Shown here: positions 1 through 64,000 of the stretch, one piece after another
Layout: each line of letters starts with the position of its first letter
How positions within the stretch are numbered: position 1 is the stretch's first letter
From: Phragmitibacter flavus
Lineage (GTDB): Bacteria; Verrucomicrobiota; Verrucomicrobiia; Verrucomicrobiales; Verrucomicrobiaceae
Direction of reading: 5' to 3'
DNA: 64,000 bases
Assembly (NCBI RefSeq): GCF_005780165.1
Contig: NZ_VAUV01000018.1
Location: 1-64,000, forward strand
The notes under the pieces: generated by a model
The model's input: the letters and a program-made list of their open reading frames with translations, nothing else
What the model was told of the DNA's origin: nothing
The model's database searches: none
Made by a program: the position numbers and the translations under genes

Positions 1-48
1 ACGGGCTCCTTGCATTCCGAGCCCGCCGAAGCAATGATGACCCCCTAA
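1..48 (+). CDS. possible 3' end of an upstream gene (partial)
   Basis: Frame 1 is open from the first base and stops at a TAA at 46-48, giving a 15-residue tail that ends A-M-M-T-P. It is GC-rich like the neighbouring coding sequence and is followed by an intergenic stretch with inverted repeats. Fifteen codons are too few to identify a family, so this may be only chance open frame. Confidence 0.25.
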   Translation, partial: TGSLHSEPAEAMMTP

Positions 49-52
49 CCAC

Positions 53-105
53 GGTGTCACACCTAATGAGTCAACGACACCCTCTTTCCTACACCTCCCC
101 GGTGT
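53..105. promoter_or_regulatory. paired inverted repeats of GGTGT/ACACC, possible operator
   Basis: GGTGT-C-ACACC is a perfect inverted repeat at 53-63, and ACACC-TCCCC-GGTGT is a second at 91-105. Both lie within 130 bases upstream of the alkene reductase start. Old Yellow Enzyme genes are commonly controlled by local repressors, so an operator function is plausible, but no regulator gene is adjacent in the window. Confidence 0.3.
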
Positions 106-181
106 CATTTACTTTTGAGGCAACAAGATCGTCACTGTCCATCCGTAAATGCTCATACCCATCAGCCACTTGTCTCTCAAC

Positions 182-1240
182 ATGCCCTCCCTTTTCGATC
201 CGCTCACCATCGGCGACCTCACCCTTCCCAACCGCATCATCATGGCACCGCTCACGCGCAGCCGGGCAGGCAAGGAACGCATCCCCAATGAATTGATGGC
301 CGAATATTATGTCCAGCGCTCGTCCGCCGGACTCATCCTCACCGAAGCCACCTCCGTCACTCCCATGGGAGTCGGATATGCCGATACTCCTGGGATCTGG
401 TCCGAAGAGCAAGTTGCTGGCTGGACCAAAATCACCAGCGCCGTCCACGCCGCCGGAGGTCGCATCTTCCTGCAACTCTGGCACGTCGGCCGCATCTCCG
501 ATCCGCTCTTCCTCAACGGCGAAACGCCCGTCGCTCCCAGCGCGGTCCGCCCCGCAGGTCACGTCAGCCTCGTGCGTCCCGAAAAACCTTTCGTCACCCC
601 ACGCGCCCTCGACCTCGAAGAAATTCCCGGTGTCATTGAAGCTTATCGCAAAGGTGCCGAAAACGCCAAACTCGCCGGCTTTGATGGCGTCGAAATCCAT
701 GGTGCCAACGGTTACCTTCTCGACCAGTTCCTGCAGGACAAAACCAATCAGCGCACGGATGAATACGGCGGTCCCATCGAAAACCGCGCCCGCCTCATGC
801 TCGAAGTCACCGACGCTTGCATCAGCGTCTGGGGTGCCGATCGTGTGGGCATGCACCTCGCTCCACGTGGTGACGCCCATGACATGGGCGATTCCGACCC
901 TCTCGCCACCTTCACCTATCTCGCCACCGAGCTCGGCAAACGTCGCATCGCCTTCATCTGCGCCCGCGAATCCCAAGGCGACGGACGCATTGGACCCGCG
1001 ATCAAACAAGCCTTCGGCGGACCCTACATCGCCAACCAGGGCCTCGACCAAACCACCGCCCAGGCACTCCTCGACAACGGCGAAGCCGACGCCGCAGCCT
1101 TCGGCGTCTTGTTCATCGCCAACCCCGATCTCCCCGCCCGCTTCGCTGCCGACACTGAACTCAACACCCCCGATCCCACCACCTTCTACGCCCCGGGCCC
1201 CAAAGGTTACACCGACTACTCGTCACTCACCGCTGCGTAA
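182..1240 (+). CDS. alkene reductase, Old Yellow Enzyme family (NADH:flavin oxidoreductase)
   Basis: A 352-residue FMN-dependent TIM-barrel reductase expected to reduce activated C=C bonds of enones or similar electrophiles with NAD(P)H in the cytoplasm. The N-terminus has the family pattern (LFDPLTIGDLTLPNRI, then MAPLTRSRAG). The substrate-binding His173/Asn176 pair and catalytic Tyr178 sit in H-G-A-N-G-Y-L-L-D-Q-F, followed by the conserved T-D-E-Y-G-G. The start at 182 was chosen because the frame also opens at 149 with 11 residues that do not fit the family. Length is normal for the NemA/OPR-type branch. It appears monocistronic, facing a convergent gene. Family is certain; the physiological substrate is not. 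Confidence 0.92.
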   Translation: MPSLFDPLTIGDLTLPNRIIMAPLTRSRAGKERIPNELMAEYYVQRSSAGLILTEATSVTPMGVGYADTPGIWSEEQVAGWTKITSAVHAAGGRIFLQLWHVGRISDPLFLNGETPVAPSAVRPAGHVSLVRPEKPFVTPRALDLEEIPGVIEAYRKGAENAKLAGFDGVEIHGANGYLLDQFLQDKTNQRTDEYGGPIENRARLMLEVTDACISVWGADRVGMHLAPRGDAHDMGDSDPLATFTYLATELGKRRIAFICARESQGDGRIGPAIKQAFGGPYIANQGLDQTTAQALLDNGEADAAAFGVLFIANPDLPARFAADTELNTPDPTTFYAPGPKGYTDYSSLTAA

Positions 1241-1257
1241 GTTTTCAAAGGTCAAGC

Positions 1258-2706
1258 TCACTGCTCCGGCTGCAACATGTCCAGGCTCGACGGTCTCATC
1301 CGTCCGCCACCCAGCGATGGCTTGTTGTTGCCCAAGGTAAACACGGGGATGTTCTTCAACTCCAGACCGAACGCCTTGTTCGCTTCCGAGAACTGCTGCA
1401 TCCTTTCCAAATCCTCCATGTCGGGCGTCGCCGTGGTGAACAATGGCAAAACCGGGGTCCCATTCTCGCGCTTTTTGTATTTGGTTTTGCGATGCTCCAC
1501 CAACAACAAACCGCCCACCTGACCACCCGGACGCTCGCCCACCACAATGTCGATCTTCGCCGGACCCGTGAGCCGCACCCATTTCCCCGCATAACATTTG
1601 CCATTCAAAATGTTCATGCCTCCAAACGACTGCCTCACCTCATCGTCCCTTTTCTCTTCGCCGAGATTCACCAGATCGTCCCGTGAAGCATCCAGCACCG
1701 GTTTGCCATCAATGTAGACCGCCAGCATGTCATCGAAGTAACCCACAAAACGCCATTCACCCAACTCCGGCGGCGTAATCTGACCCGAATAATGCACCAG
1801 CCAGCCCCGCGGCTGCACATGTTGGTCCACCGCAAACGCCTTCGGACCCTCCTCCGCCTTCATCAGCGGCACGCCCAAAAACGTAAAGCTCATCTGCTCC
1901 GGCGCGCGGAAATAATCCTTCATCTCATTCGCGTCGAATTTGTTCTTCGCAAACGCCTTCACGATTTGGAAATACCCGTTCGCATCGTAGCTCAGCGGCT
2001 TCCCCTTCCGGTCCTGTTTCAGATCATAAAACACCCCCGGCAACCCGTCTCCACCCAGATTCCCAAAAAACGTCCGCGCCAGAAAACCCTTCACATTCCC
2101 CGTTCCGATTCCGGCCCCGAGCCCGCCACCCGCTCCAGCGCCACCAAATGCACCGCTGCTCATCGAACGCGAACCCATCAAGCTCGTCATCACCGGAATG
2201 TCGACGCTGTCCATCGGCAATTCGTCCGGCAAATGGATCGACGAAGTCAACGAGTTGCTCACGATCCTCCGAATCATTGCATTCTGCGGCTTCACCTGAA
2301 CGACCTCGTTCACTTCCCGACTCGCCTCCTCTGCACCCTTGCTCTCCCCACCCGGCAGAAAATCCACCTTGTTTTCCGTCACCACCGTCTCCACCACAAA
2401 ATAACTCGCCACCAACAAGCCGGCATGAATCATCAAGCTGACCATGAATGATCCGCCTCCGACCTTGTTCCAGTATTGCGAGAGTCTGCTGGGCTTTTTC
2501 TCTGCATAAGAAGTCCCCTCCTGCGTCATCATCGGAACATTTGTCGGAGCCGGTTGCACCAACATCGGAACCGGCATTGCGGTCGTGGGTTCAGTCGTTG
2601 GCAAAGTCATCGGCACCGGCTGCGATGCCGACAAACTTTGCACCCGCACCGTCACCGGTTTTGGAATTTTGGATGAAGCGTCAGAAGGTCGGTCGGCGTG
2701 TTCCAT
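1258..2706 (-). CDS. membrane-anchored hypothetical protein with PA14-like C-terminal region
   Basis: About 482 residues. A proline- and threonine-rich N-terminal region precedes one hydrophobic segment near residues 87-109 of the kind seen in TonB-like energy transducers, then a glycine-rich stretch. The C-terminal half has the flow of a PA14/beta-sandwich domain (G-V-F-Y-D-L-K near the front, later W-R-F-V-G-Y-F-D-D-M-L-A-V-Y-I-D-G-K-P-V). A single-pass protein with an exported domain is inferred. The open frame begins at a TTG (2715); the in-frame ATG at 2706 is preferred. It is convergent with the reductase. No catalytic motif was recognised. Confidence 0.75.
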   Translation of the reverse strand: MEHADRPSDASSKIPKPVTVRVQSLSASQPVPMTLPTTEPTTAMPVPMLVQPAPTNVPMMTQEGTSYAEKKPSRLSQYWNKVGGGSFMVSLMIHAGLLVASYFVVETVVTENKVDFLPGGESKGAEEASREVNEVVQVKPQNAMIRRIVSNSLTSSIHLPDELPMDSVDIPVMTSLMGSRSMSSGAFGGAGAGGGLGAGIGTGNVKGFLARTFFGNLGGDGLPGVFYDLKQDRKGKPLSYDANGYFQIVKAFAKNKFDANEMKDYFRAPEQMSFTFLGVPLMKAEEGPKAFAVDQHVQPRGWLVHYSGQITPPELGEWRFVGYFDDMLAVYIDGKPVLDASRDDLVNLGEEKRDDEVRQSFGGMNILNGKCYAGKWVRLTGPAKIDIVVGERPGGQVGGLLLVEHRKTKYKKRENGTPVLPLFTTATPDMEDLERMQQFSEANKAFGLELKNIPVFTLGNNKPSLGGGRMRPSSLDMLQPEQ

Positions 2707-2932
2707 GGTAATCAAAACGTAAAGGCTTGAGATGCCTTAGGACCAATTTTGAAATGGCGTCTCAATTCAATTCGATCGGATTCTACCCAAGCTCCTCGAT
2801 CCACGTCGATTCAAATCCGCCCGATGGCCACATTCAATCTTTTCCACTGGTGATGTATTCTCACCACCCCCTTGATCTTGCCACCCCCATAGAGTCTGAT
2901 TGGATGAACTTCTGCCCACCGCAACACGCCGC

Positions 2933-3976
2933 ATGCGCCCTCTGCTCCGACTCCTCATCTCGATGCTTCCCATCAGCGTCATGGCAAATCCTCCGCCCCA
3001 CTCCTGGCAATCGCTCCCGCCTATTCCTGACCCCATCGGCTTTGCCGCTCCCTTCGCCGGCACCCACAACAAAGTCCTCATCGTCGCGGGCGGTGCCAAC
3101 TTCCCAGAAAAATCTCCCTGGCAGGGCGGCACCAAAATCTGGCACGACCGCGCGTTCATCCTCGAAAAGCCCGACGCCCAATGGCGAACAGATTTTCACC
3201 TCCCTCGTCCCCTGGCTTACGGGGTCTCCATCAGCACTCCCCGAGGCATCGTCTGCATCGGTGGCAGCGATGATCAACAACACTTCCGCGACGTCTTCCT
3301 CCTTCAATGGCTAGACGGGAAACTTCTCACCCAACCCCTGCCGTCGCTTCCTCAAACCTGCGCCAACGCCTGCGGAGCCGCCATCGGCAATACCCTCTTC
3401 GTCGCCGGAGGCCAGACAACCCCCGCCTCCACATCCGCCCTTCACACCTTCTGGTCACTTGACCTCACCTCGCCCAATCCCACCTGGCAAACCCTCGAAC
3501 CCTGGCCCGGTCCCGCCCGCATCCTCGCCACCGCCGCCGCCCACGAGGGTTTCTTTTATCTCTTCAGCGGTGCCGACCTCACCCCCGGTCCCGATGGCAA
3601 AGCTCAACGCACCTGGCTGAATGATGCCTACCGTTATCACCCGGACCAAGGATGGAAAAAACTCTCCGCCCTCCCCCGGCCCGCCGTCGCCGCCCCATCT
3701 CCCGCACCGCTCCTCAACCCCACTTCGATTGCCGTCCTCGGCGGAGATGACGGAGCGCAACTCCATGTCGCCCCCACCGCGCACCAAGGTTTCCCCAAAA
3801 CACCCCTCGTCTACGACATCCCCACCAACCTCTGGCGCGAAGCCCCCGCCCTGCCTTTCTCCCTCGTCACCACCACGGTTGTCACCTGGCAAAACCTTTT
3901 CGTCATCCCCGGAGGCGAAGCCAAACCCGGCATCCGCTCCACCGAAGTCTGGTCCCTCCCCTTGTCACAGCCTTAA
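2933..3976 (+). CDS. kelch-repeat mutarotase, N-acetylneuraminate epimerase (NanM)-like
   Basis: A 347-residue exported beta-propeller. Residues 1-18 form a signal peptide (hydrophobic L-L-R-L-L-I-S-M-L, then A-N). Kelch blades follow, with typical G-G motifs (V-A-G-G-A-N-F-P, I-G-G-S-D-D, V-A-G-G-Q, L-G-G-D-D) and conserved W/Y positions. This resembles the YjhT/NanM family, which interconverts sialic acid anomers in the periplasm. The ATG at 2933 starts the signal peptide; an upstream ATG at 2900 would add 11 unlikely residues. The next gene, a lyase of the NanA family, starts 48 bases downstream, which supports a sugar-acid catabolic role. The exact sugar is an inference. Confidence 0.8.
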   Translation: MRPLLRLLISMLPISVMANPPPHSWQSLPPIPDPIGFAAPFAGTHNKVLIVAGGANFPEKSPWQGGTKIWHDRAFILEKPDAQWRTDFHLPRPLAYGVSISTPRGIVCIGGSDDQQHFRDVFLLQWLDGKLLTQPLPSLPQTCANACGAAIGNTLFVAGGQTTPASTSALHTFWSLDLTSPNPTWQTLEPWPGPARILATAAAHEGFFYLFSGADLTPGPDGKAQRTWLNDAYRYHPDQGWKKLSALPRPAVAAPSPAPLLNPTSIAVLGGDDGAQLHVAPTAHQGFPKTPLVYDIPTNLWREAPALPFSLVTTTVVTWQNLFVIPGGEAKPGIRSTEVWSLPLSQP

Positions 3977-4024
3977 CCCTCATTCTTTATCCTGTAGCCC
4001 TTATCCTTTATCCTATATCCTTTT
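3977..4024 (+). repeat. pyrimidine-rich TTTATCC-type array, copy A
   Basis: The whole spacer between the mutarotase stop and the lyase start consists of degenerate 6-8 base units (TTTATCC, TGTAGCC, CTTATCC, TATATCC) and ends in CCTTTT directly before the ATG. Four related arrays occur at 20227, 21041, 34815 and 35063, always on the coding strand. Confidence 0.8.
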
Positions 4025-4936
4025 ATGAAAATCACCGGCCTCGTCGCCGCCACCCACACCCCTTTCCATCCAGACGGATCGCTCAATCTCGCCATCGTCG
4101 AAACCCAGGCCGCCCACCTCCTCAAAACCGGCGTCCGTCATGCCTTCATTGGCGGCACCACCGGCGAAAGTTCCTCCCTCACCCTCGAAGAACGCCAGGC
4201 CATCGCCGTTCGTTGGATGGAAGTTACCCGGGGCAGCGACCTTCGCGTTATCGTCCACGTCGGCACCAACAGCCTTCACGACGCCGCCACGCTCGCCCAA
4301 CAAGCCCAATCCCTCGGTGCCTTCGCCACCAGCGCCGTGGCTCCCAGCTACTTCAAACCTGCCACAGTCTCCGCCCTCGTCAGCAGCATGGCTTTCATCG
4401 CCGCTGCCGCACCCGACCTGCCATTCTACTACTACGAAATCCCCACCATGACCGGCTTGGCGATCTCCCCCTCCGCCTTCCTCACCGCTGCCCACGATCA
4501 GATCCCCAACCTCGCAGGGCTGAAATTCACCAGCAGCAACCTCATGGAATACCAGCTCTGCACGCACGCCCAACAAGGCATCTTCGACATCCCCTTCGGC
4601 TTCGACGAAATGCTCCTTGCTTCACTCGCCCTGGGTGCCCGTGGTGCCGTCGGATCCAGCTTCAACTTCGCCGCTCCGATCTATCTCAACGTCATGGATG
4701 CCTACCATCGCGGCGATCTCGAATCCGCCCGAGCCCATCAATTCCGCTCCGTCCAGCTCATCCAAATCCTCGCCTCTTATGGCTACATGGCCGCCGCCAA
4801 AGCCACCATGAAAATGCTCGGAGTCGATGTCGGCCCTCCCCGTCTCCCCACCGAACTCCTCACTCCCGAACGCGTCACTACCCTTCAACGCGAACTCGAC
4901 CAACTCGGCTTCTTCGACTGGGTCAAAGTCAGTTAG
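4025..4936 (+). CDS. DapA-superfamily aldolase, N-acetylneuraminate lyase-like
   Basis: A 303-residue class I TIM-barrel lyase. The G-G-T-T-G-E-S motif near residue 40 binds the keto-acid carboxylate. F-Y-Y-Y-E-I-P near 137 supplies the catalytic Tyr, and the Schiff-base Lys lies in G-L-K-F-T near 165. The F-Y-Y-Y-E-I-P and G-F-D-E-M-L signatures favour N-acetylneuraminate lyase over dihydrodipicolinate synthase. The partner mutarotase lies directly upstream, so the pair plausibly converts and cleaves sialic acid or a similar sugar acid to pyruvate plus an amino sugar. No transporter, kinase or epimerase for a complete nan pathway is adjacent. Substrate assignment remains tentative. Confidence 0.85.
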   Translation: MKITGLVAATHTPFHPDGSLNLAIVETQAAHLLKTGVRHAFIGGTTGESSSLTLEERQAIAVRWMEVTRGSDLRVIVHVGTNSLHDAATLAQQAQSLGAFATSAVAPSYFKPATVSALVSSMAFIAAAAPDLPFYYYEIPTMTGLAISPSAFLTAAHDQIPNLAGLKFTSSNLMEYQLCTHAQQGIFDIPFGFDEMLLASLALGARGAVGSSFNFAAPIYLNVMDAYHRGDLESARAHQFRSVQLIQILASYGYMAAAKATMKMLGVDVGPPRLPTELLTPERVTTLQRELDQLGFFDWVKVS

Positions 4937-4943
4937 TTCGTCA

Positions 4944-6212
4944 CTACTGCACCGCATAATCTTCCGCCTTGAAACAGTCGCGGGTCGCATACTTGCTCAT
5001 GAACCGCAGCAACCCCCGACTATACGCCCGCGTCGTCAATCCCCCCGCCGCCATCCCGGCAATGTGACGCGACATGTGCTTTTGCATCATCATGCTAAAC
5101 TTGCCAGGATACCTCTCCGAAAACTGCATCCCACTTTTGAACAACGCAAAGATGCGACCGTCATAAAAGTAATCGATCAGATCCTGCCAGGCCACCAGCT
5201 CGTTGCGGAACCAGTCGATATACTCCCCCGCCTTTGACTCCCAGTCCCCGCCCTGAATGATCACATCCGCCAGCCTTTCCGCTGACACCATCGCCATGCA
5301 CAATCCCGGAGACAGCATCGGGTCGACAAACCCAAACGAGTCCCCCACCGCCGTCCAGTTCCGTCCATGACCTCGATGCGATATCAACTGATAGTTCGCA
5401 TAGGTCGTCACCGGCGAAATCCGCACCCGATCACGACAGGTCGAAATCAAAACCGGCGACTCCTCAATGATCCGCTCCAGCTGTTCCTCCGGCGTGTCTC
5501 CATACTTCTTCGCATGCTCCTTGTTGATCACCACCCCCACCGACACCTTGCCCGGCAATGGAATCCTCCATCCCCATCCATGCTTCAGCCTTGAAATCAA
5601 CGTCTGCCCCGACGGCGGCGGCATCACGCAACCCTCATAATGCGCAAAGTGCGACACATCCTTGCGCAACCCCACATCCGCACCGATCCCCAGCAGCTTC
5701 GCAAAAAGACGCCGACGCCCACTCGCGTCGATCAACAAATCCGGCTGCCTCCCACCCCATTCCGGCACCAGCGCCAACGTCTCCGCCGATAACTCCGGCG
5801 CCCCGTCCACCAACTCCAATTTTGCGGACACCTTCACAAACTTAGCGCCAGCCTCCAGCGCCGTGTCAGTGATCAACTGGTCAAACTCACGCCTCGGCAC
5901 ATTATACGCATAAGTCGGCAACACCCCTTCAATGGCATCAAACGACAACAGCAACGCTTCCTCATCACTCAAAGACCAGGTTACCCCCGGTTTGTAAGTT
6001 CCCAAAGCCGCCACCTTCTCCTCAATTCCCAGCCTGCGAAACACCGTCACCAACAGTGGTATCAGTGACTCCCCCACCACCATCTCCGGGCGTTTTTCAT
6101 CGTCAAAAATCACCGCCTCCATCCCCGCCCTCGCCAGCAAACACGCCAGGGTGCAACCTGCCGGTCCCGACCCAACAATAGCAATCCGTCGTTTCGAATT
6201 CACTGCAACCAT
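4944..6212 (-). CDS. FAD-dependent oxidoreductase, tryptophan-halogenase-like
   Basis: About 422 residues. The dinucleotide-binding motif G-S-G-P-A-G begins near residue 14 (numbered from the 6212 start). V-G-E-S-L-I-P follows, in the place of the halogenase G-E-S/A-T-V-P signature, then Lys74 in T-Y-K-P-G, aligning with the catalytic Lys79 of PrnA. W-G-W-R-I-P at 213-218 fits the halogenase W-x-W-x-I-P motif, and G-D-S-F-G-F-V-D-P is the second FAD motif. Together these suggest a flavin-dependent halogenase or a close relative. The frame also opens at 6263; 6212 places the Rossmann motif as in the family. It lies downstream of the SAF-domain dehydrogenase on the same strand, so the two may be co-transcribed. 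No flavin reductase or biosynthetic cluster is nearby, so the substrate is unknown. Confidence 0.75.
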   Translation of the reverse strand: MVAVNSKRRIAIVGSGPAGCTLACLLARAGMEAVIFDDEKRPEMVVGESLIPLLVTVFRRLGIEEKVAALGTYKPGVTWSLSDEEALLLSFDAIEGVLPTYAYNVPRREFDQLITDTALEAGAKFVKVSAKLELVDGAPELSAETLALVPEWGGRQPDLLIDASGRRRLFAKLLGIGADVGLRKDVSHFAHYEGCVMPPPSGQTLISRLKHGWGWRIPLPGKVSVGVVINKEHAKKYGDTPEEQLERIIEESPVLISTCRDRVRISPVTTYANYQLISHRGHGRNWTAVGDSFGFVDPMLSPGLCMAMVSAERLADVIIQGGDWESKAGEYIDWFRNELVAWQDLIDYFYDGRIFALFKSGMQFSERYPGKFSMMMQKHMSRHIAGMAAGGLTTRAYSRGLLRFMSKYATRDCFKAEDYAVQ

Positions 6213-6285
6213 TTCAAATTTTCGCTGCAAAGCCGTCAAAGGCAAGGCCCGTAACCGGATCATCCCAAATCAACAGGCTGAATCA

Positions 6286-7488
6286 TCACACCGCCAAAAC
6301 CGGAACTGATGCTGCCGCCGCTTCACGCACACTCAGCCAGGCCGTCTTCGCCAGACTGTCAGGAATATCTACATCGGCAAAAGCCACCACCTGCCCTTTC
6401 GAAATCGAGTGCTTCAGTTGTGCCTTCTTCAAAAGCCCCAAAGCCACGGCATCAGGCGTTTCGGCAATCGTCACCGCCTCGCCCCGCAAATCCATGCCCC
6501 CGATGGCCGTGTCAATCACATGACCTGCTGGAAGATCGCGCTTCGCCACCGCCACTACATGCACGGTCGGACGGCTTCCATTGTTCAACAAGATCGGCTC
6601 GCCTCGCAAAATCCGCCTGATCGTGCGCGGCACCTCCAAATGACACAGATGATAAGGCCGCAGCAACGTATAATACGGCCCGTCACCCAACTTCAAATAC
6701 CGCAACACCTCAGGTCGTTCCGTCGGATGCTCACCCACGATGAACACCCCCGGTGCCAGCTTCCCGTTCAATACATAATCGCTGATCGGTCCCCCGAACT
6801 CCTTCGCCTTCGCGCCAAGAAAAGAGCCCGCCGCCTCCAACTCCATATTCTGAGGCCCAATCATCGCTCTTTGATAAATTCCCGCGCCCAAGCCATTCGC
6901 CACCAGCGCCTGCTCAAACTGCATCTTCGTTCCATCGGTGAAACTCACCACCTGCGAGCGGCTGATCCCATTTTTCTCCGCCCAGAAATCCATCTCCGCA
7001 TCCTTCGGATCATGATTCAGAAAACCCTTCATGTTGCCATAAACGAGCGGCTTGAAACCCATTTGCACCACCTCCTCATGCAAAAGTGCCAATGCCCCAG
7101 GCTGATCCCCCTCCGCCTCCGTCAGAATCCCCCGGTCCGCAAAATACGACCCCACCGTCACATGAAACTCCGTCGCCATCGTCACCACCGGCAAACCGCG
7201 CAACTGCGCCGCATTCACCACCTCGCTGCCATGCACAATATCCCCGCTGCACTCCACCACCAGATCGCAACTGGAGAGAAACTCCTCAAGCGAATTGGTC
7301 AATCCATACTCCGCCATGCTGCCCACGCTATCCACCGGCCGACGCGTCAACACCCGGGTCAAGAGCAAATCTGGCGACGATCTCAACGCCAGGCACAAAC
7401 CCATCGCGATGAATCCCGTCCCAACAATGCCAATTCTTGCCTTCTCGACATCAAGGTAACGGTGGTGATCTGCTGGCCGACTATGCAT
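6286..7488 (-). CDS. NAD(P)-binding dehydrogenase with C-terminal SAF domain (homoserine dehydrogenase-like)
   Basis: About 400 residues. The Rossmann motif I-G-I-V-G-T-G-F-I-A lies near residue 18, with D-L-V-V-E-C-S-G-D at the end of the nucleotide domain. A middle catalytic region includes Y-G-N-M-K-G-F and a conserved D-G-T-K-M. The C-terminus has an SAF-type segment (V-A-K-R-D-L-P-A-G-H-V-I-D) of the kind found in sialic acid synthase and altronate dehydratase. The combination is known in homoserine dehydrogenase-like proteins of poorly defined function, probably sugar or aldehyde metabolism. The ATG at 7488 is preferred to the frame opening at 7539. The halogenase-like gene begins about 70 bases downstream. 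Confidence 0.75.
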   Translation of the reverse strand: MHSRPADHHRYLDVEKARIGIVGTGFIAMGLCLALRSSPDLLLTRVLTRRPVDSVGSMAEYGLTNSLEEFLSSCDLVVECSGDIVHGSEVVNAAQLRGLPVVTMATEFHVTVGSYFADRGILTEAEGDQPGALALLHEEVVQMGFKPLVYGNMKGFLNHDPKDAEMDFWAEKNGISRSQVVSFTDGTKMQFEQALVANGLGAGIYQRAMIGPQNMELEAAGSFLGAKAKEFGGPISDYVLNGKLAPGVFIVGEHPTERPEVLRYLKLGDGPYYTLLRPYHLCHLEVPRTIRRILRGEPILLNNGSRPTVHVVAVAKRDLPAGHVIDTAIGGMDLRGEAVTIAETPDAVALGLLKKAQLKHSISKGQVVAFADVDIPDSLAKTAWLSVREAAAASVPVLAV

Positions 7489-7581
7489 ATGGGTTAACCA
7501 TTTATGTATAGCCTCATCCCCGCATGGAAAGCAATTCATTCTCAGCAGTAAATCTTCGCCTCATATCCCCCAAGGCGAAGC

Positions 7582-10503
7582 CTATAAGCCCCCACGTCGA
7601 CGACGCCAAACCATGCCCACCACTCCCGCGAGCAACAAAATCACCCTCGAAGGCTCCGGCACCACCGACACCCTCACATAAAATCCATCGTCATCCGCGA
7701 ACGTCGTCCACATCAGCCCATCCCCCAGAGTCGGCATCGAAGCCAGCGTCGGCACCCCCACCGCCCGGTTCGCCGCCGTCACCCCGCTCCAGTCGATCAG
7801 CATCCACGTGTCGTTCTCATTCCAGGTCCAGGCCCCCAACGCCGTCACGTCCAAAGAACTTCCCACCAACGACACCGAACTGCTGCTGAACAACCTCAAC
7901 ACATCGTTTTCTCCCAGCGGATCACTCACGCCCGCGCCGTCGTTCGCAAACAAATCAAACTGCAAGCGCCCGGCCAGATTGATCGCCACATTGGTCAGCC
8001 CCCCCACCGCATCATTCCCCAACACCAGATCCTGGGCCAATCCGCCCGTCACCCCGTGCGTGTTCCCCACCATCAAGAACGTCCCCGCCGACAACGTGAT
8101 GCTCGCCGCCTCGCCACCGGTGATGCTCCCCGTCCCGCCCAGTTTCGCCCCCGAATTCGCCAGCGTCAGCACATTCCCAAATCCCGTCGCCGAACCAGTC
8201 GTGTTTCCCGCCAACAGCGTCCCTGCCTCCACCCGTGTCGGCCCGGTGTAAGTATTCGAATTGGTTAAACTCAAGATCCCATTGCCCCTCTTCGTCAGTC
8301 CCGAAACCTGGCCTGCCTGCTGCGAAATCACCCCCGCCAGTTCCGCCGAATCGCCCCCCACCCCTTGGTTCACCGTAAAATTCCGCTGACTGCCATTGGA
8401 GTTCAGATTGATCGCGTTCACCACCGTCACCTTGCTATCCGCCGTCGCCGATCCAAAAATGAAATCATTGCCGAAAATATGCAGCGATGTGTTAAGCGCA
8501 CTCTGCGCCCCCGACCCACCAAAATTGACCGTTAAATCCCCGCCCCTCGCCGCAAATCCACCATTCTGCCCGCCCCCCTGACCCGCCGCTGGCGTTGCAC
8601 TGTTGCTGAACCCTCTGATGAACGAACCATTCCCCTGCAAAACCCCATTGCCGTTGAGATAAAGCCCCCCGCCGCCCAGTGCCCCGGAACTGATCGTCCC
8701 CACATCCAACACCCCGCCCAACACCGACGTCATCCCGGTATTCAAATTCGTTCCCGTCAGCGTCAACGTGCCCGGCCCCCGCTTCGTCAACGCCCCCGTC
8801 GTCGCCGTGCTGCTGCCGCTCACGGTGAGATTCGTCGCCGCATTGGTCACCTCAATCGTCCCAGTCGTTCCGGCGTTGATCACAAAATTCCGATCCGTCG
8901 ACGCCGTCGCCCCCGTGTATTGAATCCCCCCGCCCGCAAACACCCAATTCGTCGCCGCATTGCTCGAAGCCCCCAAATTCCCCACCACCCCGCCATCCCC
9001 AATCGTCGCCACACTTACCAGTCCGCCACCAAGACTCACCCCACCCGTGAACGTATTCTGCGCCGACAAAATCAGCAATCCCGTCCCCAGCTTGTTGATC
9101 CCCGACGGCGAAAATCCCGCCCCGCCATTCGACACCACCCCACGCAACTCCGCCGAATCCCCACCCGCCCCCCCCGTCACCGTAAAATTCCGCTTCCCGT
9201 TGCTGTTGATGCTGATCGGATTCAGCACCACCACCTTGCTGTCCGCCGTCGCCGAACCAAAACGGAAATCATTCCCAAAAATGTATCCCGACCCGTTCAA
9301 TGCAATCTGCGCCGACGCCCCGCCAAAATTCAGCACCAGCTCCCCACCCCGCGCTGCAAACCCGCCATTCTGACCCGCCACCTGCCCCGCACCAGGATTG
9401 GCGCTGCTGCTGAACGCCCGCGTAAACGTCCCATTCCCCTGCAAAATCCCGTTCCCATTGATCAATAATCCACCGCTACCCAACGCCCCCGTGCTGATCG
9501 TGCCCACATCCAGCACGCCCTCAAGAATCGTCGTCAATCCCGTGTAACCGCTCGCCACCGGGGCCAGCGTCAGCGTCCCGTTCCCCGTCTTTGTCAGCGC
9601 CGATTCTCCATCGGCGTGATTCAAGATCCCCCCCGTAAACACCACATTGCCCACCGCCGCATTTACCACCAAATCCCTCGCCGCACCGATCGTCACCGGC
9701 CCGCCAATCGTCAATGCACCCGCTCCCACATTCATCAACCCGTTCACCTGCAAAGCCCCTGTCAAACCCGCCGCCGACGCTCCCGTATACCGGATCGTGT
9801 TCACCGAAGCATCCGCCACCAGCGCCCCACCCGCCGCCAGATCGTAATTCACCGTCCCCGTCACATCAATCATGTCTGCCGCAGTCGCCGCCGCCACGCC
9901 CGACAAGCCCACCACATTTCCCCCGCTCAACGTCGCATAACGAGTCGCCGCCCCCGTGCCGTGACTCGCCCACGCCCCGATGATCCCCGAACTCAGCGAA
10001 ATATTCGACGTCGTCACCGTGCCACTCCCCCGCACGTTCAACACCGATCCTGCCGACCGCGTGAAAACACCCGTTCCCAAGGTCAACACTCTCCCGGTCC
10101 CCACATTCCACACTTGCTGACTCCCTTTCAACATCGTCAGCCCGGACAGAATCGACAAATTCGGCCCGACCGCACTCATGTTGATCCCGCCAGAACTCAG
10201 CGTCAGCGTGTGAATCCCGCCAATCGTGACATCACCGCCCGGAGCCACAATCTCAATCCCCAACCATGTCCGGTCGGCACCCAACAAAACTGAATTCGCC
10301 CCCGTCACCGCACTCGTCCACCGCGCCGAATCAAACACCCCCGGCACCGCTCCCGACCAGCTCGAAGCCAGATTGAGATTGTCCGCGTTGTTCGCCTTGT
10401 CCACCGCCGACACCTGCATTGACAACGACCATAACAACCCAGCCATCACCAAAACCGCCACTCTGTCGCGCAGAAAAAGAATAGAGCTGAACATAAGCGT
10501 CAT
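7582..10503 (-). CDS. PEP-CTERM protein with autotransporter-type beta-strand repeats
   Basis: About 973 residues. The N-terminal signal peptide (M-T-L-M-F-S-S-I-L and a long hydrophobic stretch ending Q-V-S-A) precedes a Gly/Asn/Thr-rich body of autotransporter-associated repeats such as T-K-T-G-N-G-T-L-T-L and Y-T-G-P-T-R-V-E-A-G-T-L. Two blocks of about 150 residues are near-duplicates. The C-terminus is a PEP-CTERM signal: V-P-E-P, a hydrophobic helix, then R-R-R-R. Exosortase processing and surface location are expected from the family, but no exosortase gene is in the window. Starting at 10503 puts the signal peptide first; the frame opens at 10560. Confidence 0.88.
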   Translation of the reverse strand: MTLMFSSILFLRDRVAVLVMAGLLWSLSMQVSAVDKANNADNLNLASSWSGAVPGVFDSARWTSAVTGANSVLLGADRTWLGIEIVAPGGDVTIGGIHTLTLSSGGINMSAVGPNLSILSGLTMLKGSQQVWNVGTGRVLTLGTGVFTRSAGSVLNVRGSGTVTTSNISLSSGIIGAWASHGTGAATRYATLSGGNVVGLSGVAAATAADMIDVTGTVNYDLAAGGALVADASVNTIRYTGASAAGLTGALQVNGLMNVGAGALTIGGPVTIGAARDLVVNAAVGNVVFTGGILNHADGESALTKTGNGTLTLAPVASGYTGLTTILEGVLDVGTISTGALGSGGLLINGNGILQGNGTFTRAFSSSANPGAGQVAGQNGGFAARGGELVLNFGGASAQIALNGSGYIFGNDFRFGSATADSKVVVLNPISINSNGKRNFTVTGGAGGDSAELRGVVSNGGAGFSPSGINKLGTGLLILSAQNTFTGGVSLGGGLVSVATIGDGGVVGNLGASSNAATNWVFAGGGIQYTGATASTDRNFVINAGTTGTIEVTNAATNLTVSGSSTATTGALTKRGPGTLTLTGTNLNTGMTSVLGGVLDVGTISSGALGGGGLYLNGNGVLQGNGSFIRGFSNSATPAAGQGGGQNGGFAARGGDLTVNFGGSGAQSALNTSLHIFGNDFIFGSATADSKVTVVNAINLNSNGSQRNFTVNQGVGGDSAELAGVISQQAGQVSGLTKRGNGILSLTNSNTYTGPTRVEAGTLLAGNTTGSATGFGNVLTLANSGAKLGGTGSITGGEAASITLSAGTFLMVGNTHGVTGGLAQDLVLGNDAVGGLTNVAINLAGRLQFDLFANDGAGVSDPLGENDVLRLFSSSSVSLVGSSLDVTALGAWTWNENDTWMLIDWSGVTAANRAVGVPTLASMPTLGDGLMWTTFADDDGFYVRVSVVPEPSRVILLLAGVVGMVWRRRRGGL

Positions 10504-10589
10504 GATTGAAAAACGGAAAATCGAACCTTCGAAAAAAATCCTAGCACCGCCTTCCCCCATCCGTCATTCAACTATCGCCACCCAATCTT

Positions 10590-11753
10590 TCAGATTTTGC
10601 GTCGCTTTCGAAACTCTCCCGGCGTCATCCCTGACCGACGCTTAAATGCCTCAGCCATGTATTGCGGATGCTCAAATCCCGCCCTCTCGGCAATCGCCGC
10701 CAAGGTCAAATCCGACTGCGCCAGCAGATTTTCCACCAGCCTGAATTTGACCCGGTTGATCTCCTCCCCCGGCGACCTTCCCAGCACCGACATCATTCTT
10801 CGCTCCAGCACGCTTCTCGACAAACACGCCGCCCTCGCCACCTCTTTCACCCCGATCCCCTCCGCCGCATGCTCACGGATGAAAAACAACGCCCTGGCCA
10901 GCTGCTCATCCTCCACCGCCACGATTTCCGAAGACTGCCGCACCACAATGTCCCCCGTCGGCAATCCTACTGACATCCGCGGCGCCTCTTTTTTCCCCGA
11001 CTTCATCCACTCCGCCAGCAACTCCGCCGCCGCAAACCCCACTGCCTGACCGCGAAACTGCACACTCGACAACGGTGGCCACGCCGTCTCGCACAAGGTC
11101 GAATCATTCTCCGCCCCCACCACCGCCACCTGCTCCGGCACCAAAATCCCCGCCCTCCGCGCCGCATCCAGCAGCCAAAACCCCAATTGATCGCTGCAAG
11201 CAAACACCCCCACCGGTTTCTCCAACGCCACTAGCCAGTCCGCCAGCGCCCGCTGATGCTCATCCCACGTCATTTCCCGCGACGGAGAAAACGCCTCAAA
11301 CACCGGACACCCAAACCCCTCCTCGTTCACCACCTCCACAAAACGCTCCATCCGCTCCAAAAAATACCGCTCCGACGGATCCAGATAACCAGCAAACCGC
11401 TGAAAACCCCGACTCCGCAAATGCCCCGCCACCCGCTCCCCCATCTGCCGGTTGTCCATTCCCACAAAAGGAAACCCATGCTTCAAACTCGTTGTGCGCA
11501 GTTCCACTACCGGCAATCCCGTCGCCTCCAGCTGTGACAACATCTCCGCACTCCCCGACCTTGCCAAAATCCCGTCCCCCGACCACCCCTCCAGCCACTT
11601 CGGAAACTGCGACATCAAATCCCGCGGCTCAAGAAACAGCGACCACGGCCCATGCTCCGTCGCATACCGACGAATCCCCTGCACAATGTCACGACCATAA
11701 CTCCGCGACGTATCCACCAGCACCGCGATCTGTGGAATCTTCTCCCTCGCCAT
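10590..11753 (-). CDS. XylR-type AraC-family transcriptional regulator with sugar-binding domain
   Basis: A 387-residue regulator. Residues 8-270 form a LacI/periplasmic-binding-protein-like ligand domain (I-A-V-L-V-D-T-S-R-S-Y-G at the start, V-G-V-F-A-C-S-D near 180). Two AraC helix-turn-helix motifs follow (G-V-K-E-V-A-R-A-A-C-L-S-R-S and T-L-A-A-I-A-E-R-A-G-F-E-H-P-Q-Y). This order matches the XylR family, which senses a sugar and activates catabolic genes. It is the last gene of a three-gene minus-strand run after the acyl-CoA ligase (22-base gap). Its targets could be that run or the PEP-CTERM gene downstream; the sequence does not decide. Confidence 0.88.
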   Translation of the reverse strand: MAREKIPQIAVLVDTSRSYGRDIVQGIRRYATEHGPWSLFLEPRDLMSQFPKWLEGWSGDGILARSGSAEMLSQLEATGLPVVELRTTSLKHGFPFVGMDNRQMGERVAGHLRSRGFQRFAGYLDPSERYFLERMERFVEVVNEEGFGCPVFEAFSPSREMTWDEHQRALADWLVALEKPVGVFACSDQLGFWLLDAARRAGILVPEQVAVVGAENDSTLCETAWPPLSSVQFRGQAVGFAAAELLAEWMKSGKKEAPRMSVGLPTGDIVVRQSSEIVAVEDEQLARALFFIREHAAEGIGVKEVARAACLSRSVLERRMMSVLGRSPGEEINRVKFRLVENLLAQSDLTLAAIAERAGFEHPQYMAEAFKRRSGMTPGEFRKRRKI

Positions 11754-11775
11754 CCGCCACCCTCACCCCACAATC

Positions 11776-13197
11776 TCAACGCTGCAACTTCCCACTCGCC
11801 GTCTTCGGCAACTCCGCCACCATCGTATATCGCATCGGCACCTTGTATCCCGAAAGCTCCTTCCGACACCATCCCATCAACTCCGCCGATCTCGGGGGAC
11901 TCGCCCCCTCCTCCGGCACCACCTCCGCCGCCGGCACCGCACCGAACGTGGCATGCGCCATCGCCGACACCCGTGCCTCTTTCACCGCCGGATGTCCACA
12001 AAGCACCGCCTCCACCTCCTCGGGAAAACACTTCATCCCTCCCACATTGATCACCGACTTCGTCCTTCCAACCAAATAAATCGCCCCATCCGCATCCCTC
12101 TTTGCCAAATCCCCCGTTGCAAACCACCCGTCCTTTAAAACTTCCTCACGCAACATCCAAGGTGACAAATACGCATCAAACATCCCCGGCCCACGCAAAC
12201 CCAACTCCCCAACGCCCTCAATCCCTGCATTGGCAATCATCACCTCAAACCCCGCCTGCGGACGTCCCACCGACTCCGGCTTCTCCAGTGGCTCCTCCCC
12301 ATTCAACAACGGCAATCCCACCTCAATGATCCCCATCCCCTGACACAACGGCACCCCATACCGCCCATAAAAATCCTTCGCCACCTGCTCCGACAACGCC
12401 GCCGCCGTCGCCACCGCCAACCTCAAAGACTCCACCCGCTCCCCCTCTGCCAGTCCCGCCAGCAGCGCAAAATGGAACGGCGATCCATACAACACCGTCC
12501 CCCGCTCCGCCTTCAAGGTCCGATACACATCCGCCCCCAGGTGCGAATCCTCTAAGACCGTCGTCGCGCCATGCAGCAGATAGAGCACGATCGACACCGC
12601 AAAATGATGCGCCATCGGCAGCGTCCAGATCACCCGATCCCCCGGACCAATCCCCAGCTTCTGATTGCACGCCCGCACCCGCGCCAACAGCGTCTCATGC
12701 GACAACACCACCCCCTTGCGATTCCCCGTCGTCCCACTGCTGAAACGGATCAACGCCGGATTCAACTTCGCCAACTCCCCCTCATCAAAGTCCAAACGCC
12801 CCTCTCCCCGCAATCCCGACACCAACAACCCCGGCATCCCGTCCAGCAACAATTCCCTCTTCACTCCTCCCTCACCCGCCCAATCCTTCCCACCCGCACA
12901 CAGCACCACATCCAACCCCGTCGTCCTCACCAGCGACTCCCGCTCCGGTCCACTCAACTCGCCTGCCACCGGCACCAGCACCCCGCCCGCCCGCAACACC
13001 GCCAGCGACCACACCACATGATGCACCCCGTTCGGACAAAACAACCCGACCCGCTGCGCCCCATCCTTCCCCAGCAAACCCGCTGCTTCGCTCACCTTCG
13101 CCTCCAACTCCCCAAAACTCACCCCCACACCACCTGCCACCAATGCCGTGGCCGACCGATCACACCCCGCAAAAATCTCATCAACAATATTGATCAT
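11776..13197 (-). CDS. acyl-CoA synthetase / AMP-dependent ligase
   Basis: About 473 residues of the ANL superfamily, adenylating a carboxylic acid and transferring it to CoA or a carrier thiol. The P-loop-like core motif F-S-S-G-T-T-G-N-R-K-G is near residue 155. Q-G-M-G-I-I-E-V replaces the more usual Y-G-x-T-E, and F-A-T-G-D-L-A is the A7 motif. The C-terminus T-A-S-G-K-L-Q-R carries the catalytic Lys. The start at 13197 (M-I-N-I-V-D-E-I-F) avoids an upstream extension that would overlap the FAD oxidoreductase gene. It lies between that gene and the XylR-like regulator in one transcriptional direction. The acyl substrate is unknown. Confidence 0.85.
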   Translation of the reverse strand: MINIVDEIFAGCDRSATALVAGGVGVSFGELEAKVSEAAGLLGKDGAQRVGLFCPNGVHHVVWSLAVLRAGGVLVPVAGELSGPERESLVRTTGLDVVLCAGGKDWAGEGGVKRELLLDGMPGLLVSGLRGEGRLDFDEGELAKLNPALIRFSSGTTGNRKGVVLSHETLLARVRACNQKLGIGPGDRVIWTLPMAHHFAVSIVLYLLHGATTVLEDSHLGADVYRTLKAERGTVLYGSPFHFALLAGLAEGERVESLRLAVATAAALSEQVAKDFYGRYGVPLCQGMGIIEVGLPLLNGEEPLEKPESVGRPQAGFEVMIANAGIEGVGELGLRGPGMFDAYLSPWMLREEVLKDGWFATGDLAKRDADGAIYLVGRTKSVINVGGMKCFPEEVEAVLCGHPAVKEARVSAMAHATFGAVPAAEVVPEEGASPPRSAELMGWCRKELSGYKVPMRYTMVAELPKTASGKLQR

Positions 13198-13255
13198 CCT
13201 TCTAAAAAATCCGGCTTCCCCCTCTTGTCCACCATCAAATCCTCGACCGCCAACA

Positions 13256-14506
13256 TCACGATCTTTGATTGAATGCCTCAATCTCCACGACACCCTTCTC
13301 CGCCCACATCGCCGCCGCCCATCCCGCCGCCTGCCCCGACGCCAAACAAGTCCCCATCACCCGCACCGAAGCCAGCGCCTCATGCGAAGCCGACAAACAA
13401 CGCCCCGCCGCAAACAGCGACTCAAACTTCGCACTCCTCAAACTCCGCAATGGAATCTCCCCGACCGACCCCGCCTTCGCAAACAACCACCTCGGCCCCG
13501 TCGCTTTCTCCCGCAACTCCACCGGCCAAGCCACCCGCGCAATTCCATCTTCAAATCGCCGTCCCTCCAGCACATCCTCCACCCTCAATTCATAAACGCC
13601 TTCCATTCTCCGACTCTCCCTCACCCCTGCTCGAGTCGGCCACGCCGCCACCCCGCACCCCTCAAACCCCGACTGTTTCCGCTTTAACCAATCCACCAAA
13701 ATCCCCACCGATCTGCGTCCCAGCTGTTCCATCTTCGTAAGCATCGTCGCGTCCAGTGGATCATACGCCTCCCCCCCAGCCGCCAGATCCATCGTCAAAA
13801 AACATTCCCCAACGTTCGCCCCCGCACGCACTCCCGCGCCCAAAACTTCCTTCGGCAATTCACCCGATCTTACCCCAAACGCAATTCCGTGCGCCAGCCG
13901 CAGCCTGCCCGCTTCATCCAAAACCCCTTGATCCACCCCAGCAAGCTTCACCACATAAGCCGGCCTCTGCAACCGTGCCCCCTCCACCTGCCGCCAAGGT
14001 GCCCCGGCCATGGAAACCAACACCGCATCCCCCGTCGCATCCACCATCGCTTGCGCCCTCACCTTCACCTCCTGCCCCCGCGAAATTGCCGCCACTTCCC
14101 ATCCGCCATCATCCCCCTCCACGCCCGTCATCTCCGCATGCAAAAGCACCGTTAAATTTTCGCATTCCTCCACCATTTCGTCCGCCAACAACGCCAGCGC
14201 CCAAGGATCATGCAACAACACCTGCACCTTCCCCATGTGCACCGGCCCCCGCGCCCCACCCATTGCCAAAAGCCGCTGCGCCACCTCCATCGGAATCCCG
14301 GGATTCGCCGGCTCAACCACCTCATCCTCCCGCACCACATACAACCCGCAAATCGTATGCACCAAAGCCGCCGTCCCCATGCCTCCGAGGAATCCATTTC
14401 TCTCCAACAACACCACTCGCGCGCCCACTCGCGACGCCGCAATCGCCACCGCCATCCCTGCACTCCCACCCCCAGCCACCAGGACATCACATTCAAACAA
14501 ACTCAT
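13256..14506 (-). CDS. FAD-dependent oxidoreductase (FAD_oxidored type)
   Basis: About 416 residues. The N-terminal Rossmann motif G-G-G-S-A-G-M-A is preceded by C-D-V-L-V-A, and L-L-E-R-N-G-F-L-G-G-M-G-T is typical of FAD-dependent oxidoreductases of the succinate dehydrogenase/FixC fold. The C-terminal FAD motif is L-F-A-A-G-R-C-L-S-A-S-H-E-A with V-R-V-M-G-T-C. The ATG at 14506 is preferred over an upstream TTG. It is first in a run with the acyl-CoA ligase and XylR-like regulator. Substrate is not predictable; relatives act on secreted or polymer-derived compounds in planctomycetes and verrucomicrobia. Confidence 0.78.
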   Translation of the reverse strand: MSLFECDVLVAGGGSAGMAVAIAASRVGARVVLLERNGFLGGMGTAALVHTICGLYVVREDEVVEPANPGIPMEVAQRLLAMGGARGPVHMGKVQVLLHDPWALALLADEMVEECENLTVLLHAEMTGVEGDDGGWEVAAISRGQEVKVRAQAMVDATGDAVLVSMAGAPWRQVEGARLQRPAYVVKLAGVDQGVLDEAGRLRLAHGIAFGVRSGELPKEVLGAGVRAGANVGECFLTMDLAAGGEAYDPLDATMLTKMEQLGRRSVGILVDWLKRKQSGFEGCGVAAWPTRAGVRESRRMEGVYELRVEDVLEGRRFEDGIARVAWPVELREKATGPRWLFAKAGSVGEIPLRSLRSAKFESLFAAGRCLSASHEALASVRVMGTCLASGQAAGWAAAMWAEKGVVEIEAFNQRS

Positions 14507-14580
14507 TCCCAAAACCTACACAATCGCGGCTTTGACGACACCTGAAAATCTTCCGTGCCTCCGTGTATTGCGAGGAGCCC

Positions 14581-14695
14581 TTTGGAGTGCGCTGCTTCGC
14601 GGCGCTTTGGATTGGAACGGTTGCTATTTTGCAGGCGTCGACACTTAAATCTCAGCACCCTCAATCCAAAGCGGTGCTGAGCGCCGCACTCCAAA
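14581..14695. repeat. REP-like double-hairpin element, copy 1
   Basis: Two imperfect inverted arms face each other, 14581-14613 (TTTGGAGTGCGCTGCTT...) and 14663-14695 (...GAGCGCCGCACTCCAAA). Each arm contains its own GC-rich hairpin centre. A second copy with the same outer boundaries lies at 52787-52905. It fills most of the 234-base spacer between the FAD oxidoreductase and sucB. The structure resembles REP/BIME elements; no RAYT transposase is present here. Confidence 0.75.
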
Positions 14696-14740
14696 TTCAG
14701 AGCCGTCCTGACAGTGACCGTCTTGCAATATCTACCTTCC

Positions 14741-15889
14741 TCAAGCCCCCACCAGCAAGCGCGATGGATTCTCCAGACAATCCTTGATGCGCACCAGGAA
14801 TGTCACCGCTCCTTTACCATCCACAACGCGATGGTCATAGCTCACCGCCAGATACATCATCGGACGAATCACCACCTGACCATTCAACGCCACCGGACGC
14901 TGCTGGATGCTGTGCATTCCCAAAATGCCACTCTGCGGCGGATTCAAAATTGGCGTGCTCAACAGCGATCCATAAACCCCGCCATTGCTGATGGTGAACA
15001 CCCCGCCGGTTAGATCGTCGAGGGCAATTTTGCCCTCTTTCGCCTTGGCCGCATAAGCTAGAATGTCCTTCTCGATCTCCGCGAAGGTCTTCTTCTCACA
15101 ATCGCGCAACACCGGAACAATCAAGCCCTTCTCGGTGCCCACGGCCACGCCGATGTCATAAAAATGATTGCTGATGATCTCATCGCCATCCACCCGAACG
15201 TTCAACTGCGGAACCGCTTGCAACGCATCGACCACCGCCTTCACGAAGAACGACATGAAACCCAATTTCACTCCGTGCTTCTTCACGAAATCGTCCTGTA
15301 ACTGCTTGCGCAATTCCATCACCGCCGTCATGTCGACCTCGTTAAAGGTCGTCAGAATGGCTGCCGTGCGTTGAGCATTCACCAACTGCTCGGCAATGCG
15401 CTTGCGCAAAGGCGTCATCTTCTTGCGACTGGTCCGACCCGCAGGCTCTGCCTTGGATGGCGCTGGCGCACTTTCCTTCGGCACCAACCGCAGTTGCGGC
15501 TCCGCAGCTTTCGGAGCCGATGCAGCCTCCGCCGGTTTGCTTTCTGCCGCAGGGGCAGGAGCAGGAGCCGCTTCAACCTTCGCCGGAGCTTCTTCAGCAG
15601 GCGCAGCCGGTTTCGGCGCTTCCGCCGCAGGAGCAGGAGCCGTCGCAGCACCACTCGATTCTTCGATCACTCCCACCACCGCACCGACCGGCACGTCGTC
15701 ACCTTCCTGCGCCTGAATGCGCAAAATGCCATCCGCAGGGGCCGCAATCTCCTGCGCCACCTTGTCCGTTTCAAGCGTCAGCAACACATCGCCCTCTTTG
15801 ACGCTGTCGCCATCCTTCTTGTTCCATTGTGAAATGAGGCCGCTGGCGATGGACTCTCCGAGGGTAGGGATCTTAATTTCTGTGGGCAT
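14741..15889 (-). CDS. sucB: 2-oxoglutarate dehydrogenase E2, dihydrolipoyllysine succinyltransferase
   Basis: A 382-residue E2 of the TCA-cycle 2-oxoglutarate dehydrogenase complex. Residues 1-75 form one lipoyl domain with the lipoylated Lys43 in E-T-D-K-V. An Ala/Pro/Glu-rich linker spans roughly 80-145. The acyltransferase domain begins at [12 protein letters not shown] and carries the catalytic His in D-H-R-V-V-D-G near 352. A peripheral subunit-binding domain (usual S-P-x-x-R-x-L pattern) is not visible between linker and catalytic core. It is downstream of sucA, separated from it by hicB and hicA. No E3 (lpd) gene is present in the window. Confidence 0.95.
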
Positions 15890-15891
15890 GT

Positions 15892-16071
15892 TTACAAATT
15901 GCTGAGCTTTTTAATGATGCTTTTGGCCAAATATTCATTGATTTCGGTGTGCTGCGGAACGGGCTGGCAGGCACCGGTTTGCCGATTCTGAAACCAGTCG
16001 TGCTTGCCACCATGTCGAATCAGTTCGCATCCCATCAGTTCCAGTTGCTTCACCAAATCCCGCCGCTTCAT
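15892..16071 (-). CDS. hicA: HicA-type toxin (mRNA interferase)
   Basis: A 59-residue protein that begins [10 protein letters not shown] and has the HicA double-stranded-RNA-binding-like fold signature: H-G-G-K-H-D-W-F with the catalytic His, then V-P-Q-H-T-E-I-N and a C-terminal I-I-K-K-L. Family members cleave mRNA. Its ATG overlaps the stop of the upstream hicB by four bases (ATGA) and its TAA is two bases from the sucB ATG, so translation is coupled on both sides. The order antitoxin-then-toxin (hicBA) is a known variant. Confidence rests on motif match, length and coupling. Confidence 0.85.
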
Positions 16072-16262
16072 GCCAGTTCCAACTGGGCATGTCGTTTGAT
16101 GTTGGGAACCAATCCCCCGGTGAGTTCCTTGTGCAAATCCAACAAATGCTCCTTCAGATCCTCAAACGAAGTTCCCTGGGTGACATAGTCAGGAAACTCG
16201 TCCAGAAACCCGAGCCAAAGCTCATCATCATTCCAATAGGTGATCGATGCTGAAGGATTCAT
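16068..16262 (-). CDS. hicB: HicB-type antitoxin
   Basis: A 64-residue protein with the partial-RNase-H-like HicB core: a W-L-G-F-L-D-E-F-P-D strand pair, V-T-Q-G-T-S-F-E-D-L, and the helix L-K-E-H-L-L-D-L-H. It lacks a recognisable C-terminal DNA-binding domain, as in short HicB proteins, so autorepression would need another mechanism. A GTG two codons upstream (16268) is an alternative start. It begins about 20 bases after the sucA stop and overlaps hicA by four bases. Its role is to neutralise the adjacent toxin. Confidence 0.82.
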   Translation of the reverse strand: MNPSASITYWNDDELWLGFLDEFPDYVTQGTSFEDLKEHLLDLHKELTGGLVPNIKRHAQLELA

Positions 16263-16282
16263 ACTCACAACGTTTCAGAACA

Positions 16283-19057
16283 TTAAACACTGAAGGCGTC
16301 TTCCACCAGTTTTTCCTGCTCCAGCGTGTGGATGGCTTTTGAACCGGCGGCAGGGCTGGCGCTGCGTTCGCGTCCGGCGTAACGAACAACGTGATTGGTC
16401 AAATCCTCCAGACGATGGCGGATGAACATCCAGGCACCCATGTTCTCCGGCTCCTCCTGGCACCAGATCCACTTCTTCTGGGCGCGCGGATAACGTTTCA
16501 CGATCTGCCAGATCATGTTCACATTCAGCGGATAAAGCTGCTCCACACGAATGATCGCCGCATTCTTGATCTCGTTCTCCTTGCGGAAATTGATCAAATC
16601 GTAATACACCTTGCCCGAGCAGAAGATCAGCCGCGTGATGCGGTTTGGATCAAGGTCTGGGCTTTCGTCGTCCAGGATCTCCTTGAACGCCGTGCCTTCG
16701 GCCATGTCTTCGATCTTGCTCACTGCCTGAGGATGACGCAGCAGACTTTTCGGAGTCATGATCACCAACGGCTTGCGGAACGCCCGCTTCTGCTGACGAC
16801 GCAGCATATGAAAATACTGGGCAGGCGTGGTCAAATTCGCCACCTGAATGTTGCATCCCGCGCAAAGCTGCAGGAACCGCTCGAGCCTCGCACTGCTGTG
16901 CTCAGGACCCTGGCCTTCATAACCATGCGGAAGCAACATCACGATGCTGCTCGGCTGCTGCCACTTGCTCTCGGCACTGGCAATGAACTGGTCAATGATC
17001 ACCTGCGCCCCGTTGGCAAAGTCGCCAAACTGGGCTTCCCAGCAGATCAACACATTCGGTGTCAGCAACGAATAACCATAGTCAAAACCCAACACCGCCA
17101 CTTCGGATAGCAACGAGTTGTAAACGCAAAACTTGCCCTGCTCTGCCTGAATGTTTTGCAACGGGATGTAGCGCTCGCGGTTGTCGTTGTCATACAACAC
17201 ACAATGACGTTGACTGAACGTGCCACGACGTGTGTCCTGACCGCTCAAACGCACGCCAAAATTCTCCGCCAACAAGGTGCCAAAGGCCAGTGCTTCAGCA
17301 TGTGCCCAGTCAAATCCGCTTCCCGCTTCCAACGCCTTTTTGCGAGCCGCCAGAAACCGTTTTTCGATCGTCGGATGCAACTTGAACCCGGGCGGCGGTT
17401 CCACCAGCTTCAATCCAAGCTCGCGCAACGCCCCTTGCTCAATCCCGGTCACCACCGGCTCATGCGAATAACTCGGCTGCGGCTGCGCGGTTGAACCCTC
17501 AAAAGGATTGCTGCCCTTGCTCTTCTCATCCGTCGCAAGCTCCTGGAAACCCTGTTCGAGGTCGGCCTCCAGCTCTTTGCGAATCGCTTCCGCCTCTTCC
17601 ACCGTCAGCACACCACTCTCAATCAACTGCTTCTCAAAAATGCTCGAAGTCGAAGGCTGTTCTGCAATCGAACGCGCCATGTTCGGCTGCGTGAACGACG
17701 GTTCATCCGTCTCGTTGTGTCCGTGACGACGATAACAAACGATGTCGAGAATCACATCCCGACCAAAAGCCTGACGGAACTCGATCGCAAACTGTGCCGC
17801 ATAAGCCACATCCAGCGGCGAGTCGCCGTTCACGTGAATCACCGGAGCCTCAATCATCTTCGCCACGTCCGTGCAATAATCCGAAGAACGCGCATCCGCA
17901 GGCGATGTCGTGAAACCGATCTGGTTGTTCACGATGATATGAATCGTCCCGCCGGTGCGGTAACCCGGCAACTGCGAAAGGTTCAACACCTCCGCCACCA
18001 TGCCCTGACCGGCAAATGCCGCATCCCCGTGAATCAAAATCGGGATCACCTTTTTGCGCGCCACCGAGTCATCCAAATGACGTTGACGTGCCCGCGCCTT
18101 GCCTTCCACGACCGGATCGACCGCCTCAAGGTGACTTGGGTTCGCCGCGAGGCTGATCTGCACCTCACCACCGATCTTGGTCGTGCGACGCGTCTCAAAT
18201 CCCAGGTGATATTTCACGTCCCCATCACCCGCCACCATGTTCGGCACATAGTTTTCCGAAAACTCATAAAACAGCGTCTTCAGCGGCTTCTTCAAAAAGT
18301 TCGCCAGAATGCTCAAACGTCCACGGTGGGCCATTCCCATCACGATTTCTTGGGCACCCAACTTCGGCAAGCTCTCAAAAATCGTCTCCAACGCCACCAT
18401 CAACGACTCCCCGCCTTCCAGCGAAAAGCGCTTCTGCCCCACATAACGCTTGTGCAAAAAGCGCTCAAACGTCTCCGGTTGCAGCACCCAACGCAAAATG
18501 TCCGCCTGTTTCTGCGCAGGCAATGCCGGGGCATTCACCCGCGCTTCAATGCGCTCACGCAGCCACCAGCGCACATCACGATTGTTGATGTGCATGAACT
18601 CAAAGCCGATCTTGTCACAATAAATGCGCCGCAGATCCGCCAGCATCTCACGCACCGTCGAACGACGACCTCCATCAAAAAATTGAGAGGAAACCTCCAG
18701 CCCAAGCTCCTCTTCGGTAAATCCAAGACCTTCAGCCGTCAGCGCGGGCACCTCAGGTGCCTCCTTCGCCAGCGGGTTCAGCCAAGCCGCTGTGTGTCCA
18801 TTGCGACGAAAATCCAAAGCCGCATTGGTCACCTTGGTGCGGAATGCGATCACATCCTCCGAGAGCGCTGCTCCACCTTTTGCCGTTGTCGTAGCCTCAG
18901 ATGCAACGCCTTCCGGCGATTTTTGGGCAAGTCCGAGTTCAAATCCTTCGAAAAACGAAGCCCAGGCGGGCTCAACGCTATGTGTGTCGTTTTTCCAGGC
19001 GAGATACTTCTCTTCGAGCAGGTCTACGTTCGCTCGGTAGGGCAAAGTGGCATTCAT
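16283..19057 (-). CDS. sucA: 2-oxoglutarate dehydrogenase E1, thiamine diphosphate-dependent
   Basis: A 924-residue E1 that decarboxylates 2-oxoglutarate and succinylates the E2 lipoyl arm. The N-terminus Y-R-A-N-V-D-L-L-E-E-K-Y-L-A-W fits the E1o N-terminal motif. The ThDP region G-D-A-A-F-A-G-Q-G-M with N-N-Q-I-G-F-T-T lies near residue 345-380, and R-R-H-G-H-N-E-T-D-E-P is the conserved turn. The C-terminal transketolase-like domain includes L-L-P-H-G-Y-E-G-Q-G-P-E-H-S-S-A-R. Length matches the family. It is first in the suc operon. The upstream region is shared with the divergent ABC operon. Confidence 0.97.
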   Translation of the reverse strand: MNATLPYRANVDLLEEKYLAWKNDTHSVEPAWASFFEGFELGLAQKSPEGVASEATTTAKGGAALSEDVIAFRTKVTNAALDFRRNGHTAAWLNPLAKEAPEVPALTAEGLGFTEEELGLEVSSQFFDGGRRSTVREMLADLRRIYCDKIGFEFMHINNRDVRWWLRERIEARVNAPALPAQKQADILRWVLQPETFERFLHKRYVGQKRFSLEGGESLMVALETIFESLPKLGAQEIVMGMAHRGRLSILANFLKKPLKTLFYEFSENYVPNMVAGDGDVKYHLGFETRRTTKIGGEVQISLAANPSHLEAVDPVVEGKARARQRHLDDSVARKKVIPILIHGDAAFAGQGMVAEVLNLSQLPGYRTGGTIHIIVNNQIGFTTSPADARSSDYCTDVAKMIEAPVIHVNGDSPLDVAYAAQFAIEFRQAFGRDVILDIVCYRRHGHNETDEPSFTQPNMARSIAEQPSTSSIFEKQLIESGVLTVEEAEAIRKELEADLEQGFQELATDEKSKGSNPFEGSTAQPQPSYSHEPVVTGIEQGALRELGLKLVEPPPGFKLHPTIEKRFLAARKKALEAGSGFDWAHAEALAFGTLLAENFGVRLSGQDTRRGTFSQRHCVLYDNDNRERYIPLQNIQAEQGKFCVYNSLLSEVAVLGFDYGYSLLTPNVLICWEAQFGDFANGAQVIIDQFIASAESKWQQPSSIVMLLPHGYEGQGPEHSSARLERFLQLCAGCNIQVANLTTPAQYFHMLRRQQKRAFRKPLVIMTPKSLLRHPQAVSKIEDMAEGTAFKEILDDESPDLDPNRITRLIFCSGKVYYDLINFRKENEIKNAAIIRVEQLYPLNVNMIWQIVKRYPRAQKKWIWCQEEPENMGAWMFIRHRLEDLTNHVVRYAGRERSASPAAGSKAIHTLEQEKLVEDAFSV

Positions 19058-19138
19058 GATGGGCTGTCAGGGATGGGCAGTATGGCGCATTTGAGATTTC
19101 GTGAAAGTAGAAAAGTGATATTTTGAACCCCATCTCGA

Positions 19139-19157
19139 CTGAATGACACTCATTCAG
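19139..19157. promoter_or_regulatory. perfect 8-3-8 palindrome, TetR-family-like operator
   Basis: CTGAATGA-CAC-TCATTCAG is a perfect inverted repeat in the divergent spacer between sucA and the ABC transporter ATPase gene. TGAATGA...TCATTCA half-sites are typical of TetR-family operators. It lies 82 bases upstream of the sucA start and 109 upstream of the ABC start, so either operon could be controlled. No TetR gene is in the window. Confidence 0.5.
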
Positions 19158-19265
19158 GCGAAATGTGCGGTAAAACACTAGAATCGCCGCTCCGCCTGCA
19201 CTTGGACGATACTTTGTCCTTGCAACTTGCGTGCCGTCTTTCCTACGCTTTGGTCCACCCTGCGC

Positions 19266-20198
19266 ATGATTGAAGTTACCAATCTCACCAAACACTACGT
19301 CGGCCGCACTGCGGTCGATAATCTTTCCTTCCACGTCGAACCTGGTGAGGTCGTCGGTTTCCTCGGCCCCAACGGCGCCGGCAAAAGCACCACCATGCGC
19401 ATCCTCGCCGGCTACCTGCCGCCCAGCGAAGGCAGCGCCAAGGTCAATGGATTCGACACCTTTAAACAATCCATCCAGGCGCGACGCAGCCTCGGCTACA
19501 TGCCCGAGAACGCCCCGCTTTACCTCGACATGCGGGTCAAGGAATACCTCCATTTCCGCGGTGCCCTCAAAGGCCTGGCCGGACGAGATTTGCGCCGCCG
19601 CACCGGCGAAGTCATGGAAGCCTGCTCCCTTGAAGACGTGCGGCGGAAAATCATCGGCAACCTCTCCAAAGGTTTTCGTCAGCGCGTCGCCCTTGCCGAC
19701 GCCCTGCTTGGCCGCCCTCCACTCCTCATTCTCGACGAACCCACCAACGGACTCGACCCCAACCAGATCAAACAAATCCGCGAGCTGCTGTTCACCTTCA
19801 AGTCGCGTCAGACCATCCTTCTTTCCACCCACATTCTCAGTGAGGTCGAAGCCTGCTGCGACCGCATCCTTCTTCTTCATCACGGTAAACTGCGCGCCAA
19901 CGACACCCCGCAAAACCTGGTCAAACGACTCCGCGTCACCAGCGACGTCCATATTGAACTCAGCGGCGGCAAAGACCACGAAAGCCACCTCTCCCAAATC
20001 ACCGGCGTGCGCAAAATCACCGCCGACAAAAGCGAAGCGCCCTGGCACCGTTTCACCCTTCGCGTCGAAGCCCGCGCCGACATCCGCGAAGCCCTCTTCG
20101 ACCTCGCCCTCAAACAAAAATGGCAGGTCCGCGAACTCCACCGCGAACTCCCCAGCCTCGAAGACGTCTTCACCGAGCTCACCATGAGTGATCACTAA
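19266..20198 (+). CDS. ABC transporter ATP-binding protein, GldA-like
   Basis: A 310-residue ATPase. Walker A is G-P-N-G-A-G-K-S-T at 34-42, the signature is a variant L-S-K-G-F-R-Q-R, and Walker B with D-loop reads L-L-I-L-D-E-P-T-N-G-L-D-P. The C-terminal extension of about 90 residues is typical of ABC-2 exporters. Start 19266 gives the standard M-I-E-V-T-N-L-T-K opening; the frame is open from 19227. The next three genes encode an ABC-2 permease, a GldG-like protein and a DUF4340 protein, the usual set of Gld-type systems outside the Bacteroidetes. Substrate unknown; no gliding role is implied. Confidence 0.92.
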   Translation: MIEVTNLTKHYVGRTAVDNLSFHVEPGEVVGFLGPNGAGKSTTMRILAGYLPPSEGSAKVNGFDTFKQSIQARRSLGYMPENAPLYLDMRVKEYLHFRGALKGLAGRDLRRRTGEVMEACSLEDVRRKIIGNLSKGFRQRVALADALLGRPPLLILDEPTNGLDPNQIKQIRELLFTFKSRQTILLSTHILSEVEACCDRILLLHHGKLRANDTPQNLVKRLRVTSDVHIELSGGKDHESHLSQITGVRKITADKSEAPWHRFTLRVEARADIREALFDLALKQKWQVRELHRELPSLEDVFTELTMSDH

Positions 20199-20226
20199 AA
20201 GAGGTTTCCGTTTTATTCAGGCTCAG

Positions 20227-20264
20227 TTCTTTAGCCTTTATCCCTTATCCTTTATCCTTTCAAG
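20227..20264 (+). repeat. pyrimidine-rich TTTATCC-type array, copy B
   Basis: TTCTTTAGCC, TTTATCC, CTTATCC, TTTATCC and TTTC follow one another and end four bases before the ABC permease ATG. The core CCTTATCCTTTATCCTTT is identical to part of copy E (35063). Confidence 0.85.
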
Positions 20265-21023
20265 ATGTCCGTTTTATTCACCCTGTTCTTCAAAGAACTT
20301 CGCTCCTTCTTCTACTCTCCAGTTGCCTACGTGGTGCTGGCCATGGTCGCAGCGATCAACGGCTTCTCGTTTCGTGGAGCCATTGCCGCCCTTGAAAGCG
20401 GTCCCCAACAAGGCAGCCTCATCACCTTCACCTTCACCTCCCCCTGGTTCTGGTGGTCCTACTTCTTCGTCTTTCCGCTGCTGACCATGCGACTGTTCGC
20501 CGAAGAACGAAAACTCGGCACCTGGGAAACCCTCTTCACCGCGCCTGTGCGCACCTGGCAGGTCGTCATGGGCAAATACCTCGCCGCCGTCTTCTTCTAT
20601 TGCCTCCTCTGGATCCCCAGTGTCCTTAACTTTTTTGTGTTTCAATGGATGACCGCCGGAGCTGCGGACATCCCCGCCGGAGCCCTCTACACCACCTATC
20701 TTCTCCTCTTCTTCATGGGCCTCTTCAACCTCGCCGTCGGCTGCTTCACCTCCTCGCTCACCTCCAACCAGATCGTCGCTGCCGTTCTCTCGTTCACCTT
20801 CAGCCTGCTCCATTTTGTCGTCGGCATTTTTGTGCTCTACCTTGGTCGCCGCGTGCCTGATGCCTTCATCGACCTCGTCCATTACATCGCCACCAAGGAA
20901 CACATCGAAGTCTTCACCAGCGGCCTTCTCGACACCCGACCACTCGTCTACTACAGCAGCCTCGCCTTTCTCTTCCTGGCCCTCACCCACTATGTCCTCG
21001 AGTTCCGCCGCTGGAGAGTCTGA
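20265..21023 (+). CDS. ABC-2 type transporter permease
   Basis: A 252-residue integral membrane protein with about six hydrophobic helices (for example F-W-W-S-Y-F-F-V-F-P-L-L, V-F-F-Y-C-L-L-W-I-P and F-V-V-G-I-F-V-L-Y-L). The cytoplasmic segment M-R-L-F-A-E-E-R-K-L-G-T-W-E-T-L-F is the coupling-helix motif of GldF/NosY-type ABC-2 permeases. It pairs with the upstream ATPase. The start follows a pyrimidine repeat rather than a Shine-Dalgarno sequence. Confidence 0.9.
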   Translation: MSVLFTLFFKELRSFFYSPVAYVVLAMVAAINGFSFRGAIAALESGPQQGSLITFTFTSPWFWWSYFFVFPLLTMRLFAEERKLGTWETLFTAPVRTWQVVMGKYLAAVFFYCLLWIPSVLNFFVFQWMTAGAADIPAGALYTTYLLLFFMGLFNLAVGCFTSSLTSNQIVAAVLSFTFSLLHFVVGIFVLYLGRRVPDAFIDLVHYIATKEHIEVFTSGLLDTRPLVYYSSLAFLFLALTHYVLEFRRWRV

Positions 21024-21040
21024 TTCCCCTGCATTTCCTC

Positions 21041-21080
21041 CCCCTTTAGCCTTTATCCTTTCGCCTTTATCCTTTCTTCA
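21041..21080 (+). repeat. pyrimidine-rich TTTATCC-type array, copy C
   Basis: CCCTTTAGCC, TTTATCC, TTTCGCC, TTTATCC and TTTC occupy the end of the spacer and stop five bases before the GldG-like start codon. It is the second array within this operon. Confidence 0.85.
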
Positions 21081-22562
21081 ATGCCCCATTCTTCTCCCGC
21101 CTCTCCCCCTCCGACCCCTAAAGTTGGCCGCTTCAGCATCGGCCTCAACGTCGTGTTGCAACTCGTCCTGCTGCTCGCCCTCTTCGGCATCGCCAACTAC
21201 CTCAGCTACCGCCATTTCATTCGCCAGGATCTCAGTCCCAACAAAGACTTCACCCTCAGCGAATACACCCACAACTACATCAAACGCCTCTCCAAAAACG
21301 TCGATCTCACCCTGATCTACACCCGCGAATCTCCGGCCATGCAGGAGGTCCGCAGCCTCCTCGAATCGTATCGCGACATCAAAAAGAACCGCATCTCCAC
21401 CGAAGAAATCGATCCCGTCCGCGACATGGAACGCGCCGAGGAACTCAAGCTCAAACACAACATCACCCTGCAAGGCAACGGCATCCTGATCGAGGCCAAC
21501 AAACGCATCAAATTCATCCCCGAAGAAGACATCATCATTCGCGGCCTCAGCGGCAATCGCGACAACCCCAGCGTCGACTTCCGCGGCGAAGACGCCGTCA
21601 CCTCCACCATCATCAACCTCCTCGAAGGCGAAGCCCAGCGCCTCTACTTCATCACCGGCAAAGGTGAAGCCAGCGGCAAAGGACCTGAACTTCCCTTCGT
21701 CGCCCTCAGCGCCATTGGCACCCTGCAAAACTTCGAAGTCGCCCCCCTCAACCTCACCGAAGTCACCACCATTCCCGACGACGCCAACGCTCTGGTCATC
21801 GTCGGACCCAAATACGATTTTAGCGAAACCGAAATCAAAATGATCGAGACCTATTGGGCCACCGAACGCGCCGCCCTCTTCATCCTTCTCGATCCCAACG
21901 GCCAGACCCCGCGCCTCCGCCAGTTCATCAGCACCCACGGTGTCACGCCACGGCCCGACCGCGTCCTCTACGCCGAAAGCACCGCCACCGGTCCTCGCAA
22001 AGAATTCAGCGTCAACGCCAACTTCTCCGCCGACTCCCCCATCACCCAACCCCTTCAAACCGTTACCACCACCTTCAGCGGCCAGACCCAGTCCCTCGAC
22101 GTCAAAACCGAATCCCCCGAACTCCGCGCCCGCCAGATCGAAGTCCTCCCCCTCATCACCGCCAACGAACGATTCTGGGGCGAAACCCGCTTCCTGCTCG
22201 ACCTGCCACGCGTCGACCCCGAAGACACCCAACCTCCCGTGCACCTCGGTGCCAGCATCGAACGTGGCCACGTCCGTGATGCCCGGCTCCGCGTCGACAG
22301 CGCCCGCATGGTCATCGTCTCCAACGCCCTGCTCCTCGATCCCGCCACCCGGCTCGACAACCATCAGACCTTCGTCATCAACAGCCTGAACTGGATGCTC
22401 TCCCGCGAAAAACTCATCGGCATCCCCTCCATCCGCAAACAAACCTTCCGACTCGAACTCACCGCCGACCAACGCACCAAAATCTTCTGGGTCACCGCCC
22501 TCGTTCTCCCCGGCAGCATCCTCGCCCTCGGCTTCATGATCTGGAACTTCCGTCGCGCGTAG
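21081..22562 (+). CDS. GldG-like ABC transporter auxiliary protein
   Basis: A 493-residue protein with one N-terminal helix (residues about 15-40, V-V-L-Q-L-V-L-L-L-A-L-F-G-I-A-N-Y) and one C-terminal helix (I-F-W-V-T-A-L-V-L-P-G-S-I-L-A-L-G-F-M-I-W). The large region between them has the GldG/uncharacterised-ABC-transport fold, with D-L-T-L-I-Y-T-R-E-S-P, D-V-R-G-E-D-A-type motifs, Y-F-I-T-G-K-G-E and L-L-D-P-N-G-Q. In this topology the central domain is extracytoplasmic. It sits between the permease and the DUF4340 gene. Biochemical role in these operons is not established. Confidence 0.87.
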   Translation: MPHSSPASPPPTPKVGRFSIGLNVVLQLVLLLALFGIANYLSYRHFIRQDLSPNKDFTLSEYTHNYIKRLSKNVDLTLIYTRESPAMQEVRSLLESYRDIKKNRISTEEIDPVRDMERAEELKLKHNITLQGNGILIEANKRIKFIPEEDIIIRGLSGNRDNPSVDFRGEDAVTSTIINLLEGEAQRLYFITGKGEASGKGPELPFVALSAIGTLQNFEVAPLNLTEVTTIPDDANALVIVGPKYDFSETEIKMIETYWATERAALFILLDPNGQTPRLRQFISTHGVTPRPDRVLYAESTATGPRKEFSVNANFSADSPITQPLQTVTTTFSGQTQSLDVKTESPELRARQIEVLPLITANERFWGETRFLLDLPRVDPEDTQPPVHLGASIERGHVRDARLRVDSARMVIVSNALLLDPATRLDNHQTFVINSLNWMLSREKLIGIPSIRKQTFRLELTADQRTKIFWVTALVLPGSILALGFMIWNFRRA

Positions 22563-22569
22563 CGGCCAA

Positions 22570-22687
22570 CTCCTCCTCTTACTCTTACTCTTACTCCTCC
22601 TCCTACTCCCCAGCCAGCACGCCTCAAACCGCAGCGTCACCAATTCAAAAAAACTCGTCCTCGTCCTCCTACTCGAACTCGTCCTCG
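22570..22687 (+). repeat. two hexamer-period pyrimidine runs (CTCTTA/CTCCTC and CTCGTC types)
   Basis: In the spacer before the DUF4340 gene, 22570-22609 repeats CTCTTA/CTCCTC/CTCCTA units. 22653-22687 repeats CTCGTC, CTCCTA, CTCGAA and CTCGTC. Period is six bases, different from the seven-base TTTATCC arrays of the same operon. The 161-base spacer has no supported gene. Confidence 0.7.
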
Positions 22688-22723
22688 ATACACCGGTCTC
22701 CCACTTCCCCTCCACCTTCAACC

Positions 22724-24520
22724 ATGCGTCTGTCCACCACCCTTCTGCTTCTCGTCCTCGTCGCCGGGTTGTTGATCTTCATCATCGCTGTGGAACACGA
22801 AGCCCCCGGCACCCAGGAAAAACTCGAGCGCCAGATCCGCCCCTTCAGCTTCCAACCCGACGAAGCATTTCAAATCGAAATGAACACCGGCGAGGACCAA
22901 ATCACCCTCCAGCGCACTCCCTCCGGATGGCTGATCGAGCAGCCCATCAAAGACCACGCCAACCCCGACAAAATCAAAACCCTCCTCGAAGCCGCCGCCA
23001 ACCTCGAATGGCTTCAAACCTTCCAACGCAAAGACCTCGGTCGCGGCGATCTCAGCGACAGCGGCCTCAACGATTCTGCCCCACTCTTCACCATCAAAAA
23101 CGACAAAGGTGAAACCCTCGCCACGCTTCGTCTCGGTGCCGCCTCCGCCATTGAAGGCGCCATCTACGCCACCTCCGACCCGAACCCCGAGCCCCAATCC
23201 CTGCACCTGACCCGCAGCCCCCTCAGCAACCTCCTCCCGATCAACGCCGCCGAATGGCGCGACCAACGACTCCTTCGTGTCAAAGCCGACAACGTCCTCT
23301 CCCTCTCGCTCGACACCGCGACCAGTGCCATGGAATTCGAGCGCGACCCGGCCACCCGCTCCTGGAACCTCATCAAACCTCTGCGCACCCGCGCCAGCAA
23401 CGAACGCGTCAATGCCATCCTCGGTGCCATCCTCAATCTCGAGTCTTCTCCTCCGCAGCCCAACACCCCGAAACCCGGCGACTCCACCCTCGCCCCGCTC
23501 GTCATCCGCATCACCACCACCAACGATACCAAGCCGAAAGAAATCACCCTTCAGGCCAATGCCGATCCCACCCAGCCCGTTCGCGCTGAGATCAATGACC
23601 GACCCGACCACTACCAAACCACCAACAAAGCCCACGACCTCTGGCGTCTGCAACCCAACCACCTGCGCGACCAGCAGCTCGCCCGCTTCGACGCCGCCTC
23701 CGTCCTCAGCCTGCGCATCCAAAGCGTCAACCACGGCGAAGTCCTCATGAATAAAGTCAGCGGAGAGTGGATGCTCAAACGATTCGGCAAAACCGAGCCC
23801 GCCAATCACGAACGCATCGCCCAACTGCTCGACCGTTTGAACATCGAGCAAATCCGCGAGTTCATCAGCGACTCCGCCACCAACCTCGAACCCTACGGCC
23901 TCGACAAACCCTTTCTCGAAGTCTCCTGGGACATCGCCCAAACCACCACCACCCTCACCTTTGGCAGCGGAGCCGACAATCAGGTCTTCGCGCGCTACAA
24001 AGACGCCCCCCACGTCTATCGTATCAGTCCCAGCCTGTTCACCGCCATCCCGCCCGACATCACCAAATGGCGCAGCACCAAGATCATCAACGCCAGCGTC
24101 TTTGCCGCACGCCGACTCATCATCGCCAAAGGCGAAGCCCCCGCGCTCACCCTTCAATACCAGGCCGACCAATCGAGCTGGACGGGCACCCTCGCCAACA
24201 ACGACATCACTCCAAAAATCGACACCGCCGCCGCCAACGAATACCTCCAGCAACTCCTCAACTTCACCGCCAGCGACTGGAGTTCGGATCGACGCGATGC
24301 CTATATCGCCCTCAAAAATCCCACTCTCACCTTGCAGCTCACCCTCGTTCAGGCTGGCGAAGATGAGAACAACGCCAAAGCCCAAACCCTCATCTTTGCA
24401 CCCACCCAACCCGGCATGGACACCGCCATCTATCACGGTCGGCTCGACGGCGACCCGGATACCTTCCTCATCACCCGCGAACTTTATCGCCAGCTCACCG
24501 TTCCGCTGATCAAGGAATAG
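22724..24520 (+). CDS. DUF4340 domain-containing protein
   Basis: A 598-residue protein with an N-terminal membrane anchor (residues 5-25, L-L-L-L-V-L-V-A-G-L-L-I-F-I-I) and an exported remainder. It contains repeated DUF4340 modules (G-W-L-I-E-Q-P-I, A-N-P-D-K-I-K-T-L-L-E-A, L-A-T-L-R-L-G-A; later W-M-L-K-R-F-G-K). The family almost always follows a GldG gene, as here. It closes the four-gene operon. Function is unknown; a scaffold for the exporter is an inference. Confidence 0.85.
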   Translation: MRLSTTLLLLVLVAGLLIFIIAVEHEAPGTQEKLERQIRPFSFQPDEAFQIEMNTGEDQITLQRTPSGWLIEQPIKDHANPDKIKTLLEAAANLEWLQTFQRKDLGRGDLSDSGLNDSAPLFTIKNDKGETLATLRLGAASAIEGAIYATSDPNPEPQSLHLTRSPLSNLLPINAAEWRDQRLLRVKADNVLSLSLDTATSAMEFERDPATRSWNLIKPLRTRASNERVNAILGAILNLESSPPQPNTPKPGDSTLAPLVIRITTTNDTKPKEITLQANADPTQPVRAEINDRPDHYQTTNKAHDLWRLQPNHLRDQQLARFDAASVLSLRIQSVNHGEVLMNKVSGEWMLKRFGKTEPANHERIAQLLDRLNIEQIREFISDSATNLEPYGLDKPFLEVSWDIAQTTTTLTFGSGADNQVFARYKDAPHVYRISPSLFTAIPPDITKWRSTKIINASVFAARRLIIAKGEAPALTLQYQADQSSWTGTLANNDITPKIDTAAANEYLQQLLNFTASDWSSDRRDAYIALKNPTLTLQLTLVQAGEDENNAKAQTLIFAPTQPGMDTAIYHGRLDGDPDTFLITRELYRQLTVPLIKE

Positions 24521-24620
24521 CTCATCAAGCTGAATCCCTGCACGGCTCGCGAGGAAAACCCACCTGCAAGTGGAGGCAGAACCGTATCCCTTCCACTGCG
24601 CTTTCGCCCATTTTCTCACC

Positions 24621-25358
24621 ATGAAATTCCCCTACCTCTTCGCCCTGTTTGGAATCAGCCTCCCCTTCCTCGCCACCGCCCAAACCCTGGAATCCCAATT
24701 GCAGGAACGTTCGAAAGCATTCGCGGCCACGGCGGACGAGGGAATCAAAAAGGACTATGCCGATGGAATCCAGGCCGTCAGAGAATCGGGCGTCGTGCAG
24801 GGTGCGATCCAGGTCGGTGATCAAGCCCCCGATTTCTCTCTGAAAAATCCGCAAGGCGAAGTCGTCCAACTATCCACTTTGCTGAAGGACGGACCCGTCG
24901 TGCTCGTGTGGTATCGGGGTGGCTGGTGCCCGGCCTGCAATCTCACCCTGGCCGCCCTTCAAAAAGCACTGCCGGACATCCAGGCAACGGGAGCACAACT
25001 GGTCGCGCTGACCCCGGAATTGCCAGACAAGTCATTGACCACCATAGAAAAGCGCGCCCTGCAGTTTCCCGTGTTGACCGATCTGAATCACGAAGTGGCC
25101 AAACGTTACAAGGTCGCCTTCAACCTCACTCCCGAAGTCGCGGCACGCTACAAAGCGCAGTTCAACCTGGCCGAATACAACGGCACGGAAGCAGGTGATA
25201 CCATCCTGCCACTGGCCGCCACCTATATCATCGATCCCTCGGGCGTGGTTCAATACGCCTTCCTTGATGCCGACTATCGCAAACGTGCCGAACCCAGCGA
25301 GATCGTGACCTTCCTGCAAAAGATGAAAAGTGCGACCAAAACCAAATCAGCCGACTAA
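24621..25358 (+). CDS. AhpC/TSA-family peroxiredoxin-like protein, exported
   Basis: A 245-residue protein with a signal peptide (M-K-F-P-Y-L-F-A-L-F-G-I-S-L-P-F-L-A-T-A, then Q). The thioredoxin-fold motif is V-L-V-W-Y-R-G-G-W-C-P-A-C, with a redox C-P-A-C pair rather than the classic peroxiredoxin T-x-x-C. This is typical of the periplasmic AhpC/TSA subfamily. It likely reduces peroxides or acts as a thiol oxidoreductase. The 24621 ATG is chosen over 24570 because the signal peptide begins there. It appears monocistronic. Confidence 0.85.
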   Translation: MKFPYLFALFGISLPFLATAQTLESQLQERSKAFAATADEGIKKDYADGIQAVRESGVVQGAIQVGDQAPDFSLKNPQGEVVQLSTLLKDGPVVLVWYRGGWCPACNLTLAALQKALPDIQATGAQLVALTPELPDKSLTTIEKRALQFPVLTDLNHEVAKRYKVAFNLTPEVAARYKAQFNLAEYNGTEAGDTILPLAATYIIDPSGVVQYAFLDADYRKRAEPSEIVTFLQKMKSATKTKSAD

Positions 25359-25511
25359 CACATCAACGTTAGCGACAAAGGGCGTGTTCGAAAGCCTATG
25401 CCACCTCGGAACCTGCGCTAATTCCGTGTCTGCCTCCATACAAACTGTTGAATGGCGGAGCGTGTTGAAGACTCCCAATTCAGCACTAAAACACTCGCAA
25501 GGAGATGACGC

Positions 25512-25985
25512 TCAATCTGAACCTTTCTGCGGCAAACTAGATGGCTCGCAAGGATTCCAGAGCTTTTTGAACCCGAATCCTTGAAAGTCTTTCAGGTTCG
25601 CCGTAGCGAATTCAGTGACACCGAACGCAATCAAGCTGAGTGCTGTTCTCGTGCCATAGATGCGACGACGGGCAAAATCAGAACCAGCAGCCATTTGCCA
25701 TAGCGCGGTATGCAGATCACGGCTTCTGGGTGGGAAGCCAAGAATTCTCCAATTGGGGTGTTGCCGGTAGCTGTCAACAACGCTTGCTGCTTCCTTGGAG
25801 GACAGGGGCTTCTGCAAGACCGCCGGGTTGCGCAAATGCAGGTAAAATTCAGTCAGGATGAATTCGCTGATCCCTACATCCTCACGAGAAGAAAGCGATT
25901 CCAAAAACTGGCTGGCCCGCCCATGAAACGGCGAGGCTTCCGAGTAGCTGTAAAGCAGTATATTGGCGTCCACGGAAATCATCAT
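25512..25985 (-). CDS. PIN-domain protein, VapC-like toxin with an altered acidic site
   Basis: A 157-residue PIN-domain protein. Asp6 in S-V-D-A-N and Glu46 in L-T-E-F-Y are present, with L-R-N-P after it. The C-terminal G-V-T-E-F-A-T-A-N-L-K-D-F keeps Asp133. The third acidic position, usually Asp in a Y-D-A-R-L-A-type segment, reads Y-G-T-R-T-A here (Gly111). That loss could weaken or abolish RNase activity. Its ATG shares one base with the vapB-like stop (TGATG), as in toxin-antitoxin operons. Activity should not be assumed. Confidence 0.8.
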   Translation of the reverse strand: MMISVDANILLYSYSEASPFHGRASQFLESLSSREDVGISEFILTEFYLHLRNPAVLQKPLSSKEAASVVDSYRQHPNWRILGFPPRSRDLHTALWQMAAGSDFARRRIYGTRTALSLIAFGVTEFATANLKDFQGFGFKKLWNPCEPSSLPQKGSD

Positions 25986-26239
25986 CAGGACCAGCGAGGT
26001 TCAGCGTCCTCAAAGGCAATATCGCGCAACTCTTCTGCGTTCAACCCTTTCCAGCCCACCTCTTTTGATTTGGGAGGATGCCAAGCCTTGGTCGCGGGCG
26101 TGATATCAGCAGGGTAAACTTCCAGTAGTAGTTCAGCACCGCGCCTGAAAGTTTCTGCAAGCGACCACTCGCGCCTCTTGGCGAACGCCTTGAGATCTCG
26201 AAAAAGTTCTTCAGGAACTTGAATTTGAGTCTTCGTCAT
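25985..26239 (-). CDS. VapB-like antitoxin, ribbon-helix-helix type
   Basis: An 84-residue protein that begins M-T-K-T-Q-I-Q-V-P-E-E-L-F-R-D-L-K, a ribbon-helix-helix DNA-binding N-terminus. A second helix contains S-L-A-E-T-F-R-R-G-A-E. The tail is Pro/Trp-rich and probably wraps the toxin. It is upstream of and overlaps the PIN-domain gene by one base. It should bind and repress its own promoter, which lies in the AT-rich spacer before the tRNA gene. Confidence 0.78.
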   Translation of the reverse strand: MTKTQIQVPEELFRDLKAFAKRREWSLAETFRRGAELLLEVYPADITPATKAWHPPKSKEVGWKGLNAEELRDIAFEDAEPRWS

Positions 26240-26374
26240 GCCATCAATTTACTTCTCCATCAATTTGATGTCAACGCGAACTACCGACCCGACAACGTTA
26301 GATTTGCTTTCGTGAAGCGCAACACCTTGAAAATCAACACTTTCCTAGCGGAGTGGGCTTTCAGGCTGGAGGAG

Positions 26375-26459
26375 CGGAGAGGGTGGGATTCGAACCCACG
26401 TTAGCTTGCGCTAAGGCAGTTTTCAAGACTGCAGCCATAAACCACTCGACCACCTCTCC
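26375..26459 (-). tRNA. tRNA-Ser (anticodon TGA)
   Basis: On the minus strand the acceptor stem GGAGAGG pairs with CCTCTCC, and a G discriminator follows. The D arm contains GGTCGAGTGG, the anticodon loop is CTTGAAA (anticodon TGA), an extended variable arm reads TTAGCGCAAGCTAA, and the T loop is GGTTCGAATCC. CCA is not encoded. The long variable arm and G73 identify serine. Confidence 0.95.
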
Positions 26460-26547
26460 AGATAGTTTCGGGACTATTCGGAAGACAATACTCCCAAACC
26501 TCCGCTCGTCCAGCATAAGTGAGGTGGAGACAGGTTTTCCTCTCCTC

Positions 26548-27437
26548 TCAAAAACGACCGATGTTCGTCACCTCCAAACAGGCAATTTCCGGCGGACACC
26601 AAAATCGCACGTGCTGGTCCACCGTGCCGATCCCACGATTGACGTGCAACTGCATCGGCCCGACCCGATACAGACCGGCCTGATAACGCTTCCCATACCT
26701 CGGTAAAATCAACGCACCCCATCCTGGCACACGCACCTGCCCGCCATGGGTGTGACCTGAGCATTGCAGCACAATGGAAGCGTCCTTCGTCAGAATTTCC
26801 GCATAGTCTGGCTCGTGCATCAGCATCAACACCCGGTCATCACCCTTCAAACCACGCCGCGCTTTGGCCCAATTCGGATAGCCACCCCAAACACTGTCCA
26901 GTCCAGCCACGACAATCTCCCCATCCGCACATCGAACCCGCGAATGCTCGTTGGTCAGCACTCGAATCCCGTGCCGTTCCAAGGCCACTCTTACCCGATG
27001 AGGCTGGTTCCAGATGTCGTGATTCCCCAAACAGGCAAAGGCTCCGAACTTCGATTTCAATCCACCGAGCACCTCACCCAATTCTTCCACACGTCGGCTC
27101 GAGCTGGTGATGAAATCGCCCGTCATAAAAATCACATCCGGCTCCACGGCGTTGGCCTTTCCACACAGTGCTTCAAATATCCGATCTCAAACAACGGATC
27201 GAAATGGAAATCGGTCAGCCCGACCACACGCAAGTTGCGAGGCGCATTTGCCCCTAAATCCAGCTCCAGCGCATACCTTTCCACCCTCACCCGATGGCGT
27301 TCCACCAAGGTCCCATAACCATACGCACCACCACCACCAATCATCAAACCTGGAACCGCCAGCCAATACTTCTGAATCAACTCACGCCGCGACATGCCTG
27401 CCCGATGCAATGATGGATCGGTTGGAGGAGCAGGCAT
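26548..27437 (-). pseudogene. metallophosphoesterase with a single-base frameshift
   Basis: Two adjacent frames encode consecutive parts of one metallophosphoesterase. The upstream part has an N-terminal hydrophobic anchor and V-V-G-L-T-D-F-H-F-D. The downstream part has D-V-I-F-M-T-G-D-F, G-N-H-D-I-W, M-H-E-P-D and G-H-T-H-G-G-Q, the complete metal-binding set of the YkuE/YaeI family. The frames join at about 27160, where GGAAAGGCC would read through as V-E-K-A-N-A-V-E-P if one more A were present in the A-run. Either the gene is broken, the sequence has a homopolymer error, or the run slips. It follows the PQQ-propeller gene on the same strand. Confidence 0.8.
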
Positions 27438-27457
27438 CCTTGGCGGTCTCAATCGAA

Positions 27458-28726
27458 TCACTTCTCCCCCAAACACCACAGCGCCTGCTGGGTGCGGATC
27501 AACAATCGATTCCCCACCACGGCCGGACTCGCCAACGACCGATCATCAAGATCATTGGTGCCGAGCAGCTTGAACTTCTTCCCGGCCTCCAAGACATAAC
27601 CGCCGCCTGACTCGTCCTGGACATAAATTTTCCCATCGGCATACAGCGGCGAAGCTGAAGTCTGCCGAGCCACACGCTCCTGCCAATGCACCTTCCCGGA
27701 CATCGCATCCGCACAGGTCACCAGACCGTTGTCGGCCACCATGTAAACCTCATCGCCAATCAACAACATCGAAGGCGTCAACGGCGCGCCGCGGCCCGTC
27801 ATCTCCCACGCGACATGCGAATCCGTCACATCCCCTTTGCCATCCACACGAATCGCCAAAGCCTTCGCCCGGTCATACCCCGTGCTCATGAAAATCATCC
27901 CGTGTCCAAACACCGGCCGCGGCACCACCGAATACCCTTCGTAGTTCACACGCCAGATCTCGCTGCCGTCCAAAGGATTCAACGCACTCACGCCGTTGCT
28001 TCCAGGACAGACCACCTGCTTCTGCCCCCCCACTTCAATCACCAGCGGCGTGCTGAACGAAAAAGTCCTCCTCGCGTCCGTGACCCGCGACTTTTTCCAA
28101 CGCACCTCGCCCGTCGCTGCGTCCAATGCCGCCATGAAAGGAGCCTTGCCCGCGTCCGCAAGAAAAATCAGCAATCCATCCACCAACACCGGGCATCCGC
28201 CATTGCCATGAACCGGCGCATAAGCCAGTTCCGTGCTCTTCCACAAAAGCCCGCCACTCTCATCAAGGCACACCGTCCCAAAGTGACCGAAATGCGCAAA
28301 AATCTTGCCATCGGCAAACACCGGGGTGGCACTCGCATAACTATTTTTTTGATGCATCCCCAACGCCTGCGGTTTCTCCAGCTTGAACACTTCCTTGTCC
28401 CACAAAACCGCCCCATCCGACGCATTCAAGGCCAGCACCCGTAATGACACATCCCCTTCCAATGCCGCCGAATCCCCATCAGTAGTGACCGCATTGGTCA
28501 GATAAATCCGCTCACCCACCACAATCGGCGACGACCAAGCCTTGCCCGGCAACTCCGACTTCCACACCACATTCTTTGACGGCCCCCAGGCCACCGGCAA
28601 ACCCACGGCCTGCGAATGCCCGTCCGCCCTCGGACCACGAAACTCCGGCCAGTCTTCCGCGCCCACATCGCCCCCCATGAAGAGTGCCCCGACCGCCGTC
28701 AAAAGATGCCATCGCATAAAGTTCAT
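27458..28726 (-). CDS. PQQ-like beta-propeller protein, exported
   Basis: About 422 residues. A signal peptide (M-R-W-H-L-L-T-A-V-G-A-L-F-M-G-G) precedes W-P-E-F-R-G-P-R-A-D-G, the family entry motif. Propeller blades follow with A-x-x-G-x-x-x-W repeats (N-A-S-D-G-A-V-L-W, D-A-A-T-G-E-V-R-W, D-A-M-S-G-K-V-H-W). These are BamB/PQQ-type propellers common in verrucomicrobia and planctomycetes, with no proven enzymatic role. Starting at 28726 (or 28717) removes overlap with thyA. A paralogue lies at 33316-34668. Confidence 0.85.
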   Translation of the reverse strand: MNFMRWHLLTAVGALFMGGDVGAEDWPEFRGPRADGHSQAVGLPVAWGPSKNVVWKSELPGKAWSSPIVVGERIYLTNAVTTDGDSAALEGDVSLRVLALNASDGAVLWDKEVFKLEKPQALGMHQKNSYASATPVFADGKIFAHFGHFGTVCLDESGGLLWKSTELAYAPVHGNGGCPVLVDGLLIFLADAGKAPFMAALDAATGEVRWKKSRVTDARRTFSFSTPLVIEVGGQKQVVCPGSNGVSALNPLDGSEIWRVNYEGYSVVPRPVFGHGMIFMSTGYDRAKALAIRVDGKGDVTDSHVAWEMTGRGAPLTPSMLLIGDEVYMVADNGLVTCADAMSGKVHWQERVARQTSASPLYADGKIYVQDESGGGYVLEAGKKFKLLGTNDLDDRSLASPAVVGNRLLIRTQQALWCLGEK

Positions 28727-28779
28727 TCCACTTAAACGCAGCCACCGTCCAATTTCACTGACGCTTTTCACATTTTCAA

Positions 28780-29574
28780 TCACACCGCAATCGGAGCCTT
28801 GATGCCCGGCCACGGATCATAATCCTCCAGCGTGAAGTCTTCAAACGTGAACCCATCAATGTCCTTCACCCCGGGATTGATACGCATCACCGGCAAAGCC
28901 TTGGGCTCCCGGGTCAGCTGCAATTTCGCCTGCTCCAAATGGTTCGCATAAAGGTGCAAATCCCCAAACGTGTGGACAAACTCACCGGGCTGCAAGTCGC
29001 ATACCTGCGCCATCATCATCGTCAACAACGCATAACTCGCGATGTTGAACGGCACCCCCAAAAACAGATCCGCGCTGCGTTGATAAAGCTGACAACTCAA
29101 CCGTCCGCGATCGACAAAAAATTGAAACAAGAGATGGCATGGCGGCAGCGCCATCTCCCCGATGCGCGACACGTTCCAGGCACTCACGATATGCCGACGC
29201 GAATGCGGGTCCCGCTTGATCCGTTCCACCACCTCCGCGATCTGATCATGCTCCTTGCCATCCGCCCCGCGCCAGCGCCGCCACTGTTCCCCATAAACCG
29301 GTCCCAGATTGCCCTCCTCGTCCGCCCATTCATCCCAAATCGTCACCTTGTTCTCCCGCAGATACGCCACATTGGTATCGCCCTTCAAGAACCACAACAG
29401 CTCATGAATGATCGACCGCAGATGCAGTTTTTTGGTCGTCAGACACGGAAACCCCTGGCTCAAATCATATCGCGACTGCTCACCAAACACCGAGTAGGCA
29501 CCCACCCCCGTCCGGTCTTCGCGGAAACTCCCGTGCTCCAGCACCTTGTGCAACAATCGATGATACTCCTGCAT
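28780..29574 (-). CDS. thyA: thymidylate synthase
   Basis: A 264-residue enzyme, the same length as the E. coli ThyA, converting dUMP and methylenetetrahydrofolate to dTMP. The N-terminal Arg loop F-R-E-D-R-T-G-V, the catalytic Cys in [22 protein letters not shown] and the C-terminal A-P-I-A-V are all intact. No dihydrofolate reductase gene follows. The downstream PQQ-propeller gene starts within 60 bases and may be co-transcribed. Confidence 0.97.
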
Positions 29575-29648
29575 AGAATCTCAAAAAATTAAACCTTGCC
29601 GCCCGGCCTCTCACCCTTAGCAGCCCCGCCAAAACGTTCAACTTGTCA

Positions 29649-30053
29649 TTATTCGTCTCGCCCCCGACTTGATCGCCCCCGTTTCACCTCAGAGCGGATA
29701 TGCTTGCCCTTCAGAATCCGCTCCTTCACCCCGCGCGGCCGGGGCCGGTTAGCGCGCCGCTTTTTCTCGACCACCGCCCGCTTCGCGAGCCGGGCCTCCT
29801 CGCGCTGCTGTTCCAGTTTGTCGCACAATTCCCGACGGGCAATCAACCGGTTCATGCTCTGCGACCGCTGCTGCTGACACCGCACTTCCACGCCCGAAAC
29901 CACATGACGCAACACCACCGTCGAAGACGTTTTGTTGATCTTCTGCCCGCCCGCTCCCGTTCCGCGCACAAAACTCTCCTCAAGGTCCTCTTCGCGAACA
30001 CCCAGCTTGGTCATCCTCGCCTGCAAGGCGTCATCATCAGGGGCAGCAGCCAT
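29649..30053 (-). CDS. release-factor-like peptidyl-tRNA hydrolase (GGQ protein)
   Basis: A 134-residue protein carrying the class I release-factor catalytic motif G-G-Q in G-T-G-A-G-G-Q-K-I-N-K-T. It lacks the stop-codon-recognition domains. A strongly basic tail (K-K-R-R-A-N-R-P-R-P-R and S-E-V-K-R-G-R) resembles ArfB/YaeJ or the mitochondrial MTRFR type. It probably releases peptides from stalled ribosomes. The start at 30053 gives a normal length. No partner gene is evident. Confidence 0.85.
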   Translation of the reverse strand: MAAAPDDDALQARMTKLGVREEDLEESFVRGTGAGGQKINKTSSTVVLRHVVSGVEVRCQQQRSQSMNRLIARRELCDKLEQQREEARLAKRAVVEKKRRANRPRPRGVKERILKGKHIRSEVKRGRSSRGRDE

Positions 30054-30147
30054 CCGCCCAAGCTACCATAAAGCTAGCAAAAATCATGGCTCAATATTCG
30101 GTCGCATCCACTCCCTTCCCTCCCTGCCCCGGTTCGAGAACGCAAAA

Positions 30148-30222
30148 AAGCGACCCTGTCGAATTGACATCTAGGAAAAAAACCCCCAAAACCTAGAGAC
30201 AATGCTTTCGACAGGATCGCTT
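30148..30222. ncRNA. nested inverted repeat, possible structured RNA
   Basis: Arms of 16 bases at 30148-30163 (AAGCGACCCTGTCGAA) and 30207-30222 (TTCGACAGGATCGCTT) differ at one pair. Inside them CTAGG (30171-30175) pairs with CCTAG (30192-30196). It lies in a 271-base AT-rich spacer between the divergent release-factor-like and L,D-transpeptidase genes. It could be a structured RNA, a small palindromic mobile element or a terminator; no T-run follows the outer stem, so a plain terminator is less likely. Confidence 0.4.
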
Positions 30223-30324
30223 GAGTGAAAAATATCGAATCAATGTCGCTCTGCCAAGTATAAATGTAGCGCCGATTTTGTCATTACGCGCTTTTATTAA
30301 GATATGGCCCCCCATTGTAATCAC

Positions 30325-31077
30325 ATGATAAGGACGAAAATTTTATCCATCATCATCGCCTTCACGTTCTCTGTGATCGCGTTACAAACTTTCGCACAAG
30401 TCCCTGATAACGCCCGCCAGCTCATCACCGCCACCGCCCCGTCATGGGATTCTCACCGTGCCGTGCTGCGCTGCTGGGAGCGCAGCGGTCCCAATGCCCC
30501 ATGGCAACCCGCCGTCGCCAACAACAGTGGCTGGCCGGTTTTGCTTGGTCGAAAAGGCATGGCCTGGGGCCGGGGCGTTTTCACCCCCACCCGACCCGAC
30601 ATTCCCTGGAAAGTGGAAAACGACGGCAAAGCTCCCGCCGGCATCTTCGAACTCGGCCGCATCTACGGCGAGCAACCCCAGCTTCCCCAAGGCTCCGCCT
30701 GGCCTTACTTGCAGATCGGTCGCTGGGACGCCTGGGTCGACAACCCCAAGCTTCGCGAATACAACCAGCATGTTCGCGTCAACCCCAACAACGTTCCGCC
30801 TTGGTTCGAATCGCAACGCATGCGACTCGGCGACAGCGCCTACAAATGGCTGGTCGAAATTCGCCACAACAGCAACCCCATCGCCGCCGGTTACGGCAGC
30901 GCCATCTTCTTCCATGTCCGTCGTGGACCCGACCGCCCCAGCTCCGGTTGCACCACCATGGAAGTCGGCAATCTGGAACGAATGATCCGCTGGCTACGCG
31001 TGGACAAGCAGCCCTACTACGTGCTGCTCCCTCAGAGCGAATACGACAAGCTCAGGCAAAGTTGGAGACTCCCCTGA
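30325..31077 (+). CDS. L,D-transpeptidase-like protein, exported
   Basis: About 250 residues. The signal peptide I-L-S-I-I-I-A-F-T-F-S-V-I-A ends in Q-T-F-A. The catalytic-type motif reads F-F-H-V-R-R-G-P-D-R-P-S-S-G-C-T-T-M, with His then Ser-x-Gly-Cys as in YkuD-family transpeptidases that crosslink peptidoglycan or attach proteins. The spacing is shorter than the classic family, so it belongs to a divergent branch. The ATG at 30325 precedes the signal peptide. It converges with the hydrolase gene so closely that the two stop codons are adjacent. Confidence 0.75.
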   Translation: MIRTKILSIIIAFTFSVIALQTFAQVPDNARQLITATAPSWDSHRAVLRCWERSGPNAPWQPAVANNSGWPVLLGRKGMAWGRGVFTPTRPDIPWKVENDGKAPAGIFELGRIYGEQPQLPQGSAWPYLQIGRWDAWVDNPKLREYNQHVRVNPNNVPPWFESQRMRLGDSAYKWLVEIRHNSNPIAAGYGSAIFFHVRRGPDRPSSGCTTMEVGNLERMIRWLRVDKQPYYVLLPQSEYDKLRQSWRLP

Positions 31078-33084
31078 CTAATCCTGCTTCCAGCGAGCAT
31101 CAAAGAATCCCGCCGCCTTCACCTCACCGGCCCGCAACTCATTCGGAGCAACCGCGATGTTCAACACCGCCCAGTCCGGCAGCTTCGGATTCTGCAACGA
31201 ATTCGTGCGATCATGCCCCTCGCGAAACGTCAGTCCTGAATTGATCACCACCATCGGTCCCGCGCGCTTGGACATCTCCGGATAAATCATCACCGGCACA
31301 TGCGAAGCTGCCTCAAACGAAGCACCGCCAACCATCAACTGGTCGCCCTCCCACTTCATCGGCAGATGTTTCATCCGCTGCGCAATGCACGCATTCGAAA
31401 CATCATCGCCCCATAAAATGAGGTTCTCCTGTTCCGCAAGATCGCTGCCCACTTCCGACGCTTTCACCACCAACGGATCGCCCCGCATCAGCTTGCGCCA
31501 GCGCTGGATAAAATGTTCGCTCTCGGCTTTCACCCACGCATCCAACGCCGGACTCCGACCCGGCTTGTCAGGCAACACGATGACAAATCTGCCCCGAAAG
31601 GCATCGTCAATGCTCGTCCCGCCCGCCTTCCGCGCCACTCCGTCTGCCGGATCATTCCCGCGCAGTGACCACCCACCATCCTCATCCCTGTCCAGAAAAT
31701 ACACCCCACTCCCGCCCTCTCCGAACAAACTCTCATCGGTAAACTCCATCTCCTGTCCATCTACCGAAACCGTTCTGCTACCTGCGCTTTTTGTATTCCA
31801 TGGCGGACGAATCACAAACGACTGCACATTGCCCGTGCTCACCTTCAGCATTCCCGAATCCACCTCCACCTCACCTTCCAGCCGCATCTCCTCCCAAGGC
31901 TTCAGCACCTCAAGCACCTGCAACCAATGCATCCGCGCATACCGCGCTGACCTCGACTGCAACCACACCTTTTGCGGCAGGGGATCACGCCCCTTCACCA
32001 TCGCTTCTTCAATCATCGTCGTGATCTGATCGCGCACTTCCGGATGATACTTGTGCTCCATGCCCGGCCCAATCAGATGCTTCAAAACGAAGCCCTCCAT
32101 CGACAGCACCTCATTCATATACTCTGCCGCATCGCGCTGTTTGTCCTTCTCTCCACTGTAGGCAATCAGCGTTGGCACGTTGAAAAAATTCCGCACATAA
32201 TTCGGCACATCATAGGTCCCCCACAACGTCTTTTCATAAGCCACCGGCATCTTTTCCGGGGTCAGCTTTTGATAACGCTCCACATCCACAAACCCCGCCC
32301 CCGCATGCACCACCGCCCACTGATCCGCGAAATGCGCCCCCATGTGCCAGGCACCCGCCCCGCCCATGCTGAAACCCATCAAGGCCACCCGGTTTAAGTC
32401 ACCATTGAACCGCTTCAACGCATCCCGCCCGCACTCCAACACATCCGTCTCCCCCGCCGATTTGTATCCGTTACAATAGCGCCCAAACGGATGCACAATG
32501 ATCGCGGTCTTCGTCTTGAACTCCCCCGCTTTGCCGTTCATCTGGCTCGCAATGAAATGCAAATCCGTCGCCGTATCGCCGCGACCATGCAGCCAGATCC
32601 AGATTGGCACTTGCGCCTTGCCAGCACCCCATTCCAATCCTTCAGGAATCTCCACGCCATAAGGCTGCGGTGAATCATCGATATTCGAATAAAACCCCAC
32701 CACCGTGCGCCCAGGCTTGCCCAACCACGGTGTCTCGTTTTTCTTGATCGACTCAATCCGCGTCGACGCCTCCGCCAGCAATTTGCGCGCCTTTTTCATC
32801 CCATCCTCCGGCGTCTTGTCATACCACTCATCGAAGTCGATCGCATAGCGCACCGCCTTCAAAAAAATGTCCGCATCCGCCGCCCGTGCATGTCTTTTCA
32901 CCGATTGAAAAGCCGCCACCACTCCCGCCAGTTCTTTTTCCAGCTCCGCCTTTTGTTCCACTGAAATGGCCGACTTCGCCGGTGGCGGCAACACCTGCGG
33001 CCAAGGTTGCTCCGCCGCAGCCAGCACCGACCCGGCACCCATCAAAATCGCAACCGTCAAACCATTCAAAATCGAGGAAATCAT
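31078..33084 (-). CDS. large exported alpha/beta hydrolase, prolyl-oligopeptidase-like
   Basis: About 668 residues. A signal peptide (M-I-S-S-I-L-N-G-L-T-V-A-I-L-M) is followed by a helical region, then the hydrolase core: W-L-H-G-R-G-D oxyanion strand and the nucleophile elbow G-F-S-M-G-G-A-G. The downstream acid and His probably lie in Y-S-G-E-K-D and G-M-E-H-K-Y-H. A C-terminal region of about 250 residues resembles a second, degenerate domain. Substrate could be an ester or peptide. The start at 33084 is set by the signal peptide. Confidence 0.8.
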   Translation of the reverse strand: MISSILNGLTVAILMGAGSVLAAAEQPWPQVLPPPAKSAISVEQKAELEKELAGVVAAFQSVKRHARAADADIFLKAVRYAIDFDEWYDKTPEDGMKKARKLLAEASTRIESIKKNETPWLGKPGRTVVGFYSNIDDSPQPYGVEIPEGLEWGAGKAQVPIWIWLHGRGDTATDLHFIASQMNGKAGEFKTKTAIIVHPFGRYCNGYKSAGETDVLECGRDALKRFNGDLNRVALMGFSMGGAGAWHMGAHFADQWAVVHAGAGFVDVERYQKLTPEKMPVAYEKTLWGTYDVPNYVRNFFNVPTLIAYSGEKDKQRDAAEYMNEVLSMEGFVLKHLIGPGMEHKYHPEVRDQITTMIEEAMVKGRDPLPQKVWLQSRSARYARMHWLQVLEVLKPWEEMRLEGEVEVDSGMLKVSTGNVQSFVIRPPWNTKSAGSRTVSVDGQEMEFTDESLFGEGGSGVYFLDRDEDGGWSLRGNDPADGVARKAGGTSIDDAFRGRFVIVLPDKPGRSPALDAWVKAESEHFIQRWRKLMRGDPLVVKASEVGSDLAEQENLILWGDDVSNACIAQRMKHLPMKWEGDQLMVGGASFEAASHVPVMIYPEMSKRAGPMVVINSGLTFREGHDRTNSLQNPKLPDWAVLNIAVAPNELRAGEVKAAGFFDARWKQD

Positions 33085-33132
33085 GCAATCACCATTCAAG
33101 CGATGCACGACCCCAGCGTCGAGATTATTCTA

Positions 33133-33296
33133 GGGACCCACACGGATCCGGGGTGTCGTTCTGCACATCTTGCGTAGAACTCAGGTGGGCACGGTTGTTG
33201 TTCCGGTCACGAGGTCCGAGCTACATGGCGCCTCGCGTCCGGGTTCTCGGCAAGATGCCGAGAACGACACGCGAGACGCGTATGCTACCCCAATTC
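33133..33296. repeat. palindromic dispersed-type repeat
   Basis: The spacer between the hydrolase and the second PQQ-propeller gene contains a perfect 10-base inverted repeat, GTTCTCGGCA (33243-33252) with TGCCGAGAAC (33256-33265). A related imperfect hairpin (GTTCTGCAC...GCGTAGAAC) is near 33158. Further palindromic pieces (CGCGAGACGCG, CACACGGATCCGGGGTG) lie between and beside them. The composition differs from coding DNA. It looks like a REP-type or transposon-derived element, with one copy in the window. Confidence 0.5.
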
Positions 33297-33315
33297 AATC
33301 CAACTTCCGCGTCCC

Positions 33316-34668
33316 TCACTTTCCAACGCAATACAACCGGTCCTGCGCACGAATGAGCAACATCCCATTGGTCGGAACAATCGCCGCCCGCACGATGTTA
33401 TCGCTGTTCGTTCCGGTCACGCCTTCCATGCCGAAATCCGCTTCGAGCAACACTTCCATCGCACTACCGCCCGCCTTCACGACGAACACTTTGCCGAGCT
33501 GGTCCACCACATAAATCTTTCCATCCGCACCCGTTGGTGATGCTTCAATCTTCGTCCGGGTCGGGAACTCCCCGCGCCAGATCACGTCCCCCGTTTTCGG
33601 CTCAATGCAAGCCAGCGTCTTGCGGTCACTGTCCAGCACATAAAATTTCCCCTGGTAGAACGAAGGCGTGCTCACATCACTGCTCACCTCACGCGCATTC
33701 GACGTCCAAAGCGGATCCACCGAGCCCTTCGAATCCAGCTTCACGCCAAACACCGGCTCCTTCTTCGGCGCACAAGCCAAAACCACCCCGTCACCTGCCA
33801 CTGGGGAAGGCACCAGTCTCCAATGTCCGATCTTGGCCGAGTTCCACGAGTTCAATCTCCACAACTCCTTGCCCGTTTCCGCATCATGACCCGTCATCGT
33901 GTCCCCACCGGAAATCAGCATCAAACGTTTGCCTTCAAAAGTGTGAAACACCGGCGATGAAAACGCCTCCAGCGACTCCGCCACCGCATCACTGGCCCGC
34001 ACCTGACGCCAGATCTCTTTGCCCGTTGCTGGTTCCAGCGCCAAAATGTAGCTCTCGTTCTTGCCGTTCGGATCGCCCTTTTGCATGCCGTTGAACTCAA
34101 ACGCCTCATTGCGCTGCAGCACCTGGATATACAGCTTGTCACCGTCCAGCACCGGACTCGTCGAATACGTCCACTGCGTCCCAAAGTTCCCGTAATCCTT
34201 GCCCAAGTCCCGCTTCCAAACTTCCTTCCCTTCAAAGTCGAACGCCACCAGCACACTGGTCCCATAAAGGAAATACACCAGCTTGCCGTCCGTTGCCGGC
34301 GAAGGAGAAGCCAGATTGCTGCGGTCATCGTGCTTGTAACCATCCGTCACCTCATGCTGCCATTTGATCCCGCCCGTTTTGGCATCCACACACATCGCCA
34401 GCAGCTTCTGATCGCTTGGACGCGATGAACTTACAAAAATCGAATCCCCCCAAACCGCCGGACTCGAAGCCGCAGGCCCCGGCATGTCGACCGCCCATTT
34501 GATCCCATCCGTGCGCGAAAATTTCTCGGGCAAACCCGTCGCCGGACTCGATCCATCATGATTCGGCCCCCGGAAACCCGGCCAGTTTGCAGCGCTTAAC
34601 GACGCCCCAGCCAGGACCAAACTCGAAACCGATACTGTGCAAAGAGTGGATAGAAAAAACGACTTCAT
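33316..34668 (-). CDS. PQQ-like beta-propeller protein, exported (paralogue)
   Basis: About 450 residues. The signal peptide M-K-S-F-F-L-S-T-L-C-T-V-S precedes W-P-G-F-R-G-P-N-H-D-G, the same entry motif as the protein at 27458. Blades show A-x-T-G-x-x-x-W repeats (D-A-K-T-G-G-I-K-W, E-P-A-T-G-K-E-I-W, D-A-E-T-G-K-E-L-W, E-P-K-T-G-D-V-I-W). The 34668 start is favoured over an opening at 34758. It lies upstream of, and divergent from, the thiC leader. Function is unknown. Confidence 0.85.
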   Translation of the reverse strand: MKSFFLSTLCTVSVSSLVLAGASLSAANWPGFRGPNHDGSSPATGLPEKFSRTDGIKWAVDMPGPAASSPAVWGDSIFVSSSRPSDQKLLAMCVDAKTGGIKWQHEVTDGYKHDDRSNLASPSPATDGKLVYFLYGTSVLVAFDFEGKEVWKRDLGKDYGNFGTQWTYSTSPVLDGDKLYIQVLQRNEAFEFNGMQKGDPNGKNESYILALEPATGKEIWRQVRASDAVAESLEAFSSPVFHTFEGKRLMLISGGDTMTGHDAETGKELWRLNSWNSAKIGHWRLVPSPVAGDGVVLACAPKKEPVFGVKLDSKGSVDPLWTSNAREVSSDVSTPSFYQGKFYVLDSDRKTLACIEPKTGDVIWRGEFPTRTKIEASPTGADGKIYVVDQLGKVFVVKAGGSAMEVLLEADFGMEGVTGTNSDNIVRAAIVPTNGMLLIRAQDRLYCVGK

Positions 34669-34814
34669 AAGAACAAAAGACACAAGGGTGAGCAATCTAA
34701 ACGCAATCCGCAGCGCAAATCGCACGACCAAAAAACAAGATTCCGCCACTTTGTTCAAGCCTTAACCGCATCTTTTCGCCCCAATCCGTTCATCCCCCTC
34801 CCGCACCAGCCAAC

Positions 34815-34855
34815 TCATTCTTTAGCCCTTACCCTTCATCCTTTATCCTTTCCTT
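34815..34855 (+). repeat. pyrimidine-rich TTTATCC-type array, copy D
   Basis: TTCTTTAGCC, CTTACCC, TTCATCC, TTTATCC and TTTCC precede the TPP riboswitch by about 45 bases. Unlike the other four arrays this copy is not next to a start codon, so it may mark the transcript start region of thiC. Confidence 0.75.
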
Positions 34856-34897
34856 GACTCCCTCCCAATAAAACCCGACACTCTATTCTACATCTAC

Positions 34898-37068
<2,171 letters not shown>

Positions 37069-37089
37069 TCGAGTTATAAAGTCATCACC

Positions 37090-37320
37090 ATGATCCAAGC
37101 CGAAGATCTCGTTGGCCAGGAATGGGCGGAATGGTATTCGCTCACTCCTGAACAACGCTGGCTGGAAAGTGAACGTCTCTGGCAAACCTATCTCGCCTTA
37201 GGAGGAAGCCTTGATCCCGAACCCGATACTCAAAGTCCTTTCTTCGATGCACGAGCACCAGGTCCGCTGCCTGCTCATGGGCGGCCAGGCCTGCGTATTT
37301 TACGGCGCGGCCGAGTTTAG
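37090..37320 (+). CDS. small hypothetical protein overlapping a nucleotidyltransferase gene
   Basis: A 76-residue frame with W-A-E-W-Y-S-L-T-P-E-Q-R-W-L-E-S-E-R-L-W, a helical segment I associate with small proteins encoded before nucleotidyltransferase-like genes in planctomycetes and verrucomicrobia. L-G-G-S-L-D-P-E-P-D follows. The last 110 bases overlap the next gene in another frame, and the tail (R-P-G-L-R-I-L-R-R-G) is basic. It may be a partner or antitoxin-like protein. Support comes from composition and position only. Confidence 0.5.
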   Translation: MIQAEDLVGQEWAEWYSLTPEQRWLESERLWQTYLALGGSLDPEPDTQSPFFDARAPGPLPAHGRPGLRILRRGRV

Positions 37321-37714
37321 TCGCGACACCGATCTCGCCATCCTCGCCAGCGAAGCCAATGCGGAAAAGTTGCTTCAAGCCTTGGCCGCGTTACAGGCCA
37401 GCGTTGTCGCCGTTCCCTCTTTCGATCTCCAATACCTTCATCACGGCCACGCCATCCACTTTCGTTGTCAGCATCCCGACGCCCAAGGCATGCGGGTCGA
37501 CGTGATGTCCCGCATGCGCGGCGTCGACGACTTTCCTTCCTTATGGGAACGACGCACCGTCATTGAACTGCCCGACGGCACCCCATGCGACCTTCTTTCC
37601 CTTTCTGATCTGGTCCAGGCCAAAAAGACCCAGCGTGACAAAGACTGGCCCATGATCCGGCGTCTCGTGGAATCCCACTACTTTCAAAACCATACTGTTC
37701 CCAACGGGTATTAG
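37211..37714 (+). CDS. nucleotidyltransferase-fold protein (AbiEii/MNT-like)
   Basis: A 167-residue protein. L-L-M-G-G-Q-A-C-V-F-Y-G and S-R-D-T-D-L-A-I form the G-G and D-x-D signatures of the DNA polymerase-beta-like nucleotidyltransferase fold. V-D-V-M-S-R-M may supply the third Asp. The remainder has L-S-L-S-D-L-V-Q-A-K-K-T-Q-R-D-K-D, a pattern seen in small standalone nucleotidyltransferases. Its first 110 bases overlap the 76-residue frame upstream. Function could be toxin-like (AbiE or MNT type) or aminoglycoside-type; the sequence does not decide. Confidence 0.72.
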   Translation: MIPNPILKVLSSMHEHQVRCLLMGGQACVFYGAAEFSRDTDLAILASEANAEKLLQALAALQASVVAVPSFDLQYLHHGHAIHFRCQHPDAQGMRVDVMSRMRGVDDFPSLWERRTVIELPDGTPCDLLSLSDLVQAKKTQRDKDWPMIRRLVESHYFQNHTVPNGY

Positions 37715-37843
37715 ATCGACTTCTGGCTCATCCATGAAGATCGCTGAAGGACCTTTAACCATGGCGCGGAGCAAGGCAACGAAGATCATCCGCTGGTTGA
37801 CTCGAAGGTCGAACCGGCCGGAAAGTCTCAATCGTTCTCCAAG
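37715..37843 (-). pseudogene. fragment of an ABC transporter ATPase
   Basis: The minus strand encodes a piece resembling the region from the signature motif to Walker B of LolD/MacB-type ATPases: L-S-G-R-F-D-L-R-V-N-Q-R, then R-A-M-V-K-G-P-S-A-I-F-M-D-E-P. The C-loop is degraded from L-S-G-G-E-Q-Q-R-V. There is no Walker A segment and no start. It is best read as a gene remnant at the edge of the accessory island, but a chance match is possible. Confidence 0.45.
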
Positions 37844-37966
37844 GATTAAATTTTCACAGCTAAGGGATGCAGGAGAGGGCAAAGAGTTTGTCAAAGCGCT
37901 AGCACTGGTTTACTAAAAGTCCTACACTTAGCATTATCATCTTTAACTTGAGGCAAATTCGAAGCC

Positions 37967-39034
37967 ATGTCCCGAGACCAAAAGTCGGCAAGAGATCTAA
38001 AATTGCCACCTTGCCCGCTGCCCAGGCCGGGTGACGAGGTGATCTGGTATACGGACTCAGTTCCTCATCGCGGGAAGCTTGAGGGGCACGGAACGAAGGG
38101 GCGTCCGCACGTCAGAAGTGAGCTGCAACATTCCTTTGTATTAGATTCTTTCGATGTCGTTAGGTTACAAGATACTGCCCATCGTAGAGGACCAGCTTGG
38201 GAACATCTTCCAGATGGGGGTCGCATTTTTTGTGCAACTGCGTCAGAACAGCAATTGTTTGGCGTCTTGCTTGCTCGACCGGTCCCACCTGGCCCCAGAT
38301 ATGCCGAACTGATTACTGAAATTTGGTCCCGTGGATTTGAAATATTCGTGGTTGGCGGGACTGTTCGTGACGTTTTGGCGGGCAAAGAAACTCACGACGT
38401 TGATTTGGTCACCACCATGCCATTAAATAGCGCTTCACGCTTACTTAAGGCGATGTATCGTAGCGACCCCCAAATATCAGACAAAAATGGTTATGTAAGA
38501 CTCGGTGGAGTGCCAAGATTAGGGGATCCATTTATAGACCTGAAAATGTTTTCGCTTGCGGCCCCAGGAACCGAAAATGCAATCTTCGGTGCTGACTTTT
38601 GTAGTGACGTCGGACATCGTGACTTTTCTTGTAATGCGATATATTACGACCCAATTAACGCAGTGCTAATCGATCCATCAGGCAGAGGTATTGAGGACGC
38701 CAAAGAGAGCAGACTCTGCTTAGTCTGTGACCAAGCTTCAAGGCGCCCAAAGCAACGGGCACAAATCGTCATTCGTTTCCTAAAATTCAAAATGCGTGGA
38801 TTCGAAGCTACTGTTGAGACCATCGAAACAATAACGAAAGACTATCTTCCTGATCTTGCGGCTATGGATGGGAGCGAACGATTGCGCTATCTGAAGGCAC
38901 AAGTGATCAACAAATGTGCACCTGGCGATCGGCAAGCTAAACTTGAACAATTTCGCATATGTATGATTGAGTTTGGAGCTGAACGCGAATGGGTGAAGTT
39001 TTTCCAACCACTTGTAAAAGATATTCTTTCATGA
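37967..39034 (+). CDS. CCA-adding-enzyme-like nucleotidyltransferase, first gene of a NACHT cassette
   Basis: A 355-residue protein. Residues 20-70 look like a small beta-barrel (P-G-D-E-V-I-W...G-K-L-E-G). The class II tRNA nucleotidyltransferase head follows: V-V-G-G-T-V-R-D at 128-135, D-V-D at 144-146, a candidate third Asp at 191, motif B as H-R-D-F-S-C-N-A at 217-224, and a motif-C-like R-A-Q-I-V-I-R-F-L near 264-272. No E-D-x-x-R base-selection motif and no C-terminal tail are visible, so it is unlikely to be the housekeeping CCA enzyme. It overlaps the NACHT gene by four bases. Local base composition is AT-rich, unlike the flanks. Confidence 0.85.
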   Translation: MSRDQKSARDLKLPPCPLPRPGDEVIWYTDSVPHRGKLEGHGTKGRPHVRSELQHSFVLDSFDVVRLQDTAHRRGPAWEHLPDGGRIFCATASEQQLFGVLLARPVPPGPRYAELITEIWSRGFEIFVVGGTVRDVLAGKETHDVDLVTTMPLNSASRLLKAMYRSDPQISDKNGYVRLGGVPRLGDPFIDLKMFSLAAPGTENAIFGADFCSDVGHRDFSCNAIYYDPINAVLIDPSGRGIEDAKESRLCLVCDQASRRPKQRAQIVIRFLKFKMRGFEATVETIETITKDYLPDLAAMDGSERLRYLKAQVINKCAPGDRQAKLEQFRICMIEFGAEREWVKFFQPLVKDILS

Positions 39035-41061
39035 ACCTAGACTCTGCAATTCATTATTTTTGCAAGCCGGTTGTGAGGCACGCCGATAGGTTCGTTGAAT
39101 TGGATCCTCACGAAGACATCGGATTTGAGGTAACTCCGTTTGCGGAAATTGAACAGTATTTGAAGAGACATTTCACAACTACGACTGGCCCAGTGGAAAT
39201 TGCTGGCAGGAGTTACACTTTACCTGTCTTCGTCCCAAAAAATACAGACAAAATTTGCTATGTTTTAGTGGACGGCTCGGGTCTGCCAACAGAGGAGTCT
39301 CCGACCAAACAAACAGACACAGAGTGGATAACTGAATATTCTCATTGGATAGCTGAAAAGCTTTCGTTCTCGGAAGGATTGGCGAAAGATCAGGCAGCAT
39401 ACCTAGAGACCGAGTTTTTATCGCCGTCCCTATCTGAGGTGGACCCTTACACTCTTAGTTCGACGAGAAGCGTAACCTGGGAGTATGCGCTCTCAAGAAA
39501 AAGGTGTGTCCTATTGGGGGAGCCCGGAACTGGAAAGACAACTTTACTGAGGCGGTGGGCATTAAATTTTTGCAAGGACGTATCTAGAGGAGAGCAGCCA
39601 ACTTCGATACCTGTCTACTTTCAGCTTCGCGATTGGCAAGATGAGCATAGCGCTAGTCACGCTTTAAATCAGGCTTGTTTTGGTTCAGATGGTGGATCTG
39701 ACTCAAAAGCCACAATGCGATCACTCTGTCGCGCTGGCAGGGTAGTTCTCCTGCTCGATGGCTTAGATGAGGTTCCTGACTCGAAGCGTCAGGTGATCTC
39801 CGATATGATTTCCCGCCTTGCCAACGATTCCCCAATGATCGGAATTATTCTTTCTACCCGCACCGCCTCTTACAAAGGGGATTTTCAAGGGTTTAGTCAT
39901 TGTTTACTAAGGCCTTTCGAAGACTCACACATGCTAGAATGGAGTTACAAAAAGCTATATTCACATGACCGTTTAAGTTGGCATCGCTTTGTCAGACACC
40001 TGAATGAACTGCCTCAAATGAAGGATGCAGCAAGAAATCCGTTTTTGCTTGGATTGCTAGTGCATTTTTATCGCCAAAACTCAGTGCTTCCAAAAGATTC
40101 GGCAAACCTGTTATCTAGCTATGTTCGAGCCCTGTCAGGAGAATGGGATATGGTTCGAGGAATTAGCAGGTCAAGCGAATCTTGGGCGGCTCCTGGGAGA
40201 AAACTCTCTTCGCTTTGTCGGTTGGCATTTTGGCTGGTAGACTCAAATAGATCTGACTTTTCAACGGAAGAATTCTGCTCCTCCGAAATTAAATACGCTG
40301 AACGCGACATTTCACTTCACCTGCTCCCAGCTCTGGTGGAGCACACCGGCCTTTTACAGTGTGTAGACCATCATCGAAGAAGTTGGAAATTTTCGCATCG
40401 GACATTGATGGAGCTTTTCGCTGCGAACTACCTAGTTGAGCGTGCGGATGATGTTTCGAGTCTGTTTGTCAATCGTTGGGCGAACCCAACTTGGAGGAGT
40501 ATTTGGGTCTATGCTTGCGGTCTTGCTCAGGATGCTGGCCACCTAGTTCAGCTAATACTAAACGACAATCAAATAGCCGAGACACACAGGGCCTCTTTGC
40601 TGGCGAGAGCTTTTGCACAAAACCTAAATATGAGGGAGAGTGATATTGAAAAGGGTTGTGCTGTAATTATGAAGGCGGTGGACGATTTACTGCGTTCATT
40701 TAAGCTCGCACAATCCAGAGAACCGATTGCCAAGGATGTCTTGTGGTGTATCAAACTTAAACATAAGGAATCTCTTGCCAAGTGGGAGAATTTTAATCGC
40801 GAGGAAGCAATTGCTTTGTTGTGCGACGTATACGCAGGGCGTTCAGGCGTTTTGGGTAAATATGTCAGGAGTGTTCCAAGTGGATCTGAGTCTCTCGAAC
40901 TCGTCAAGTTCTTAGAGGGTTTGAGTCAAGAAGGTGATTTCAAAGTGAACGTTGTAGATGATGATGCGTCAGGCACTGGGCTTTTGATTATCTACATTTC
41001 CATTCCCGAGCATTCAACTGTCCAAAAAAGTGAATGGGCTTCGACCGACTGGGGAAAATGA
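39031..41061 (+). CDS. NACHT-type STAND NTPase
   Basis: A 676-residue protein. An N-terminal region of about 150 residues of unknown fold precedes Walker A G-E-P-G-T-G-K-T-T (163-171), Walker B V-V-L-L-L-D-G-L-D-E (238-247) with the extra acidic pair typical of NACHT ATPases, and a sensor-1-like S-T-R (275-277). A helical region follows (R-N-P-F-L-L-G-L-L). The C-terminal 250 residues contain no obvious TPR, WD40 or LRR repeats. Bacterial NACHT proteins include phage-defence sensors. ATG 39031 overlaps the upstream stop (ATGA). The effector might be the N-terminal region or the upstream nucleotidyltransferase. Confidence 0.88.
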   Translation: MNLDSAIHYFCKPVVRHADRFVELDPHEDIGFEVTPFAEIEQYLKRHFTTTTGPVEIAGRSYTLPVFVPKNTDKICYVLVDGSGLPTEESPTKQTDTEWITEYSHWIAEKLSFSEGLAKDQAAYLETEFLSPSLSEVDPYTLSSTRSVTWEYALSRKRCVLLGEPGTGKTTLLRRWALNFCKDVSRGEQPTSIPVYFQLRDWQDEHSASHALNQACFGSDGGSDSKATMRSLCRAGRVVLLLDGLDEVPDSKRQVISDMISRLANDSPMIGIILSTRTASYKGDFQGFSHCLLRPFEDSHMLEWSYKKLYSHDRLSWHRFVRHLNELPQMKDAARNPFLLGLLVHFYRQNSVLPKDSANLLSSYVRALSGEWDMVRGISRSSESWAAPGRKLSSLCRLAFWLVDSNRSDFSTEEFCSSEIKYAERDISLHLLPALVEHTGLLQCVDHHRRSWKFSHRTLMELFAANYLVERADDVSSLFVNRWANPTWRSIWVYACGLAQDAGHLVQLILNDNQIAETHRASLLARAFAQNLNMRESDIEKGCAVIMKAVDDLLRSFKLAQSREPIAKDVLWCIKLKHKESLAKWENFNREEAIALLCDVYAGRSGVLGKYVRSVPSGSESLELVKFLEGLSQEGDFKVNVVDDDASGTGLLIIYISIPEHSTVQKSEWASTDWGK

Positions 41062-41201
41062 CGTCAGTGTGCAAAATATGACCGCGTTCCGTGCTTGCCT
41101 GTCCCCCCCATATTCTCACTTCAGTTTTAAGGAGAGGCCGATGTCATCGGTAAAATTATATCCGCCGTTGCTAACCAAAGTTCCGAAGCTAAAGAAACCC
41201 C

Positions 41202-42006
41202 ATGAACCCCACCCTCTGCATTCTCGGCGGCTGCAATGGAGCGGGGAAGACAACACTCGCGCGAGAATTGCTGCCGAGGCTGGGGTTGATGCGCTTTCTG
41301 AACGCGGACGAGGTAGCGCGAGGGCTTTCGCCGCTCGATCCTTCACTCAGCGCATTCAAAGCGGGTCGTCTTGTCCTGGAGGAAGCGCGTTCTATGATCA
41401 AGGCCAAGGCGAGCTTTGCTTTTGAGCCGGAAGCCTTGGGAAGGCTGTAGACAGACTGATCGGAGATCAGCCCGAAGGGCGGCGGACTGGGATGTCCGTC
41501 GTCAATCGACACTCAGCGGAAAAACCTATGTGGCGTTGATTCGAGATGCGAAAGAAAAGGGTTATCGCATCCTGTTACACTACATTGTCATCGGCTCTGC
41601 CACGCAGGCCGTCGATCGTGTGGCGTTGCGGGTGAAATTGGGAGGGCACAATGTGCCGAATGACGATGTGCACCGCCGCTTTGAACGTAGCCGCAGGCAC
41701 TTCATCGAAGCTTGCCTGCCACTTGCTGATGAATGGGGATTGTGGGATAATCAACAACCACCGCCAAAGCAGATCGCTGACAGCCAAACGTATACCCTCG
41801 ACCAACTGCTAGCCATGCTCAATTTCCCCAACCTCCAGGAAACGCCTCCCGCTGAAATGTCGGAAATGTCTAAGATCGAGCTCGAAGCCAGCCGCGTCGC
41901 AACAGAGAAGATGCTCGACTACTACAAGCGCATTGGCATCAAGGTGACGCCTCAGATGACGCTGGCTCCTGAAAAGCCGAAGCGGACGCGGCGTAAAGTT
42001 GGGTGA
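41202..42006 (+). pseudogene. zeta-toxin-like P-loop kinase interrupted by a 79-base insertion
   Basis: The 5' part (41202-41426) encodes I-L-G-G-C-N-G-A-G-K-T-T-L, N-A-D-E-V-A-R-G-L and S-F-A-F-E, as in COG4185/zeta-like kinases. The 3' part (from 41506, another frame) resumes exactly with S-T-L-S-G-K-T-Y and continues through G-Y-R-I-L-L-H-Y-I to a complete C-terminus. Only 41427-41505 separates the halves and it brings a stop and a +1 shift. The gene is therefore broken unless the segment is removed or bypassed. An ORF with a strong AAGGAG site starts at 41141 upstream and overlaps it; an antitoxin was not identified. Confidence 0.82.
41427..41505. repeat. 79-base insert of four consecutive hairpins
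   Basis: Four perfect short inverted repeats follow one another: AGCCTT-GGG-AAGGCT (41432-41446), CTGATC-GGA-GATCAG (41456-41470), GCCC-GAA-GGGC (41470-41480) and CGGAC-TGGGAT-GTCCG (41483-41498). The segment lies exactly between the F-E and S-T-L codons of the kinase. No target duplication is obvious. It resembles a small palindromic element. Confidence 0.7.
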
Positions 42007-42106
42007 TGCTCTTGCTCTGACCAACTCAACTGCCGAGGAGCTGAGGTGTGCTTCATCTCCCCATGAACTTCCGGTTCTTCCCGGTCGCCGTTTTCGAGTT
42101 GTCACC

Positions 42107-42625
42107 CTACTGAGCTTCGGGGGCTTCAGTGAGAAATGCCAGATCAAAAATAAGCTTGGCCTCTTTGGCGTAGTCGCCTGGCTCACTGAGGATTACTTCG
42201 CCTTGCACCCGGTCACCCGTGATCGTGGCTTTGCCTTTCAGGATGGTTTGGTCCGCCTCGTTCTTCTTGGAGAAGACTGCCCCGCCACCGTCCCCCACCA
42301 GGTAACGTAGCGTGCCGTCGGGCTTGAAGGAGGCTTTAATATAAGAAGCATTACCTTCCAAGGTCTGCGTCTCTTCCGCGTTCGCCTTTACCACCTGCTC
42401 AATCTGTTTCGCCGTCAGCGGCTTGACGGTCGCAATCACAATGATGCGGGGATCATTGAACGATTTCCCTCGCAGTGCGACCACATGGTTATAAACCGTG
42501 GGGCGGCCTTGCACGCTGAGACTGGCCTCAGCTTGTGCCGATGCTTCCTGAGCTACGGCGATAACTGGCAGGGTGGTGACCAAAAAAGCCGTGACGGCCA
42601 TCGAACGAATAAGTGGAAGAATCAT
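42107..42625 (-). CDS. secreted hypothetical protein (paralogue pair, member 1)
   Basis: About 172 residues. A signal peptide (S-M-A-V-T-A-F-L-V-T-T-L-P-V-I-A-V-A-Q) is followed by a beta-rich domain with V-V-A-L-R-G-K-S-F-N-D-P-R-I-I-V, A-S-F-K-P-D-G-T-L and a closing L-I-F-D-L-A-F-L-T. It resembles the first domain of the larger protein encoded at 42794-43831, and both are transcribed in the same direction. The start at 42625 gives the signal peptide at the N-terminus; the frame opens at 42703. No known family was recognised. Confidence 0.7.
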   Translation of the reverse strand: MILPLIRSMAVTAFLVTTLPVIAVAQEASAQAEASLSVQGRPTVYNHVVALRGKSFNDPRIIVIATVKPLTAKQIEQVVKANAEETQTLEGNASYIKASFKPDGTLRYLVGDGGGAVFSKKNEADQTILKGKATITGDRVQGEVILSEPGDYAKEAKLIFDLAFLTEAPEAQ

Positions 42626-42793
42626 ATGGCGGATTGGAGCGCTTTGGGAAATCCCTGTCAACCGATCTGGATCAGAATTTGGTAGATGAACGTAGTGATC
42701 CATTCGATCAGAACACGACCAACTCCTGGCTGCTGTCTTGCATACGTATTCAGCGATTCAGTTTCGGGCGCAGAGCAGACCTGCCATCCCCTT

Positions 42794-43831
42794 CTAGAAT
42801 CCTGCGGGGATTTGTTTCATCGCTTCTTTGATCAGACGATTGGCCTCGGCTTCGATACTTTCGGCATCGGTGGTTTTGCTTTTGGCGGGTTTGGATTCTG
42901 CGGATGGTGAAGAAGAAGAAGTCGGAGGATTCGACCAGTCGAGTCCTTGGGTGAAGATTTTGACCGTGCATCCTTTGCCTGCTGGCTGAACCATGATGGT
43001 CAGCTCAGCACCATTGAGCTTGCGTTTGAGAATGGCATTGGTTTTCGCCATCAAACCGCCAGGAGTTTCCTTCCAACCTTGCTTCTTCAACTTGGCAGAA
43101 AAGTCGTTGGCCACCACGCTGACGGAAGCATCGGAACGAAATCCGATGTGCTCTACCACTTTTTTGTATTCCACATCGACGGCACCCGCAGGAAGAGGAA
43201 GTTCAGACACAGGCATTTTCGGTCCGGCATCGACGGGTTTCTCCCTCTCTTCCTCCGAAGCGGCATCGGCATCGGCCTTCTTTGGCATGGCGCTGGCCGG
43301 ATCGGCTACGGCAACAAATGCACCCTTCGGCAAAGGGGCGGAAAATGTCAGGTCGACGTTCCATTTTTGGTCAAAGGCATCAAGTTCTCCGCCGGTGGCG
43401 AGCTGACCTGAAACATGCGTCTCGGTGACTTTAAAATCGATCATCTTGATTTCGCCGACGGCGGAAAAAGGGGATTTCTCATGCGCGGTATGTGCCACTT
43501 CGCAACCGAAGATACCACCGTCTTTGAACACGCTGATCATCAGGGCGCTACCCAACTTTTTAAATGCGGCATCAAATTCCGGCTTCTTGGATTTTGATGG
43601 ATCTTTCTCAGTAAAGATCAGACGAATCGCCGCCTTGTCACTGAATGGCTCGCGTGTTTGCACCACCAGATGCTGGATTTTGCCATCTTTGCCGTCGCCT
43701 AGAAAGGTGCCTTTGACGACGGGATTATCTGGAAGTGTCTGCGCTTGCAAACTCCAAGAACTCATGTTAATCGCCAATGCGGCTAAGAGAATCGCGAGCG
43801 ATGGTGACACAACTGAAGGATAATGTTTCAT
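42794..43831 (-). CDS. secreted hypothetical protein (paralogue pair, member 2)
   Basis: About 345 residues. A signal peptide (S-L-A-I-L-L-A-A-L-A-I-N-M-S-S-W-S-L-Q-A) precedes a domain with V-V-Q-T-R-E-P-F-S-D-K-A-A-I-R-L-I-F-T-E-K and W-N-V-D-L-T-F-S-A-P, matching the short neighbour at 42107. A Glu/Lys-rich linker leads to a second domain with P-L-P-A-G-A-V-D-V-E-Y and Q-G-W-K-E-T-P. The C-terminus is Ser/Lys-rich then helical. The 43831 start follows from the signal peptide. Function unknown. Confidence 0.72.
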   Translation of the reverse strand: MKHYPSVVSPSLAILLAALAINMSSWSLQAQTLPDNPVVKGTFLGDGKDGKIQHLVVQTREPFSDKAAIRLIFTEKDPSKSKKPEFDAAFKKLGSALMISVFKDGGIFGCEVAHTAHEKSPFSAVGEIKMIDFKVTETHVSGQLATGGELDAFDQKWNVDLTFSAPLPKGAFVAVADPASAMPKKADADAASEEEREKPVDAGPKMPVSELPLPAGAVDVEYKKVVEHIGFRSDASVSVVANDFSAKLKKQGWKETPGGLMAKTNAILKRKLNGAELTIMVQPAGKGCTVKIFTQGLDWSNPPTSSSSPSAESKPAKSKTTDAESIEAEANRLIKEAMKQIPAGF

Positions 43832-44355
43832 GATTTTACTGGGACTGTCGAAGTGGCCCGAAATCGTCACTTCATGGTATGATGGTGGGTTCTTTTGTTC
43901 GTGTGACCAAGGTTTTGCATTCACGGCAGGTAAACGCTCACAAATTTATCGTTGGCGTTTCCCTTCCAAACCAACTGACCGTTCTCACGTGGCGTCGAGT
44001 TTTCCGGTCACCTTGCCTAAACCTTTTCCTCATTGAACGGAACGAAGATATCGAGATGACATACTTTTTCCATCCCGCCGGGATCACCAGTTTCACAGAG
44101 GAATCACAGCCATAAGCCCAAGGCCACGTCTCAACTCGCACATATTAACAGTGCAATTGATCAATAGGACAACGCCAACCAATTGGAGCAATAGCAAGAC
44201 CACACGCCCCATATCCCAATGACGTTTTTGTGGATAGATGATTCATAAATAAATGTGTTCCCATGAACTACTCAAAAACTGTGCTTTTCATCTTCTCGAC
44301 GCTATTCCTAAAAAGTGATTGCACTTGAATAAGTCACGCTTCTAAGATAGTGGCT
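43832..44355. other. 524-base intergenic region, no supported gene
   Basis: Spacer between the divergent secreted protein and the delta-60 protein. It is AT-richer than its flanks. Short open frames show no family features. The only feature seen is a promoter-like pair near its right end. Confidence 0.5.
44319..44348 (+). promoter_or_regulatory. sigma70-like promoter candidate for the delta-60 gene
   Basis: TTGCAC (44319-44324) and TAAGAT (44343-44348) are separated by 18 bases. The start codon at 44356 would leave almost no leader, so either the mRNA is nearly leaderless or this match is by chance. Confidence 0.3.
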
Positions 44356-47300
44356 ATGTCGACGTCTGGCCTGAGGTGCTGCAGCAATCTGTCCGCGGTG
44401 ACGGGGCGGGTATTTGCATGGAGTGTAGGAGCGCTGGCAAGCTTGGGGATTGCCGCTTTGAATGCAGATGAAGTGCCTGGCACGGTGGATGAGTCCTTCA
44501 CGGTAAAGGCGGTGCAAGGTGGCAAAATCACTCAACTCGTTCAGCAGCCCGACGGCAAGGTGTTGGTGGCTGGTAACTTTACCAAAGTGAATGGAACGGA
44601 TCGTGCCTGGGTGATCCGTTTGAATACAGACGGAAGCGTGGATGAGTCCTTCAATTTTACCGCGAGCCCGAGTTGGGAATTCCAGATTACGGAGATGGTT
44701 TTGGCGGTGCAGCCGGATGGTCGCATCCTTCTATTCAACAATCATTCCTTTGCGAGCTTGATTCGCCTGAATGTGGATGGCAGCAGCGATAGCAGTTTCG
44801 CGCCTCCAGCCATGCATACTTCTTCCGGTCCTGAGGCTCACGCCATCCTCCTGCAGGAGGATGGCAAGATTTTGGTAGGAGGGCGGTTTTCGACAGTCAA
44901 TGGGACAGCAAGGTCCAACCTGGCGAGGATCAATGCTGATGGGACATTGGACACGACTTTCTCTCTGGCCGTGGGTGGAAGAGTCAAAATGCTGCAGGCC
45001 TTGGAAAATGGCAGTGTCCTTATTGGGGGTGAAATCACTACTGTCGGAGGCACCTCCGTCAATAAGGTGGCAAAAATCAACGACAGCGGGCAGCTTGACA
45101 CCTCGTTTGCACCAGCCCTTGTGCCGGGCGTGACCTCGGTCAACGTGGCCGTGGTGCTGGAGGATGGGCGATTAAGATTGGGGGGAAGTCGCAGTGGGGC
45201 GAACAGCGATCCTGCAGGCTGGGTGGCGGGGCTACTGACGAATGGAGAGGTGGATCCCAGCTTTAACACATGGATGAGCACTGAAGGCATTGTAGAAGCA
45301 CTGGTTCTCAGAAATTTGGAGAGTAGTGGCTATCTGATTGGAGGTGGCTTTACAGATGACAACGGGACGGCGCAATCAGCAGTGCAGTCCTTGGATCAAG
45401 GTGGAATGCCACAAGTGGAGGCACAACAGGTTGACATGGTGAACTCGCGAGCTAGCGCGTTGTTGCCATTGGCTGATGGACGGGTGCTGGTTGGGGGCGA
45501 TGTCGTAACCGTGGGAAATCAGTCCCGGCTGGGTCTGGCAAGATTGCAGGCAAATTTGAGCTTGGATCATGACCATCGCCTGCAATTCACTCACCCAAGG
45601 TATCCTGACTCTGAAGATCGTATGGCAACCTTGCGCCTGGAGCGATTGGCGGATGGCCGCGTGGCAACGATGGGGCGGGTTGACGCATTGATTTCGGCTG
45701 ATGGAAACACCTATCAACCAGTCTCGCCAATCGGGGTGCTGACCGCTGGTCGACAAATCGATGAGGGATTCTCTGCCGCTCCGTCTGGAAGACCTCTAAC
45801 CATGGCAGAGGCGGTGGCAAGCACCCAGGACGGACAACTGCTGATCGGAGGTGCGACCGACAAAAAAAGCCCGGTAGCAACTGCGCCAGTGTCGCGGTTC
45901 TCCTCTGCTGGAGGATGGGATGAGACCTTTTTGATTCAACCATCGTCACTGGAATGGGTTGGTGGCCTTGAAGTGCTGCCAGATGGCAAGGTGATTGGAG
46001 GTGGCAACGCCAACTACTTCGTCCCCGGATTGGAGGGAGCGGTAAGAAGATGGTTGCCGGATGGGCAGGAGGATCCGGAATTTGCAGTGACACCGGTTGG
46101 GAAAGTGAACCAGGTGAGGCGCCTGCCTGATGGCCGAATTCTAGTGATCGAAAGCCAGATGATAAGGCGCCTGCGCAGCAACGGAGAGGTGGATACCGGG
46201 TTCAAGCCTGTCTCGTTTATCGGCGGCTTCATCGAAGAGGTGAAATTGCTTCCAGGTGATCGATTGATCGCCGTAGGAAGCTTCGGCGCGGCGAATGGAG
46301 TGCTTGCGAATAGAATGGTGAAGCTTCATGCCGATGGATCGGTGGACACGAGTTTCAACACTTGGGGCGGTCCTAATCATACGGTCCATGATGTGGTGGT
46401 TAGAAAGGATGGAGATATCGTGATTGCAGGAACATTTCAGATGGTGGATGGGATGTCATGCCGATTCCTGATGCAACTGGATTCTAGCGGGAAAAGACGT
46501 CCCGACTTCGTGACAGTGGAGGATTTGGATGGGGCATGTTACGCCCTTTTACAGGACGGTGATCAAGCAGTGTTGGTGGGCGGTTCATTCCAGACCTTCG
46601 ACGGCCTGGCTGCAGAAGGCTTGGCCAGGGTATGGCTGAAGCCATCGGGGCCTGCACCCGCGATTCCAATTCCCCCTGAAATGCAAGCCTTGGCAGTGTC
46701 GGCCTATCGTGCCATGCTCACCTGGAGTATCGTGCCGAATGCAGAGGGATACGTGATCGAGCGCCGCGTAGTTGGCGATACCGATTGGATCCCCATTCAT
46801 TTTCCGACGGGAACGATGACATCGTTCGAGGACGATACGGTGACTGCACTGCTGGCGTATGAATACCGGATTCGCGCCTGGAATTCCGCTGGAGAATCTG
46901 CTCCTGTGATCACTGACTCGATCACCATGCCACCAAACGAAGGCATGCTGGGAACCTTGCTGCCAGGAAATGAATTAGATCTATGGCGGCAGGGGCACAT
47001 TCAATCCTTGGCAAGGCAAACTGATGGCAAAATTCTTGTCGGCGGCAACTTTAGCCGGGCTCACGGCTTGCTGCGCAAAAACATCGCGCGCCTGGACTCG
47101 AATGGCAACTTGGATGAATCCTTTGTCGTTGAAGGCGGCCCTTCCAGTGAGGTGCTGTGCATCGGAGTTCAATCGGATGGAAAAATCATCATTGGTGGGA
47201 CGTTTTTGAGGATCGGTGAGGTTGAGCAACGTTTCATTGCCAGGTTGCTGCCGAACGGCACACTTGACCCGACTTTCGCTATCCAACCGGGCCTGGATCA

Positions 47301-49809
47301 GGGACCTGGGGGATCCGTTCGAAGTCTCAAAGTTTTGCCAGATGACAAGATTGTGGTGGGAGGGTCCTTTCAAAACTGGGCGGGTGATACGACACGCGGT
47401 TATGTGGCCCGATTGAATGCCGATGGCAGCCTGGATAACACCTTCGATGCGGCCAGGCCCAATGCGCCGGTAAATGCCGTCACCGTGTCGCCAGATGGCA
47501 GAGTGTATCTGGCAGGGACTTTCAGTAACATCGTCAATCGCGACGGCACTTCGTTGCGAGTTACCAGGCTGGCGAGATTGTTGGTAACTGGCAAGGTCGA
47601 TGAAAGTTTGGGGATAATTGCGACCAGCTACAATTCAACGACCGCATCGTTGGCATTTCACAGCCTGGACCTTCTGCCCAATAGTGAAATCATGGCGGCA
47701 GGTGGCTTTGACATGGTAAATGGAATCAATTACGCTGGCTTGGTGAGACTGCAGGAGGATGGAACCATCAGTCCCTCATTTCCTGTAGGGATCGGTTCCT
47801 CTGGCGTGGTGAGAAGTGTGACAACACTGGATGCAAACCGCGTAGCGATTGCCGGCACCTTTTGGAGCTATGGCGGAGAGAGGCGGGACGGGTTTGCCAT
47901 TGTCTCGACTGGTAACGTCTTGCAACCTGGCGTGCCCATGTTGTTTCCCACCAGTGGGGAGGTGGTCATGGCGCTGCCGGATGGCAACTGCCTGGTTGGT
48001 GGGGAGTTCCGCACGGCGCAGGAAACGAGGCATCAAAGCGTGGCCAAGGTAAGCACACCAACGGGGACCGTAGATCCAAGTTTTTATGCAAGTTTCAGCA
48101 GGGGAGGCTCAGTGCATCGCATGCTTAGATTGGCGGAGGGCGGCACGCTGATCATGGGCAACTTCAGCTCCGTCGGTGGACCCGATGATCTTGGGGTGCC
48201 GCATTATGGCATGCTCAAACTCCTCCCTGACGACAGCATTGACCCTGCCTTTGCCAGGGGACCAGGATTTGAACAAACGGTGCGGGCTGTCGCTGAGACC
48301 GTTGATGGCAAGATTTTGGTGTCAGGGAATTTCGGCCGCTTCGGTCTAAACACCATCTACCGGCTGGCACGCCTGCATGCGGATGGATCATTTGATGATT
48401 CTTTTGCACCTCCTACGGAGGGAAGCAGCAGTCTCATTTATAGTATTCTTCCCGAGCAGGACGGAAAGGTGACGGTTGGCGGCGAGTTGACCAGCTTTGC
48501 CGGGCAGAACCGCTGGCAGTTGGCTCGATTCAGCGAGAACGGCGCCCTTCTTCCAGACTTTAGCAATTTCCCAAGCAGCAACCCCAAGCTCACCCGAAAA
48601 TTGCACCGCGATTCTCAAGGCCGGATGCTGCGGGCCGGGAATTTCAACCGGATGGGAACTACACTCCGAAGTTATCTCGGCCGTTTGCTTAGTGACGATA
48701 CGGTCGATGCCGACTTCGCGCCCTATTCGAATGGCAATGTGAATGACCTTTATCTTGATACCGAAGGACGCATGACGGTGGCTGGGAGTTTTACTGCAGT
48801 CGGCCCTTCCCAGCTTGTCAGTGGCAATCTTCCCAGGCCAGGATTGGCACGATTTTTTGTTAATGGTGAGGCCGATCACAGCTTCCGCACACCGCTGAAT
48901 ACAGGGAGCAATGTGACGGGGTTTGCACAAGGTGGCGAAGACAACTTGCTGGCTTTTGGAACGCTCAATGGCTTGGTATCGGATCGGAGCCTTTTGGTGG
49001 CAAGATTTTTTGAGGACGGTGTCCATGACCAAAGCTTTGAATCGCCAACACTAACGTCTGGAGCCATTGTGGATGCCATCGCAGGAGAAAACCGCGTCCT
49101 GATCGGTGGAACGTTTGTTGATGTGAATGGAGAGCCTCGGATTGGCCTTGCAAAGCTTCGGTTGCAGCCTGTTCAACCGCCGCCTGATGCACCGTCGGGT
49201 TTGACTTTAAGTGGACTTGCAACCGGAATGATCACGTTGACTTGGGGGGCGAATCCCGCCTCCAACGGATACGTATTGGAAGGGAAGCAAGGTGGTTCGA
49301 GTGCCTGGCAAGTGTTGCATCTGGGAGCTTCGGAAGTGTTGCATTATCAACATTCCGGCCTGGCAGGTGGAGATACCTGGAGTTATCGTCTGAAAGCCTT
49401 CAATGCAATAGGTTATTCTGCCTATTCCCCAGTTTTGACGGCGATGGTCCCAGGAACTTTTGCGCAGTGGTTAAACGCATGGGGTGCCGCCTCCGATGCC
49501 TCACCAACCAGCGATGATGATGGAGATGGAATCACCTTGTTTGAAGAATATGCCAGGGGACTTTCTCCTTTTTCCAAGGATAGCGCCATAGGCTCAACTT
49601 TGGTGGTTGAGGATAACCGTTTGGAGCTGACCTACTTCCGGGCACAACCTTCTCTCGTCTATCAAGTCTACCGCTCGGATGATCTGATCGATTGGACCCT
49701 GATTGGAGTGGACCAAGGCGGGGATGGACCGTGGGTCACCGCTACGACGGCGATCACTACCACCACGCCGAGACGCTTCTTGAAACTCGTGGTTGCCACT
49801 GCGCCGTAA
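44356..49809 (+). CDS. giant secreted delta-60 repeat protein with two fibronectin type III domains
   Basis: About 1,817 residues. An N-terminal hydrophobic segment (V-F-A-W-S-V-G-A-L-A-S-L-G-I-A-A-L) suggests export. The body is two long blocks of delta-60 repeats (pattern D-G-K-I-L-V-G-G-x-F...A-R-L-x-x-D-G-S-x-D-x-x-F), interrupted by a fibronectin III-like domain around 770-855 and closed by another near 1610-1695. The C-terminal domain contains D-D-D-G-D-G-I-T-L-F-E-E-Y, a calcium-binding-like motif common at the end of verrucomicrobial secreted proteins. GTG at 44350 is an alternative start. Likely a surface or extracellular protein of unknown ligand. Confidence 0.88.
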   Translation: MSTSGLRCCSNLSAVTGRVFAWSVGALASLGIAALNADEVPGTVDESFTVKAVQGGKITQLVQQPDGKVLVAGNFTKVNGTDRAWVIRLNTDGSVDESFNFTASPSWEFQITEMVLAVQPDGRILLFNNHSFASLIRLNVDGSSDSSFAPPAMHTSSGPEAHAILLQEDGKILVGGRFSTVNGTARSNLARINADGTLDTTFSLAVGGRVKMLQALENGSVLIGGEITTVGGTSVNKVAKINDSGQLDTSFAPALVPGVTSVNVAVVLEDGRLRLGGSRSGANSDPAGWVAGLLTNGEVDPSFNTWMSTEGIVEALVLRNLESSGYLIGGGFTDDNGTAQSAVQSLDQGGMPQVEAQQVDMVNSRASALLPLADGRVLVGGDVVTVGNQSRLGLARLQANLSLDHDHRLQFTHPRYPDSEDRMATLRLERLADGRVATMGRVDALISADGNTYQPVSPIGVLTAGRQIDEGFSAAPSGRPLTMAEAVASTQDGQLLIGGATDKKSPVATAPVSRFSSAGGWDETFLIQPSSLEWVGGLEVLPDGKVIGGGNANYFVPGLEGAVRRWLPDGQEDPEFAVTPVGKVNQVRRLPDGRILVIESQMIRRLRSNGEVDTGFKPVSFIGGFIEEVKLLPGDRLIAVGSFGAANGVLANRMVKLHADGSVDTSFNTWGGPNHTVHDVVVRKDGDIVIAGTFQMVDGMSCRFLMQLDSSGKRRPDFVTVEDLDGACYALLQDGDQAVLVGGSFQTFDGLAAEGLARVWLKPSGPAPAIPIPPEMQALAVSAYRAMLTWSIVPNAEGYVIERRVVGDTDWIPIHFPTGTMTSFEDDTVTALLAYEYRIRAWNSAGESAPVITDSITMPPNEGMLGTLLPGNELDLWRQGHIQSLARQTDGKILVGGNFSRAHGLLRKNIARLDSNGNLDESFVVEGGPSSEVLCIGVQSDGKIIIGGTFLRIGEVEQRFIARLLPNGTLDPTFAIQPGLDQGPGGSVRSLKVLPDDKIVVGGSFQNWAGDTTRGYVARLNADGSLDNTFDAARPNAPVNAVTVSPDGRVYLAGTFSNIVNRDGTSLRVTRLARLLVTGKVDESLGIIATSYNSTTASLAFHSLDLLPNSEIMAAGGFDMVNGINYAGLVRLQEDGTISPSFPVGIGSSGVVRSVTTLDANRVAIAGTFWSYGGERRDGFAIVSTGNVLQPGVPMLFPTSGEVVMALPDGNCLVGGEFRTAQETRHQSVAKVSTPTGTVDPSFYASFSRGGSVHRMLRLAEGGTLIMGNFSSVGGPDDLGVPHYGMLKLLPDDSIDPAFARGPGFEQTVRAVAETVDGKILVSGNFGRFGLNTIYRLARLHADGSFDDSFAPPTEGSSSLIYSILPEQDGKVTVGGELTSFAGQNRWQLARFSENGALLPDFSNFPSSNPKLTRKLHRDSQGRMLRAGNFNRMGTTLRSYLGRLLSDDTVDADFAPYSNGNVNDLYLDTEGRMTVAGSFTAVGPSQLVSGNLPRPGLARFFVNGEADHSFRTPLNTGSNVTGFAQGGEDNLLAFGTLNGLVSDRSLLVARFFEDGVHDQSFESPTLTSGAIVDAIAGENRVLIGGTFVDVNGEPRIGLAKLRLQPVQPPPDAPSGLTLSGLATGMITLTWGANPASNGYVLEGKQGGSSAWQVLHLGASEVLHYQHSGLAGGDTWSYRLKAFNAIGYSAYSPVLTAMVPGTFAQWLNAWGAASDASPTSDDDGDGITLFEEYARGLSPFSKDSAIGSTLVVEDNRLELTYFRAQPSLVYQVYRSDDLIDWTLIGVDQGGDGPWVTATTAITTTTPRRFLKLVVATAP

Positions 49810-49849
49810 GAATTGCTGAAAAACAAGTCAAGGGCATTAAATCCGCTCC

Positions 49850-49886
49850 AAAAAACGAAAGCTCCGAACTCGGTGGAGTCCGGAGC
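49850..49886 (-). terminator. intrinsic terminator downstream of katG
   Basis: On the minus strand a stem of CTCCGGACTC with GAGTTCGGAG (one mismatched pair position, 4-base loop) is followed by CTTTCGTTTTTT. It lies 70 bases after the katG stop and between two convergent genes. The plus strand has no T-run, so it terminates mainly the katG transcript. Confidence 0.65.
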
Positions 49887-49956
49887 CTTGGTGATAATTT
49901 CTATCGACAGGCACGCTGACTGAAGGTGTGCCCCTCTTGCTTCTCTCGATTTCGTC

Positions 49957-52720
<2,764 letters not shown>

Positions 52721-52786
52721 AAGATAGAGTTACTAAAGATCTGGAGCGAGTCCAGAACTTTTTGAATTTAAATCGTGCACGCAATA

Positions 52787-52905
52787 TCTGGAGTGCGGGG
52801 CTTTGCACCGCTTTGGATCCGGCAGAATTGGGGAAACTGCAGCTTTATCCCTACCTGTCATGTCGCGATCCCGTCCAAAGCGCCGCTGAGCGGCGCACTC
52901 CAAAA
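52787..52905. repeat. REP-like double-hairpin element, copy 2
   Basis: Left arm TCTGGAGTGCGGGGCTTT (52787 onward) and right arm ending GCGGCGCACTCCAAAA (to about 52905) match the outer ends of copy 1 at 14581-14695 (GGAGTGC...GCACTCC, with CTTTGGAT/TCCAAAG inside). The right arm carries a perfect GCGCCGCTGAGCGGCGC hairpin. It separates the divergent furA-like start and the hydrolase stop. Confidence 0.75.
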
Positions 52906-53808
52906 TCAAGCGCCTTTCAGCATCTCATCAAAGAACGTGATGGTCCGCTCCCAGGCGAGTTTGGCAGCGGCTTCGTCATATCGCGGTGTGGTGTCGTTGT
53001 GGAAACCGTGGTTGGTGCCGGGATAGGTGTGGGCGGTGTAACGAGTATTGGCTTCTTTAAGCGCGGCTTCATAAGCGGGCCAGCCTTCGTTGACCTTTGG
53101 ATCGTTTTCGGCGTAGTGAATCAGAAGAGCGCCTTTGATCTTCGGCACATCGGCAACGGCGGGTTGACGGCCATAAAACGGGACGGCGGCGAGGATCAGC
53201 TCAGGCAGACGCACGGCGAGCGTGTTTGACATGCCACCACCGTAACAAAAGCCGACCACGCCCATTTTGCCATTGCAGGCCTCGTGTTTGGAGAGCCATT
53301 TGGCGGCGGCGATGAAGTCTTCGGTCATCTCTACCTGATCGCGTTTGGCCTGCATCGTCCGACCTTCATCGTCGCTGCCGGGATATCCACCAAGTGGAAA
53401 CAGGGCATCCGGCGCAAAAGCAACATAACCCGCGGTGGCGACACGTCGGGCGACATCTTCGACATAAGGATTGAGTCCACGGTTCTCATGGATCACGATC
53501 ACCCCGGGAACTTTGCCAGCAGCTTTGGCAGGTTTTACCAGAACGCCACGCATCTTGCCCGCGCCCTGCGGGGAATCGTATTCCGCATACGCGGCTTCGA
53601 TGCGCGGATCATCCTTGGCCACCTGTTCGGCAAGCGCATAGTTGGGACTGAGCATTTGCAACAGCGAAGCCGCCGTCACACCACCCACGGTAAAACGCGA
53701 AGCCCGCTCCAAGAACCCTCGGCGGTCGACGCGACCATGCACATATTCATCATAAAGATTCAGGAGGTCCTGATCGAAGTCGGCAGCAGTTTGGCGTGGT
53801 CTCATCAT
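52906..53808 (-). CDS. dienelactone hydrolase-family protein, twin-arginine-type export signal
   Basis: A 300-residue protein. [11 protein letters not shown] with a following Ala/Leu-rich stretch is a Tat-like signal, placed unusually about 28 residues in from the start. The alpha/beta-hydrolase core has the nucleophile elbow G-F-C-Y-G-G-G with catalytic Cys, an Asp candidate in A-E-N-D-P-K, and the catalytic His in G-T-N-H-G-F. This is the DLH family, which acts on lactones or esters. It ends within the REP-like element. The substrate is unknown. Confidence 0.85.
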
Positions 53809-53973
53809 GCCAGCTTAGTGACTTCACCGGCCATTGTGAAGCCTCGAATCGCGGAGGTTGATCCTCCAAACAAGCTGCTGTGGGCTTGCCCCCCAATTGG
53901 CAATCTGTTTCGATAGTGCGATTTTACGCAAGCTTTTGCGATGGGCGGACACTTGATCTTGAACACGACGACG

Positions 53974-56670
53974 ATGAACCCGATGCCCACCCCAACCATT
54001 GATCAAGAGCTGGCCGCGCTGCATGCGGGCAAGACCTCGGCAACTTGTGCGAAGATCGTCGCGCTGTATGGGCCGCTGGTAAAAAGCGCCTGCCGCAGAG
54101 TGCTCCGCGATGATGGACTGGCCGAAGATGCGGCGCAGGAGACTTTTGTGCTGCTGATGAAGAAGGCGAAATCCTTGCCACCAAGCACCTCCCTGGCAGG
54201 CTGGCTTTATCATGCAGCGTGCCGCACCGCATTGAATCATCAGCGGACGGCGATGCGTCGTCGGGTCCGCGAAAACTCCGTGGAGGCCATGAATCAAATG
54301 ATACCCGATACCCAACCCAATCTCTGGACAGAAATCGAGCCGCACTTGGACGATGCCATGCTTGCCCTCCCCGAACGTCAGCGTGATCTGGTGGTGCAAT
54401 GCTACTTCCAAAACCAATCGCAACGATCAGCGGCAGCGGCCTTGGGTTGTTCGGAAAGCGTCGTCAGTCGCGAACTCAGTGCCGCGATTGAGGGGCTCCG
54501 GCAGTTCATCACCAAACGTCGCGTCGTGGTCAGCAGTGTGGCGCTGACCGGCTTGCTTTCAACCCACGCGGCATCTGCCTCAATGACGGGAAGCGCCGTG
54601 ATGGTGTCGGCGATGATGTCCGCGACGACCTCAGCTTCTTTGATGGCGGCACTGATCCAGTCGAAGCTCGTGCTCGCCGCCGTGGCCGTCGTCGGCACAG
54701 CGACCGTTGCCACCGTCGGTTATCAACAGATGACTTCGCCGACACGCCCGGCAACCTCGCAAGCCGTTAAACCCAACAACGCGGTTAGTTCCGTGAACAC
54801 CTCCATCAACGTCACGTTTTCTGACCACAAAAGCGCGGCTGGCAATGCTTCATGGCGCGGGAAGTGGGATGCAAGCTTTCGATTCACCAGTGCGATGGCT
54901 TTAAACGAACGGAAGAAACAGGTGCTGCTGGAAAGCGATCCCGACCTGAGATACGCCTTGTTGCAGAAGATGGGGGTGTTGCTGTCGCGCGCTGCCTTTG
55001 ACGATCTCATCGCCAAAGACCTGGATGCGAGCGTGGCCCCATGGCGCGACCCCTTTGCGGTGTTGGCCAATCGCACCGAAATGTTCGACCATTACCTGAT
55101 GGCCTGGAGCAATGAAGACCCACTGGCCGCGCTAAACTGGGTGACCGCGCAGCCTGATGGCGGACTGGGCATGCGCAAACAACTTCTCTACGCATTGGAG
55201 GCCAGACAGTTGCAACCCGAAACCCTGCGCGAGTGGATCAATAGCTTGACGGTAAAATCCATGCAGGAAGAGGCCATCATCGCATTGGAGTCGATCGGAA
55301 ATCCCTCTTCGCTGATTGCCCGGATGGGCACTGGCGGCAACGAAGGTTTTCTTGTGGATCTGGCGATGCTGAACAACGGCCAGGGGCTTGATTGGACCGC
55401 GTTCGGTGCCAAGCTTGCTGCAGGCAAAAGCGCCATCGTGGCCCGCGCCATGAGGTTGGTGTTGAAGGGCGACATTGCAAAACCGCAGCTCGACCAGATG
55501 ATTCGGCAACTGGCCCAGTCTCCCGATGTGAACATTCGCGTCGGAGCGCCCGCCATCTTGAGAGCCGCTCGAGGAGATGCGGGTGTCGACTACCCCCATG
55601 CGCTGCAACTGGCCGCCATGTGCGATCAGGCCGGAATGAGCAACTTCAGCTCCAGCATCTTTCAAGGCTGGGCGGTGGCGGATCCCTCGGCGGCGATGCA
55701 ATATGCAGGTGGCTTGAGAGATCTTGCCAGCATGCGCGAGGTCATTGCCGCCCTGCCGACGCTTCCCGATGAGGCGACGATGCTTTCCTGGATGACGGGC
55801 ACTCCAACAAAAGCGCAAGACATCGCATTGTCCGCCCTTTACGGTCGCAGCACCAACGGCCCCTTTGACCAGCTTCAAAAAATCATGGAGTCCACCAGCA
55901 TCATGGACCAGGTGGAAGCGGCGCTGGAGGTGATGCGCATGGTGCCCTTGTCTCAAGCCCCTGCCGCTGCCGAATGGATCAAGCAACTGCCGGAGAGTGA
56001 AGATCGTCAGCTCCTCTCCCGAGCTTTAACCCGCCGACTGGCCACCGTCGATCCACAAGCCACGCTGGAACTCGTGCAAAGCTCCGGGTTGCAGGGACAG
56101 GATTACGAAGAAACCCTCACCCAGGCAGTGACGCAGTTCGCGGCACAAAATGATCTCGCCAAGTCGACCCAGTTCATCAAACAGATCACCGATCCACAGA
56201 TGCATGACAAAGCCCTTGGCCAGCTTGCCATGGTGAAGTTTCCCGGCCATCCGCAGGACGCTTATGCCTATCTTCAGACTCATGCACAACTCGACTGGCA
56301 AGCCTCTGCCCTGCGCATGCTCAGCGATCTCTACTACAACAAACTCGGCAACATCGACGCCAATGCCGCCGAGATCCTCAAGCTCGATCTGCCAAGGCTC
56401 GGACCTGATGTGGCTCTGCGAGCCAGCAAGCTTTGCAAAATCTGGGTCGATCACCAAGTGCCCTTGAACGTGCCTCTCACCTGGACACAGCAACTACCGG
56501 CGTCCATGGGCCGGGATGCCCGACTGCAGCTGGCCAGAAACCAGCAACTCAAGCCTGCCACCGTTGAGCAATACCAAGCCTGGACCCAAGCCGCAACCAT
56601 CAGCGTTGATGAGCGCAATCAACTACTCAAAGTGTTAAGCAAGCGTGTCGACGGCCAGGCCGCAAGGTAG
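53974..56670 (+). CDS. ECF sigma factor fused to a membrane-anchored C-terminal domain
   Basis: About 898 residues (frame opens at 53941; M-N-P-M-P-T-P chosen). Sigma region 2 is D-G-L-A-E-D-A-A-Q-E-T-F-V and G-W-L-Y-H-A-A-C-R-T-A-L-N-H-Q-R, and region 4 is L-P-E-R-Q-R-D-L-V-V-Q-C-Y-F then A-A-A-L-G-C-S-E-S-V-V-S-R. A hydrophobic Ala/Met-rich stretch and a probable transmembrane helix (K-L-V-L-A-A-V-A-V-V-G-T) follow near 230-250. About 640 helical residues complete the protein, with no recognised domain. The fusion suggests a membrane-tethered sigma factor released or gated by a signal. No separate anti-sigma gene is next to it. Confidence 0.82.
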   Translation: MNPMPTPTIDQELAALHAGKTSATCAKIVALYGPLVKSACRRVLRDDGLAEDAAQETFVLLMKKAKSLPPSTSLAGWLYHAACRTALNHQRTAMRRRVRENSVEAMNQMIPDTQPNLWTEIEPHLDDAMLALPERQRDLVVQCYFQNQSQRSAAAALGCSESVVSRELSAAIEGLRQFITKRRVVVSSVALTGLLSTHAASASMTGSAVMVSAMMSATTSASLMAALIQSKLVLAAVAVVGTATVATVGYQQMTSPTRPATSQAVKPNNAVSSVNTSINVTFSDHKSAAGNASWRGKWDASFRFTSAMALNERKKQVLLESDPDLRYALLQKMGVLLSRAAFDDLIAKDLDASVAPWRDPFAVLANRTEMFDHYLMAWSNEDPLAALNWVTAQPDGGLGMRKQLLYALEARQLQPETLREWINSLTVKSMQEEAIIALESIGNPSSLIARMGTGGNEGFLVDLAMLNNGQGLDWTAFGAKLAAGKSAIVARAMRLVLKGDIAKPQLDQMIRQLAQSPDVNIRVGAPAILRAARGDAGVDYPHALQLAAMCDQAGMSNFSSSIFQGWAVADPSAAMQYAGGLRDLASMREVIAALPTLPDEATMLSWMTGTPTKAQDIALSALYGRSTNGPFDQLQKIMESTSIMDQVEAALEVMRMVPLSQAPAAAEWIKQLPESEDRQLLSRALTRRLATVDPQATLELVQSSGLQGQDYEETLTQAVTQFAAQNDLAKSTQFIKQITDPQMHDKALGQLAMVKFPGHPQDAYAYLQTHAQLDWQASALRMLSDLYYNKLGNIDANAAEILKLDLPRLGPDVALRASKLCKIWVDHQVPLNVPLTWTQQLPASMGRDARLQLARNQQLKPATVEQYQAWTQAATISVDERNQLLKVLSKRVDGQAAR

Positions 56671-56690
56671 GGTGCCCTTCGACAGCCCAT

Positions 56691-57173
56691 TCACTCTTCA
56701 TCAGGAATCTCTGCCTCGACCAGCTTAGCAAGAAGAATCAGCGATTCCTGCCAGCCCACATAACAGGCTTCAGCGGGAATCATTGAGGGAATGCCTTCTT
56801 GGGTAATATGCATCTCGGTTCCGCAAAACACCTGCTTGAGTTCGATGGTGGTGATCATTTCGCCCGGTAGATTCGGATCGTCGAACTTATCGCTGTAGCG
56901 AAGTCGCTCACCAGGTTTCAACTCAAGATAAGTTCCGCCAAACGAATGACTTTTGCCGCTGCTGAAGTTGGTGAAGGACATCCTGAAAACGCCGCCAACG
57001 GTGGCATTCATCTCATGGACCTTGCAGGTGAACCCGTTCGGAGGCAGCCACTTGACCGTGGCATCGGCATCCAGAAAAGCACGATAAACACGCTCGGTCG
57101 GCGCTTTGATTACGCGGTGAAGTTTAATGGTCTGGGTGCTGGTGGCGGTGTTGTTGTCGGTTTTGGTAGTCAT
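56691..57173 (-). CDS. SRPBCC-family protein (AHSA1-like)
   Basis: A 160-residue START-like ligand-binding protein. The opening K-L-H-R-V-I-K-A-P-T-E-R-V-Y-R-A-F-L-D-A-D-A and later G-W-Q-E-S-L-I-L-L-A-K-L-V are typical of AHSA1/CalC-type members. Roles in this family are diverse (chaperone co-factor, polyketide cyclase, stress). It is convergent with the ECF fusion and followed on the same strand by a stress-type flavoprotein. Function is not assigned further. Confidence 0.8.
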   Translation of the reverse strand: MTTKTDNNTATSTQTIKLHRVIKAPTERVYRAFLDADATVKWLPPNGFTCKVHEMNATVGGVFRMSFTNFSSGKSHSFGGTYLELKPGERLRYSDKFDDPNLPGEMITTIELKQVFCGTEMHITQEGIPSMIPAEACYVGWQESLILLAKLVEAEIPDEE

Positions 57174-57250
57174 ATGGATTCGTTGAACGGTGTTTCCATA
57201 TCACGACGAACAAACCTTGCGCGTCAGGACAACTTTTTATGCTGCGGAAC

Positions 57251-57787
57251 TTACACCGTCAGCCGACCTTCGATGGAATCATCCAAAGTTTTGCCGGTGG
57301 CAGCGCCGATCAGCATCTTGATTCCCGCAACGAGGGTCCCATGTTTGGTGTCCCAATAATATCCTTCAAAAGGCTGAAACTTGATGACGGTGATGCGTGG
57401 ATCATCAATTCCCCCTGTGAACCAGGTTTTAAGAATGGGCTGCCACAATTCTTCGATCTTCGCGCGATCTTTGGACACCGTCGCCTTCCCTTTGAGTTCC
57501 AGAAAGTCGGAGTGCGCCGAACCCTGAAAATACAACGCCACACTTGGATCCATCTCCAGTTCGTGATTTTTATGGCTGTCGTCCGGACTCAAAAACCAGA
57601 GGGCTCCAGAATCGTCCACTGTTTGCACGCTCATGGGTCGTGCCGCGCTGGAACCTGTCAGTGGATTGGCGGTGCAAAAAAAACAGGAGTTGGTCTTTTC
57701 AACCAGTTCCTTGATTTTATCGATGGCCAGTTTGCCTTGCAGATCGGCGTGATTCTCTTCGGGCTGATTTTGATTGATGGAATCCAT
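57251..57787 (-). CDS. pyridoxamine 5'-phosphate oxidase-like general stress protein
   Basis: A 178-residue split-barrel flavin-binding fold of the general stress protein 26 type. S-C-F-F-C-T-A-N-P, then S-S-A-A-R-P-M-S-V-Q-T-V-D-D, L-W-F-L-S-P-D-D-S-H-K and V-A-L-Y-F-Q-G match the family, which binds FMN or F420. It is not a pdxH-type enzyme by length. It is upstream of the SRPBCC gene on the same strand. Substrate unknown. Confidence 0.85.
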   Translation of the reverse strand: MDSINQNQPEENHADLQGKLAIDKIKELVEKTNSCFFCTANPLTGSSAARPMSVQTVDDSGALWFLSPDDSHKNHELEMDPSVALYFQGSAHSDFLELKGKATVSKDRAKIEELWQPILKTWFTGGIDDPRITVIKFQPFEGYYWDTKHGTLVAGIKMLIGAATGKTLDDSIEGRLTV

Positions 57788-57878
57788 ATTCGTTGGGGTG
57801 CGTGAGTCTGATCCTTATTCGCACCCGAACGAAGCTATGGCCCTCATGATGTATCACGAGTTGGCCAACGTTGCCTGC

Positions 57879-58892
57879 TCAAGGCTTAAATCCGACGACC
57901 ATGGAATCCGGTCCGACTAGGTGCTCAACGCGGCACAGGCGAAATCCTGCCTGCTGCATCCAGCCCACACAATCGGCCCCGGTGTAGTCGAAACCACCAG
58001 GAGTTTCGATGAGCATGTTTAAGCTCATCAACAAACCAAAGGTGTTTGAACGACGTTCATTATCGATGATCGCGTCGAAGACAATCACTGCGCCACCCGA
58101 CGGGAGCGCGTCATAAGCTTTCTTCAGCAGTATCTGTTTAACTTCCAGATCCCAGTCATGCAGGATATGGGCAAACAGCAGCACATCGGCTTTCGGCAAT
58201 TCATCAGTAAAGAAGCTGCCACCTTGGAAACTGACGCGATCTGCCACCCCGCACTCATCCAGGTATTCTTCAAAGATGGGTCCGACTTCGGGCAGATCGT
58301 AGCCGATGCCACGAAGGTGCGGATTGGCGAGCGCAATCTGCACCGGAAGATCGCCCTGCGCGGTGCCGATATCGGCGAAGGTTTGGTAATCGGACCAGGG
58401 AAATTGACGTGCGATGGCAAGGTTGCCACCGCGACTGACGCCGGACATGGCTCTCAGAAATTCGCGTAAGCGGGCGGGATCGGCATACAGTGCCGCAAAG
58501 GGATCAGGACCGCCACCTTTGGACTCGTTTTGCGGTTCACCAGTGCGCAACGCGGTGGAAAGGTCTCCCCAAAATGGATAAAGCCGATGATTGGCCATTT
58601 CGAGAATTCCCCCAATATAGGACGGCTTGTTCTGGTCCAGAAACGCATCCGTCTCGTCGGAGTTACGATAAGTGCCCTCCTCGTCGCGCTGAAGCATTCC
58701 GATAGATACCAAAACATCCAGAAAATCGCGCGCACCACGCGGATGAAGTCCGAGTCTACCTTGAAGGGAGGCCACGTCACCGGGTTGTTTGGCGAGCTCC
58801 GTGAACACGCCCATTTCGACCGCGCTGAGAAGAGTTTTGGAAGCCCAGAAGGCCAGGCCGGTTTGAAGGATGTGGTCAGGTGTAATGCTCAT
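57879..58892 (-). CDS. SAM-dependent O-methyltransferase (methyltransferase_2 type)
   Basis: A 337-residue enzyme with an N-terminal dimerisation helix-turn-helix-like region ([13 protein letters not shown]) and a C-terminal Rossmann-type methyltransferase. The SAM motif [12 protein letters not shown] is followed by G-Y-D-L-P-E-V and the late [12 protein letters not shown], the catalytic His region of acetylserotonin/caffeate-type O-methyltransferases. The start at 58892 drops a 15-residue extension. Partner enzymes were not found. The natural acceptor is unknown. Confidence 0.85.
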
Positions 58893-59044
58893 AGAAAAGT
58901 GGCGGAAATGTTCGATCAAGAAAGCCTCAGAAGGCAACCCTGTAAACTAGTCCAAAGGTGAATCGACAAATTTTAATTCACTGTTCGCTTCATCACGCCA
59001 CAGTTCTCCCTTGATGGCATCACGAATCCGCCGCATAGACCCTG

Positions 59045-59758
59045 ATGCATTCTTGGATCGGCACCTCCGGCTTTCAATACAAGGAATGGAAGGGCAAGTT
59101 TTACCCCGAAGGCACCTCGGCTGCCAAAATGCTTGGCTACTACTCCAGCCAGTTCAGCAGCACCGAAATCAACTACACGTTTCGCAGCATCCCCAGCGAA
59201 AAAACCATTCAGCGTTGGTCCGCCGAGACGCCTGACGACTTTCGTTTCAGTCTGAAAGCCCCGCAACGAGTCACCCATTTTGCCAAACTCAAAGACTGCA
59301 GCGAGATCATGACCATCTTCAATGAAGCCGTCAGCGGACTGAACAAAAAACGCGGTCCGCTGTTGTTTCAATTGCCAGCAACTTTCAAAAAAGACGCCGG
59401 TCTGCTTCGTGAATTTCTCACGTCGTTGCCAAAGAAAAACTCATTGAGCAGCGCCTTTGAGTTCCGTCACGAATCGTGGTTCAACGACGAAGTGAATGAG
59501 ATCCTGGCCGATCACGATGCCGCGTTATGCATCGCCGAGTCGGACGAAATCGAAACACCCCAAGTCGCCACTGCAAAGTTTGGTTATCTGCGTTTGCGAC
59601 GAGAAGACTACCGCAAGCCCGACCTCAATCGTTGGGCAAAATTCGTTGCAGCACAGGCCTCCCGATGGTCCGAGGTCTTTGTTTACTTCAAGCACGAAGA
59701 TACCTGCGTGGGCCCCGGCTTTGCGGAGACCTTTGCGGATGCGCTCCGACATGGTTGA
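59045..59758 (+). CDS. DUF72 domain-containing protein
   Basis: A 237-residue TIM-barrel-like protein of the DUF72/YecE family. It opens W-I-G-T-S-G-F-Q-Y-K-E-W-K-G-K-F-Y-P and has F-R-F-S-L-K-A-P-Q-R-V-T-H, L-F-Q-L-P and A-F-E-F-R-H-E-S-W-F, all family hallmarks. Members are conserved and may bind or process nucleic acid or nucleotides, but no activity is established. It stands alone, divergent from the methyltransferase. Confidence 0.88.
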   Translation: MHSWIGTSGFQYKEWKGKFYPEGTSAAKMLGYYSSQFSSTEINYTFRSIPSEKTIQRWSAETPDDFRFSLKAPQRVTHFAKLKDCSEIMTIFNEAVSGLNKKRGPLLFQLPATFKKDAGLLREFLTSLPKKNSLSSAFEFRHESWFNDEVNEILADHDAALCIAESDEIETPQVATAKFGYLRLRREDYRKPDLNRWAKFVAAQASRWSEVFVYFKHEDTCVGPGFAETFADALRHG

Positions 59759-60221
59759 TGCGGTTTGATCCAGATTGCGCTTTCGAGTTTTTCGACTTTG
59801 GATCGGTGCTTTCCTGACATCCCCGCTCAACGGTGAACAAGCCCTCCCGTCAGGGCGCCTCCCCCGTTCCGCAGGAGGTTAGGACTTGATTCAGATTCCC
59901 CAAAAACGAGTTATCCCATCACTTGACCTCCTTACCTATCCAATCAAGATTATGAGCTTCTCCATTGACGCTGATGTTTGTTTTCATCGGCCTTGCCGCC
60001 AACATTTCAGGACTGGTGCTTGCGGCGGATGGCGCTGAGCGTGCATCTTTCTGCCCGTCCGGTTTCAAACCAAACCGCCACATTACAGACAAGGCACGCC
60101 TTATCGCTTGCCATTGCTGGGAGTCCTGCTACCCAGAATCCGCTTGTTCTCGGATAAAGGATTCCTCATCACCCGCTCCTGCGGAAATTTTCAAATTCAG
60201 CTTCTTCATAAAAAAACATCC
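59759..60221. other. 463-base intergenic region, no supported gene
   Basis: Spacer before the ParA-like gene. A short hairpin GCCCTcccgtcAGGGC lies near 59850. Open frames in it are short and continue into the ParA-like gene in a different frame with no family features. Nothing else is supported. Confidence 0.5.
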
Positions 60222-60917
60222 ATGGCAAATATACATTTTATCGGCGGTGAAAAAGGCGGCGTTGGCAAGTCTGTTTTGGCTCGTGTCCTTGCCCAATACT
60301 TCATTGATCGCAGCAAACCTTTTCTCGGTTTCGACACGGACCGTTCCCACGGCTCCCTGCTGCGTTTTTACTCCGACTTCGCCTCGCCGGTCGTCGTGGA
60401 CCGTTACGAAAGTCTCGACAATGTGGTCGAAGCCGCCAGCGAAAACCCCGACAAGCGCATCCTCGTGGACCTGGCAGCCCAAACTCATGACTCCCTGGTC
60501 AAATGGATGGACGAATCCGGTGTCCTCGAAGCCACCGGCGAACTCGGACTGACCATCACCTACTGGCATGTGATGGATTCCGGAAAAGACTCCGTCGACT
60601 TGTTGAAGAAGCTCCTGGATCGTTTTGGATCACGCCTCAACTACGTGATCGTGCTCAATCAACTGCGCGGCGAGAATTTCGATATTTTCGACAGATCAGG
60701 CGAGAAGGAGCACGCGCTCAGCCTCAATGCTCGCATCATCACGCTCAAGCGTTTGCATGAAGCGGTCATCAATAAAATTGACGCCGGCAGCACCAGCTTT
60801 TGGGCCGCGAAAAACAAAAGCGAAACCGACATCAAAGGCCTCGGCATTTTGGAAAGGCAACGCGTCAAAGTGTGGCTCAACCACGCCTATGAACAGATCG
60901 ACGGCCTGTATGTTTGA
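60222..60917 (+). CDS. ParA/MinD-like P-loop ATPase (mobilisation-type)
   Basis: A 231-residue ATPase. It begins M-A-N-I-H-F-I-G-G-E-K-G-G-V-G-K-S, a deviant Walker A with the signature Lys, followed by L-A-R-V-L-A-Q-Y-F-I-D-R. D-T-D-R-S-H-G-S and I-L-V-D-L-A-A-Q are the A' and B motifs. Members include mobilisation and partition ATPases, but no ParB, origin or relaxase gene is next to it. The start at 60222 removes a 38-residue extension lacking family features. Role in a cell is unclear. Confidence 0.8.
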   Translation: MANIHFIGGEKGGVGKSVLARVLAQYFIDRSKPFLGFDTDRSHGSLLRFYSDFASPVVVDRYESLDNVVEAASENPDKRILVDLAAQTHDSLVKWMDESGVLEATGELGLTITYWHVMDSGKDSVDLLKKLLDRFGSRLNYVIVLNQLRGENFDIFDRSGEKEHALSLNARIITLKRLHEAVINKIDAGSTSFWAAKNKSETDIKGLGILERQRVKVWLNHAYEQIDGLYV

Positions 60918-60956
60918 TCCCATCCAGTCGGATCGAAGACACGTCTAAAATTTAGT

Positions 60957-61181
60957 CTAATCGTCAATCGACGGCGGTTGCTCGGATTCGGTCGTCTTCG
61001 TTGGACTACTGGATTCCGCTTTCTTGATTCGCAAGATGGGCTTGGGCGGGGGCAAAAACGAGTCGTGCCGACTCCCTCCCGCCCACCGACCTTCAGAACC
61101 TTTGTTCTTGAAGGCACGAGGTGCTTTGTTGCTTTTCTTCTGACTTCTCATGTCCTCGGGGTTGTCGGAATTATCGATCAA
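60957..61181 (-). CDS. small basic hypothetical protein downstream of gyrA
   Basis: A 74-residue frame that is rich in Lys, Ser and Pro (S-Q-K-K-S-N-K-A-P-R-A-F-K-N-K-G and L-P-P-P-K-P-I-L-R-I-K-K). It begins 45 bases after the gyrA stop in the same direction. It could be a small disordered nucleic-acid-binding protein. Support is position, orientation and composition only; no family was recognised. Confidence 0.4.
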   Translation of the reverse strand: MIDNSDNPEDMRSQKKSNKAPRAFKNKGSEGRWAGGSRHDSFLPPPKPILRIKKAESSSPTKTTESEQPPSIDD

Positions 61182-61226
61182 AGTGGAATGACCTTCATTC
61201 CACCTCGCTTTCTCAACTAAATGTCA

Positions 61227-63878
61227 TCATTCGGTCTCGTCTTCCGCGCCCGATTCTTCGATCTCAGGTTCCTCAGTCGAGACCACCTCATCAGAGCTGA
61301 CCTCTTCCGCGCTATCAGCCTCAACCGGAGCAACCGCAGCCGCAACCGCTTCTTCATCCGCGATCACCGTGGCGACATCCTGAATGGTCTCGCCAGCCGC
61401 TAGATTCATCAGTTTCACGCCTTGGGCATTGCGGCCGGTTTCGCGGATGTCACCCACCCGGATTCGCACGCTCTGGCCCTTGCTGGTCATCAGCATCAAC
61501 TCATCGGTCTCACCGACCGCCAAAGCCGCGACCACCTTGCCCGTCTTGTCCGTGACGTTCATGGTCTTCACCCCTTTTGCACCCCGATTGGTCAGACGGT
61601 ATTCATCAAACGGCGTGCGTTTGCCAAGGCCATTTTCGGAAACCACCAGCAACTGGGCGCTTTCATCTTCCGCCGTCAGACTCACGACGTAGTCGCCTTC
61701 CGACGGACGGATGCCCATCACGCCCATCGCACCGCGACCCATTGCACGAATGTCCGACTCCTTGCAGCGCACACACATGCCGTTGCGGGTAATCAAACAA
61801 ATCTGCTTCTCGCCGTTGGTGAGAATCACCTGGATCAGCTCATTGCCTTCTTCGATGTTCACCGCATTGATGCCATCTTTGCGAATGTTCTTGAAGCCAA
61901 CCAGCGCGGTCTTCTTCACCGTTCCATCCTTGGTCGCAAAGAACACAAACTGGTCTTCACTCCATGGATCGCCATCTTCCGGAGCCTCGATCCGCAACAC
62001 CGCCGCAATCTTCTCTTCCGCACGAAGATTCAAGAGGTTCTTGATGCTGCGTCCCTTGCCCGTGCGGCCCATTTCAGGCACCACATACACACGCTCGGTA
62101 TACACACGACCCGTGTTGGTAAAGAACATCAGGTAGTCATGCGCACTTGCCGTAAACAAATGTTCCACAAAGTCCGCCTTGTCTTCTTCCGTGGCTGCCT
62201 CGCGGGTTTCCATGCCCTTCAAACCTTTGCCGCCCCGGCCCTGCAAACGGTATTCGAGGGTCGACGTGCGCTTGATAAATCCGCGATGCGTGATGGTCAC
62301 GATGTTCGGAGCATTGGCAATCAAATCGGTGATGTTGATCTCCCCTTCCGCTGCCACAATCTGCGTCAAACGCGGCGTGCCATACTTGTTTTTGATCACT
62401 CCCAATTCATCCTTGATGATCGTGAGCACCCGGCTCTCCTTGGCCAAAATGTCCATCAAATCTTCAATGGTCGCAAGCAGGTCATCATAGTTGCGCTTCA
62501 CCTTGTCGCGCTCAAGAGCGGTCAATTGATAGAGTCGCAACTCCACGATGTGCTTGGACTGAACTTCGGTGAAGTAATAGCGACCGTCCCTCACACTGGG
62601 CTGTCCACGAATCAAAATGCCCAAGGCCTGGGCTGCTTCTACCGTAAACGAATACGCGCGAATTTTCGCCTCTGCTTCGTCCCGGCTTCCCGATTCGCGA
62701 ATCATCTGAATGAACTCATCCAGGCGGCTGATCGCCAGCAAAAGCCCTTCGAGTTTCTCGGCCTCAATCTCGGCCTGACGCAAAAGATAACGCGTGCGCC
62801 GAATGATGATTTCCCGGCGATGTTCGATGTAGCAGGAGATGGCATCCTTCAGCGACAACAATCGCGGACGCCGGTTGTCGATCGCCAGCATGTTCACACT
62901 GAAGCTCGTCTCAAGCGCCGTGTGTTTATACAAATTGTTCAACACCACCTGTGCCCGCGCCTCGCGCTTGAGGTCGATCACCACACGGGTGTTTTCATCC
63001 GACTCATCACGAATCGCGCTGATTTCAGGCAACACCTTCTCCGCCACCAGCTCGCCGATGCGTTTGCAAAGTTCCGCGCGGTTCACCCCGTAGGGAATGG
63101 CCGTCAAAATGATCTGCTCACGGCTGCCATTGTCGAAAATTTCCGCATGACCGCGAATCCGCATCGAGCCACGACCCGTCTCCAGATAGTCGCGAATGCC
63201 CGTCATGCCACGGATGGTGCAACCCGTCGGGAAATCCGGACCCAGAATGTGTTCGCGCAACTCATCAATCGTGATGTTCGGATTGTCGATCTGCGCACAA
63301 ATGCCGTTCACCACCTCAATCAAATTGTGCGGCGCCATGTTGGTCGCCATCCCAACCGCAATCCCGGTTCCACCATTGATCAGCAGATTCGGAAACGCCG
63401 CAGGAAAGACCACCGGCTCAGTCAACCGTTCATCATAGTTGGGAACAAAATCAACCGTGTCCTTCTCCATGTCATCCATGAGATGACCCCCAAGATGGGT
63501 AAGTCGCGCCTCCGTATAACGCATGGCTGCCGGAGGGTCACCCTCTACCGAACCGAAGTTACCCTGAGGATCGACCAATGGATCACGCATGCCCCAAGGT
63601 TGCGCCATGTTCACCAAGGTCGGATAAATCACCGCTTCACCGTGCGGGTGATAGTTGCCTGAAGTATCACCGCAAATCTTCGCACACTTCATGTGCTTCT
63701 TGGGCGGATACAAAGATAACTCGTGCATCGCATAAAGAATGCGTCGCTGGGAAGGTTTGAGTCCGTCCCGCACATCCGGCAGAGCGCGCGAGATGATGAC
63801 GGACATGGAGTAATCGAGGAAGGAACCTTTCAGTTCTTCTTCAACAGGGATCGATTTGATGTTGGGTTCGTCAATCAC
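61227..63878 (-). CDS. gyrA: DNA gyrase subunit A
   Basis: An 883-residue type IIA topoisomerase subunit that cuts and rejoins DNA. The catalytic Tyr121 lies in [10 protein letters not shown], and the quinolone region reads [10 protein letters not shown] near 78-86. The GyrA box Q-G-R-G-G-K-G in the C-terminal propeller supports gyrase rather than topoisomerase IV. The acidic tail is Glu/Ala-rich. The last codons of gyrB lie about 90 bases upstream, so the order gyrB-gyrA is inferred. Both Ser83 and Asp87 equivalents are replaced. Confidence 0.96.
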
Positions 63879-63970
63879 GAGAGAAATAGGATAAGATCAA
63901 AAATTCAGTCAGCCTTGGGCTTGCGAGAGAGAGTATGAGGTAGATGGAGAATCTGCGCTGACTCACTTGT

Positions 63971-64000
63971 TTACACGTCGAGATTGCGCACATTCAGCGC
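63971..64000 (-). CDS. gyrB: DNA gyrase subunit B, last nine codons (partial)
   Basis: The minus strand reads A-L-N-V-R-N-L-D-V followed by TAA at 63973-63971. This resembles GyrB C-termini ending in a N-A-L-x-x-x-N-L-D type tail. The gene would continue beyond the window end. Nine codons are little evidence, but position upstream of gyrA agrees. Confidence 0.55.
   Translation of the reverse strand, partial: ALNVRNLDV

Follow-up and report, generated by a model that had tools for sequence, protein, structure and literature searches.

A possible NACHT-linked nucleotidyltransferase module in Phragmitibacter flavus, with an enzyme from a distinct clade of PolyA_pol proteins

Several described bacterial systems bear comparison with the locus considered here. 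The MenT toxins are nucleotidyltransferases and modify the acceptor ends of tRNA (PMC11541572), and in bacterial TRADD-N proteins a nucleotidyltransferase domain of the Pol-beta superfamily is reported to be a likely effector in a conflict system (PMC8195603); in the parts of the latter paper that we draw on, that domain is called neither PolyA_pol- nor CCA-type and is not paired with NACHT, and our comparison with it is by description only. Canonical CCA-adding enzymes and poly(A) polymerases use a neck Asp and Arg in base selection, according to the account in PMC3925840, and the bNACHT antiphage proteins include a group, clade 14, described as being without a readily discernible effector (in the relevant part of PMC12169576). 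The window that we analyzed (64,000 nucleotides of contig NZ_VAUV01000018.1 of Phragmitibacter flavus) contains two adjoining genes, encoding a nucleotidyltransferase (NT) and a NACHT-family protein (NACHT; Table 1), that the original prediction had proposed as an undescribed defence cassette.

Both reading frames are open over their full predicted extents and overlap by ATGA, confirming the predicted arrangement; if translation began instead at an in-frame ATG at 38989, the NACHT protein would be 690 aa long and the overlap would be longer. The ATGA overlap suggests that translation of the two genes may be coupled. The pair is also AT-rich and unlike its flanks, as had been claimed: GC content is 47.8% in NT and 46.2% in NACHT versus 56.1% over the whole window, none of 305 sampled 3.1-kb stretches of the window is as GC-poor, and each of the five GC-poorest overlaps the pair.

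Table 1. Coordinates of the features of the NT-NACHT pair within the window
Feature	Position	Strand	Evidence
NT (nucleotidyltransferase, 355 aa, distinct PolyA_pol clade, without neck motif)	37967..39034	+	ORF, Pfam, motif alignment, tree
N-terminal small beta-barrel of NT, residues 24-66, putatively SH3/Tudor-like	38036..38164	+	AF2 strands, Foldseek, alignment
PolyA_pol catalytic head of NT	38342..38716	+	Pfam, motif alignment
GGTVRD, NT residues 130-135	38354-38371	+	head motif
HDVD (D144, D146) of NT	38393-38404	+	head motif
D191, third acidic residue, in FIDLK of NT	38531-38545	+	head motif
HRDFSCNA of NT (RDFSCN, residues 218-223)	38615-38638	+	head motif
Neck of NT, QRAQIVIRFLKF (canonical counterpart EDxxRxxRAxRF; base-selecting Asp and Arg absent)	38753..38788	+	
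ATGA stop/start overlap	39031..39034	+	NT TGA 39032-39034 over NACHT ATG 39031-39033
NACHT-family STAND NTPase, 676 aa	39031..41061	+	ORF, Pfam, NCBIfam
NACHT domain (PF05729), residues 158-301	39502..39933	+	Pfam E 1.1e-11, 45.3 bits vs cut-off 26.7
Walker A GEPGTGKT (K169)	39517-39540	+	motif
Walker B LLLDGLDE	39748-39771	+	motif
ILSTRT, presumably sensor-1-like	39847-39864	+	motif

NT shares with class II CCA-adding enzymes and bacterial poly(A) polymerases (PF01743; Protein Data Bank [PDB] 1miv, 6ibp, 3aqm) the motifs GGxxRD, DxD and RDxxxN, found here as GGTVRD, D144/D146 and RDFSCN, so that the predicted tRNA nucleotidyltransferase head is borne out. PolyA_pol (PF01743) is its sole Pfam match at E 1 (residues 126-250, E 5.3e-14, 53.1 bits versus a cut-off of 23). 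In the PDB, sequence matches to this head come from CCA-adding enzymes and poly(A) polymerases, the best being 1miv (E 1.2e-7), and in a structure search with the NT model (Foldseek) CCA-adding enzymes are top-ranked, none of them below E 1e-3. NT differs from these enzymes in lacking the neck Asp and Arg (EDxxR has become QRAQI), in having lost the first Arg of RRDxxxN, in matching neither an RNA-binding body or tail (PolyA_pol_RNAbd, PF12627) nor HD in Pfam at E 1, in carrying an extra N-terminal barrel and in lying on the other side of the tree; the absence of a visible base-selection motif and of a recognized tail therefore both stand as originally read. The strands of the barrel in the AF2 model cover residues 24-29, 32-41, 47-51, 56-58 and 64-66, with block pLDDT of 67-77 for residues 21-60 and 47 for residues 61-70. 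Foldseek aligns the barrel with those of biotin ligase and Tudor proteins over 41-65 columns, without any significant match, and a resembling stretch precedes the head in two relatives (L053 and L060) in the alignment. Because mean pLDDT is poor (54.1 for the NT model and 39.4 for the NACHT model), contacts and pockets cannot be judged from these models.

A role for NT as the sole housekeeping CCA enzyme, which would have undone the original prediction, is ruled out by a second, complete CCA/PAP-type enzyme elsewhere in the genome, with PolyA_pol, PolyA_pol_RNAbd (PF12627, E 3.6e-17) and HD domains (tRNA_NucTran2_2 falls below its cut-off on this canonical enzyme); NT is therefore accessory and freed from housekeeping. 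We also rejected NT as a relative of MenT or AbiEii: PolyA_pol stands alone in Pfam at E 1, and there is no PADLOC match at E 1, the AbiEii model included. MenT, offered in the original prediction as a comparison, thus belongs to a different family and is like NT only in how it may work.

NT falls in a distinct clade of PolyA_pol enzymes, new here. A 100/99 branch of the tree has all 16 sampled clade members on the same side, and in the alignment the neck Asp/Arg is absent from 16/16 clade rows and kept in 18/18 canonical rows, with DxD kept in all (the rows are relatives with a fetched locus, among the matches listed, and the canonical ones were picked by hand, L054 not being among them). Neck loss is weaker as a stand-alone hallmark of the clade because L116, a canonical-type relative, is likewise degenerate, with Asp/Arg lost. 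A motif-pattern scan of genome contigs gave eight stretches, comprising four clade members (L052, L053, L055 and L056), three canonical-type enzymes (L051, L054 and L058) and one chance match (L057); a first scan of genome contigs without the pattern found no NT relatives. A Methylobacterium plasmid match (H1/L047), which keeps EDYLR and looks canonical, was rejected as a clade member. Phage matches comprise 16 records for NT, which either carry a poly(A)/tRNA nucleotidyltransferase annotation or lack annotation altogether, and three partial ones for NACHT; the viral contigs scanned with each protein yielded no relative of either.

The NACHT protein has the expected Walker A and B motifs, both intact, and in this and in its NACHT domain it resembles the bNACHT antiphage proteins (NCBIfam EruA, HyoA, DS-8), with a weak match to the EruA model (E 1.7e-11, 43 bits, far below the cut-off of 1000) and weak matches in PADLOC. 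All 17 of its listed Pfam families are NTPase/P-loop models, and WD40, TPR and LRR are not among them, in keeping with the lack of a repeat sensor reported earlier. No non-NTPase domain, effector or sensor, was found in Pfam, NCBIfam or PADLOC, and the single-sequence AF2 model is too poor for folds. The protein differs from bNACHT proteins in having no recognized fused effector, and clade 14 of these is likewise described as having none that is readily discerned; the candidate effector would be encoded separately, by the gene upstream.

Our preferred reading, which we hold tentatively as a serious possibility, is that the pair forms a conflict module, probably for defence, in which a nucleotidyltransferase put to a new use is switched by NACHT. 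NT is predicted to be an active enzyme of the polymerase-beta fold, drawn from class II CCA/poly(A) polymerase stock, that has lost the neck residues choosing ATP or CTP together with any recognizable RNA-binding body, and that appears to carry a small N-terminal beta-barrel. The NACHT protein, with no recognized effector domain of its own, would act as an NTP-driven switch that senses infection or damage and activates NT in trans. Once switched on, NT would transfer nucleotides onto an acceptor that the cell depends on, the likeliest being the 3' end of an RNA such as tRNA, and growth would stop. The acceptor may be tRNA, other RNA, a protein or a nucleotide signal; tailing of RNA is weakened as a reading because the base-selecting and RNA-binding parts are lost, which argues for another acceptor as much as for RNA.

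The settings of the relatives bear on this choice. In Streptomyces, NT lies in a five-gene cassette (WD40, PD40, NT, a gene of no assigned function and SLATT), complete in 6/8 loci; the NT loci have a SLATT gene in this branch only, and its fourth gene has no similarity to NACHT. The SLATT protein matches SLATT_4 (E 1.6e-30) and, at E 7.6e-70, the PADLOC model 'Effector, 2TM', which we take to represent CBASS effectors. Like CBASS and other SLATT-effector systems, this cassette joins a nucleotidyltransferase to a SLATT 2TM protein; it differs from them in its PolyA_pol-type enzyme and in the added WD40 and PD40 genes, and no SLATT lies beside the window pair. NT might accordingly be a signal-making enzyme, linking or modifying nucleotides into a second messenger in the manner of the CD-NTases of CBASS, with a partner that acts on or controls the signal, and a small substrate would fit the loss of an RNA-gripping body. 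We consider this unlikely, however: NT matches no CD-NTase/SMODS-type model in Pfam, PADLOC or NCBIfam, the ORFs beside it in the window include neither SLATT nor another obvious signal receiver, and the Myxococcota-type members are single proteins with no nearby SLATT match. Nor is SLATT proof of a nucleotide signal, because the Streptomyces protein also matches a reverse-transcriptase-associated SLATT model.

In Myxococcota-type genomes the clade domain lies inside large effector-like proteins. Among clade relatives it is found at the C-terminus of a 2086-aa Kofleriaceae protein with a UCH peptidase domain (L101), near the C-terminus of L106 (853 aa) and L124 (808 aa) and internally in L125 (728 aa). 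The C-terminal or nearly C-terminal placement in the first three may hint at polymorphic or effector toxins, in which such a domain comes with an immunity gene. In the window, NT makes up a short protein of its own. The Kofleriaceae protein joins the domain to a UCH-type peptidase, as protein-acting effectors may do, and NT retains its catalytic acidic residues but not the parts that choose the base or, recognizably, bind RNA; NT could therefore be thought to modify a protein or small molecule by NMPylation, inactivating a target or silencing its partner; minimal nucleotidyltransferases act by such modification in some toxin-antitoxin pairs (MntA/HepT). No one partner or acceptor recurs in all the settings, however, and the head's sequence relatives in the PDB are the CCA-adding enzymes and poly(A) polymerases named above; we regard NMPylation as quite improbable.

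The test of whether homologues of the two genes travel together went against a fixed pair: NACHT matched at 0/17 other NT loci by tblastn (three of these loci are <=7.1 kb, and a divergent STAND protein would escape), and the pair was seen in this one genome, the matches listed or checked in 387 phylum, 68 family and 218 class genomes including no further copy (overlapping sets that include its own genome). The predicted defence-type setting survives in part, for some of the clade (the Streptomyces SLATT cassette and the Myxococcota-type large proteins) and not as a fixed NT-NACHT pair. That the two are chance neighbours in a variable spot, NT being a stand-alone toxin-like or orphan enzyme and NACHT a separate defence gene, gains from the single sighting, from flanks of weakly assigned or split accessory ORFs and from 9/17 other NT loci that have neither NACHT nor the Streptomyces partners and no common neighbour recognized by eye. 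Against it are the ATGA overlap, the shared strand and matching low GC, and a NACHT protein without a recognized effector domain, which NT could supply; on balance we judge it rather improbable.

The accessory island proposed around the pair is likewise upheld in part. No second copy occurs in sampled relatives, the adjoining zeta-like kinase (41202-42006) is split over two ORFs and the interval from thiC to the 42107 homologue holds other genes in 1/6 fetched relatives; a clean empty site was not found, because the six thiC neighbourhoods have so little in common with the window. The 42107 homologue is present in one of them, a weak (24%) match to 33316-34758 lies some kb off in two, and the remaining three share thiC alone among the 16 window proteins tried. 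A search for repeats that could mark island ends gave only weak, short ones, and neither of the neighbouring ORFs tested is clearly a defence gene.

Several near kin of NT lie in conflict-like clusters or large proteins, and NT may therefore be an undescribed immune or toxic enzyme. A broader proposal, which we put forward as somewhat doubtful, is that an unrecognized CCA-enzyme-derived clade has been re-purposed as a general conflict enzyme in at least three phyla (the window's own, Actinomycetota and Myxococcota), switched by NACHT here, coupled to a SLATT pore in Streptomyces and built into large effectors in Myxococcota-type genomes, and that its new chemistry (an unspecific RNA tail, a new nucleotide signal or protein NMPylation) is an undescribed mode of bacterial immunity. 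If so, a universal housekeeping fold, that of the tRNA-finishing enzyme, would have been turned immune or toxic through loss of the parts that choose the base and grip RNA, and one enzyme would be plugged into differing switches and outputs across phyla. The proposal would offer testable catalytic residues (D144, D146 and D191), a testable switch (K169) and an intact five-gene Streptomyces cassette, and would extend the known effectors of NACHT/STAND and SLATT systems by a further catalytic type.

The original prediction described the sequence of the gene pair correctly: the open reading frames, ATGA overlap, domains and low GC were all upheld. The nucleotidyltransferase (NT) and NACHT genes overlap on one strand (see the table), and their GC contents of 47.8% and 46.2% compare with 56.1% for the window, in which none of 305 sampled 3.1-kb stretches was as low as the pair. 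Pfam assigns a single domain to NT (PolyA_pol, E 5.3e-14) and a NACHT domain to its neighbor (E 1.1e-11). PADLOC gave no match to NT at E 1 and weak matches to NACHT (best PDC-S60, E 2.2e-6), and NCBIfam matches were weak and far under cut-off for both (pcnB/CCA for NT; EruA, E 1.7e-11, for NACHT).

Coordinates of features in the window and in two related loci
Feature	Location	Coordinates	Strand	Description
167-aa protein	window	37211-37714		directly upstream of the pair; weak AbiEii match (PADLOC E 0.019)
NT	window	37967-39034	+	355 aa
NACHT	window	39031-41061	+	676 aa
Zeta-toxin/AAA_33-like kinase	window	41202-42006		divided over two overlapping ORFs
GC-skew change	window	around 37000-38000		cumulative minimum near 38 kb
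Second copy of thiC C-terminus	L153 (genome G393)	7929-8153		immediately after thiC
Repeated 'DGSW'-type unit proteins	L125 (genome G1323)	3094-10627		flank the NT-bearing protein

The genome encodes two PolyA_pol proteins. Besides NT there is one of 452 aa, in which PolyA_pol is joined by PolyA_pol_RNAbd and HD domains (tRNA_NucTran2_2 below cut-off) and the neck is the canonical EDRLR; NT is therefore accessory, and not the sole CCA/PAP-type enzyme present. NT keeps the head motifs GGTVRD (residues 130-135), D144 and D146, the third acidic residue D191, and RDFSCN (218-223). In class II enzymes, one study reports, the neck supplies an Asp and an Arg that pair with incoming CTP or ATP; tRNA is bound by body and tail (PMC3925840). 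The neck of NT reads QRAQIVIRFLKF where canonical enzymes have EDxxRxxRAxRF, and Pfam found no RNA-binding domain in NT. The AF2 model of NT (five-row alignment) is poor overall, with a mean pLDDT of 54.1; it has a strand-rich N-terminal unit preceding the head (residues 24-66; block pLDDT 67-77 over residues 21-60 and 47 over 61-70). CCA-adding enzymes rank top among its Foldseek matches, none below E 1e-3, and barrel matches (biotin ligases and Tudor domains) span 41-65 columns. NMPylation by NT is an unlikely alternative reading.

Single-sequence searches found no full-length relative of NT among the matches listed from 387 phylum genomes, nor in 68 family genomes, plasmids, phages, viral contigs and genome contigs; the matches listed cover parts of residues 65-353, chiefly head and neck. 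In a 46-row comparison, 42 rows had the neck motif, three were the window itself, and one, the Streptomyces plasmid gene L048, lacked the motif and aligned with NT at 27% identity over residues 107-338, a span that takes in head and tail. A DNA pattern derived from the motif common to NT and L048 recovered the window copies and L048, and no others, from 50 loci, and eight stretches from an 84,980-species genome collection, four of them encoding members of a clade (NT and relatives without the neck Asp/Arg). The core alignment separates this clade from canonical CCA/poly(A)-polymerase rows: 16/16 member rows lack the neck pair as well as the initial Arg of RRDxxxN, both of which are present in 18/18 canonical rows, and DxD is kept in all 34. 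The third acidic residue aligns in the window and Myxococcota-type rows (the phylum groups of genomes G452 and G450); its position is unsure in the seven Streptomycetaceae rows, because there an Asp or Glu lies out of register by a few residues. All 16 members fall on one side of a branch (support 100/99). The tree is unrooted, with long branches for L111 and for the window row, which shares at most 30% identity with any other. Loss of the neck motif also occurs outside the clade: L116 (from G1246), a canonical-type CCA/PAP relative absent from the tree, has a degenerate neck (ENPGMMVR) and other motifs unlike those of the clade.

Taxon searches were centered on the clade members found by the DNA pattern. 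Members occur in 6/297 Streptomycetaceae genomes, seed counted. For seed G452, from Kofleriaceae (a family we take to be Myxococcota), four of 359 genomes of its phylum exceeded the threshold, two being members (G452 and G993) and two canonical; in its family, 24 of 30 genomes matched at E 1e-6, and none of the 19 non-seed loci examined was a member (five matches had no locus). In the phylum of G450 (whose locus, L053, is labeled Myxococcota in the tree), 15 of 195 genomes exceeded the threshold and ten had a locus: seven were members (G450, G1317, G1315, G1324, G1323, G1222 and G1221), L114 and L115 were canonical, and L116 had a canonical frame. The window's class gave five of 218, namely the window itself and four genomes with the canonical motif.

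Six of eight Streptomyces loci carry, complete and in order, genes for WD40, PD40, NT, a ~460-aa unknown protein and SLATT; L055, cut by a contig end, has NT-unknown-SLATT, and L100 has NT, a partial unknown and a partial WD40, with no SLATT found. The SLATT protein from L055 hits SLATT_4 (E 1.6e-30) and, in PADLOC, 'Effector, 2TM' models (best E 7.6e-70) and, more weakly, a reverse-transcriptase-associated SLATT (E 7.4e-10). The 2TM models are presumably those of CBASS effectors. That NT makes a nucleotide signal is a possibility that we consider unlikely. The conserved five-gene arrangement (L048, L095-L099) may itself represent a conflict system. Myxococcota-type settings are varied: NT forms the C-terminal part of a 2086-aa protein with a UCH peptidase domain (L101), lies close to that end in L106 (853 aa) and L124 (808 aa), is internal in a 728-aa protein (L125), and follows low-complexity N-termini in L053 (501 aa), L122 (477 aa) and L109 (start unsure), and the short NT proteins of L126 and L127 adjoin biosynthetic-type genes, not conflict genes. 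The L125 protein carries similar 'DGSW'-type units in its C-terminal part, and its surroundings look like an effector cluster.

A fixed NT-NACHT pairing, as originally proposed, was not borne out: the window NACHT matched none of the 17 other NT loci at E 1e-4, a comparison in which three loci span at most 7.1 kb and a divergent STAND protein would escape detection. Set against the overlap and low GC of the two genes, the reading that they are chance neighbors is rather unlikely. NACHT matched 207 plasmid records (within residues 120-565 in the best 40 of 207) and three phage records (within residues 150-479), and 3/387 phylum genomes passed E 1e-12, the window's own included; no NT-like gene was seen by eye in the short loci of the other two. 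No domain was assigned to the N- or C-terminal part of NACHT, and its single-sequence structure model (mean pLDDT 39.4) was unusable. Clade 14 bNACHT proteins are likewise reported to have no readily discernible effector (PMC12169576).

The stretch from thiC to 42107 in the window contains the 167-aa protein, whose C-terminus may be cut off, the pair, and the split kinase, apparently a frameshifted gene. Among thiC neighborhoods of six relatives, the 42107 homologue was present in one (G393), ~4.6 kb downstream and with other genes in the interval, a single case that fits a variable spot. L149 and L152 have short second thiC matches as well, and these, with that of L153, perhaps mark insertion at the thiC site. 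GC skew lies at about -0.06 to -0.53 across the first 38 kb and between about -0.2 and +0.2 beyond it.

Literature searched on NACHT/STAND, nucleotidyltransferases, CCA-adding enzymes, SLATT, polymorphic toxins and anti-phage defense, mostly outside subscription journals and in part as excerpts, yielded no description of the pair or the clade. In the portions accessible, a polymorphic-toxin survey names RelA/SpoT-type nucleotidyltransferases (PMC3482391), DefensePredictor DS-8 joins NACHT with a metallophosphatase (PMC13092281), and Cas12a3 represents immune targeting of tRNA CCA tails (PMC12851939), which makes a tail-modifying effector plausible, no more. Half of the original interpretation holds up: it is well supported that NT is a re-purposed CCA-type enzyme and that part of its clade is in conflict-like company; a fixed antiphage cassette of NT and NACHT with RNA-tailing activity is not supported by these results. 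Our tentative reading is that NT may be a NACHT-switched nucleotidyltransferase effector, for which the likeliest acceptor would be an RNA 3' end.

What the first reader, a model, noticed from the sequence alone, without database searches (positions are those of the whole stretch)
41427..41505. 79-base, four-hairpin insert exactly splitting a zeta-like kinase
The flanking codons join to give F-E-S-T-L-S-G-K-T-Y, as expected for the family, so a precise insertion is indicated. The insert consists of four adjacent perfect hairpins, three of them with GGG, GGA and GAA loops, and shifts the frame. It could be a palindromic mobile element that inactivated the toxin. A more speculative option is a segment skipped at RNA or translation level, like known bypassing elements.
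Basis: partly seen in the sequence, partly recalled or inferred. Interest (0 to 1): 0.65.

Follow-up and report, generated by a model that had tools for sequence, protein, structure and literature searches.

The report
Hairpin mobile element splits a kinase
A 79-base hairpin-rich piece of mobile DNA, a divergent member of a family of tiny elements scattered through Verrucomicrobiota genomes, has jumped precisely into a zeta-toxin-like kinase gene and shifted its frame; related copies sit in frame inside other genes, and nothing found here suggests that the cell edits the insert out.

Summary
Window 41427-41505 is a precise 79-nt insertion between Glu75 and Ser76 of a zeta-toxin-family kinase (PF06414/AAA_33); intact homologues in relatives run straight across the junction. 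The insert has three perfect hairpins and a fourth with a G-T pair; 5 of 5000 shuffles match it. It stops the upstream frame at TAG 41448-41450 and shifts the downstream frame. Three other Verrucomicrobiaceae genomes carry the element (89-92% identical) in the same kinase gene at another site (NADE|IARG); an exact-core scan of 84,980 species found no others. Yet it is no orphan: a covariance model built from 50 related elements, none from a kinase, recognises it and finds 13 further copies in this genome. Family rule: left flank NAR, CCGA...TCAA/GCAA, no target duplication, 57-84 nt, covarying central hairpin. Related copies lie in frame in HsdM and ThiC genes; the kinase copies are out of frame. 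I conclude it is a non-autonomous miniature mobile element (IS200/IS605-, REP- or RPE-like) that disrupted an accessory gene; its mobilising enzyme was not identified. Splicing or bypassing is unsupported: take-off and landing codons do not match and no decoding signal is conserved.

The parts
41427..41505 (+). 79-nt miniature palindromic element, from CCGG to TCAA
41424..41426 (+). left flank GAG (family rule NAR)
   Evidence: 57 of 60 family copies have NAR here
41502..41505 (+). right end TCAA
   Evidence: TCAA or GCAA in 58 of 60 family copies; part of the extraction rule
41432..41446 (+). hairpin 1, 6 bp, loop GGG
41456..41470 (+). hairpin 2, 6 bp, loop GGA; equivalent of the covarying family hairpin
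41470..41480 (+). hairpin 3, 4 bp, loop GAA; family core CCCGAAGGG
41479..41502 (+). hairpin 4, 5 bp perfect (41483-41498), 9 bp with a G-T pair; compensatory change in G030
41202..41426 (+). N-terminal part of the zeta-toxin-like kinase (75 codons, Walker A)
   Evidence: AAA_33 match; homologues
41506..42006 (+). C-terminal part of the kinase, frame +1 to the N-part
   Evidence: homologues in 44 of 57 genomes
41448..41450 (+). TAG stop ending the N-part frame inside the element

Best explanation
The 79 bases are a divergent member of a family of non-autonomous miniature mobile elements found patchily across Verrucomicrobiota. The elements are a row of short hairpins bounded by a left target of type NAR and a right end TCAA or GCAA, and they insert precisely without target duplication. 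The most likely mechanism (inferred) is cleavage and joining of folded single-stranded DNA by a Y1/HUH enzyme of the IS200/IS605-TnpA_REP superfamily, with the hairpins as recognition structures. Here the element landed inside an accessory zeta-toxin-like kinase gene; because 79 is not a multiple of three and the insert carries a stop, the gene is disrupted. Shown: precise insertion, family membership, ends, covarying hairpin, other copies. Inferred: single-strand mechanism, Y1 enzyme, loss of kinase activity.
For: Intact homologues contiguous across the site. Full-length copies in three other genomes at another site of the same gene family. About 60 related copies with common ends in relatives. 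Central hairpin covaries: 24 both-side changes against 5.4 in shuffles, 0/500. Model R1, built without kinase copies, finds the window element at E = 5e-5 and the other kinase copies at 2e-6 to 3e-4; 13 further copies in the own genome; 20 of 288 genomes of the phylum. Copies in mobile or accessory genes and in frame in HsdM and ThiC genes. N-part frame stops inside the insert in all four copies; the G073 gene has decayed further.
Against: No autonomous relative with the same ends was found, so the mobilising enzyme is unknown. In the whole own genome the window copy scores only E = 0.0039 with R1. The C-part still shows strong purifying selection in pairwise comparisons, although that mostly reflects time before the insertion. 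The subfamily is so far seen only in this kinase gene, which a freely moving element would not predict.
Confidence: 0.85

Rival explanations
1. The insert is skipped by the ribosome (translational bypassing as in T4 gene 60 or the yeast mitochondrial inserts) or reached by a frameshift, so the kinase is still made.
For: Insert is structured and shifts the frame; both parts keep intact reading frames in window, G030 and G101; omega about 0.1. In the window and G030 both frames overlap inside the element.
Against: Take-off GAG and landing triplet CAA do not match; the C-part frame is closed inside the element in G101 and G073; G073 is decayed; relatives in HsdM and ThiC genes are read through in frame, so no skipping is needed.
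Confidence: 0.04
2. The element is removed from the RNA (a minimal intron), leaving a continuous kinase message.
For: Precise ends and repeated occurrence in one gene family, as for homing introns.
Against: 79 nt is far below known self-splicing introns (own knowledge); no Rfam match; family copies are common between genes and in frame inside genes.
Confidence: 0.02
3. The subfamily is a site-seeking element specialised on the zeta-like kinase gene, moving horizontally into the same site.
For: All four known copies are in this gene family; three share one site although their host genes are diverged.
Against: G101 is a mosaic against its relative G051 (similar before the element, diverged from the element to about C-part codon 57, similar after it), so recombination of one inserted allele can explain the shared site. 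HsdM genes are also hit repeatedly by the general family, so horizontally moving genes may simply be sampled often. Only four copies.
Confidence: 0.1

Closest known systems
Non-autonomous IS200/IS605-type elements (palindrome-associated elements, MITEs)
   Same: Terminal hairpins, no target duplication, short left target, fixed right-end tetranucleotide (TCAA is also the right end of IS608, own knowledge)
   Different: No autonomous partner with the same ends found; four hairpins in 79 nt; often inside genes
REP sequences with TnpA_REP (RAYT) genes
   Same: Short palindromic dispersed repeats, tandem arrays, Y1 genes in the same genomes
   Different: No conserved GT[AG]G foot; longer, with several hairpins and defined two-sided ends
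Structures of class 3 HUH-Y1 genes (CnGA foot; PMC6006769)
   Same: Family starts CCGA at the foot of its first hairpin; high copy number reported for that class
   Different: No class 3 enzyme recognised among the typed Y1 proteins of this genome
Rickettsia palindromic elements (RPE)
   Same: General family sits in frame inside protein genes and is read through
   Different: Unrelated sequence; the kinase copies are out of frame and carry stops
T4 gene 60 coding gap / yeast mitochondrial bypass inserts (PMC5009743)
   Same: Structured insert between two out-of-frame gene parts
   Different: [quoted passage not shown] element belongs to a dispersed DNA family

Membership tests
Verrucomicrobial hairpin element family described here | Recognised by a model built without the kinase copies | tested here: met
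   E = 5e-5 over 77 kb; 0.0039 over the whole genome
Verrucomicrobial hairpin element family described here | Left flank NAR and right end TCAA/GCAA | tested here: met
   GAG|CCGG...TCAA|TCG; family 57/60 NAR
IS200/IS605-type non-autonomous element | Precise insertion without target duplication | tested here: met
   Empty sites in intact homologues
IS200/IS605-type non-autonomous element | Hairpins near both ends | tested here: met
IS200/IS605-type non-autonomous element | Autonomous relative with the same ends encoding TnpA | tested here: inconclusive
   None found near 30 Y1 loci of ten genomes
REP with RAYT | GT[AG]G tetranucleotide at the hairpin foot | tested here: not met
   Not conserved in the four copies or in the family
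REP with RAYT | Flanks a Y1/RAYT gene | tested here: inconclusive
   Two copies flank a RAYT-like gene on own contig C3, but inside 272-nt direct repeats
Class 3 HUH-Y1 structures | CnGA foot at the hairpin | tested here: inconclusive
   Family CCGA, window copy CCGG; no class 3 enzyme motif among typed own Y1 proteins
Rickettsia palindromic element-like | In-frame, read-through insertion | tested here: not met
   79 nt, stop at 41448-41450; met by relatives in HsdM and ThiC genes
[quoted passage not shown]
   GAG and CAA
Known structured RNA or intron | Match to a curated RNA family | tested here: not met
   No Rfam match up to E = 5
Zeta toxin family (host gene) | Zeta_toxin profile match of intact homologues | tested here: met
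   PF06414 at 31-36 bits, cut-off 22.3; toxicity and antitoxin partner not tested

The most novel reading that the evidence does not exclude
The kinase subfamily of the element is retained in zeta-like kinase genes because the insert is removed from the message, skipped during translation, or excised precisely as a reversible off-switch, so that the split gene can be functional; this would be a bacterial counterpart of mobile bypass elements.
Probability: 0.05. Interest if true: 0.9.

Novelty: new member of a known kind. Interest (0 to 1): 0.38.

Why it matters
It turns an isolated curiosity into a recognisable family of miniature mobile elements with defined ends in Verrucomicrobiota. Members repeatedly enter genes of horizontally moving systems (type I restriction-modification, transposases, zeta-like kinases); those in HsdM and ThiC genes add about 20 residues in frame, while those in the kinase break it. 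I found no description of the family in the literature searched, and its mobilising enzyme is an open, testable question. In-frame copies also explain odd repeated peptides (PSGARQTAAGSPKGERGG...) in predicted proteins of this phylum.

Tried and rejected
(1) Single-copy orphan: BLASTN finds one copy in the genome, but the covariance model finds 13 relatives. (2) Known RNA family: none. (3) REP of the GTAG class: foot absent. (4) A Y1 gene bearing the element's ends: Y1 loci of ten genomes inspected; their flanking repeats are other families. (5) Conserved frameshift or readthrough across the insert: not conserved in G101 and G073. (6) Independent insertion in G101 at the shared site: not required, because G101 is a mosaic. 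(7) Relaxed selection on the window copy: divergence is comparable to that of intact genes; uninformative because the insertion may be recent. (8) Truncated kinase in G031: not caused by the element. (9) A pattern with eight Ns missed the nine-base stem-loop and was replaced. (10) Viral contigs: no copy of the subfamily.

Full report
Observation. Window 41427-41505 lies between codons 75 and 76 of a kinase gene whose two parts are in different frames. Intact homologues in relatives are continuous over the junction, with DNA GA(A/G)|TC(C/G) in most; they match AAA_33 and Zeta_toxin. The hairpins are real: a total perfect stem of 17 bp by my non-overlapping count, reached by 5 of 5000 shuffles; DNA folding z = -2.6 for this copy and -4.3 to -5.9 for three others. 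With flanks and as RNA the region is unremarkable (z = -0.9).

Other copies. BLASTN of the 79 bases finds one copy in the own genome and three long relatives among 143 genomes, at 89, 90 and 92% identity. An exact core pattern over 84,980 species finds only these three, all Verrucomicrobiaceae MAGs; a wider sample of 387 genomes of the order adds no further full-length copy. All three lie in the same kinase gene family, but at another position: after Asp-Glu (or Asp-Ala) in FLNADE|IARG. The element therefore occupies two sites of the gene. The three copies at the shared site need not be three insertions: G101 compared with its relative G051 is a mosaic, similar before the element, diverged from the element to about C-part codon 57, and nearly identical afterwards, which fits the spread of an inserted allele by recombination. 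The G073 gene has decayed further.

The family. A relaxed core (AGACTG N3-14 CAGCCCGAAGGG) occurs about 44 times in 23 of 96 relatives, with no match of the reversed control, and a left-end pattern occurs in 47 of 96. Reading the copies shows a common skeleton: [NAR] CCGAGCGNAGCGAGAYAG - hairpin - CCC N3 GGG - variable hairpin - TCAA/GCAA. In 60 extracted copies the left flank is NAR in 57, the right end TCAA (43), GCAA (15) or TCAG (2, in tandem arrays), and lengths peak at 57-63 nt. The right end was part of the extraction rule, so the left flank is the cleaner evidence. The central hairpin covaries: 24 cells with changes on both sides against 5.4 in shuffles (0 of 500), and sliding the partners destroys the signal.

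Membership test. Model R1 was built from 50 such copies without any kinase copy. It finds the window element at E = 5e-5 and the three other kinase copies at 2e-6 to 3e-4. In the whole own genome it finds 13 strong copies plus the window copy at E = 0.0039. In 288 genomes of the phylum it finds 20 with matches at E <= 1e-5. The kinase copies are divergent members: hairpins 1 and 4 are longer, and the window copy starts CCGG.

Behaviour in genes. Some copies lie inside protein genes and are in frame: type I restriction-modification HsdM genes at several sites, one of them in the own genome (L210), and a full-length ThiC. Others are out of frame, for example in an IstB-like gene (62 nt, L168; gene named from its sequence, not by a profile) and in the zeta-like kinase (79 nt). 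Keeping the frame where the gene is likely to matter argues against a general ability to skip the insert. I did not test the in-frame excess statistically; 37 of the 60 extracted copies have lengths divisible by three anyway.

Mechanism. Precise insertion, no target duplication, terminal hairpins, a fixed right end and a short left target match the single-strand transposition logic of IS200/IS605 and TnpA_REP enzymes (PMC6006769, PMC8266576). The own genome has 13 Y1 matches. Two copies flank one RAYT-type gene on contig C3, but inside 272-nt direct repeats, so the link is only a lead. A published class of HUH-Y1 genes is flanked by structures with a CnGA foot, which resembles the CCGA start; no such enzyme was recognised among the own genome's typed Y1 proteins. 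The enzyme remains unidentified.

Is the gene dead? The N-part frame stops inside the insert in all four copies. The C-part frame is open through the insert in the window and in G030 but closed in G101 and G073. Take-off and landing codons do not match, and no known RNA family fits. The C-part shows strong purifying selection in pairwise comparisons, and the window copy is not conspicuously more diverged than intact genes, but these comparisons mostly measure time before the insertion. I conclude disruption, with bypassing or excision possible only as an unsupported alternative.

Limits. Relatives are mostly MAGs; the four-copy sample of the subfamily is small; model E-values are rough; no expression data exist here. 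The two parts of the kinase were searched apart and no joined kinase was written out.

Noticed in passing
L062, L176, L184, L181, L210, L061: HsdM (type I methyltransferase) genes carry in-frame copies of the general element family at several different sites, one in this genome (G000 C17:68130); an HsdR-like gene (L082) also carries one.
   Followed up: partly
L205-L209, L212, L213, L217 (own genome): Many own-genome copies sit in a recurring context AACCACA(G/A)|element|ATGGACAC, as if another dispersed repeat served as their target.
   Followed up: no
L219:886-1157 and 3582-3853 (G000 C3:42500-47500): 272-nt direct repeats (93% identical), each with an element copy, flank a 338-aa RAYT-type transposase gene that also has 19-nt tandem repeats beside it.
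   Followed up: partly
L201, minus strand, about 529-717: Tandem array of three 63-nt element units joined at TCAG|CCGAG.
   Followed up: no
L158, minus strand, about 246-306: A family copy lies in what reads like a Y1 transposase gene (WGHLFGGRY) in genome G123; not confirmed by a profile.
   Followed up: no
window 41310-41316: At the site used in the other three genomes the window reads GAG-GTA (Glu-Val) where relatives have Glu-Ile/Met/Leu; a possible footprint of an earlier excision, but chance is as likely.
   Followed up: no
window 38989-41061: The gene upstream of the kinase encodes a 690-aa NACHT-domain protein, a domain also found in anti-phage proteins.
   Followed up: no
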